A stretch of 33,494 nt of DNA, taken from assembly GCA_019243195.1 (NCBI GenBank), contig JAFAUQ010000183.1, positions 1 through 33,494 on the forward strand. Reading direction: 5' to 3'. Every line of letters starts with the position of its first letter. Positions within the stretch are counted from its first letter, which is position 1. Of the stretch, positions 1 through 33,494 are shown one piece after another. The notes beneath the pieces were generated by a model, which worked only from the letters and a program-made list of their open reading frames with translations, made no database searches and was not told the DNA's origin. A program made the translations under genes and the position numbers. The DNA is from Hyphomicrobiales bacterium (lineage in GTDB: Bacteria > Pseudomonadota > Alphaproteobacteria > Rhizobiales > Xanthobacteraceae).

Positions 1-205
1 CGGTTTCGATGATGCCGGCGTAGCGCACGTCCTGCACGCCGAACGCGTCTCGCATGGAGCCCGCGACGATTTGCAGCTTCTGCTGATCCTGGGTCGAGAA
101 GGCGACGAGCATCACGAAGAAGGCGACCAACAATCCCATCAGGTCGGCGAAGGTGACGAACCAGCCGTGGCCGCCGCCGTGTCCGCCGTCCTTACGCCGC
201 GCCAT
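1..205 (-). CDS. motB: MotB-family motor stator protein, N-terminal part (runs off the window)
   Basis: Only the first 68 codons are in the window; the OmpA-like peptidoglycan-binding C-terminus lies beyond base 1. A short basic, Gly/His-rich cytoplasmic start is followed by one membrane segment at about residues 16-37. It holds an Ala-Asp-Leu-Met motif with Asp21, in the place of the proton-binding aspartate of MotB. In the family, MotB anchors the MotA4-5/MotB2 stator to the cell wall and conducts ions that drive flagellar rotation. The ATG at 205 lies 18 bases after the motA stop, so the two are very likely cotranscribed. The OmpA domain is not visible, so a related ExbD/TolR-type partner cannot be fully excluded, but the Asp context and the partner gene favour MotB. 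Confidence 0.85.
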   Translation of the reverse strand, partial: MARRKDGGHGGGHGWFVTFADLMGLLVAFFVMLVAFSTQDQQKLQIVAGSMRDAFGVQDVRYAGIIET

Positions 206-223
206 GGGGGTGTCGCTGACCGC

Positions 224-997
224 TCACGCCGGCACCGTCTCGGCATCCTCGTGCCGGTGCTTCTCGGGCAGGTAGGCGAGCAGCATTTCCCGCACGAGCG
301 TCGGGCTCTTGGATTCGCGAATCATCAGAATCCCGTCGATGATCAGCGTGCGATTGACCTCTTCGTCGACGAGCTTGAGGTGCAGCTTGTCGGCGATCGG
401 CAGGCAGATCAGGTTGGCGAGCGCCGCCCCATAGAACGTCGCCAGCAGCGCGACCGCCATGTAGGGGCCGAGCTTCGAGGGATCGGTCATGTTGGCGAAC
501 ATCTGCACCATGCCGATCAGGGTGCCGACCATGCCGAAGGCTGGGGCGCAGTCGCCGACCGCGCGGTAGATCTTCTGTCCCTCGTCCAGATGCGTGAGGA
601 AATTGTCGCGGTCGCGCTCGAGGTTGTCGCGGATGAAGTTGCTGTCGTAGCCGTCGGCCACGAACCGGATGCCTTTGGCCAGGAACGGGTCCTCGACCTC
701 GACCTTTTCGAGCCCGATCGGTCCCTGCTTGCGCGCGATCTCGGCAAGGCCGGCGATTTCGTCGACCAGCTCGCGCTGCGTCATGCGCCGCATGGTGAAG
801 GCAAATTTCGCCCCCAGCGGAAGCCCGTGGAACATGGAGTTGAGCGGGAAGCGGATCAGGGTCGCCGCGAACGAGCCGCCGAAGATGACGATGGCGGCAT
901 GGGCGTCCAGGAACATGCGCAGGTCGCCGCCCATGAGGATGAGCGTGCATAGCACCACCGCTCCGGCAAAAAGGCCGAGGCCGGTTGAAATGTCCAT
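224..997 (-). CDS. motA: MotA/PomA-family motor stator protein
   Basis: This 257-residue protein has the stator A-subunit layout: two membrane segments near the N-terminus (about 7-23 and 35-50), a large cytoplasmic domain (about 51-150) with charged helices, and two more membrane segments (about 151-168 and 180-202). The third segment begins APAFGMVGTLIGMV, matching the conserved Pro/Gly-rich MotA/TolQ/ExbB core. In the family it forms the ring around MotB and pushes on the rotor protein FliG. It resembles the shorter PomA class more than the E. coli MotA class. The ATG at 997 follows a GGAG about 8 bases upstream. No flagellar structural genes are in the window, so use by flagella is inferred from the family. 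Confidence 0.88.
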   Translation of the reverse strand: MDISTGLGLFAGAVVLCTLILMGGDLRMFLDAHAAIVIFGGSFAATLIRFPLNSMFHGLPLGAKFAFTMRRMTQRELVDEIAGLAEIARKQGPIGLEKVEVEDPFLAKGIRFVADGYDSNFIRDNLERDRDNFLTHLDEGQKIYRAVGDCAPAFGMVGTLIGMVQMFANMTDPSKLGPYMAVALLATFYGAALANLICLPIADKLHLKLVDEEVNRTLIIDGILMIRESKSPTLVREMLLAYLPEKHRHEDAETVPA

Positions 998-1176
998 GGA
1001 CGCACTCCGACGCGTACCAGACCGGCGCGCCGCTCCGCCGGCACGACCCCACCCGGAACCCTAGCGCCGGCGTGCTTAAGGGAGCGTAAAGGTGGCGTCC
1101 CGGCCGCTTCCCGGAGCGCGCTCGAAGCGCTATCAAATGAACATAACCCCGAGGCCGCAGGCACGCCGGCACGCGG

Positions 1177-1191
1177 GCCAGGGAGGAATAA
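1177..1191 (+). promoter_or_regulatory. Ribosome binding site of mmsA
   Basis: A strong Shine-Dalgarno stretch, AGGGAGGAA, ends a few bases before the ATG at 1192 and fixes that start over upstream in-frame codons. The rest of the 998-1191 gap, between divergent motA and mmsA, should hold both promoters, but I see no convincing -35/-10 pair there. Confidence 0.7.
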
Positions 1192-2688
1192 ATGCGCGAA
1201 ATCGGCCACTTCATCGGCGGCAAGGAAGTGAAGGGCACCTCGGGGCGCTTCGGCGACGTGTTCAACCCCAATACCGGCGAGGTGCAGGCCAAGGTTGCCT
1301 TTGCGAGCCGGGGCGAAGTGGAGCAGGCGATCGCCTCCGCCGAGGCGGCGCAGCCGGCCTGGGCCGCCACCAATCCGCAGCGCCGCGCGCGCGTCATGAT
1401 GAAATTCCTCGACCTGGTACAGCGCGAGTTCGACGAACTCGCCGCCCTGCTCTCCTCCGAGCACGGCAAGACGATTGCCGACTCGCGCGGCGACATCCAG
1501 CGCGGACTGGAAGTGGTCGAGTTCGCCTGCGGCATTCCGCATCTGCTCAAGGGCGAGTTCAGCGAGAGCGCGGGCCCCGGCATCGATCTTTATTCCATGC
1601 GCCAGCCGCTCGGCGTCACCGCCGGGATCACGCCGTTCAATTTCCCCGCCATGATCCCGATGTGGAAATTCGCCCCGGCGATCGCCTGCGGCAATTCCTT
1701 CGTGCTCAAGCCGTCCGAGCGCGACCCCTCGGTGCCCATGCGCATCGCGCAATTGCTGATCGAGGCCGGGCTGCCGGCGGGCGTGCTCAATGTCGTCAAC
1801 GGCGACAAAGAAGCGGTCGACACGCTGCTCACCGACCCGCGCGTGCGCGCGGTCGGGTTCGTCGGTTCCTCGTCGATCGCCGAATACATCTATGCGACCG
1901 GCTGCGCGCACGGGAAACGGGTGCAGTGCTTCGGCGGCGCCAAGAACCACATGATCGTGATGCCCGACGCCGACATGGACCAGGCGGTCGATGCCTTGAT
2001 CGGCGCCGGTTACGGCTCCGCCGGCGAGCGCTGCATGGCGGTGTCGGTCGCCGTGCCGGTCGGCAGGAAGACCGCCGACATCCTCGTCGACAAGCTCATT
2101 CCGCGGGTCGAGAGCCTGAAGATCGGGCCGTCCACGGACGCGCAGGCCGATTACGGCCCGATGGTCACGCGCGCGCAACTTGAGAAGGTCAAGAGCTACG
2201 TCGATCTCGGCGTCAAGGAAGGCGCCAAGCTCGCGGTCGACGGCCGCGGCTTCAAGCTGCAAGGCTATGAGAACGGCTATTTCATGGGCGGCTGTTTGTT
2301 CGACGAGGTCACGCCGTCGATGCGCATCTACAAGGAGGAGATTTTCGGGCCGGTGCTCTCGGTGGTGCGCGCCAAGGATTACGAGGAAGCGCTGCGGCTT
2401 CCCTCCGAGCACGAATACGGCAACGGTGTCGCCATCTTCACCCGCGACGGCGACACCGCGCGCGATTTCACTTCGCGCGTGAACGTCGGCATGGTTGGCG
2501 TCAACTTCGCCATTCCGGTGCCGCTCTCCTATTACACCTTCGGCGGCTGGAAACGCTCCGGCTTCGGCGATCTCAACCAGCACGGTCCGGACGCGGTGCG
2601 CTTCTACACCAAGACCAAGACGGTGACGGCGCGTTGGCCCTCCGGCACCAAAGAAGGCGCGGAGTTCGTGATTCCGACCATGCGATGA
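1192..2688 (+). CDS. mmsA: Methylmalonate-semialdehyde dehydrogenase (CoA-acylating)
   Basis: The 498-residue protein is a full-length aldehyde dehydrogenase of the MmsA type. It oxidises methylmalonate or malonate semialdehyde with NAD+ and CoA to propionyl- or acetyl-CoA, in valine, thymine and inositol breakdown. Visible marks are the substrate/cofactor segment GITPFNFPAMIPMWKFAPAI, the GFVGSSSIAEYIY cofactor loop and the active-site segment GSAGERCMAVSVAV with the nucleophile Cys281. The late EEIFGPVLSVV motif and the end FGGWKRSGFGDLNQHGPDAVRFYTK are also typical. It is divergent from motA and is followed after 13 bases by a lipoprotein gene. No other valine or inositol genes are present, so the pathway it serves here is not fixed by context. 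Confidence 0.95.
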   Translation: MREIGHFIGGKEVKGTSGRFGDVFNPNTGEVQAKVAFASRGEVEQAIASAEAAQPAWAATNPQRRARVMMKFLDLVQREFDELAALLSSEHGKTIADSRGDIQRGLEVVEFACGIPHLLKGEFSESAGPGIDLYSMRQPLGVTAGITPFNFPAMIPMWKFAPAIACGNSFVLKPSERDPSVPMRIAQLLIEAGLPAGVLNVVNGDKEAVDTLLTDPRVRAVGFVGSSSIAEYIYATGCAHGKRVQCFGGAKNHMIVMPDADMDQAVDALIGAGYGSAGERCMAVSVAVPVGRKTADILVDKLIPRVESLKIGPSTDAQADYGPMVTRAQLEKVKSYVDLGVKEGAKLAVDGRGFKLQGYENGYFMGGCLFDEVTPSMRIYKEEIFGPVLSVVRAKDYEEALRLPSEHEYGNGVAIFTRDGDTARDFTSRVNVGMVGVNFAIPVPLSYYTFGGWKRSGFGDLNQHGPDAVRFYTKTKTVTARWPSGTKEGAEFVIPTMR

Positions 2689-2701
2689 GGCGCCGGCGAC
2701 G

Positions 2702-3124
2702 ATGATCCGGGCGGTGCGGTGGCTGGCGATCGGCGTGGCCGCGGCGCTCACCGGCTGCGGCAGCGGCGGCCTGCTGGGGACGTCAACGAGCGAGCCGCCC
2801 CCACCTCCCCCGCCGCCAGCCGCCGCGCGGGCGGCGCCCACCGCGCCGCCGGTCGAGATCACCGGCCGCTGGCAGTTCAGCTCGACCGCCGGCGGCGCCT
2901 GCGCGATGGTGTTCACGGCGACGCCGGGGAGCGGCGAAGGGACCATTGCGCCGCAGGGCGGCTGTCCCGGCAAATTCTTCACCAGCCGGCGCTGGAGCTA
3001 CGACCAGGACACGCTGATCATCCGCGACCACAAGGGCGAGACCCTCGCGCGGCTCGCCTTCTCACCGCCGGCGCGTTTCGAGGGCCAGGCGGCGCCGGGC
3101 GAGACGATTTCGCTGAGCCGGTGA
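2702..3124 (+). CDS. Omp19-like outer-membrane lipoprotein with AprI/Inh protease-inhibitor domain
   Basis: The 140-residue product starts with a lipoprotein signal (MIRAVRWLAIGVAAALTGC, lipidated Cys19). A Pro/Ala-rich linker with eight consecutive prolines follows, then a compact domain from about residue 52. That domain has the AprI/Inh pattern: ITGRWQFSS, a first cysteine in GGACAM, a second in GGCPGKF, a Trp after it, a LIIRDHKGETLARL strand, and the end RFEGQAAPGETISLSR. The closing pattern F-x-GQ...G...LSR matches what I recall of Brucella Omp19, whose domain inhibits host proteases. The two domain cysteines could form the disulfide seen in Inh proteins. It lies 13 bases after mmsA and may share its transcript. 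Protease inhibition in this organism is inferred from the fold only. Confidence 0.8.
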   Translation: MIRAVRWLAIGVAAALTGCGSGGLLGTSTSEPPPPPPPPAAARAAPTAPPVEITGRWQFSSTAGGACAMVFTATPGSGEGTIAPQGGCPGKFFTSRRWSYDQDTLIIRDHKGETLARLAFSPPARFEGQAAPGETISLSR

Positions 3125-3219
3125 GTTTGTTTCTAGTGTATAGGCAGCAGAGTAAGTCTGGCGGACGACCGATGGTCAAGCGTCATCTTAGCTTAGCGTG
3201 AGCGATATGGAGCAGTTAG

Positions 3220-3753
3220 ATGTTAGCTTCAGGCGTAATTAATGCCCTTTCTTCGGAAATAAGCCAGCAGGTCGTTCGCGCCATTACCGGGCGCATGTTC
3301 ACGAAGGAGCAAATCGATACAATCGTACACAATTCCATTGGAAAGCATTTCGCTGAATACTTTCCTACGCCAGGCGAGGAACGCGAAGCAATAGAGCGAG
3401 TAGCCGAAGCAGAATCTCATATCGTTAAAGCGACCGCTATTGTTGCCAAGCTGCAGGCCGATTTAAATTCACGATCAGTTGCGCTACGTGCGCTGCTAAC
3501 CGACATTGACGAGAAACAAAAACTTGCGGAACACTACGCCACGCTCGCGACTGCGAACGAAAAGCAGTCAGCCGCTATCCGACTAGAGCTGGAGAAGGCG
3601 ATCCGACAAGAACTGGTTGCACAAGCCAACAAAGGAAAACGATTGCGGCAAGCGGCTTCGTTTATCGTCTGGAGTGTTACGCTCGTGGCAGGAGCCGCCC
3701 TCGGCGCGTATTTCCCAATTGTGGTCGGGTTTATCGGATCGCTGCTCCACTAA
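3220..3753 (+). CDS. Hypothetical coiled-coil protein with a C-terminal membrane anchor
   Basis: I do not recognise this 177-residue protein. Residues about 55-135 are rich in Ala, Glu, Lys, Gln and Leu in heptad-like spacing (for example EREAIERVAEAESHIVKAT and LELEKAIRQELVAQANKGK) and should form a coiled coil. Residues about 145-175 form a hydrophobic C-terminal segment, so the protein is probably tail-anchored with its coil in the cytoplasm. Codon and base use differ sharply from the neighbours: bases 3301-3360 are 40% GC by my count. The ATG at 3220 is preceded by a GGAGC 5 to 10 bases away. The flanks (3125-3219 and 3754-3841) are also AT-richer, which suggests a recently acquired short segment. 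No function can be assigned. Confidence 0.6.
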   Translation: MLASGVINALSSEISQQVVRAITGRMFTKEQIDTIVHNSIGKHFAEYFPTPGEEREAIERVAEAESHIVKATAIVAKLQADLNSRSVALRALLTDIDEKQKLAEHYATLATANEKQSAAIRLELEKAIRQELVAQANKGKRLRQAASFIVWSVTLVAGAALGAYFPIVVGFIGSLLH

Positions 3754-3841
3754 CTGGCGCAAGTGAAGCATATTCAATCTGCATCACTCGGTAGTGGTGT
3801 TTACGAGTCAGAGTATAGAGCTACTCCATATCAGAAACAAT

Positions 3842-4567
3842 TCATTTGGCAGTCAGGCCGCCGTCGATGACGAACTCGGCGCCGGTGACGAAGGCGGATT
3901 CTTCGGACAGCAAATAAACGCACATCTCGGCGACCTCGGCCGGCCGGCCGAAACGGCCGAGCGGCACTTCCGCGGTCATGCGTTCGCGCGCGCGCTCCGG
4001 GTTGCGGGTCTGGCCGATCAAGTCGTCCGCCATCGGACCTTCGAGGAACGCGGGATGAATCGAGTTGCAGCGAACCTGCGGCTTGAGCCGGGCGCCGTGC
4101 AGCGCGACCGACTTGGTGAGCAGGCGCACGCCGCCCTTCGAGGCGTTGTAGGCGGCGAGGTTGTGGCCGCCGACAAGACCGGACACCGAGGAAATATTCA
4201 CGATCGCGCCGCCGGTGCGGCGCATGAGCGCGAGCGCGTGTTTGCAGCCGAGAAAAGTGCCGTCGAGGTTGATCGCCATCACGCGGCGCCAAGTGGCGAA
4301 ATCGGTGTCCTCGACATTGCCGAATACCGCGATTCCGGCTGCGTTGACGAGGCCGTCGAGCCGGCCGGCGGCGCGATCGATGTCGTCGATGACGCGACGC
4401 CAATCCTCCTCCGACGTCACGTCGAGCGAATGGTCCATGCCTGCAGCGCGGGCGAGGTCGCTGGTGACGGCAAGGCCACCGGCTTCGACGACGGCGTCGG
4501 CCATAGCCGAGCCGACAGCGCCTGCGGCGCCGGTGATGAGGATGAGTTTGTCTTGAAGCCGGCCCAT
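3842..4567 (-). CDS. SDR-family NAD(P)-dependent oxidoreductase
   Basis: The 241-residue protein is a classical short-chain dehydrogenase/reductase. It has the Rossmann glycine motif TGAAGAVG (residues 12-19), the NAAG motif (75-78), Ser126/Ser127 and the catalytic Tyr140-x3-Lys144 in AAYNASKGG. It ends with FVTGAEFVIDGGLTAK, the usual SDR C-terminal pattern. These enzymes reduce carbonyls or oxidise alcohols with NAD(P)H. The specific substrate cannot be read from sequence, although its place after an enoyl-CoA hydratase-like gene suggests an acyl or hydroxyacyl compound. It faces the coiled-coil gene convergently and is separated from the crotonase gene by 68 bases containing an inverted repeat. 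Confidence 0.9.
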   Translation of the reverse strand: MGRLQDKLILITGAAGAVGSAMADAVVEAGGLAVTSDLARAAGMDHSLDVTSEEDWRRVIDDIDRAAGRLDGLVNAAGIAVFGNVEDTDFATWRRVMAINLDGTFLGCKHALALMRRTGGAIVNISSVSGLVGGHNLAAYNASKGGVRLLTKSVALHGARLKPQVRCNSIHPAFLEGPMADDLIGQTRNPERARERMTAEVPLGRFGRPAEVAEMCVYLLSEESAFVTGAEFVIDGGLTAK

Positions 4568-4586
4568 GAAAACAGATTACCAGACA

Positions 4587-4633
4587 ACAGACGACAGACG
4601 ACGGAAATCCGTCCTCCGTCGTCCGTCTTCTGT
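4587..4633. repeat. Imperfect inverted repeat between crotonase and SDR genes
   Basis: Two 19-base arms (4587-4605 and 4615-4633) are reverse complements at 17 of 19 positions and enclose a 9-base spacer. The arms are built from an internally repeating ACAGACGAC-like unit. The structure could fold in RNA and attenuate transcription into the SDR gene, or it may be a dispersed intergenic repeat. No U-run follows, so it is not a typical terminator. Confidence 0.7.
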
Positions 4634-4635
4634 CA

Positions 4636-5436
4636 TCAGATATCGGCGAAGTCGCCGTGGCGACCCTTGCCGGCGGCAAAGCGGGCGGCGCCTGCCGCGC
4701 CTTCGATCTCGACGATGCGCGCGGAGTTCTTCCATTCGGCGCGCAGGGCCTCGCGTTCGGAGAGGCCTTCCTGCAGCCACACGGAGCGGCGGTCGGCGCG
4801 CATGCATTCCTGCGGAAAGCGGGCGATCTCGTGCGCGAGCGCCTCGGCGGCCTTGCGGCTTTCCGCATGCGGCACCAGGCGCTCGCACAACCCGATGCGG
4901 TAGCATTCCTCCGCCGGCACTTTGCGGCCGGTGAGAATGATGTCGAGCGCGCGGCCGCGCCCGACGATGCGCGGCAGGCGCACGGTGCCACCGTCGATCA
5001 GCGGCACGCCCCAGCGCCGGCAGTAGACGCCGAAGTAGGCCGTTTCTTCCATCACGCGCAGGTCGCACCACAGCGCAAGCTCCATGCCCCCGGCCACCGC
5101 CGGGCCCGCGACCGCAGCGATGACCGGCTTCGACAGCTCGAGCCGGGTCGGCCCGAGCGGCCCGCGCGGTATCTTTCCGCCATCGTTCGGGAAGTCGAGC
5201 GCGGCGAGCCGCTCCTTGGCGGTCAGCGTGGACACGTGTTTCAAATCCCAGCCGGCGCAGAACGCGCCGCCCGCGCCCCACAACACGGCTACGTGCTGCG
5301 AGGGATCGCGGTCGAAGGCGACGAGCGCGTCATGCAGCGCGTCGGCGCTCGCCGGATCCATGGCGTTGCGCGCTTCGATGCGCGAACGAACGATCGTGGT
5401 GACGGCGCCATCGCGCTCGACGTGAAGACTGTTCAT
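4636..5436 (-). CDS. Crotonase / enoyl-CoA hydratase-isomerase family protein
   Basis: The 266-residue protein has the crotonase fold signature. The first oxyanion-hole region is GAGGAFCAGWDL (about 55-65). The central region VAGPAVAGGMELALWCDLRV (about 109-128) carries the conserved Gly-Gly-x-Glu-Leu, with Glu119 in the position of the first catalytic glutamate. The usual second glutamate (the FGxPE motif) is absent: the matching stretch reads FGVYCRRWGVPLIDGG. The protein is therefore probably not a standard enoyl-CoA hydratase and may be an isomerase, a hydrolase or a branch of unknown activity. Its ATG overlaps the ureE stop by four bases (ATGA), so translation is likely coupled. It is one of a run of minus-strand genes from psd to the SDR. 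Confidence 0.87.
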   Translation of the reverse strand: MNSLHVERDGAVTTIVRSRIEARNAMDPASADALHDALVAFDRDPSQHVAVLWGAGGAFCAGWDLKHVSTLTAKERLAALDFPNDGGKIPRGPLGPTRLELSKPVIAAVAGPAVAGGMELALWCDLRVMEETAYFGVYCRRWGVPLIDGGTVRLPRIVGRGRALDIILTGRKVPAEECYRIGLCERLVPHAESRKAAEALAHEIARFPQECMRADRRSVWLQEGLSEREALRAEWKNSARIVEIEGAAGAARFAAGKGRHGDFADI

Positions 5437-5957
5437 TCATGGCTCCGGTGATGATGGTGTCCGTGCACGTGGTCATGATCATGCGCGTGGTCATGATCGT
5501 GATGGCCGTGGCCGTGCGCGTGCGTATGCATGTACGCGCCGCCTTCGGGGTCGAACGGCGCCTCGATGGCGGCGATCTTCGCCCCCAGTCGCGCGAGCAG
5601 CGCCTCGATCGCAGGATCGCGGCGCACGCGCAGCCGGTTGGCGAAGAGTTGAACCGGAACGTGACGGTCGCCGAGATGCCAGGCGAGCCGCGCAAGCGCG
5701 GTGAGGTCCTTGGCGCGGGCCTCGATCAGCGGCTCCGGCTCGGCGACCACTTCGATAAGATTGCCGTCGTCGAGCTGCAGAAAATCGCCGGCACGCAACG
5801 CCACCGGCGCGGCGAGATCGAAGGTGAGGCGCGTCCCGTTCACGCCCGTCACGCTGCCGCGCGGCGCCCGGCGCTGTTCCGGCGTGAGGATCACCGTATC
5901 GACGATGGCTTTACCGTCCGCCACACCGTCGGCAACGATTTTTACGACCCGCGGCAT
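5433..5957 (-). CDS. ureE: Urease accessory protein UreE with a histidine-rich tail
   Basis: The 174-residue protein matches UreE, the nickel metallochaperone that delivers Ni2+ to urease through the UreDFG complex in the cytoplasm. An N-terminal beta domain (RGSVTGVNGTRLTFDLAAPVALRAGDFLQLDDG) precedes the metal-binding ferredoxin-like domain with the typical segment ALARLAWHLGDRHVPVQL. The C-terminus is a His-rich tail in which 17 of the last 31 residues are histidine, alternating with Asp and Gly, able to bind several metal ions. The ATG at 5957 is 17 bases after the pssA stop. No urease structural or other accessory genes occur in the window, so this is a stand-alone ureE sitting between phospholipid and CoA-metabolism genes. 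Confidence 0.9.
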   Translation of the reverse strand: MPRVVKIVADGVADGKAIVDTVILTPEQRRAPRGSVTGVNGTRLTFDLAAPVALRAGDFLQLDDGNLIEVVAEPEPLIEARAKDLTALARLAWHLGDRHVPVQLFANRLRVRRDPAIEALLARLGAKIAAIEAPFDPEGGAYMHTHAHGHGHHDHDHAHDHDHVHGHHHHRSHE

Positions 5958-5974
5958 GGCACGGAACTGAATCC

Positions 5975-6862
5975 TCAGTTGAGGCGTGCCGGCCGCCCGC
6001 CGTTGCCGCGTTCGCGCGGCGGCGGAGCGGCGGTGCGTCCGGGCGTCTCGACCGGCGGCATTGGCGCGTCCGCATCGGCGGCCGTGCCGGCGGCTTCTTC
6101 GAGCTTCCGATAGGAAAGCCAGCCGAACGGCAGCGCGCCGAGATAAGCAAGCGTGCCGAGCGTGAGCACCGGCCACGGGTAACTGATGAGCAGCGCGAAG
6201 AACAGGACCACCAGCATGAACACCGGCAGCACGAACTCACGCGGCACGCGCGTGCCGATTTTCTTGCCGGAATAGACCGGCAGCCGCGACACCATCACGA
6301 TGGCGATCGCCAGCGTATAAAGAAATGTGGCAACGGAAGGGATCGGCACCCCGAGAAACGCGAGATAGATCGGCAGCAGCACGGTGATCGCGCCGGCCGG
6401 CGCCGGCATGCCGACGAAATAATTCGCCGCCCAGGCCGGCCGGTTGGGATCCTCGATCGCGACGTTGAAGCGCGCCAGACGCAACCCGGCGCACGTCGCG
6501 AACACGATCGCCGCGATCCACCCGACCGACTTGAGTTCCTTGAGCTGCCAGAAATAAAGGATCAATCCCGGGGCGACGCCGAAATTGACGAAATCGGCGA
6601 GGCTGTCGAGTTCCGCGCCGAAGCGCGAGGTGCCCTTGATCATGCGGGCGATGCGCCCGTCGATCGCGTCGAGCAGCGCCGCGAACACGATCGCGGCGAG
6701 CGCAAGATCGAGGCGCTCCTCGACCGAAAGGCGGATCGCGGTCAGGCCGGCGCACAGCGCGAGCAGCGTGATCACGTTGGGCACGAGCATGCGCACGGGG
6801 ATCGGGCGAAAGCGCCGGCGGCGCGACTCGTTGCGATCGGGCTCGAAGGGCGGGAACAGCAT
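5975..6862 (-). CDS. pssA: CDP-diacylglycerol--serine O-phosphatidyltransferase
   Basis: PssA makes phosphatidylserine from CDP-diacylglycerol and serine at the inner membrane. The protein has the exact CDP-alcohol phosphotransferase motif D-G-x2-A-R-x8-G-x3-D-x3-D in DGRIARMI...FGAELDSLAD (about residues 68-90 from this start). Several membrane segments flank it. The C-terminal 40 residues are a soluble Pro/Arg/Gly-rich tail. The ATG at 6862 was chosen because the protein then begins MLFPPFEPDR. A GTG at 6898, 18 bases after the psd stop, would add 12 residues and is possible because neither start has a clear ribosome site. It sits directly after psd, the enzyme for the next step, so the pair is an operon for phosphatidylethanolamine synthesis. 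Confidence 0.93.
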   Translation of the reverse strand: MLFPPFEPDRNESRRRRFRPIPVRMLVPNVITLLALCAGLTAIRLSVEERLDLALAAIVFAALLDAIDGRIARMIKGTSRFGAELDSLADFVNFGVAPGLILYFWQLKELKSVGWIAAIVFATCAGLRLARFNVAIEDPNRPAWAANYFVGMPAPAGAITVLLPIYLAFLGVPIPSVATFLYTLAIAIVMVSRLPVYSGKKIGTRVPREFVLPVFMLVVLFFALLISYPWPVLTLGTLAYLGALPFGWLSYRKLEEAAGTAADADAPMPPVETPGRTAAPPPRERGNGGRPARLN

Positions 6863-6916
6863 GGTAGAGATTATAACAACTTCTCCGGGGCCCGCCACGG
6901 TGCCATGGTGCCGTGC

Positions 6917-7615
6917 CTACGAGACGCGGAACGTGCGTCCGAGGTCGCGCGCGGCAAGGTCGGCGATTACGGTTTCGCCTGCCGTCGCAATTTGCCCTTC
7001 CGTGACCAGCGGCCGCACGCCTTGCGGCAGATAAACGTCCACGCGCGAGCCGAAGCGGATCATGCCGATGCGCTCGCCCGCGCCGATCTCCTCGCCTTCG
7101 CGCACGAACGGCACAATGCGGCGTGCGACGAGCCCGGCGATCTGCACCACCCCGACGCGCCCGCGCGCGCCCGTAATGACGAGGCCGTTGCGCTCGTTGT
7201 CCTCGCTCGCCTTGTCGAGGTCCGCGTTGAGGAACTTGCCGGCCTTGTAGACCATGCGCTCGATGCGCCCGCCGACGGGGCTGCGGTTCACGTGACAATC
7301 GAACACGCTCATGAAAATCGAGACGCGCGCAAGCGCGGCCGGCCCGAGCCCCAGTTCAACCGGCGGGACGACGCTCGTGACTTGGCTGACGCGGCCGTCG
7401 GCGGGCGCCACCACGAGCCCGTCGCCGAGCGGCGTGACGCGCGGGGGGTCGCGAAAGAAATAGCTGCACCAGAGCGTCGCCAAGGTGCCGAGCCAGCCGA
7501 GCGGCGACCAGAAAAGAAACAACACGATGCTGAGAAGCGCGAAGCACCCGATGAAGGGATAGCCTTCGCGGTGAATCGGCACGAGTTGCGCGCGGATGGA
7601 GTTGACGACGGACAT
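6917..7615 (-). CDS. psd: Phosphatidylserine decarboxylase proenzyme (short, soluble-domain type)
   Basis: The 232-residue protein is the short bacterial Psd, which converts phosphatidylserine to phosphatidylethanolamine. Hydrophobic segments at about 20-52 anchor it in the membrane. The catalytic domain contains [16 protein letters not shown] and the self-cleavage site [12 protein letters not shown], where Gly189-Ser190 is cut and Ser190 becomes the pyruvoyl cofactor. This short class carries Gly-Ser where the long E. coli-type enzyme has Leu-Gly-Ser-Thr. It is the first gene of the minus-strand run psd-pssA-ureE-crotonase-SDR. Its upstream region holds a hairpin repeat rather than a visible promoter. 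Confidence 0.95.
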
Positions 7616-7643
7616 GGAAGATCGGTGCTACGACGCACTGATC

Positions 7644-7756
7644 CTCGTCATGCCCCGCGAAAGCGGGGCATCCAGTAAACACGGACCAAGCAGCATACGG
7701 CAAAACCTGAGAGGCTAGTGTTTACTGGATCGCCCGCTTTCGCGGGCGATGACGAG
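7644..7756. repeat. Paired-hairpin repeat, copy 1
   Basis: Each arm contains a small hairpin with a GAAA/TTTC loop. The left stem is GCCCCGC/GCGGGGC (7652-7669) and the right stem is CGCCCGC/GCGGGCG. Outside and inside them the arms are inverted copies of one another: CTCGTCAT/ATGACGAG at the ends and CCAGTAAACAC/GTGTTTACTGG inside. The centre (about 7683-7716) is unique. The element fills the gap between the ABC exporter stop and psd. It looks like a REP/BIME-type element and could also end transcription of the exporter gene. Confidence 0.85.
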
Positions 7757-7779
7757 AGACTTCGTATTATCGATCAGCA

Positions 7780-9747
7780 TCACTCCGCCGCCTGCGCCGG
7801 CTCGACCTCGGCCGGCTCGGCCAGCGGCTCGTCCATCACCGGCGGATTGCGGTTGGGCGCACGCTCGTCGTCGGCAACGCGGGCGAGCTTCTCGCGCGCC
7901 TCCTCGGCCTCGCGCTGACGATTCCACATGCTGGCGTAAAGCCCAGCGGCGGCGAGCAGCTCATGATGCGTGCCGCGTTCGACGATCGTGCCTTGGTCGA
8001 GCACGATAATCTCGTCGGCGCCGACGATGGTCGAGAGGCGGTGCGCGATGACCAGGGTCGTGCGGTTCTGCGAAACGCGGTCGAGCGCGTCCTGGATTTC
8101 CTTCTCGGTGTGGCTGTCGAGCGCCGAAGTCGCTTCGTCGAGCAGCAGGATGGGCGGGCTCTTGAGGATCGTGCGCGCGATGGCGACGCGCTGCTTCTCG
8201 CCGCCGGAAAGCTTGAGCCCGCGCTCGCCGACTTCGGTCTCGTAGCCTTTCGGCGCCAGGCGGATGAAGCCGTCGATCCGGGCGAGCCGCGCCGCTTCTT
8301 CCACCTCGCCGTCGGATGCTTCCCAGCGTCCGTAGCGGATGTTGTAGCGGATGGTGTCGTTGAACAGCACCGTGTCCTGCGGGACCATGCCGATGGCGGC
8401 GCGCAGCGATTTCTGCGTCACGTCGCGGATGTCCTGGCCGTCGATCAGGATGCGGCCGCCGGTCACGTCGTAGAAACGGAACAGCAGGCGCGAGATGGTC
8501 GACTTGCCGGCGCCCGACGGACCGACCACCGCAACTGTGCGGCCGGCGGGCACGTCGAAGGAGATGCGGTCGAGAATCTGCCGATCCGGATCGTACGAGA
8601 AGGTCACGTCCTCGAAGCGGATATTGCCGCGCGTCACGTTGAGCGGCGGCGCGCCCGGCCGGTCTTCTATCTCCGGCTCGACCGCGAGAATGGCGAACAT
8701 ATTTTCGATGTCGATGATCGCCTGCTTGATCTCGCGATAGACCATGCCCATGAAGTTGAGCGGCTGGTAGAGCTGGATCATCATCGCGTTGATCATCACG
8801 AAGTCGCCGACCGTCTGTTTGCCGGCCCGCACGTCATAGGCGCACATCACCATGGCGCCGGCGAGCCCGAGCGTGAACAGCACCGCCTGGCCACCGTTGA
8901 GCAGGGCGAGTGAGGTGTAGGCCTTGATGCTCGCGTCCTCGTAGCGCGCCATCGAGCGGTCATAGCGGCGCGCCTCGCGCTCCTCGGCGCCGAAATATTT
9001 GACCGTTTCGTAGTTGAGCAGCGAATCGATCGCCTTGACGTTGGCGTCACTGTCGCTCTCGTTCATCGTGCGGCGAATGGTGATGCGCCATTCGGTCGCC
9101 GCATAGGTAAAGGCGAGGAAGGCGGCCACGGTGGCGAGCACGACGAGCGCATAGCGCCAGTCGAAGGCGCGCAGCAGCACGATGACGATCAGCCCCAGCT
9201 CGACGAAGGTGGGGACGAGTTGGACGATCACCATGCGCACGATCGTCTCGATGGCGTCGCGCCCGCGCTGGAGCACGCGGGTCAATCCGCCGGTCCGACG
9301 CTCGAGATGGAAGCGCAGCGAGAGCGCATGCATATGCTCGAAAGCCATGAAAGCAAGCCGGCGCACCGCATGCATCGCTACTTTGGCAAAAACGCCATCG
9401 CGCACCTGGCCGAGAACCGCCATGACGATGCGCATGCCGCCGTAGGCGAGCGTCATGACGACCGGCGCGGCCATTGCCCAAGCAAGCCAGGAGGACGGCG
9501 CAACCGGCGCGCTCCCGTTGCCGACCAGCGCGTCGGTCGCCCATTTGAAGGTGAAGGGAACGGCGATGGTCGCGAGCTTGGCGAGGAACAGCAGCACGGT
9601 CGCGGCCAAGACCCGCTGCTTGAGGTCGCGGCGGTCGGACGGCCAGATGTAGGGCCACAGGTGCACGAGCGTGCGCAGCAGCGTGGCTTCGCCCACGGTC
9701 ACCCGCGAGACCGGCACGGCATTCGCTGCGGAGGCCTGATCGTTCAT
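7780..9747 (-). CDS. Atm1-type ABC exporter (fused membrane and ATPase domains)
   Basis: This 655-residue half-transporter has an N-terminal six-helix exporter domain (about 40-350) and a C-terminal ATPase. The ATPase shows Walker A GPSGAGKST (about 410-418), signature LSGGEKQR (about 511), Walker B ILLLDEAT and the H-loop VIAHRLSTI. The membrane domain carries RRTGGLTRVLQRGRDAIE and NYETVKYFGAEEREARRYD, typical of the Atm1/ABCB7/HMT1 group. Members of that group export glutathione-linked sulfur or metal compounds from the cytoplasm and support Fe-S or metal homeostasis. A tail rich in Glu, Ala and Pro follows the ATPase. The ATG at 9747 was preferred over a TTG two codons upstream. The substrate is inferred from the subfamily. 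Confidence 0.9.
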   Translation of the reverse strand: MNDQASAANAVPVSRVTVGEATLLRTLVHLWPYIWPSDRRDLKQRVLAATVLLFLAKLATIAVPFTFKWATDALVGNGSAPVAPSSWLAWAMAAPVVMTLAYGGMRIVMAVLGQVRDGVFAKVAMHAVRRLAFMAFEHMHALSLRFHLERRTGGLTRVLQRGRDAIETIVRMVIVQLVPTFVELGLIVIVLLRAFDWRYALVVLATVAAFLAFTYAATEWRITIRRTMNESDSDANVKAIDSLLNYETVKYFGAEEREARRYDRSMARYEDASIKAYTSLALLNGGQAVLFTLGLAGAMVMCAYDVRAGKQTVGDFVMINAMMIQLYQPLNFMGMVYREIKQAIIDIENMFAILAVEPEIEDRPGAPPLNVTRGNIRFEDVTFSYDPDRQILDRISFDVPAGRTVAVVGPSGAGKSTISRLLFRFYDVTGGRILIDGQDIRDVTQKSLRAAIGMVPQDTVLFNDTIRYNIRYGRWEASDGEVEEAARLARIDGFIRLAPKGYETEVGERGLKLSGGEKQRVAIARTILKSPPILLLDEATSALDSHTEKEIQDALDRVSQNRTTLVIAHRLSTIVGADEIIVLDQGTIVERGTHHELLAAAGLYASMWNRQREAEEAREKLARVADDERAPNRNPPVMDEPLAEPAEVEPAQAAE

Positions 9748-9789
9748 GCCCAATTCCGGCGCCGGACGGGCCGGAAGGACCGCCGAACC

Positions 9790-9806
9790 ACTCTCATATA
9801 GAGAGT
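9790..9806. promoter_or_regulatory. Short perfect dyad upstream of the ABC exporter
   Basis: ACTCTC-ATATA-GAGAGT is a perfect 6-base inverted repeat with a 5-base centre, 43 bases before the exporter start. Its AT-rich centre stands out in GC-rich DNA and could be a protein-binding site or part of a promoter. It does not match the RirA or Irr iron boxes known in Rhizobiales. The role is unknown. Confidence 0.35.
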
Positions 9807-9860
9807 TTTGCGCCGAGCGGCACCCTAGAGCGGGTGCGTCGACGCGGGGCCGCTACAAGG

Positions 9861-10352
9861 CTAGCGGTCCGGTGGCTGGACGTGAATGATGTGCGGTCCG
9901 GGCGCGCGCAAAGCTGGCCGCACGACCCCGCCGCGCACGATTGCGATCGGCGCATCGCGCGCGATCCGGTCATCCGTCACCTGCGCCATCGGCGGCGCTG
10001 CGGGCGGCGCTTCGCGGGTCGCGATGGAGGCGGTCGGCGCGGGTTCCTCGATGAGCGGCGCGGGCTTCGGTACCGCTTCCTCGGGCGTGGGCGGCCGATG
10101 GTGCTTGCGCGACAGCATGCGATGTTGGCCCGATAGCGCGATCACCGCCGGCGGGGCAACCGGGGCAACAGCGGGTGGCGGCGCGGACTGGATCGCAGCA
10201 GCCGGCGGCGGCGCTTCGACGACGGCAGCGGTCGGCTCTTCGACCGGTTTCTCCGGCACTTGGCCGCCCACCAGCCGGCTCACGGTCACGCCGACGAGAA
10301 CGGCGCCGGCGCCGAGACCGAACATGGTGCCGAACAACGCGCTCTCACGCAT
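9861..10352 (-). CDS. Hypothetical proline/alanine-rich membrane-anchored protein
   Basis: I do not recognise this 163-residue protein. It starts with a hydrophobic glycine-rich segment (about residues 6-30, FGTMFGLGAGAVLVGVTVSRL) with no signal-peptidase motif, so it is probably an N-terminal anchor. The rest is low complexity, rich in Pro, Ala, Glu and Val (VEAPPPAAA, SAPPPAVAPVAPP, EEPAPTAS), with a basic patch RKHHRPP. This fits an extended periplasmic or envelope-spanning linker. It is divergent from the LOG-family gene and 113 bases upstream of the exporter gene on the same strand. Low-complexity, GC-rich sequence makes a false frame possible, but the ATG, anchor and position between genes favour a real gene. 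Confidence 0.55.
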   Translation of the reverse strand: MRESALFGTMFGLGAGAVLVGVTVSRLVGGQVPEKPVEEPTAAVVEAPPPAAAIQSAPPPAVAPVAPPAVIALSGQHRMLSRKHHRPPTPEEAVPKPAPLIEEPAPTASIATREAPPAAPPMAQVTDDRIARDAPIAIVRGGVVRPALRAPGPHIIHVQPPDR

Positions 10353-10508
10353 CGATGCAAACCCTGAAGACGACGGTTAAATTGTTTTAGCGGAATGCCG
10401 CTGCGGGAGGGAGCCGCCCGCGCCATCATGGTAAGCGCGGATTCCTGCATTCCGCCGGCCGGGTTCGGTCAACTTGACGGCCCTCCGGCGCGATGCCACA
10501 TGCGCGCG

Positions 10509-11102
10509 ATGACCTCGATTCGCGCGGTTTGCGTTTACTGCGGCGCCAGTGCCGGCACCAATCCGACCTTCGCCGCAGCCGCGCGAGCGCTGGGCAGAAT
10601 CCTCGCCGACAGCGGCATCCGGCTGATCTACGGCGGCGGTTCAATCGGGATGATGGGCGCGCTCGCGGACTCCGTTCTCGCCCACGGTGGCAGCGTGACC
10701 GGCATCATTCCCGAGTTCCTCGTCAACAAGGAACACATGCTCGCCGGCGCGCAGGAAATAGTCGTCACGCGCGACATGCACGAGCGCAAGCGCGTCATGT
10801 TCGAACGCGCCGACGCTTTCGTCGCGCTGCCCGGCGGAATCGGCACGCTAGAAGAATTGGTCGAGCAACTCACCTGGGCGCAGCTCGGGCGCCACCGCAA
10901 GCCGATCCTGCTCGCCAATATCGCCGGCTTCTGGGAGCCCTTGCGCGAGCTCGTCGATCACATGAACGCGCTCGGGTTTCTCCACGCGGCGAGCCGCCAT
11001 CTGATCGTCGATGAGGTGGATGAGATTGTCCCGGCGCTGCGCAACGCCGCGCGCGCCGTCGCGCCCGCGACCGGCGACGCCGACGTGCTCGGAAGGATGT
11101 GA
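10509..11102 (+). CDS. LOG-family (TIGR00730) nucleotide 5'-monophosphate phosphoribohydrolase
   Basis: The 197-residue protein is a Rossmann-like LOG protein. It begins IRAVCVYCGASAGTNP and contains the phosphate-binding GGGSIGMMGALADS (about 43-56) and the family motif PGGIGTLEEL (about 108-117). The catalytic Arg and Glu of the pair R...PGGxGTxxE are present in MHERKRVMFERADAFVALPGG. Family members release the free base from nucleoside monophosphates. In plants and some bacteria the substrate is a cytokinin riboside monophosphate, and in many bacteria the protein acts on AMP or pyrimidine nucleotides. The start is taken at 10509 because the conserved N-terminus begins there; ATG 10500 is three codons earlier. 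It stands alone on the plus strand. Confidence 0.92.
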   Translation: MTSIRAVCVYCGASAGTNPTFAAAARALGRILADSGIRLIYGGGSIGMMGALADSVLAHGGSVTGIIPEFLVNKEHMLAGAQEIVVTRDMHERKRVMFERADAFVALPGGIGTLEELVEQLTWAQLGRHRKPILLANIAGFWEPLRELVDHMNALGFLHAASRHLIVDEVDEIVPALRNAARAVAPATGDADVLGRM

Positions 11103-11117
11103 GCGCGCTCCCCGTGT

Positions 11118-11220
11118 TCGTCATCGCCCGCGAAAGCGGGCGATCCAGTAAACACAGACCTTTCAAATAAAACTGCGGCCGGTGTTTACTGGATGCCCCG
11201 CTTTCGCGGGGCATGACGAG
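11118..11220. repeat. Paired-hairpin repeat, copy 2 (inverted relative to copy 1)
   Basis: This copy has the same arms as the element at 7644-7756, but the short GCCCGC/GCGGGC stem is on the left and the GCCCCGC/GCGGGGC stem is on the right. It is therefore the reverse complement arrangement of copy 1. The inner CCAGTAAACAC/GTGTTTACTGG arms are conserved while the central 25 or so bases differ. It lies between two convergent genes and its GC-rich hairpins could stop transcription from both sides. Confidence 0.85.
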
Positions 11221-11228
11221 GGCGGGAG

Positions 11229-11762
11229 TTACATCGCTTCCGGATTCTCAAAATCGCGATAGCTCTCGGATTCGCGCGGCCCCATGGCGCCTTGGTAGCG
11301 GCCGGCGTAGAGGGAAATTTCGCCCTCGACGCACCAGAACGTCACCTGCCCGATGAGCATGCCGCGAAAGATGCGCACCGGCTGCACGGCGTGCAGCTGC
11401 AAGGTCCACTGATTATACGAGCCGATGTCGATGAGATCGGCGGTGATGTGCACGAACAATCCCATGCGCGCGGTCGACGAGCGGCCGTGAATGATCGGCA
11501 CGAAGCGGTCGCTGCCCATCACCTCCTCGGTATGGGCGAGATAGATGCGCGCGGAATCGAGCACCAGGCCGTCGTCGGGAATATCGATCGAGACGGTCGG
11601 CTGCTTGACCTTGGGGTCGAGGACTTCGTTCTTATAGACCTTCACGGTGCGGCCGAGGCGGTAATTATAACTATTTGGATTGACCTGATCGACGTTGAAG
11701 GGGTCGATGCGGATCGTCCCCAAGCCGTGCTGGCGAATAATTTCAGGTCCGGTCAAAATCAT
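11229..11762 (-). CDS. dCTP deaminase-like protein A (catalytic Glu replaced by Gln)
   Basis: The 177-residue protein aligns with dCTP deaminase/dUTPase-fold trimers. It starts MILTGPEIIRQHG, has the DPFNVDQVNPNSYNYRLG segment and the substrate loop HGRSSTARMGLFVHITAD, and keeps RGMLIGQVTF. Compared with E. coli Dcd without gaps over RSS...TL, it keeps Arg110, Ser111, Arg115, His121, Ala124 and Asp128. The catalytic base Glu138 is Gln (WTLQLHA). Canonical Dcd converts dCTP to dUTP in thymidylate synthesis, and some family members act in phage defence. With Gln at 138 this protein alone may not deaminate. It follows its paralog by 7 bases on the same strand, so they should be made together. 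Confidence 0.85.
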   Translation of the reverse strand: MILTGPEIIRQHGLGTIRIDPFNVDQVNPNSYNYRLGRTVKVYKNEVLDPKVKQPTVSIDIPDDGLVLDSARIYLAHTEEVMGSDRFVPIIHGRSSTARMGLFVHITADLIDIGSYNQWTLQLHAVQPVRIFRGMLIGQVTFWCVEGEISLYAGRYQGAMGPRESESYRDFENPEAM

Positions 11763-11769
11763 GGCTGGT

Positions 11770-12276
11770 CTAATAAAGTTCGCGCATGTTGCCGGTCGGC
11801 CGGGAAAACCGCGTGTAGGGACCCGAGTAATAAGATAGCTCGCCGCGCGTCTCCCAGAAGGTCAGTTCGCCGATCAGCATGCGCGGATAGATCACGACAG
11901 GCTGCACGCAGGTCAGCTCGAGCGTCCAACGATGGGCGTCGCCGACATTGCCGAGATCCGCGGAGAGCTGCACGAACAAGCCTAATCGGCCGATCGATGG
12001 GCGCCCCATCAAGGTAACGACGCACTCGCGTGAGCCGATCACCTCATAGGTGTGGGAGAGATAAAGCCGGCCGGGCTGCAGCAGCATGCCGGCCTGTCCG
12101 ATCTCGACGACCGCATCGCCGCGCGCGGCGGCGGGGTCGGTCGAACTCAGCTCGCTGATCTCGAGGCCTAAGCGATAGCTGTAGCTCGTCGGGTTGAGCT
12201 GCGCCGGGCAATACGGGCTGATAGTGATGCTTCCCGCGGCAACGCGGCGATCAATTTCGGCTCGGCTCAGGATCAT
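11770..12276 (-). CDS. dCTP deaminase-like protein B (Glu kept, Ser111 and Asp128 changed)
   Basis: This 168-residue paralog of the next gene begins MILSRAEIDRRVAAGSITISPY and has the same fold marks (NPTSYSYRLG, LMGRPSIGRLGLFVQLSAD, MLIGELTF). In the gapless alignment to E. coli Dcd it keeps Arg110, Arg115, Ala124 and the catalytic Glu138 (WTLELTC). Ser111 is Pro, His121 is Gln and Asp128 is Asn. Its set of lost residues is thus complementary to that of paralog A. It is the first gene of the pair. A GGAG 7 to 10 bases before the ATG at 12276 is a good ribosome site. A role in dCTP removal, in regulation of the partner or in defence is possible; the sequence does not decide. Confidence 0.83.
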   Translation of the reverse strand: MILSRAEIDRRVAAGSITISPYCPAQLNPTSYSYRLGLEISELSSTDPAAARGDAVVEIGQAGMLLQPGRLYLSHTYEVIGSRECVVTLMGRPSIGRLGLFVQLSADLGNVGDAHRWTLELTCVQPVVIYPRMLIGELTFWETRGELSYYSGPYTRFSRPTGNMRELY

Positions 12277-12474
12277 TCATTCACTCCGGGGCGCTTGCCG
12301 TAGCCCAGCGCCACTGCCCTGGCAAGAAAGGCCTACGACCCGGCAGCCGTCACTCTTTTGGTGCCAACCGCGAGTATTCGACGCGGGCATGGGAGTTGCG
12401 CACGCCAGCCCCATTCTGAACGATAGAGAAACCGAGCCCATTCGAGCACCTGGTCTAGCGCGGCCGCGCGCGCT

Positions 12475-13440
12475 TCACGAATGCGACCAGCCGATCCCGC
12501 GGCGTACGGCTGACGCAATGCGAGGAGGAAATTCACGGAAGAAATCCGCCCGGTCGGAAAACAAACTTCTTGCGAAACTGCTCTCGCACTCTTTCAGTTC
12601 CGCAACGAGCTGCCACGCGTGAAACCAGCCGCCGAGAGGTTCCTGCCGGATTTCGTTGATTGCCACGCTGACCAGGTCCCTGCGAATTTGCGCCCGAACG
12701 GCCGGAGGGAGCCTGTCCTGCAGGTACCATCGGTCGAGCACGCGCAGGCGCTGGAGCATTTGCAGCTTCAATTTATGGCGCGCGTTGCGATGCTGCATGC
12801 TTTCCTCATGCAGCCTGATTGCCACCAGCGGCTCGGGCACGAAGTCGACTTCGGACAGTTCGGAGAGCCTCAGCCAGAGATCCCAATCTTCAGCAAACGA
12901 CAGGCTCTCGTCGAATCCCCCGGCGCGCTCCAGCAGGGGTGCGCGCACAACGACGGACGAGCCCGACCCCGATATGAGATTGCCGCCGGTGAGAAGCGCG
13001 GCAAGCACGTGCCCGCGCAGCGTCGGAGCGATCACGTTCCTGCTGCCGGGTCGGCCGTCCTGGTTGATGAGGCGGTAGCCGCAGTACACGAAGCCGATAC
13101 CCGCAGCAAACACGGGGAGCTGCCGTTCGAGCTTGTTCGCAGCCCAGACGTCGTCGCTATCGAGAAAAGCAATGAAGGGGGCGCGGCATCTTGCGATGCC
13201 GGTATTGCGGGCGTGGGGCAGCCCGCGCTTCTCAGTACGGACTACCTCAAGAGCAGGCCAGCGCCGCTGGTAATCGGCAAGGATATCCGGCGTCGCGTCG
13301 GTCGAGCCGTCATCGACTACGACGGCGATGTGCGCCGGCCGCGTCTGTGCCATCACGCTGTCCAGGCAATCTGGCAGGTAGCGCGCTCCGTCGCGCACCG
13401 GGATCACCACGTCGACCGAGGATGGTTCGACGCCGGTCAT
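12475..13440 (-). CDS. Family 2 glycosyltransferase
   Basis: The 321-residue GT-A enzyme starts with the family 2 pattern VDVVIPVRDGARYLPDCLDSVMAQT, followed by VVDDGSTD (about 41-48) and the metal/nucleotide site LDSDDVW (Asp94-Asp97). The acceptor-side motif FAEDWDLWLRLSE (ED motif) is also present. It transfers a sugar from a nucleotide donor to the growing polysaccharide on the cytoplasmic face of the membrane. It is strikingly similar to the glycosyltransferase at 14599-15525, including CLDSV-AQTRPA and RAPF-AFLDSDDVW, so the two arose by duplication. It is the last gene of the polysaccharide cluster and starts 6 bases after the preceding gene. Donor and linkage are unknown. Confidence 0.92.
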   Translation of the reverse strand: MTGVEPSSVDVVIPVRDGARYLPDCLDSVMAQTRPAHIAVVVDDGSTDATPDILADYQRRWPALEVVRTEKRGLPHARNTGIARCRAPFIAFLDSDDVWAANKLERQLPVFAAGIGFVYCGYRLINQDGRPGSRNVIAPTLRGHVLAALLTGGNLISGSGSSVVVRAPLLERAGGFDESLSFAEDWDLWLRLSELSEVDFVPEPLVAIRLHEESMQHRNARHKLKLQMLQRLRVLDRWYLQDRLPPAVRAQIRRDLVSVAINEIRQEPLGGWFHAWQLVAELKECESSFARSLFSDRADFFREFPPRIASAVRRGIGWSHS

Positions 13441-13446
13441 TCGATA

Positions 13447-14583
13447 TCAGCCACGCGCGAAACGCAGGGCGCGGCCTAGTCGCGCCGCGCGTCGTTTTGC
13501 CCATCCGAGTCCGATCGCCCCCACTTCAACAAGACCGGTGCGCCGGCTGGTTATCGCTCGCCAGAACCAATGCGCTGCGAGGCGCGGCTCGCCGCGGCCG
13601 GCAAACCCCCGGCTCAGCATTAGCATCGCGCGGACGAGCCGGGCGCCGTCCGCTTCGGAAGCGTCGGCGAGTGCGACCAGTTCGGTCGCCTGCCGTGTGG
13701 TATCGCGCTTTGCCATCGCCTGATCGCTCGCAAGGACTGCTTCGGCGAGATCGAGCAGGATGCCCGCGCGCTCACGCGGGACGAGGCTGAAACGGTCGAG
13801 GTCTTGCGGCGCGAGCGCTGTCAGGCCCTCGGTCGGATCTGGCTTGCCGGCGCGGCGGCACCGGGAGGCAAGCAGCGCGATGCTCGTCGCCAGGGCCTGC
13901 TCGATCGGGTGATTGAAGGAAAGTTTCCCCGCATGCTGACGATAGCGCAGCAGCCGGTCCGGCAGGTTAGCCAGCGGGTATCGCGGCGCTAGGCGTAGCC
14001 ACAAATCATAGTCCTCAGCGTGCCGGTACGCGGCGCGATAGCCGCCGACTGCCCGCACGGTGTCGCGACGCATCATCACGGCTGGATGGGCGAGAGCCGA
14101 CCCCGTTTCGAGAAACGCGGCGACTGTCTCAGGCGTGCCAGGGTAATCAACGTCGCGGATAGGCTTGCCGATCTCGTCGATGAGCGTCACTGCGCAGCCC
14201 ACCACTGCGACGTCCGGCCGCGTGTCGAGGAAAGCAACCTGCCGCGCGAAACGCTCCGGATGCGCGACGTCGTCCGCATCCATCCGTGCGATGAACTCCC
14301 CACGCGCAAGCGCCAGCCCGCGGTTGAGCGACGCGATGATTCCGGCGTTCTCCTGAACGAGCACGATCACGCGGCTATCCGCCTTTGCCAGCCGAGCGAG
14401 GATTTCGCCGGATGCATCGCTTGAACCATCATCGATCGCGATTAGCTCGAAATCGCGAAAGCTTTGCGCAAGGATGCTGTTCAACGCTTCGGTCAGGAAC
14501 GCCTCGCCGTTGTAAACGGGCAAGACGACGCTGACCCGCGGAGCGCGCGCGGTATCGATGTGGCGCGGCTGCTCGGCGGTCAC
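13447..14583 (-). CDS. Family 2 glycosyltransferase
   Basis: The 378-residue protein has an N-terminal GT-A domain: VSVVLPVYNGEAFLTEALNSILAQSF (about 17-42), AIDDGSSD (about 49-56), the metal site ARMDADD (Asp102-Asp105), and AYRHAEDYDLWLRL for the acceptor side. It is more distantly related to the two flanking glycosyltransferases and has a longer, Ala/Arg-rich helical C-terminus (about 240-378) that may mediate membrane or partner contact. Translation starts at GTG 14583, 15 bases after the previous stop. It should add one sugar of the repeat unit. Specificity cannot be inferred. Confidence 0.91.
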   Translation of the reverse strand: MTAEQPRHIDTARAPRVSVVLPVYNGEAFLTEALNSILAQSFRDFELIAIDDGSSDASGEILARLAKADSRVIVLVQENAGIIASLNRGLALARGEFIARMDADDVAHPERFARQVAFLDTRPDVAVVGCAVTLIDEIGKPIRDVDYPGTPETVAAFLETGSALAHPAVMMRRDTVRAVGGYRAAYRHAEDYDLWLRLAPRYPLANLPDRLLRYRQHAGKLSFNHPIEQALATSIALLASRCRRAGKPDPTEGLTALAPQDLDRFSLVPRERAGILLDLAEAVLASDQAMAKRDTTRQATELVALADASEADGARLVRAMLMLSRGFAGRGEPRLAAHWFWRAITSRRTGLVEVGAIGLGWAKRRAARLGRALRFARG

Positions 14584-14598
14584 GCGAAACCCTCTGCG

Positions 14599-15525
14599 CT
14601 AGCGATGAGCCGCGTCGGCGACGGCGCGCACAAAGGACATGGCATAAGCGCGCCGGGTCGGGAACAGCCGCCGCGCCAACGGCACGTCGCTCGCGCGCAG
14701 ACGCCTGCGCAGTCCCCACCGGGGCGGAAATCGCAGCATGTTCTTGAGGTCGAGTCGTACCGCTTCGATGCGACTCGCCTCAAGGATCCGGCCGCTTTCG
14801 GGCACTCGGTCGATCCATTTATCGAGAATACGCAGGCGTTCGAGGAGAAATATTTCCGGCCCGTTGGCGCGCCGGTGCTGGCTGCCGAGCGGATGGATGC
14901 GCACGCGGGTCAACTCCTCGCCAACAAAATCGAGATGGCTCACCCTTGCCAGTCTGATCCACAAGTCCCAATCCTCGCCATGGAACAGGCTTTCGTCGAA
15001 CCCGCCAGTCGCCGTGACGAGATCGCGCCGGGCGACGACGGCGGATGCCGATCCTGCAACGCCGTCGCCGAGCAGCAGGTCGGCGAACACATCGCCCCGC
15101 TTGCGCGGGGTAACCACGCGTGTCGCAAGTCGCCGCCCTTCCTCGTCGATACAGAAATAGGCGCAGTGAACGAAACCAATCTCCGGGCGATCGGCAGCAA
15201 ACAGCGCCATCTGTTTAACGAGCTTGTCCGGATGCCAAACGTCGTCGCTGTCGAGGAAGGCGACGAACGGCGCGCGGCTTGCCCCGAGGGCCAGGTTGCG
15301 CGCATGCGAAACGCCGCGCGGCTCGCTGCGGATGACCTGCAGGTTCGGTCGCCGAGCGCTGTATTCGGCAAGGATGTCCGCCGTTTCATCGGTCGAGCCA
15401 TCGTCGGCGACGATCACCGCGCGCGCCGGACGAGTCTGCGCGAACACGCTGTCGAGACAGGGACGCAGAAACCGCGCGCCGTTGCGCACGGGAATAAGTA
15501 CATCGACTTCGGGATTCGCCGGCAC
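14599..15525 (-). CDS. Family 2 glycosyltransferase
   Basis: The 308-residue GT-A enzyme shows VDVLIPVRNGARFLRPCLDSVFAQT (about 7-31), VADDGSTDET, the metal-site motif LDSDDVWHPDKL (about 91-102) and FHGEDWDLWIRLARV. It closely resembles the 12475-13440 enzyme over the catalytic domain; the C-terminal 60 residues differ and are Arg-rich. The GTG at 15525 follows the methyltransferase stop by 2 bases, so the genes are cotranscribed and probably coupled. It is one of four family 2 enzymes in the cluster, giving, with the fucosyltransferase, five candidate linkages. Confidence 0.92.
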   Translation of the reverse strand: MPANPEVDVLIPVRNGARFLRPCLDSVFAQTRPARAVIVADDGSTDETADILAEYSARRPNLQVIRSEPRGVSHARNLALGASRAPFVAFLDSDDVWHPDKLVKQMALFAADRPEIGFVHCAYFCIDEEGRRLATRVVTPRKRGDVFADLLLGDGVAGSASAVVARRDLVTATGGFDESLFHGEDWDLWIRLARVSHLDFVGEELTRVRIHPLGSQHRRANGPEIFLLERLRILDKWIDRVPESGRILEASRIEAVRLDLKNMLRFPPRWGLRRRLRASDVPLARRLFPTRRAYAMSFVRAVADAAHR

Positions 15526-15527
15526 GC

Positions 15528-16361
15528 TCAGGGGCCGAGCCGTTTGACCGCCCGCACGAAGATACCGAAGTTGAGCAGCTCGCGGCTGCCTTTGTCTTTG
15601 GCCGACATGCGCCCGAGCATGCGCAATACGATCTGCGCCGCCAGCCGCTCAAGCTTGCTGCAGTCCTCGTCTGCATAGCGCTGGGCAAATACATCCACGT
15701 GCCGCAGCAGCATGGCGACAAATTCGAAGAAATTACCGTTCTCGACCAGCTCCACAATCTCGAACCCGCGGTACTGAAGATGAGATTCATAGAAATATCT
15801 ATTGAACCCGGTCGCGTAATGATACGGCGCGAAATGCGTCGTACTGACGAAAGGCGCCGTGATAATCAGCGTTCCGCCGGGCTTGAGGACGCGCTCAAGT
15901 TCCTTCAGCGCCACTACCGGGTCGCTCACGTGCTCAAGAACTTCGGTGCATAGCACTGCGTCGAACGAGGCGTCCGGCACCGGGATATCGGTGATGTCGC
16001 TGACAATGTCGATTCTGGAGGTGTCCCACGACCCCATTTGCAATCCGACCTCGCCGGTCCCGTCGTACTTCGCGAGATCCTGCGAGACGTAGCGCAGGTG
16101 CCCGCAGTACTTCTTGTAGGCACACTCGCCCGCCCCGGCATCGAGCAGGCTTGCACCCGTCGGCAGTTCCGAGAGGACCTTCTTGAGCCAAGCCTCGCGG
16201 ATCGCTTCGTTCGATAGGCCTACGTCGTAGCCCAAGGGATCGAGGGCGAGAATTTTTCTACGGGCGTCTCGAGGCAGCCCAGCGAACTCGCGCACGGAAC
16301 CGCCGAAGAAGCGCAATCGGGTCAGCCGCTCCCGGCCTCCGACCAGCGCGGCCGCGAGCAA
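15528..16361 (-). CDS. Class I SAM-dependent methyltransferase
   Basis: The 277-residue protein has a Methyltransf_11/25-type Rossmann domain. Motif I is SLLDAGAGECAYKKY (about 71-85), with an acidic strand end in RYVSQDLAKYDG, the FDAVLCTEVLEHVSDP motif and LKPGGTLIITAPF. The C-terminal third includes THFAPYHYATGFNRYFYESHL, common in polysaccharide-cluster methyltransferases. It most likely methylates a sugar or a chain-end group of the exported polymer. The frame opens at a TTG (16361) without a clear ribosome site; a GTG at 16295 is an alternative that would still keep the whole domain. It lies between an FkbM methyltransferase and a glycosyltransferase. Confidence 0.88.
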   Translation of the reverse strand: MLAAALVGGRERLTRLRFFGGSVREFAGLPRDARRKILALDPLGYDVGLSNEAIREAWLKKVLSELPTGASLLDAGAGECAYKKYCGHLRYVSQDLAKYDGTGEVGLQMGSWDTSRIDIVSDITDIPVPDASFDAVLCTEVLEHVSDPVVALKELERVLKPGGTLIITAPFVSTTHFAPYHYATGFNRYFYESHLQYRGFEIVELVENGNFFEFVAMLLRHVDVFAQRYADEDCSKLERLAAQIVLRMLGRMSAKDKGSRELLNFGIFVRAVKRLGP

Positions 16362-16384
16362 GCCGACAGTGCCGCGAAAGCTGC

Positions 16385-17230
16385 TCAGCCGAATAGCCGG
16401 ACTAAGTCCGCTCGGACGTAAAGCCTGTCGTTTATCAACTCGGCCGCCAGCGCATATCCCATGGACGAAAGCTTGCGATGCAATTCACGTGGCTGCCGCG
16501 CGCCGATCCAGCCACCGAACGATGCCGCCTCCACGTAGACGAGCTTCGGCAGAATACGCCCGAAACCGGCGACGACGTCGTGCTCCGCGCCCTCGGCATC
16601 GATATGGGCAACGTCTACTTCGCCGACGCTGGCCCGAGCGCAGAAGGTGTCGATCCTGACCCCTTCGATGCTCATCGGCACTGCGCCCTGGGTTACGAAA
16701 TCGTAGCGACGCGCGTATTCGGGCGAGTGCCGGTACATCGATCCCTGCGACCCTGCACCGGCGTCGCGGAAACGGCCGTCATGCGATTGATACCATGACA
16801 CCGGCGCATCCCGGTCGCAAACCGCGGCGTTGACGCAGATAATTCCGAAGGGCGCGACGTTGTCCGACACGATCCGATGGCGCTCCGGATCCGCCTCGAA
16901 AGCGACGACCCGTGCGTCCGGAAATCGGTACTTGAACCGAATGGAATCGCCGCCGTCATAGGCCCCCACGTCGAGAACAACCTTGGGAGAAATCCGCAGC
17001 TCGTCGAGCCACGCCATGTTGAACCGACTCTGATAGAGCCGACGCTCCTCGAGCGTGCCCGGCACGAGGCAAACGAAATCGCCGTCCCGCTCCGCGGCAT
17101 TGTGGACAAGCTGCAGGTCGTTGATGCGCGATCTCAGCAGTTCGATTTCATCGAGCAGCCGCTCATCCGGCCAGCGCCGTCCGATCCTCTGTAAAACCTT
17201 GCGCGCGGTCCGGCGAGCCAAGCGATACAT
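16385..17230 (-). CDS. FkbM-family methyltransferase
   Basis: The 281-residue protein carries the FkbM domain. Motif I is VVLDVGAYDGGDSIRF (about 84-99), then VVAFEADPERH, a conserved acidic cofactor contact. The later segment VDVAHIDAEGAEHDVVAGFG is the FkbM I-D-x-E-G-x-E signature. An N-terminal helical region (1-60) precedes the domain. FkbM-type enzymes O-methylate hydroxyls, here probably on a sugar of the polymer. The ATG at 17230 has AGG 7 to 9 bases upstream. A second FkbM gene precedes it after a 95-base gap that is relatively AT-rich and contains no recognisable signal. Confidence 0.91.
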   Translation of the reverse strand: MYRLARRTARKVLQRIGRRWPDERLLDEIELLRSRINDLQLVHNAAERDGDFVCLVPGTLEERRLYQSRFNMAWLDELRISPKVVLDVGAYDGGDSIRFKYRFPDARVVAFEADPERHRIVSDNVAPFGIICVNAAVCDRDAPVSWYQSHDGRFRDAGAGSQGSMYRHSPEYARRYDFVTQGAVPMSIEGVRIDTFCARASVGEVDVAHIDAEGAEHDVVAGFGRILPKLVYVEAASFGGWIGARQPRELHRKLSSMGYALAAELINDRLYVRADLVRLFG

Positions 17231-17325
17231 TTGTTGCCTATAGGGTTGCTATTACAGCTTAAACCCTTATCCCGCGCAGACCCGGCGCAACGACACCGAT
17301 CGGGACCCGGCTCAACACCGAGAGC

Positions 17326-18105
17326 TCAACTACTGGATTTGGGTAACGGATCCAACATGAACATCCCATTATGCGGTGTCTCGCACATGCGGCGATATCC
17401 CTTCGAACCAAGGAAGCGGTCGAACTCGGCGATCGAATGCGACTTTTCGATGCAAATGATCCATGGCCGGAAACGCGTAAAGTCGAGCGACTGCAGGATT
17501 GCGAAATCGACCGATTCCGCATCGATTGATAGAAAGTGCGGTGCAACGCCGTCGAGGTGCTGCTCTATGATCTCATTGATCGGGATGAGCTTCACGTCGA
17601 CCCTACCTACGATCGACAAACTCGCGCTCCAGCCGACGGAAGCGGTAACGACCCGTTCCGCCTGTGCCTCGGAAAATGTGTTGAAAACACTCGGGTGAAG
17701 GCGAATGAGCGTTGCCGTCCTCCGCTCGTCGAATGCGACCGCGGCGTTTACAACAATGTCGCGCGGACGCCTGCTCCTGAGCTTCTCGGCCATCACGACA
17801 TCAGGCTCGACCAGCACTCCCTTGGCGCCCCGTATATACATCGTCATCGTATTGCTGAGCGCAACCGGATCCGAGGCGCCCACGTCAAGATAGCGAATTT
17901 TGTTTAGTTCAACGCCGGCGTTGCGAAGCCATCCGAGGGCGACGCAATCCTCGCCGGCGGCGGAAAATGAGATAACCGTGTCGGGATCGAAATTCGGTTC
18001 CAGCGGCCACCGATAGATCCTGTACGCGACAAGATGGCGTACCGGCCGCGTGTGGTCTCGCAGGAAATCCCACACGGTTTTGAGGAGCCTTCGCAGAATC
18101 GGCAC
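17326..18105 (-). CDS. FkbM-family methyltransferase
   Basis: The 259-residue protein is a second FkbM-type enzyme, not closely similar to its neighbour. It has IRYLDVGASDPVALSNTM (about 70-87), GVLVEPDVVMAEKL with an acidic cofactor residue at Glu99, and LSIDAESVDFAILQSLD, the I-D-x-E-x-x-D variant of the signature. It ends with YRRMCETPHNGMFMLDPL. The product should O-methylate a sugar hydroxyl. It starts with GTG at 18105, 49 bases after the wzt stop. Its place directly after the exporter genes fits a chain-modifying or chain-capping role, which is inference. Confidence 0.9.
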   Translation of the reverse strand: MPILRRLLKTVWDFLRDHTRPVRHLVAYRIYRWPLEPNFDPDTVISFSAAGEDCVALGWLRNAGVELNKIRYLDVGASDPVALSNTMTMYIRGAKGVLVEPDVVMAEKLRSRRPRDIVVNAAVAFDERRTATLIRLHPSVFNTFSEAQAERVVTASVGWSASLSIVGRVDVKLIPINEIIEQHLDGVAPHFLSIDAESVDFAILQSLDFTRFRPWIICIEKSHSIAEFDRFLGSKGYRRMCETPHNGMFMLDPLPKSSS

Positions 18106-18154
18106 GGCAGATATTACTTCAAGTCACTGTCCGAGATGCATCCAAACACATCCG

Positions 18155-19438
18155 CTAATCCGTCGTCGCACTCCACGACACCACGGGGGCAACCACGCCC
18201 GAGCGGGCCGTGGTCCAATAGGGCGAGTCGCTCAAACCGCCTGCGATCCGCAGGAACACCGCGTAAGGTGTCGCTCCGGGCTGGGAAAACCACACCTGAT
18301 TGTGGATCCCAGCATGCAGCTCGAGTCGAAAGAGGCCTTGGTTGAGGAAGCGTTTCGGTACCGCGCTCGTCAACGTCACCCGGCCGCACTCGAGCTTGGG
18401 CCAGTGCTCCCTCGTTTGATCAGTCGTCAGCGTCCAGTACACCCGTACGCCCGATTCATTGACGATCGAATAGCCGAAATTCAACCCGGGATGCGTCTTC
18501 CTGACGTCGAGCGCAATCTCGATCACCGCCTGCTCGTCGTTGCGAATGGGACGGGTAATCGTCTTGCCCGCGTCATCGCGGGCACGGAAGGAGCGCAAGG
18601 CGAAATACTCGGTATCCAGCGCCGCATCGACCGGCGGCCGCCATTCCGACTTGAGCGCGGCGGCACCCTCCTCGCCGAACAGGTAACGCGTGGTAACAGC
18701 ATAAGCGTCGTGCGAATCCTCGATCACCGCGCCCCCGTTGATCCAGATCACGCGGCTGCACAGCTGATCGATCGCGTTCATATTATGTGAGACGAACAGG
18801 ATGGTGCGGCCGGTGCGCGAGAGGTCCTCCATCTTGCCCAAGCATTTCTTCTGAAATTCGGCGTCGCCGACGGCAAGCACCTCGTCGACCACCAGGATTT
18901 CCGGGTCGAGATGCGCGGCCACCGCGAAGGCGAGGCGCATCTGCATCCCGCTCGAGTAGCGCTTGACCGCCGTATCGATGAAATCCTCGACACCGGAGAA
19001 GGCGACGATTTCGTCGAATTTCCGCGCGATCTCGGCGCGGTGCATGCCGAGAATGGTGCCGTTGAGAAACACGTTCTCGCGCCCGGTCAGTTCGTGATGA
19101 AACCCGGTGCCGACCTCGAGCAAGGTGCCGGTCCTGCCGTTAAGCCGCACTTCGCCCACGGTGGGCGCCGTGATTTGCGAGATGATCTTGAGCAACGTGC
19201 TTTTTCCAGAGCCGTTGCGGCCGATGATGCCGACGACCTCGCCCGGTTCGACGGCGAAAGAGACGTCGTTGAGCGCCCAGAACCGCTCCGTGACGGCAGA
19301 CCCCGCTGACGCTGTGCCGCCGCCTACCCGGCGGGCCCATTCCGCCAGCGCGTCCCGCAACGTCATGATGTGCCGCCGATGGGCCGCGCCGCGCACATAT
19401 TGTTTGCCGAGGCCAAGCGCCTCGATCGCCCAAGTCAT
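18155..19438 (-). CDS. wzt: Wzt-type polysaccharide ABC exporter ATPase with cargo-binding domain
   Basis: The 427-residue protein has an N-terminal ATPase: Walker A GRNGSGKST (73-81), signature YSSGMQMRLA (161-170), Walker B ILVVDEVLAVGD (181-192) and SHNM (217-220), as in Wzt/KpsT/TagH. A separate C-terminal domain from about residue 265 to 427 is rich in beta strands (VIEIALDVRKTHPGLNFGYSI, FRLELHAGIHN). It corresponds to the Wzt C-terminal domain, which in E. coli O8/O9a binds the methyl- or phosphomethyl-capped chain end. It powers export of lipid-linked glycan across the inner membrane with Wzm, whose gene is 18 bases upstream. Length agrees with two-domain Wzt proteins. Confidence 0.93.
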   Translation of the reverse strand: MTWAIEALGLGKQYVRGAAHRRHIMTLRDALAEWARRVGGGTASAGSAVTERFWALNDVSFAVEPGEVVGIIGRNGSGKSTLLKIISQITAPTVGEVRLNGRTGTLLEVGTGFHHELTGRENVFLNGTILGMHRAEIARKFDEIVAFSGVEDFIDTAVKRYSSGMQMRLAFAVAAHLDPEILVVDEVLAVGDAEFQKKCLGKMEDLSRTGRTILFVSHNMNAIDQLCSRVIWINGGAVIEDSHDAYAVTTRYLFGEEGAAALKSEWRPPVDAALDTEYFALRSFRARDDAGKTITRPIRNDEQAVIEIALDVRKTHPGLNFGYSIVNESGVRVYWTLTTDQTREHWPKLECGRVTLTSAVPKRFLNQGLFRLELHAGIHNQVWFSQPGATPYAVFLRIAGGLSDSPYWTTARSGVVAPVVSWSATTD

Positions 19439-19456
19439 GGTTCACAAAGTCATGTT

Positions 19457-20281
19457 TCAGATGCGATCGACGAGGGTTCCCTCGACGCGGCGGAAAAGGT
19501 TGAGGCCGCCCCAGAACAGCAGCACGGTCGATAAAAGCGTGAAGACGACCCCCGCGGCGGACGGTGGCTCGCTGCCCAGCAGCGCCCAGCGCATGGCATC
19601 GACCATCACGGCGACCGGGCTGAGCCGATAGAGCCAGCGCACGCTTTCCGGCACGATCGAGGCCGGATAAGCGATCGGGCTCAGGTACATCGCGACTTGC
19701 AGCGTGAACGGCAAGAGAATGCCGATGTCGCGATAGATCGCGTGCAGCGGCGCCAGACAAAGTGCAACCGCATAACCGAACAGGCCGACAAACAGCAACA
19801 CAAACGGCACGAAGACCGCGGTCCAGTGCAGCTGCGCCTGAAACAACAGGGCGATGACGAGAAGCACCGCGACACCCAACAGGCAATCGAGCGCCGCCGA
19901 ACACGGCGCGACCAGCGGAACGACGATGCGGGGGAAATAGACTTTGGTGATCAACGACGAATTGGTCACGAGGCTCGATGTGCCCTCGGTGACGGCGCGG
20001 CTGAAGTATTGCCAGATCACCAGGCCGGCAAAGGCGAACACCGGATAAGGCACGCCGGGCGACGGCAGCCGGATGAATATGACGAACACGATGGTGAAGA
20101 TCGCGGTCGTGACAATGGGCTGCAGCACCGCCCACAGGATGCCCAAGGCGGCTTGGCGATAGCGTACGGCGATGTCGCGCTTGATCAGCACCGCCAGGAT
20201 GCCGCGGCCGCGCCAGAGGTCCCGCAGCTCCTCGATCAGCCGACGGTCGTCGATCGGCCTGATGATTCTCACAACAGACAA
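19457..20281 (-). CDS. wzm: Wzm-type polysaccharide ABC exporter permease
   Basis: The 274-residue protein is an ABC-2 family permease with about six membrane helices. A cytoplasmic N-terminal stretch contains DLWRGRGILAVLIKRDIAVRYRQAALGILWAVLQP, the amphipathic interface helix typical of Wzm/KpsM/TagG. The segment MYLSPIAYPASIVPESVRWLYRLSPVAVMVDAMRWALLG is the conserved extracellular re-entrant region. Two copies with two Wzt form the channel for lipid-linked polysaccharide. The TTG start at 20281 is supported by GAGGG 8 to 12 bases upstream; a GTG three codons in is an alternative. The gene starts 10 bases after the fucosyltransferase stop. Confidence 0.93.
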   Translation of the reverse strand: MSVVRIIRPIDDRRLIEELRDLWRGRGILAVLIKRDIAVRYRQAALGILWAVLQPIVTTAIFTIVFVIFIRLPSPGVPYPVFAFAGLVIWQYFSRAVTEGTSSLVTNSSLITKVYFPRIVVPLVAPCSAALDCLLGVAVLLVIALLFQAQLHWTAVFVPFVLLFVGLFGYAVALCLAPLHAIYRDIGILLPFTLQVAMYLSPIAYPASIVPESVRWLYRLSPVAVMVDAMRWALLGSEPPSAAGVVFTLLSTVLLFWGGLNLFRRVEGTLVDRI

Positions 20282-20291
20282 CGAAGGACCC

Positions 20292-21278
20292 TCACTCGCG
20301 CGGCATCGTCACCCATCTCGCGGGCAGCAGGTCGGGCGTCTCGGACCTTTGGGTAAACCACGGGGTGGGAGCGACGACGGTTTGGTCTTCACTCGCTGCC
20401 AGCCAGGCGCCCCACCAGCTCATGGACGAATTGGCGATTACGTGATGCCGGCATGCCGCCATCAAGCGCAACTCGTCCTGCCCGGCATCGGGCTTGTTGG
20501 CGTCGACGATGACCGTGTCGTGATCGGCGAGATGTTCGCGACACCATGCCCAGTCGTCGGAAAAGACGAAGAACCGCGGATCGGTAACCCGCTCGCGCAC
20601 CAGCCGCAACGCGCGATGGTAGTAATCGGCCGAACACAGGCCGTGATGCCGGAAGTGCGCCGGGAGCAAATAATCGCCGCGCCGCACGTGAACGCAGACC
20701 GCGTTTGCCGCGCGAATGCGCGCCAGCCATTGCGCGTTGGCCGCGTCCGGCGCGCGCTGGTAGGTGAGCTCCTGACGGACGAGATCGGCGATTTCGGCGA
20801 AATAGCGTTCGCTTTGCCAATAGCCGACCAGATAAGTCTGCGGGCCGCAGTGCGAAAACCGCGCATCGAAATCGAAGCTTCGCTCGTTGAATACCGCAAG
20901 GGCATTCTCGCCGGTGGCGCGCCCTATCGGGATATTCCGCGCACGCAGAAGCCGCGCCGCACGATCAATCCAGCCGGGCCATCGGGGGGCGGGAAATTGC
21001 ACGGCTGATAATCGCGGAGGATGGCGATATCCGTCGAACCGGATCTCGGCCGCGAGCGCATAACCCTCGAGGGCGTAGGCGCGCCGCGTTTGGGGAAGCG
21101 TAAAGCCAGTGGCGTCGAGGATGAGCCGCGCGCCGGTACGCACGGCCAGACTTCGCCCCGCCGCGTATTGGAACATTTGATTGCCAAGCCCGCCAAAAAG
21201 GCTGGCAACCACGGTGGCAGTTCGGTGATGCGGCACGCTCGATTCGCGGTTTCGAAGTGCCGCCGTCGCGTTCATCAT
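20292..21278 (-). CDS. Alpha-1,2-fucosyltransferase, GT11 family
   Basis: The protein is GT11: it opens with the diagnostic FGGLGNQMFQYAAGRSLA (about 28-45) and contains the donor-binding motif CVHVRRGDYL (about 190-199) and FVFSDDWAWCREHL. Near the end, ANSSMSWWGAWLA matches the conserved C-terminal motif. It transfers L-fucose from GDP-fucose to a galactose or similar acceptor in alpha-1,2 linkage. The three genes upstream supply GDP-fucose. The ATG at 21278 overlaps the fcl TGA by one base (TGATG), so coupling is likely; it was preferred to an in-frame TTG at 21308. The second codon is also ATG. Confidence 0.94.
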   Translation of the reverse strand: MMNATAALRNRESSVPHHRTATVVASLFGGLGNQMFQYAAGRSLAVRTGARLILDATGFTLPQTRRAYALEGYALAAEIRFDGYRHPPRLSAVQFPAPRWPGWIDRAARLLRARNIPIGRATGENALAVFNERSFDFDARFSHCGPQTYLVGYWQSERYFAEIADLVRQELTYQRAPDAANAQWLARIRAANAVCVHVRRGDYLLPAHFRHHGLCSADYYHRALRLVRERVTDPRFFVFSDDWAWCREHLADHDTVIVDANKPDAGQDELRLMAACRHHVIANSSMSWWGAWLAASEDQTVVAPTPWFTQRSETPDLLPARWVTMPRE

Positions 21279-22237
21279 CAACGCTTTCGAGCACCCTCGC
21301 GCGAGCAAAAATCGGCGTAGGCGGCCTTGAGGCCGTCCCGTAGCGGCGTCTGCGCGCGCCAGCCGAGCGCGGCAAGCTTGGCGACGTCGAGCAGCTTGCG
21401 CGGCGTGCCGTCAGGCCGCGAGGTGTCGAACACGATTTTGCCCGAATAGCCCACGACGTCGGCGACGAGGCGAGCGAACTCCGCGATGGTGATGTCCTCG
21501 CCGGTGCCGACGTTGAGAAAACCGTCGCCGGAATAATATTTCATCACGAACACGCAGGCGTCGGCGAGGTCGTCGGCGGCCAGGAACTCGCGGCGCGGCG
21601 TGCCCGTCCCCCAAACCGCAACGGTTGGCGCGCCGGAAGCCTTGGCCTCGTGAAACCGCCGGATGAGCGCCGCCGGCACATGGCTGTGTTCCGGATGATA
21701 GTTGTCGCCTGGGCCGTAGAGATTCGTCGGCATCACCGAGATGAAGTCGGCGCCGAACTGGCGCCGATACGCCTGGCACAACTTGATGCCCGCGATTTTC
21801 GCGACCGCGTACCACTCGTTGGTCGGCTCGAGCGGGCCGGTGAGCAGCTGCTCCTCGGTGATCGGCTGCTCCGCAAGGCGCGGATAAATGCACGAGGAGC
21901 CGAGGAACAGGAGCTTCTTGACGCCCGTGGCGTGCGCGGCGCGGATCACGTTAAGCGCGATCGCGAGATTGTCGCCGATGAAGGCGACGGGGTAGGAATT
22001 ATTAGCGCTGATGCCGCCGACGCGCCCGGCAGCGAGAAACACCGCGTCAGGCTTCTCCCGCGCGAGCCACCGCTCGGTCTGCGCCTGGTCGGCCAAGTCG
22101 AGCGCGCCGTGTTTGGCGGTGAGGATCTCGCAATTCTCACGTGCAAGCCGCCTCGCGATGGCGGAGCCCGCCATACCCGTGTGGCCCGCGACATAGACGC
22201 GCTTGCCGGCGAGATCGAACAGCAGCGGCGGGCTCAT
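21278..22237 (-). CDS. fcl: GDP-L-fucose synthase
   Basis: The 319-residue protein is the epimerase/reductase that converts GDP-4-keto-6-deoxymannose to GDP-L-fucose with NADPH. It shows the nucleotide site [18 protein letters not shown] (about 14-31), [38 protein letters not shown] and the catalytic Tyr-x3-Lys in [21 protein letters not shown]. The [32 protein letters not shown] segment is almost invariant in the family. The ATG at 22237 is 16 bases after the gmd stop. With gmd and manC it makes a complete route from mannose-1-phosphate to GDP-L-fucose. Confidence 0.96.
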
Positions 22238-22253
22238 CTTATTTGCCTCGGTC

Positions 22254-23321
22254 TCATTCGCGCCGGTTGCGGCGCGCCTGCTCGTTGCGCACGGCCTTGA
22301 GATCGGTCTCGACCATCTCCTCGACCAATTGCGCGAACGATACCTTGTGCTGCCAACCGAGCTTCTGCCTGGCTTTCGACGCGTCGCCGATCAACAAATC
22401 GACTTCTGTCGGACGGAAATAGCGCGGGTCGATCTCGACCAGCGCCTGTCCGGTGGCGCCATCGAGGCCGCGCTCGGCCGCGCCGCTCCCCTGCCAGTCG
22501 ATGCGCCGCCCGACACAGGCAAACGCCTTCTCGACGAACTCGCGGATCGAATGGCTCTCTCCGGTCGCGAGCACGTAATCGTCGGGCTCGGGCTGCTGGA
22601 CGATGCGCCACATCCCTTCGACGAAATCGCGCGCATGGCCCCAGTCGCGCCGGGCTTCGAGGTTGCCGAGATAGAGCTTGTTCTGCAGTCCGAGTTCGAT
22701 CGCCGCAACCGCGCGGGTGATCTTGCGCGTGACGAAGGTCTCGCCCCGGGTCGGCCCTTCGTGATTGAACAGGATGCCGTTCGAGGCATGGATACCGTAA
22801 GCCTCGCGGTAGTTCACCGTGATCCAATAGGCGTAAAGCTTGGCGACGCCATAGGGCGAGCGCGGATAGAACGGCGTCGTCTCCCGCTGCGGCACTTCGC
22901 GAACCGCGCCATAAAGTTCCGAGGTCGAGGCCTGATAGAACCTGACCCGCTTCTCCATGCCGAGAATGCGGATCGCCTCCAGCAATCGCAGCGTGCCGAG
23001 CGCGTCGGCATTCGCGGTGTATTCCGGCGTCTCGAACGAAACCAGCACGTGGCTCTGGGCCGCGAGGTTGTAGATCTCGTCGGGCTGGGTCTCCTGAATG
23101 ATGCGGATCAGATTGGTCGCATCGGTCATGTCGCCGTAGTGCAGGAGGAACGGTACACCGGCTTCATGCGGGTCATGGAACAGATGATCGACCCTTTCCG
23201 TGTTGAACGAGGAAGATCGCCGTTTGGTGCCATGAACCGTGTAACCCTTGGCGAGCAGGAGTTCGGCGAGATAGGCGCCGTCCTGTCCGGTGACGCCGGT
23301 GATCAGTGCAACACGTGGCAT
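22254..23321 (-). CDS. gmd: GDP-mannose 4,6-dehydratase
   Basis: The 355-residue protein converts GDP-D-mannose to GDP-4-keto-6-deoxy-D-mannose using bound NADP. It has the family motif [19 protein letters not shown] (about 5-23), [16 protein letters not shown], the catalytic region [18 protein letters not shown] and Tyr-x3-Lys in [22 protein letters not shown], then [21 protein letters not shown]. Length and order match bacterial Gmd. Sixty bases separate it from manC and contain a palindromic CCCGCATG repeat. Confidence 0.97.
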
Positions 23322-23341
23322 GATGAGTATTTACTAACCGG

Positions 23342-23372
23342 TAGCCCGCATGAGGGCAGCGACATGCGGGGG
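23342..23372. repeat. Short palindromic intergenic repeat (CCCGCATG type)
   Basis: CCCGCATG (23345-23352) and CATGCGGG (23363-23370) form a perfect 8-base stem with a 10-base loop, between manC and gmd. From memory, closely similar palindromes are very frequent between genes in Bradyrhizobium and relatives. It may be a REP-type element with an effect on transcript ends or stability within the operon. Confidence 0.8.
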
Positions 23373-23381
23373 AGGGATTCC

Positions 23382-24803
23382 CTACGAACCGCGCTTATAC
23401 ACATCCTCAAGCCGGATGATGTCGTCCTCGCCGAAATAACTGCCGGTCTGGACTTCGATCAGTTCGAGCGGGATTCTTCCAGGGTTGGCGAGGCGGTGGA
23501 CCGCCCCGATCGGGATATAGGCCGACTCGTTCTCGTGGACGATCTTCTTGCTCTCGCCGATCGTCACTTCCGCCGTCCCGCGCACCACCACCCAGTGCTC
23601 TGCGCGGTGCAGATGCTTCTGCAGCGAAAGCACGCCGCCGGGGGCGACGAGGATGCGCTTGACCTGAAAGCGCTCGCCCGAATCCACCGATTCATAATGA
23701 CCCCAAGGGCGATAAACGCGGCGATGGTCGGTCGCCTGTGGCCGCGCGTCTTTTTTGAGCGCCGCGACCAATTCCTTGACCGCCTCGGCGCGTTCGCGCG
23801 GCACCACCAGCACGGCATCGCGGCTTGCGACCACCATCATGTCCTTGGCGCCGACGACAGCGGTCAGCACGTCGTCGGCATGGATGAGGCAATCCTGCGC
23901 ATCGAGGGCGACCGCCGGCCCGTGCGCGGCGTTGCCCGCCGCATCGCGCTCGGTGACCTCGAAGATGGCGGCCCAGTTGCCCACGTCCGACCAGCGGAAC
24001 CGGCCCTCGACCACGGCGGCGCGCTCGGTGCGCTCCATCACCGCATAATCGATCGAAATCTGTGGCGCCCGGGCAAAGGCCTCGGCGTCGAGCCGCACGA
24101 AGCCGAGATCGGTCGTGGCGTTGGTTACCGCGGCATCCGCCGCCTGCGCGACCTCGGGCGCATAGCGCGCCAGTTCGTCGAGCAGAACGTCGGCGCGGAA
24201 GAGGAAATTGCCGGAGTTCCACAAATAACCGTCGGCGACGTAGCGCCCAGCGGTGGCTTCGTCCGGCTTCTCCACGTAGGCGGCAACCGCATGGACAGCG
24301 GCATGGCCGAGCGCCGCGCCCGGCCGGATGTAACCGTACCCGGTCTTCGGCGCGGACGGACGAATGCCGAACGTCACGATGCGGCCTTCCTCGGCGGCAT
24401 CGCGCCCGGCCAGGCAGGCCGCGCGGAACAGCTCAAGATCGAAAATCACGTGATCGGCGGCGAGCGTGAGCACGATCGCCGAAGGGTCGCGCGCGCGGGC
24501 GATCGTCGCCGCCACCGCAATCGCCGCGGCGGAATCGCGCCGCATCGGTTCGAGCACGACGGTCGGTTCCATTCCGATGTCCTGCGCCTGCCGGCGCGCA
24601 AAGAAGCGGAAGGCATCCGAGGTCATGACGACCGGCGGAGCAAATAATGCCGCGTTGCTCACGCGCGCGAGCGCCTGCTGGAAGGTCGAGCGCTCGCCGG
24701 CGAGCGGCAGAAATTGCTTGGGCATGCTGTCGCGCGAGATCGGCCACAGGCGCGTGCCGGTGCCGCCGGCGAGGATCACGGGAATGATGAGCGACGATGC
24801 CAT
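23382..24803 (-). CDS. manC: Mannose-1-phosphate guanylyltransferase / mannose-6-phosphate isomerase
   Basis: The 473-residue bifunctional enzyme begins with the nucleotidyltransferase signature LAGGTGTRLWPISRDSMPKQFL (about 11-32) and has SGNFLFRADVLLDEL and FRWSDVGNWAAIFEV in the catalytic domain. The C-terminal 120 residues form the cupin domain of type II phosphomannose isomerase: YRPWGHYESVDSGERFQVKRI, LQKHLHRAEHWVVVRGTAEV with metal-binding His residues, and YIPIGAVHRLANPG. It makes GDP-mannose, the donor for mannose and the precursor of GDP-fucose. It starts 3 bases after the upstream glycosyltransferase stop. Confidence 0.96.
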   Translation of the reverse strand: MASSLIIPVILAGGTGTRLWPISRDSMPKQFLPLAGERSTFQQALARVSNAALFAPPVVMTSDAFRFFARRQAQDIGMEPTVVLEPMRRDSAAAIAVAATIARARDPSAIVLTLAADHVIFDLELFRAACLAGRDAAEEGRIVTFGIRPSAPKTGYGYIRPGAALGHAAVHAVAAYVEKPDEATAGRYVADGYLWNSGNFLFRADVLLDELARYAPEVAQAADAAVTNATTDLGFVRLDAEAFARAPQISIDYAVMERTERAAVVEGRFRWSDVGNWAAIFEVTERDAAGNAAHGPAVALDAQDCLIHADDVLTAVVGAKDMMVVASRDAVLVVPRERAEAVKELVAALKKDARPQATDHRRVYRPWGHYESVDSGERFQVKRILVAPGGVLSLQKHLHRAEHWVVVRGTAEVTIGESKKIVHENESAYIPIGAVHRLANPGRIPLELIEVQTGSYFGEDDIIRLEDVYKRGS

Positions 24804-24806
24804 GCT

Positions 24807-25682
24807 TCAGGACGTCGATTGGTACTTGCCGTGGTCGACACGGCGCGCCCTGGTCATGGTGAGCAGGCGATAGAACAGAAAATTGAACCACGCCTCGGGC
24901 AGCAGCTTTGCAAGCCCGAGCAGCCCGATCGCCGTGAGCGGCGCAATCTCGCCGGGCGCTGCCCGATTGGCGCGCCAAGCCGCGATCAGGGCCGGGACGC
25001 GATAGAGATCGCGATGCTTCGTACGGATGTAACGCCAGATCGTGCCGTGCCGGCGCGCGGTACGGCTCATGAGCATGCCCTCGCCGCTCACCCGGTAGAT
25101 GAGGAGCGGCTTGGCGATCTCGAGCCCGCCGAAGCCCGCCTGCAACAGACGAATGTTGAACTCCCAATCCTCCATGCCGTCGGCCATCGCTTCGTCATAA
25201 CCGCCGGCCGCCTGCCATGCCGACCTGCGGATCAGCATGCAATACGGCAGCCGGTTGAGGAACAACTGATCGAACCGGTTGAAATGCCGCGGCATTATGC
25301 CATTCATGTCGCCGACTAGGCGCACATGGGCGAAAGCGAAACCAACGTCGCGCGGCGACGCACGTAGAACCGCGACGGTCTCGGCGAGGAACGATGGAGC
25401 CAAGCGGTCGTCGCAATCGAGCGGCAGCACGAACTCCCCACGCGCGCATTCGAACCCGGCGTTGCGCGCGCCCGGCAAGCGGCGGTTTTGCTGCGGCACC
25501 ACGCGGAATGCCGGTTCAAGCGAGGCAAGCTTGCGCAGCGTCGCTTCCTCGGTCGATCCATCATTGACGATGATCGTTTCAAAATCGCGAAACGTCTGCG
25601 CCGCTAGGCTGTCGCACAAGTCATCGAGGAAGCGTCCGCCATTGTAGCAAGGCACGATGACGCTGACGGCAGGGTCGCTCAC
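24807..25682 (-). CDS. Family 2 glycosyltransferase (first structural gene of the cluster)
   Basis: From GTG 25682 the protein has 291 residues and begins VSDPAVSVIVPCYNGGRFLDDLCDSLAAQTF, so the start coincides with the catalytic core. It has VNDGSTEE, the metal site LPLDCDDRL and the acceptor-side ADGMEDWEFNIRLLQAG. A GTG at 25769 would add 29 poorly conserved basic residues and is less likely. It is the first biosynthetic gene after the regulator and the RfaH-like gene and is separated from the latter by a 205-base leader. A role in an early linkage of the repeat unit is possible, but donor and acceptor are unknown. Confidence 0.9.
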   Translation of the reverse strand: MSDPAVSVIVPCYNGGRFLDDLCDSLAAQTFRDFETIIVNDGSTEEATLRKLASLEPAFRVVPQQNRRLPGARNAGFECARGEFVLPLDCDDRLAPSFLAETVAVLRASPRDVGFAFAHVRLVGDMNGIMPRHFNRFDQLFLNRLPYCMLIRRSAWQAAGGYDEAMADGMEDWEFNIRLLQAGFGGLEIAKPLLIYRVSGEGMLMSRTARRHGTIWRYIRTKHRDLYRVPALIAAWRANRAAPGEIAPLTAIGLLGLAKLLPEAWFNFLFYRLLTMTRARRVDHGKYQSTS

Positions 25683-25710
25683 GTGCGATTCCGAATTGGT
25701 TCGACGCGCC

Positions 25711-25721
25711 CATGCTACCGC
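25711..25721 (-). promoter_or_regulatory. ops-like element in the cluster leader
   Basis: On the coding strand the leader reads GCGGTAGCATG, which differs at one position from the last 11 bases (GCGGTAGCGTG) of the E. coli ops element (GGCGGTAGCGTG) that recruits RfaH to paused polymerase. It lies 28 bases before the GTG of the first glycosyltransferase gene and downstream of the RfaH-like gene. The first base of the 12-base element differs (T for G). A role as recruitment site is inference. Confidence 0.45.
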
Positions 25722-25788
25722 ACTCCGGGTGACTCGTGTCCTCCGGGATCGCCCTGCGGCTCGCGACACCGAAGCGCCGCGAGATCAA

Positions 25789-25808
25789 GGGATGACTTCC
25801 GCCATCCC
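25789..25808. other. Small perfect hairpin in the cluster leader
   Basis: GGGATG (25789-25794) and CATCCC (25803-25808) form a 6-base stem with an 8-base loop, about 70 bases upstream of the ops-like element on the transcribed strand. It could fold in the leader RNA. No U-run follows it, so it is not a plain terminator. Confidence 0.4.
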
Positions 25809-25819
25809 GCTCTTCTCGA

Positions 25820-25850
25820 ACACGATTTCTTCCGAAACCGGTATTTGCCC
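25820..25850. repeat. Degenerate copy of the GAGCATGAT-type palindromic repeat
   Basis: The stretch with TTCCGAAACCGGTATTT resembles the left and central part of the intact element at 32899-32947 (TTCCGAAAACCGGTACCC) with several changes and no right arm. It lies in the leader between the RfaH-like and glycosyltransferase genes and seems to be a decayed repeat. Confidence 0.45.
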
Positions 25851-25887
25851 CGGACGGAGTCCGCGGCCGGCTTATTCGGATCGTGTT

Positions 25888-26394
25888 TTAACCAATGCCG
25901 ACGCTCGCCGGCGAAACGAACACCCGCACCTCGCGGCCCAGCAGTTCGAGCAGGATCGCGACGCGACGGTCGTCGGCAATGCGTTCGAGAACGCCTTTGG
26001 CATCGGCGAATATGCCGTCCACCAGCCGGACCCGGCTTCCCGGACCGACGCCGGCCGGAAGCCCGAGCGCGACCAAGCCTTCGTCGTCCTCACGCGCGCG
26101 GATTTCGTCGATCACGCTCTCGGGGACCGGGAGCGGTTCCTCGCCGGCAAGCACCAGCCGATTGACGCCGAAAGTGGAATGGATGGCGCGCCAGCGGTCG
26201 CGTGCAAGGTCGAGACCGACGAAGAGATAGCGTGGAAACAACGGGCGCTTAACAACCTCGCGGCGCCGCGCGTGACTGCGCTGCCGCCCGTACCGCGGCA
26301 GATAGGTCGCAAAGCCCTGCCGGCGAAGGTTGAGATCGGCACGCGCCTCTCCGTTCGGCTGCGTGTGCACAACGTACCAGCGTCGCGCGTTCAT
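25888..26394 (-). CDS. RfaH/NusG-like transcription antitermination protein
   Basis: The 168-residue protein has an N-terminal NGN domain. It begins RRWYVVHTQPNGEARADLNLRRQGFATYLP and contains RPLFPRYLFVGLD, almost identical in layout to PLFPNYLFVEFD of E. coli RfaH, then STFGVNRLVLAGEEPLPVPESVIDEI. A C-terminal KOW-type domain follows a short linker at about residue 105. Specialised NusG paralogs (RfaH, LoaP, UpxY) ride on RNA polymerase and suppress pausing and termination in long surface-polysaccharide operons, and they are often encoded at the operon head, as here. It differs from housekeeping NusG by its shortness and the RfaH-like FPRYLFV. Its ATG overlaps the regulator stop by four bases (ATGA). 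The target is inferred to be the cluster downstream. Confidence 0.88.
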   Translation of the reverse strand: MNARRWYVVHTQPNGEARADLNLRRQGFATYLPRYGRQRSHARRREVVKRPLFPRYLFVGLDLARDRWRAIHSTFGVNRLVLAGEEPLPVPESVIDEIRAREDDEGLVALGLPAGVGPGSRVRLVDGIFADAKGVLERIADDRRVAILLELLGREVRVFVSPASVGIG

Positions 26395-27038
26395 GCGGCT
26401 TCTCCCGAACGCGCCGGCGCCGGCATGGGCACTCGCAGAATCGCGGGCACGTAAACGCGCTCGGCATCGAAGATGCGCAACGCCGCCGCCAATGCGCCGC
26501 GCGGATCGACGAGCGCCGTCACCAGGATGGCATCGGCCGGGCCGACCGCGGCGAGTTCGATGGCAAGCCGCGCGGTGTCGCTCCCGGCCGCGATCACGCC
26601 GACAATCTCGACCGGGTGCTCGCGGGCAACGAGGCTCGCGATTTCCGCAAGGTCCCCCGGCCCGACCAGGGCCAGCCGCCGCTGACCACGCGCGGAGGCG
26701 AGCGCGAACAGTTCCGCGCATTGCGTGCGCGCCTTGCGAAAGAAGGAGAACGAGTCGGAAAGATAGGTCGCGGTCAGGCGCGATTTCTCGGCGAAACCCT
26801 GGGGTGTCAGGTAATAGGCGTAGCGCCGCCGAGGCACTTCGTTCACCTTGATCAGGCCCTTGCGCACGCAACGCCGCAAATACGCGTTGGCAAGGCCGAG
26901 CGCGATGCCGAGTTCGCGCGCGACCGAGCGCTGGGTGACGGAGGGGTCGCGCTCCACCACGTCGAGCACGCCCAGGACGATTTCGTCCGAAGCGTCGCGC
27001 GCGGGTGTCCCGGTCCCTACAGCCGTTTGGTCTGGCAC
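26391..27038 (-). CDS. Winged helix-turn-helix regulator of the polysaccharide cluster
   Basis: From GTG 27038 the protein has 215 residues. A winged HTH spans about residues 18-75: DEIVLGVLDVVERDPSVTQRSVARELGIALGLANAYLRRCVRKGLI, with wing residues PRRRYAYYLTPQGFAEK. The rest (about 100-205) looks like a Rossmann-type alpha/beta domain (RRLALVGPGDLAEIASLVAREHPVEIVGVI) that might sense a ligand. GTG 27038 is chosen because GGGAG lies 7 to 11 bases upstream; GTG 27074 would add 12 residues. Upstream are two GTTCA-N5-TGAAC dyads on a candidate promoter, so it probably controls its own operon. Overlap with the antiterminator gene by ATGA implies joint expression. Whether it represses or activates is not visible. 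Confidence 0.85.
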   Translation of the reverse strand: MPDQTAVGTGTPARDASDEIVLGVLDVVERDPSVTQRSVARELGIALGLANAYLRRCVRKGLIKVNEVPRRRYAYYLTPQGFAEKSRLTATYLSDSFSFFRKARTQCAELFALASARGQRRLALVGPGDLAEIASLVAREHPVEIVGVIAAGSDTARLAIELAAVGPADAILVTALVDPRGALAAALRIFDAERVYVPAILRVPMPAPARSGEAA

Positions 27039-27068
27039 GCTGTTCTCCCGCCCCGGCCGCTGGTAGAT

Positions 27069-27083
27069 GTTCACGGCGTGAAC
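27069..27083. promoter_or_regulatory. Operator-like dyad 1 (GTTCA-N5-TGAAC)
   Basis: GTTCACGGCGTGAAC is a dyad with perfect 5-base arms. It covers the predicted transcription start of the regulator gene. Its centre is 28 bases from that of dyad 2, close to three helical turns. Confidence 0.65.
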
Positions 27084-27088
27084 GAGGT

Positions 27089-27116
27089 TTTATCGCGTTC
27101 ATAATTTGAACGTCAA
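27089..27116 (-). promoter_or_regulatory. Candidate sigma-70 promoter of the regulator-rfaH-polysaccharide operon
   Basis: On the minus strand TTGACG (27116-27111) and GATAAA (27094-27089) are spaced by 16 bases, matching five of six and four of six consensus positions. The start would fall near 27082, giving a 5' leader of about 44 bases before GTG 27038. Dyad 2 fills the spacer, a classic repressor position. Confidence 0.5.
27097..27111. promoter_or_regulatory. Operator-like dyad 2 (GTTCA-N5-TGAAC)
   Basis: GTTCATAATTTGAAC has the same arms and spacing as dyad 1 and extends to CGTTCA/TGAACG. It lies between the candidate -35 and -10 boxes. The shared architecture of the two sites supports binding by one dimeric regulator, most simply the winged-helix protein encoded next to it. 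Confidence 0.65.
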
Positions 27117-27193
27117 CCTCACCTAAATGCAGGGTTCTGCAGGGTGTCGGGTGGGTAAGCTCGGTACGCGCTTTCGCGCCCGTTGGGGGAGTA

Positions 27194-27553
27194 ATGCCGA
27201 GAACAGTCGCTGCGGCATTGGCAGCCGGCCTGCTCCTGGCGGGCTGCGCGGCGGATTCCCCGATCGTCGAGCGGGCCCTGGTGATGCCCTCGGGTTTCGA
27301 GACCCTGAGCTGTCCGGAGCTGGTGGCAAAGTACAAGTCCTCCGACGTCCGCATGAAAGAGCTTGCGGGCCTGATGGAGAAATCGGGCAGCCCGATCGCC
27401 AACGCGCTCGCCTACGACACCGAATACGCGACCGCGCGGGCAAGCAAACGATTTGCCGAACAGGCCGCGGAGAAAAAGCACTGCGAGCTGGCCGACAAGC
27501 CCGCCTCACTCGAGCCACCCCCGGCACCCGCACAAACGAACGCCAAGAAGTAG
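27194..27553 (+). CDS. Small hypothetical lipoprotein
   Basis: The 119-residue protein has a lipoprotein signal MPRTVAAALAAGLLLAGC with lipidated Cys18. The mature part is helical and charged, with two cysteines (ETLSCPELV and KKHCELAD) about 50 residues apart that could pair in the periplasm, and a Pro/Ala-rich end. GGGGGAG just before the ATG at 27194 is a strong ribosome site. It is divergent from the cluster regulator, so its promoter lies in the same 155-base region as the dyads and it might share that control. I do not recognise a family with a known function. Confidence 0.75.
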   Translation: MPRTVAAALAAGLLLAGCAADSPIVERALVMPSGFETLSCPELVAKYKSSDVRMKELAGLMEKSGSPIANALAYDTEYATARASKRFAEQAAEKKHCELADKPASLEPPPAPAQTNAKK

Positions 27554-27563
27554 CGCAGCTCAT

Positions 27564-27645
27564 TCAGTTTTCGCGGGCAAGGAAGGTGACCGCCTCGATG
27601 CGGTTGCCGTCGAGGTCGCGCACGAACGCGGCGTAATAACGGTCG
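27564..27645 (-). pseudogene. Remnant of a VOC-family gene (3' end only)
   Basis: Read on the minus strand, this stretch encodes YYAAFVRDLDGNRIEAVTFL followed by four more residues and a stop. It matches the C-terminus of the intact VOC gene at 29271-29654. The DNA matches too: 27581-27637 and 29288-29344 differ at two positions in the first 54 bases. Upstream of the YY codons no homology continues and no start is present, so this is a broken copy. It lies on the other side of the haem-protein gene from the intact copy. Confidence 0.75.
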
Positions 27646-27753
27646 ACCGACCGGATACACCCCTTGTGGGAAATCCGAAAAATTGCTGTCATCCACGTCG
27701 GATTCGGCAATTCATCCGGGGCGTCCTGTCAAATCGATTGTAACCGGGATTCG

Positions 27754-27789
27754 CGGGACGCTCGCGAGCATTGCGAGCGCTTCGTCCCG
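27754..27789. other. Hairpin in the leader of the haem-motif protein gene
   Basis: CGGGACG-CTCGC (27754-27765) can pair with GCGAG and CGTCCCG (27773-27777 and 27783-27789), leaving a 5-base bulge and a 7-base loop. It ends 12 bases before the GGAGGAGG ribosome site. It could affect mRNA stability or translation; its role is not known. Confidence 0.4.
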
Positions 27790-27809
27790 TCGTATGTGGA
27801 GGAGGCGAT

Positions 27810-29264
27810 ATGTCGAAAAGTTCCGTCACCGCACTCGTCGCGCTGTCGCTGGTGACTGGCGTGGCGGCCACTCTCCAGGCCGCGCCGCCCTATCAGCCGT
27901 TTCCGAATGGCTACGGCTACATGGAACCGGGCGAGATTGCGAAGCTGAAGGCGGCAGTCGCAGCGGGCGATCACAAAACCGTTCGCGAGCATGGCTGGAA
28001 GCTGTGGGCGGGCATCATGCAGCCGGACGCTGCCGGCACTGGGCCGATCTGGTTCACCTGGCCGAACTCGAAGGGCGCCTTCGCGCCGTCGGCGGGGCTC
28101 GGCGCCGCGAACGCTCCGGGAAAATCGCTGATTCAGCTCAATGCCGGAATTCGCGCCGGCCAGCCCTCCGGAGGCGTCATTCCCGTCAATATCCCTAACG
28201 ATAAACTGCCGTTTTATCCGATCCCGCAAGACGTGATCACAAACTATCCCAACGCGGCCAAGAACTGCGTCACCCCGGACAACCCCAACAATATCTGCGA
28301 TGGCGCGCATTTTTTGTTCAACGGCGACATCATGATCCCGACCGAATCGCTCAGCCGCGAGGGATTCGGTTGGATCCGTGACAAGCGCTTGTACGAGCAA
28401 AGCACGCTCGACAGGCTGCACCGGCAGGGCGTCAGAGACCTGAATTTGCCGGCGCGCTATATCGTCACCAAACATATGTACTGGCCGGTGAAGGCCGGCA
28501 GCATCGCCGCCATTCCGATCTGGCACGAGTATCACGACGGCAAATATCCCGATTACGCCGGTTACGAGACCTGGCCGGACATGGTCGGCGTCGATCCGAG
28601 CGGCCAGTCGGTCGGGAAGACGGTCACCGCGAGCTACCTGTACGGTGTGTTGCAACCCGACCAGAAAACGCCGTGGCCGACGCAGACCGGCACGGTGACG
28701 GTCTACGGCTTGAAGGATTTCTACTATCACCAGGTGACCCAGGACGAGTGGAACGGCTTCGACGAGGCCGACAAGGCGATCCTCGATGCCGCGAGCTCGT
28801 GGGCCAATAACGCCGCGTTCGGGCCCGGCGATTATCTGGTGACGATCGCCATGCACGTGAACACCAAGGAAATTCCGACCTGGGCGCTGCAGAGTGTGTG
28901 GTGGTCGGATCGGCCCGACAGCCTCCCATTCGCCGCGGACCGGCCGAAGTTGCCGCAGGCCAAAGGTCCCTGGGAGCACTATCTGCTGCTCGATGCCTAC
29001 GGCATACCGGAGCGGGACCACAAGGATCGGCTGCCGGTCGCCACCAATCCGTACATCGAATTGGTCATTCATCCGGTCGGCACCGACTGCAACAATTGCC
29101 ATATGCGGGCCGGCTGGCCGACCGGAAACAGCGCCGGCACGTCAAGCTATCAGAATCCGGATTGCCCGGATTCACTTGCCAAGCTCTCACCGGACAGCGT
29201 CTGCTTCAGGAAGTACACCCGCAGCGACTTCCAGTGGATCATTCCCGATCGGGCAAGGAAATGA
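27810..29264 (+). CDS. Secreted protein with one c-type haem motif, unknown function
   Basis: The 484-residue protein has a Sec signal peptide (MSKSSVTALVALSLVTGVAATLQA, cleavage near residue 24-26) and a large periplasmic domain rich in Trp, Tyr, Pro and Gly. One CXXCH motif, CNNCH (residues 427-431), in VGTDCNNCHMRAGWP would bind one haem c through covalent links. Other cysteines (KNCVTPDNPNNICDGAH; PDCPDS; VCFRKY) could form disulfides. The ATG at 27810 follows a perfect GGAGGAGG. The haem motif near the C-terminus of a long domain is unlike small cytochromes c and suggests an oxidoreductase with its own fold, but I cannot name the family. It lies between a VOC gene and a broken copy of that gene's end. 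Confidence 0.85.
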   Translation: MSKSSVTALVALSLVTGVAATLQAAPPYQPFPNGYGYMEPGEIAKLKAAVAAGDHKTVREHGWKLWAGIMQPDAAGTGPIWFTWPNSKGAFAPSAGLGAANAPGKSLIQLNAGIRAGQPSGGVIPVNIPNDKLPFYPIPQDVITNYPNAAKNCVTPDNPNNICDGAHFLFNGDIMIPTESLSREGFGWIRDKRLYEQSTLDRLHRQGVRDLNLPARYIVTKHMYWPVKAGSIAAIPIWHEYHDGKYPDYAGYETWPDMVGVDPSGQSVGKTVTASYLYGVLQPDQKTPWPTQTGTVTVYGLKDFYYHQVTQDEWNGFDEADKAILDAASSWANNAAFGPGDYLVTIAMHVNTKEIPTWALQSVWWSDRPDSLPFAADRPKLPQAKGPWEHYLLLDAYGIPERDHKDRLPVATNPYIELVIHPVGTDCNNCHMRAGWPTGNSAGTSSYQNPDCPDSLAKLSPDSVCFRKYTRSDFQWIIPDRARK

Positions 29265-29270
29265 GCCGCT

Positions 29271-29654
29271 CTAACCATCTCTCGTGAGGAAGGTCACCGC
29301 CTCGATGCGGTTGCCGTCGAGATCGCGCACGAACGCGGCGTAGTAGCCGCCGGTGCGATGCGGGCGCACGCCCGGCGCCCCCTCACAGACCCCGCCGGCG
29401 GCGAGCGCGGTGCGATGAAATGCATCGACCGCTTCGGCCGTGCGCGCGCGCACGCAGACGTGGACGCCGGTGTCGGTCGGCACCGCCCCCATCGACGGGC
29501 GGTGATTGAGCCAGAACTCAGGGTAGCGCTTGCCGAAGCCGATCGTCGCCGGCCGTACCTCGAGCTTGGCAAAGCCGACGGCGCCGAGCACCGCTTCATA
29601 AAATCGCGCGGCGCGGTCGAGATCGGCGACGCCGAGCGAGACGTGGTCGATCAC
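29271..29654 (-). CDS. VOC-family (glyoxalase/bleomycin-resistance-like) protein
   Basis: The 127-residue protein is a single-chain VOC fold with paired beta-alpha-beta3 modules. It starts [27 protein letters not shown], contains GVHVCVRARTAEAVDAFHRTALAAGG, and ends YYAAFVRDLDGNRIEAVTF. His4 (start module), His54 and Glu in NRIEAV are candidate metal ligands. The family includes glyoxalase I, dioxygenases and resistance proteins, so the substrate is open. Its GTG at 29654 overlaps the cimA stop (GTGA), so it is expressed with cysS-cimA. A broken copy of its 3' end lies 1.7 kb away at 27564. Confidence 0.88.
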   Translation of the reverse strand: MIDHVSLGVADLDRAARFYEAVLGAVGFAKLEVRPATIGFGKRYPEFWLNHRPSMGAVPTDTGVHVCVRARTAEAVDAFHRTALAAGGVCEGAPGVRPHRTGGYYAAFVRDLDGNRIEAVTFLTRDG

Positions 29655-31243
29655 GCCGGCGCTCCCGATTTGACGAGCTTATAGACGATCGAATCCATCA
29701 GCGCCTGGAACGAGGCATCGATGATGTTTTCGGACACGCCGACGGTGATCCAGCGCTCCCCGGCCTCGTCCTCGCTTTCGATCAGCACCCGCGTCACCGC
29801 CCCGGTGCCGCCGTCGAGGATACGCACGCGATAGTCTGTCAGTTCCAGTCCCTCGATGAAGCGCTGGTATTTGCCGAGGTCTTTGCGCAGCGCGAGGTCG
29901 AGCGCGTTGACCGGACCGTTGCCTTCGGCGGCGGAAATCAGCTCTTCGTCGCCGACCTTCACCTTGACCACTGCCATCGTCACGGTGACGCGCTCGTCCT
30001 TCGCGTTGATGCGCTGCTCCACGGTGACGTCGAACCGGACAACGTCGAAATAATTCGGCACCCGGCCGAGCATGCGGCGCGCCAGCAACTCGAACGACGC
30101 GTCCGCCGCCTCGTAGGCGTAGCCGCGCGCCTCGCGCGCCTTGACCTCTTCGAGCAGCCGGCCGACGCGCGGATCGTCCCTGTTTACCGTCAGGCCGATG
30201 CGCTCGAGTTCGGAGAGCACGTTCGAGCGCCCCGCCTGATCCGAGACCAACAGCTTGCGGCGGTTGCCGACCGTCTCGGGCGGCACGTGCTCGTAGGTCT
30301 TCGGATCCTTGGCGATCGCGGAGGCGTGAATCCCGGCTTTGGTGGTGAACGCGCTTTCGCCGACGTAAGGGGCGTGCCGATCGGGTGCCCGATTGAGCAT
30401 TTCGTCGAGCATGCGTGAGGCATGCGCGAGGTTCTTGAGCTTCGCGTCGCTCACGCCAATGTCGAAGCGCTCGGCGAAATCTCCTTTGAGCTTGAGGGTC
30501 GGGATGATGGAAATCAGGTTGGCGTTGCCGCAGCGCTCGCCGAGCCCATTGAGCGTGCCCTGAATCTGGCGTGCGCCGGCGCGAACCGCGGCGAGCGAGT
30601 TCGCGACCGCCTGTTCGGTGTCATTGTGCGCGTGGATGCCGACGTGGTCGCCGGGAATGCGCGCCGTCACAGCACCGACGATCGCCTCGACTTCGTGCGG
30701 CAGGGTGCCGCCGTTGGTGTCGCACAACACGACCCAGCGCGCCCCGGCATCGAACGCCGCTTGCGCGCAGGCGAGCGCGTATTCCGGTTTCTCCTTGTAG
30801 CCGTCGAAGAAGTGTTCGCAGTCGACCAGGACCTCCCTGCCCTTCGCCTTGGCGGCGCGCACGCTGTCGCGGATCGAGGCGAGGTTCTCCTCCGGCGTGG
30901 TCTCGAGCGCGACGCGCACCTGATAATCCGAGGCCTTGGCGACGAAACAGACCGCATCGGCCTTGGCGTCGAGCAACTGCACGAGGCCGGGATCGTTCGA
31001 CGCCGAGCGGCCGGGCCGCCGCGTCATGCCGAAGGCGGTAAACGTCGCGTTGAGCTTGCGCTCGTCGGCGAAGAGTTCGGTGTCGGTGGGGTTGGCGCCG
31101 GGATAGCCGCCCTCGACGTAATCGACCCCGAGATCGTCGAGCAACGCGGCGATCTTGAGCTTGTCCTGCACGGTGAAATCGACGCCGTTCATCTGCGCCC
31201 CGTCGCGCAGGGTGGTGTCGAAGAGATAAAGCCGCTCTTTCAT
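29651..31243 (-). CDS. cimA: (R)-citramalate synthase
   Basis: The 530-residue protein belongs to the isopropylmalate/citramalate synthase family. It has the HMGL-like TIM barrel with [23 protein letters not shown] (about 7-29), [63 protein letters not shown] with metal-binding His residues, and a C-terminal LeuA-type allosteric domain (about 400-520). CimA condenses acetyl-CoA and pyruvate to citramalate, bypassing threonine for isoleucine synthesis. The [12 protein letters not shown] start and FFDGYKxNPEYAL-like [14 protein letters not shown] are typical of CimA rather than LeuA. It overlaps the cysS stop by four bases (ATGA). Confidence 0.95.
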
Positions 31244-32649
31244 GACTTCACCTTCCAGGTGGTGGTGCCGTCTCTGTGGTCCTCGAGTTCCACACCCATT
31301 TCAGCAATTTCATTGCGAATGCGATCAGATTCGCTAAAGTTCTTACTCTTCCGCGCAGTACTTCTCGCCGCAACCAATGATTCGATCGTGGTTACGTCTA
31401 ATTTCGCTGCTTCTATCGCCTCTGATTTTTTGCTCGATGCACGCTTGCCTAGCAGGCCAATCAGCATCGCTGACGATTTTAGATGCCGCTGCGCATCTTC
31501 TCCTGTTCGGTCTCCTAACATCGAGACTCCGGCCATTGCTTTTCCAGCGACTGGGGGATGAGCCATTTGATGCAATCGTGTGATCGCGTCTGGAGTGTTC
31601 AGGTCATCGCACAGCGAGTTGACAAATGATTGGTCCGGAGTTTCGGCGGAATCAACATCTCCGATTTCCTCGTACCAGCGATCCAGAATTTTGGAACTCT
31701 CCTCGAGTCCGCGCAGTGTCCAATCTGTTGGTTGACGATAGTGCGTGCGTAGCATGTTAAGCCGCAGTACTTCGCCCGGCCAATCCGCTAACAGCTCGCG
31801 GATCGTTACAAAATTCCCGGCGGACTTCGCCATCTTCTCGCCTTCCACCTGGAGGAAGCCGTTGTGCATCCAGGTGCGGGCCATCAGCGGCGTGTGGAAG
31901 GCGCAGCGCGATTGCGCGATTTCATTCTCGTGGTGCGGAAACACGAGATCGATGCCGCCGCCGTGAATGTCGAAGGTCTCGCCGAGATGTTTCCACGCCA
32001 TGGCCGAGCACTCGATGTGCCAGCCGGGCCGTCCGGGCACGGCGATGCCGGCAGGCGACGGCCACGCCGGTTCGCCGGGTTTCGACGGCTTCCATAAAAC
32101 GAAATCCATCGGGTCGCGCTTGTAGGGGGCCACATCGACGCGGGCGCCGGCGATCATCTCGTCGAGCGAGCGCTTCGACAGCTTGCCGTACTCGGGCATC
32201 GACGGAACGTTGAAAAGCACGTGATCGTCGGCCACGTAAGCGTTGCCGGACGCCACCAGCCGCTCGATCAGCAGCTTCATTTGCTCGATGTGCTCGGTCG
32301 CGCGCGGCTCGACCGTCGGCGGAAGACAGCCGAGCGCCGCCACGTCCTCTTTGAAATCCCGGTAAGTTTGTTCAGTCAGTTCGCGGATCGGAACGCCGCG
32401 CTCGGCGGCGCGCGCGTTGATCTTGTCGTCCACGTCCGTGATGTTGCGCACGTAGGTGACGTGCTCGGCGCCGTAGAGGTGACGCAGCAGCCGGAACAGC
32501 ACGTCGAACACGATCACCGGCCGTGCGTTGCCGATGTGGGCGAAGTCGTAGACCGTCGGCCCGCACACGTACATGCGCACGCGGTTGCGATCGAGCGGTT
32601 CGAACACCCGCTTCTCGCGCGTGAGCGTGTCGTAGAGCTTGAGTTCCAT
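31240..32649 (-). CDS. cysS: Cysteinyl-tRNA synthetase
   Basis: The 469-residue class I synthetase charges tRNA-Cys. It shows the zinc ligand and HIGH motif in [18 protein letters not shown] (Cys29; HIGN at 38-41), [50 protein letters not shown] with further zinc ligands, and the KMSKS variant KMAKSAGNF at about 270. The start at ATG 32649 gives [19 protein letters not shown], the normal N-terminus; the frame extends upstream but without conservation. From about residue 280 to 460 the DNA is clearly AT-richer than the first half (31321-31380 is 48% GC by my count) while the reading frame stays intact, so the gene appears mosaic. Confidence 0.96.
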
Positions 32650-33018
32650 CGGACGCCGATTCCTTTGCTTTGCGATAGATGCGCTCCGGCCCTTCAAGGT
32701 GAGAGGCTGAGTCCGCATCATGCGCCTGGCCTGCTGGCCGGGCGTCCTTATCGTCGAGCGAGGGAAAAGACGGCCGCAGCCAGCGTGAGCGCTAGCGAAT
32801 AATCTCCCGGCAAATGCCGCAGATCCGGTTAAGGCCGTTCATGGCGCGGGACAATGGGCATTTTGGCCCCGCCCGTCAAGACCAGAAGACTATTGCTGGA
32901 GCATGATCTTTTCCGAAAACCGGTACCCACTTTTCGGCATCATGCTCTAACCTACGCGGCGCGAGCTCAGACGACCGGCGGCGCCGCCTTTCTCGCTTGC
33001 GGGGCCGCCGGAGTTGCC
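32650..33018. other. Intergenic region upstream of cysS and of the methyltransferase
   Basis: This 369-base gap separates two divergent genes and should contain both promoters. The only clear structure is the palindromic repeat at 32899-32947. The part from 32650 to 32890 shows no convincing gene, terminator or promoter; in-frame extension of cysS to 32721 has no support. Confidence 0.6.
32899..32947. repeat. Palindromic intergenic repeat (GAGCATGAT type)
   Basis: The 49-base element has perfect 9-base ends GAGCATGAT/ATCATGCTC and a nested CCGAAAA/TTTTCGG pair around ACCGGTACCCAC. From memory this sequence is a very abundant intergenic repeat in Bradyrhizobium and other Rhizobiales. Its function is uncertain. 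It helps place the organism. Confidence 0.85.
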
Positions 33019-33494
33019 ATGGATCGTGCCACGCTCGCCACCTACGACGCGGCCGCCGCGGCGTTCGCCGAAGAGTGGGAGGCGCAGCCCGCTCCGTCCG
33101 ATCTGCACGACGTCGTCCGGCACTTCTTTCGTCCCGGGCCCACCGCCGACGTCGGCTGCGGCAGCGGCCGCGACGCCGCTTGGCTCGCCGCCAACGGCTT
33201 TCCGACCGTCGGCTACGATCCCTCCGAGGGGCTGCTGGCGCAGGCGCGGGCGGCCCACCCGGGCGTGATATTCGAGACGGCCTCGCTGCCGGACCTGCGC
33301 GGGATTGCCGACCGCAGCTTCGACAACGTGCTGTGCGAAACCGTCATCATGCATTTGCCGCGCGGCGAGATTGCGCCGGCGGTCGGCCGCATGCGGGCCA
33401 TGCTCAAACCGGGCGGCGTGCTGGCATTGAGCTGGCGCGTCGAGGCTGCAGACCGGCGCGACGAGCGCGGACGGCTCTATTCCGCGTTCGATCG
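33019..33494 (+). CDS. Class I SAM-dependent methyltransferase, partial
   Basis: The frame opens at ATG 33019, with GGAG 6 to 9 bases before it, and runs off the end of the window after 158 codons. The N-terminus MDRATLATYDAAAAAFAEEWEAQPAPSD is followed by motif I TADVGCGSGRDAAWLA (about 43-58), GYDPSEGLLAQA, FDNVLCETVIMHLP and MLKPGGVLALSWR. It is a Methyltransf_11/25-type enzyme of the small-molecule class. Substrate is unknown. It is divergent from cysS. Confidence 0.87.
   Translation, partial: MDRATLATYDAAAAAFAEEWEAQPAPSDLHDVVRHFFRPGPTADVGCGSGRDAAWLAANGFPTVGYDPSEGLLAQARAAHPGVIFETASLPDLRGIADRSFDNVLCETVIMHLPRGEIAPAVGRMRAMLKPGGVLALSWRVEAADRRDERGRLYSAFD

Follow-up and report, generated by a model that had tools for sequence, protein, structure and literature searches.

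To our knowledge, enzymes of the DCD/DUT group are either homotrimers or fused repeats. Residues are numbered here as in E. coli Dcd, whose landmark residues fell at the expected numbers. In the dUTPase superfamily, each active site combines motif III of one subunit with motifs I, II and IV of its neighbour (PMC12524310). DCD active sites sit between two protomers (PMC12088426). The motif III hairpin touches the base with both of its ends, and the HVTA peptide where it begins is among the contacts (PMC4827122). This geometry places residues 121, 128 and 138 together on the hairpin of one chain, with motif II (residues 110–112 and, by inference, 115) coming from the neighbour. R115 is presumably on the motif II side, as superfamily geometry suggests.

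The window analysed here is the whole stretch of 33,494 nucleotides from a Hyphomicrobiales bacterium (contig JAFAUQ010000183.1). On its minus strand it contains two genes of this kind, B upstream and A downstream, separated by a 7-nt gap, and a GGAG motif precedes B. The motifs listed below were placed by alignment, and their coordinates are codon spans computed from the ORF start.

11770-12276, minus strand: protein B, 168 aa, intact ORF; DCD-fold subunit and proposed donor of motif III (the catalytic hairpin)
11986-12006, minus strand: motif II of B, GRPSIGR, B residues 91-97 (Dcd 109-115), with Pro for S111
11914-11970, minus strand: motif III hairpin of B, QLSADLGNVGDAHRWTLEL, B residues 103-121 (Dcd 121-139), with E138 present
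11229-11762, minus strand: protein A, 177 aa, intact ORF; DCD-fold subunit and proposed donor of motif II
11466-11486, minus strand: motif II of A, GRSSTAR, A residues 93-99 (Dcd 109-115), intact
11394-11450, minus strand: motif III hairpin of A, HITADLIDIGSYNQWTLQL, A residues 105-123 (Dcd 121-139), with Q138

A and B are 44% identical to each other, and both match the Pfam DCD family (PF22769; A, 8e-36 and 123.9 bits; B, 9.8e-24 and 84.6 bits; gathering cut-off 27). Both fall below the 92.8-bit cut-off of the dCTP deaminase equivalog TIGR02274 (A 84.8 bits, B 57.3 bits). A also scores below the curated 130-bit cut-off of PRK02253, the DCD-fold dUTPase model (23.3 bits), and below the cut-offs of DCD_N (16.9 bits, cut-off 21.4) and PRK07559 (14.5 bits, cut-off 283). 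Because the last two scores are under their cut-offs and the pair is encoded by two genes, it is not the fused alphaproteobacterial Dcd (PRK07559/DCD_N). Structures were modelled as single chains, from small alignments without plasmid-derived rows. The AlphaFold model of A (pLDDT 83) had M. tuberculosis DCD-DUT (4a6a) as its best PDB match, with a TM score of 0.87, and A is predicted to have the DCD fold. The model of B was poor (pLDDT 49), and B is assigned to DCD by sequence. A third DCD-like match in the host genome is a dUTPase.

The active-site residues of the two proteins differ in a reciprocal manner. A has S111, R115, H121, D128 and Q138 (S95, R99, H105, D112 and Q122 in its own numbering). 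B has P111, R115, Q121, N128 and E138, the general base, as well as a B-specific His at 133 (P93, R97, Q103, N110, E120 and H115, respectively). The alignment bears out all the residues that the initial annotation had named, both in A (S111, R115, H121 and D128 present, Gln for E138) and in B (E138 and R115 present, with Pro, Gln and Asn at 111, 121 and 128). Its description of the comparison with Dcd as gapless holds over residues 109–139 but not over the full length, where Dcd has insertions. Taken alone, the hairpin of A resembles a deaminase-dead, dUTPase-type site. Neither chain has the full set of S111, R115, E138 and D128, which places the pair outside TIGR02274, and E138-type and D128-type residues do not occur in the same hairpin, which places it outside the bifunctional DCD-DUT class. 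By its clade placement and its reciprocal pattern at 138 and 128, it is a member of a two-gene A-B family.

We found 20 A-B pairs, in Pseudomonadota, Actinomycetota, Bacillota, Patescibacteria and one unassigned MAG. They occur on plasmids of Streptomyces, Nocardiopsis, Nonomuraea, Embleya, Rhizobium etli and R. sullae, and among the other hosts are Enterococcus caccae, MAG SUG1400 and five Patescibacteria genomes. In many pairs the A and B genes overlap by 4 nt. The initial annotation had suggested a search for co-occurrence, and had held that its idea would fail if orthologs of either gene were commonly found alone. The search found the two genes together in distant bacteria; all plasmid records with an A- or B-type protein contain both (11/11), as do the five Patescibacteria genomes. 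In a Clostridia MAG, single copies of A and B are on separate contigs, and at locus L005 the contig ends 52 bp from A. Among the plasmid records, Patescibacteria genomes and MAGs examined, neither core A nor core B was shown to occur alone. The cassette is rare. Public annotation often calls A a dCTP deaminase despite its missing catalytic Glu, and lists B as hypothetical.

The residue pattern of the window pair at 138 and 128 is shared by the whole family. A keeps S111, R115 and D128 in 20/20 pairs and E138 in none, with position 138 being mostly Gln and otherwise Met or Thr. B keeps E138 in 20/20 pairs and D128 in none, the Asp being replaced by His, Asn or Gln. All 18 core B proteins have Q121 and the new His at 133, and 14 of them have Ser at 111. 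Pro at 111 is confined to window B, and P111 was therefore rejected as a family trait. In a sample of 120 single-copy relatives, S111, R115 and E138 were present in every protein, and H121 and D128 in 119. The Embleya plasmid (locus L106) has two further arrangements. One (4103-4798) is a B-type protein fused to an A-type tail, about 11 kb from a divergent pair, and is apparently a second cassette whose genes were fused by a deletion. The other (14998-16203) joins an A-like DCD domain to about 230 residues in one long frame, and by eye the extra part resembles a PEP-utilising/PPDK N-terminal domain.

In a phylogenetic tree, A formed one clade (support 97/90) and B another (99/89), both inside a joint clade (100/97) that also includes the divergent pairs of L105 and L106 and a single-copy Patescibacteria protein (L166). 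This topology fits a single duplication giving rise to A and B, followed by their transfer together. The ancestor would have been a single-copy dCTP deaminase, whose duplicates then moved between bacteria as a two-gene cassette. The Patescibacteria protein (L166 4097-4615) has E138 and D128 intact and lies downstream of a radical SAM gene; it is possibly the pre-duplication form. At locus L007, too, a radical SAM gene is found, upstream of B. The distance matrices of A and B were correlated (r=0.77, a value reached in none of 20000 permutations; r=0.72 after near-copies were removed). For both proteins dN/dS was 0.08–0.15 in close comparisons, including one B without motif II, and thus A and B are under purifying selection.

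Vertical inheritance within the host order was considered and rejected, because sampling of 61 relatives and 399 phylum members showed the pair in the host genome only, and the relatives carry the fused PRK07559 enzyme. This fused protein, the usual enzyme of the order, was present in 12/12 other genomes tested (in one as an end fragment only) and was not seen in the pair's own 66%-complete assembly. A viral origin was also rejected, as no B-type protein was found in IMG/VR or INPHARED and the viral matches inspected were all single-copy. Three IMG/VR contigs (L171, L172 and L175) encode single viral DCD-family proteins with Q138 and an otherwise near-canonical hairpin, and no partner gene was seen within 3 kb of any of them. 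Thus, loss of E138 alone neither demands a partner nor defines the family.

How might two such proteins form an active site? The initial annotation had proposed that a hetero-oligomer rebuilds complete sites. The idea of an obligatory two-component enzyme, probably a hetero-oligomer, gains support from the co-inheritance of the genes, their conservation and their reciprocal losses. One route to it, in which A lends B its H121 and D128, was rejected, because 121 and 128 lie on the same β-hairpin (motif III) as E138, and sharing of His/Asp with Glu is ruled out. On balance, A and B probably assemble into one enzyme of the DCD/dUTPase superfamily, a hetero-oligomer and most likely a heterotrimer, with motif II of A and motif III of B complementing each other in trans. 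Deaminase-type catalysis would be confined to interfaces that bring the hairpin of B, with E138, up to motif II of A, with S111 and R115; the reciprocal interface, between the hairpin of A and motif II of B, would have no catalytic base. Like DCD-fold dUTPases, A may retain nucleotide binding or hydrolysis at its own hairpin, which keeps D128, or this site may be regulatory. The residue pattern, the co-inheritance of the genes, purifying selection and the DCD fold of A are observed; from them we infer that A and B assemble, which sites work, and what kind of substrate they use.

The pattern of motif II losses fits this division of labour. B has lost motif II in three lineages and kept E138 in each: window B has P111, Patescibacteria have N111 and K115, and L105 and L106 have R111 with Ser or Thr at 115. 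Motif II of A is never lost in pairs, and this contrast is what sharing of motif II (A) with motif III (B) would lead one to expect. R115 and E138 variants of E. coli Dcd, including E138Q, reportedly have no detectable activity, and by the same token A alone should not deaminate. Loss of motif II in B co-varied with residue 121 of A (Fisher p=0.007), although the association was unsupported after allowing for phylogeny in an underpowered comparison and is suggestive only.

The same losses bear on a second explanation, in which A and B form two separate homotrimers that act in sequence as a two-gene DCD-DUT, B3 deaminating the nucleotide and A3 hydrolysing the product, with the genes kept together for that reason. 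B homotrimers are conceivable in the 14 of 20 pairs where B has both S111 and R115. In addition, A keeps D128, the Asp of DCD-fold dUTPases, together with Gln, Met or Thr at 138, and a solved archaeal-type dUTPase (9ln0, which reads TLMLYN) also has a residue other than Glu there. The PRK02253 model at E<=1e-3 matches 12/14 A and 0/13 B, as well as 4/12 canonical singles, and the viral singles with Q138 show that such proteins exist alone. However, B lacks S111 and/or R115 in three lineages, where B3 would miss catalytic groups, yet E138 never varies and dN/dS stays low. Congruence and adjacency point to physical partners, though a shared pathway would fit them too. We therefore regard separate homotrimers as unlikely, while giving them real weight.

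It is quite improbable that one subunit alone is catalytic, with B deaminating and A acting as a nucleotide-binding allosteric subunit or pseudoenzyme, or the reverse. In DCD trimers an allosteric loop, located where the hairpin begins, mediates cooperative inhibition by dTTP (PMC4827122), and A retains binding residues without E138, both of which such a regulatory role would accommodate. It would leave the repeated loss of motif II in B, and never in A, unexplained, and it becomes a special case of the heteromer if A also supplies motif II. The heteromer is a probable reading, well supported by the evolutionary pattern.

The altered residues of B also bear on the substrate. Q121, the His, Asn or Gln at 128, and H133 cannot be repaired by A, so the nucleotide that is deaminated probably has a changed sugar or base. 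These changes suggest altered sugar or base recognition, and the substrate is probably not ordinary dCTP. Elsewhere, the pair recurs next to a P-loop kinase that matches phrog_139 (dNMP kinase) and next to a cytidine-deaminase family protein, and the two are fused in Rhizobium; in R. sullae (L104 13492-14520) a dNMP-kinase-like domain joined to a PRK06848-type cytidine deaminase adjoins the pair. Other recurrent neighbours are SAM methyltransferases, GT4 glycosyltransferases and S66 LD-carboxypeptidases with class II aaRS-like proteins. A MurA-like enolpyruvyltransferase with a phosphoesterase and a TauD-type dioxygenase were each seen in a single case. These neighbours resemble specialised metabolism of nucleosides and nucleotides, which suggests modified nucleotides. 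The fuller proposal is a tentative one that we hold with somewhat less than even confidence: A and B would form an obligate heterotrimer, catalytic at motif II (A)–motif III (B) interfaces alone, whose substrate would be a modified pyrimidine nucleotide rather than dCTP. It would work in mobile pathways along with a dNMP kinase, a cytidine-deaminase-like protein, methyltransferases and glycosyltransferases.

The initial annotation had also raised a link to phage defence, which found no support: neither A nor B matched a PADLOC defence model, and no defence genes were recognised among the neighbours inspected. The dCTP deaminases reported from defence systems are zinc-dependent enzymes of another fold.

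In the window itself, the pair adjoins a polysaccharide export cluster (12475-25769), which comprises GT2 glycosyltransferases, FkbM methyltransferases, a Wzt/Wzm-like ABC exporter, GT11, GDP-mannose dehydratase and epimerase, and ManC. Beyond it lies a 504-aa ORF (25888-27402) with a NusG domain at residues 341–435 only. Between A and a convergent LOG-family gene, at 11111-11226, there is an imperfect 50-nt inverted repeat (82% complementary, 16-nt loop), whose core, CCAGTAAACAC, is also present as an inverted pair at 7672/7718 (~7672-7728). It looks like a dispersed palindromic element.

None of the recurrent neighbour genes lies in the window, and no member of the dNMP kinase or CDA family turned up in the host's 66%-complete assembly. 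Could the cassette be a decaying or non-functional import here, with P111 and a long B branch reflecting relaxed selection after the pathway genes were lost? The branch leading to window B is indeed very long (1.85), and P111 is unique among core B. Against this, both ORFs are full length and in operon order, with the 7-nt gap and GGAG before B; A is conserved; and P111 falls in motif II, which B could dispense with if the site is composite. We consider decay very improbable, and retain the A-B heteromer as our reading of the window pair.

We found no earlier description of the pair or its cluster in the literature. If the heterotrimer is real, it would be, so far as we found, the first two-gene heteromeric member of the DCD/dUTPase superfamily. 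A two-gene enzyme with its site split between subunits would illustrate from nature the passage from a homomer to an obligate heteromer, and with the deaminase Glu set apart from the hydrolase Asp, the two chemistries could be studied separately. In Streptomyces, Nonomuraea, Rhizobium, Enterococcus and Patescibacteria, the pair is also a marker of nucleotide-modifying clusters that are so far uncharacterised.

Among known systems, monofunctional Dcd (TIGR02274, E. coli 1XS1) shares with the pair the fold, the motif II pattern GRSSxxR and the hairpin framework, with E138 found in B. Dcd is homomeric, however, and has all catalytic residues in each chain, whereas in the pair they are split over two chains, B lacks D128 and H121, and both proteins fall under the equivalog cut-off. 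Bifunctional DCD-DUTs (M. jannaschii, M. tuberculosis 2QXX/4A6A, B. halodurans 4XJC) are the closest solved structures to A (TM 0.83–0.87, about 30% identity). They carry the E138-type base and the D128-type Asp in one chain, whereas in the pair E138 is found only in B and D128 only in A. DCD-fold dUTPases (PRK02253-like; T. pacificus 8Y1W, P45 9LN0/9LN3, S. tokodaii 2ZDC) resemble A in lacking the deaminase Glu while keeping motif II and the hairpin Asp, and 9LN0 has Met at 138, as does the A of L161. These dUTPases stand alone, whereas A is always linked to B and is nearer in sequence to dCTP deaminases.

The division of the site itself has two parallels. In the fused alphaproteobacterial Dcd (PRK07559, DCD_N; Agrobacterium 2R9Q), one repeat keeps motif II and the other the catalytic hairpin, as in the pair: motif II is in the N-domain, and the His/Asp/Glu hairpin is in a C-domain without motif II (by eye where the aligner shifted the C-domain). 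In contrast to the pair, it is a single chain of about 370 aa from a distant branch, it is the usual enzyme of the host's order, and its C-domain hairpin keeps His, Asp and Glu. In the monomeric dUTPase of herpesviruses, duplicated domains divide motif III from motifs I, II and IV (PMC12524310), again like the pair, but that enzyme is fused, viral and a dUTPase only.
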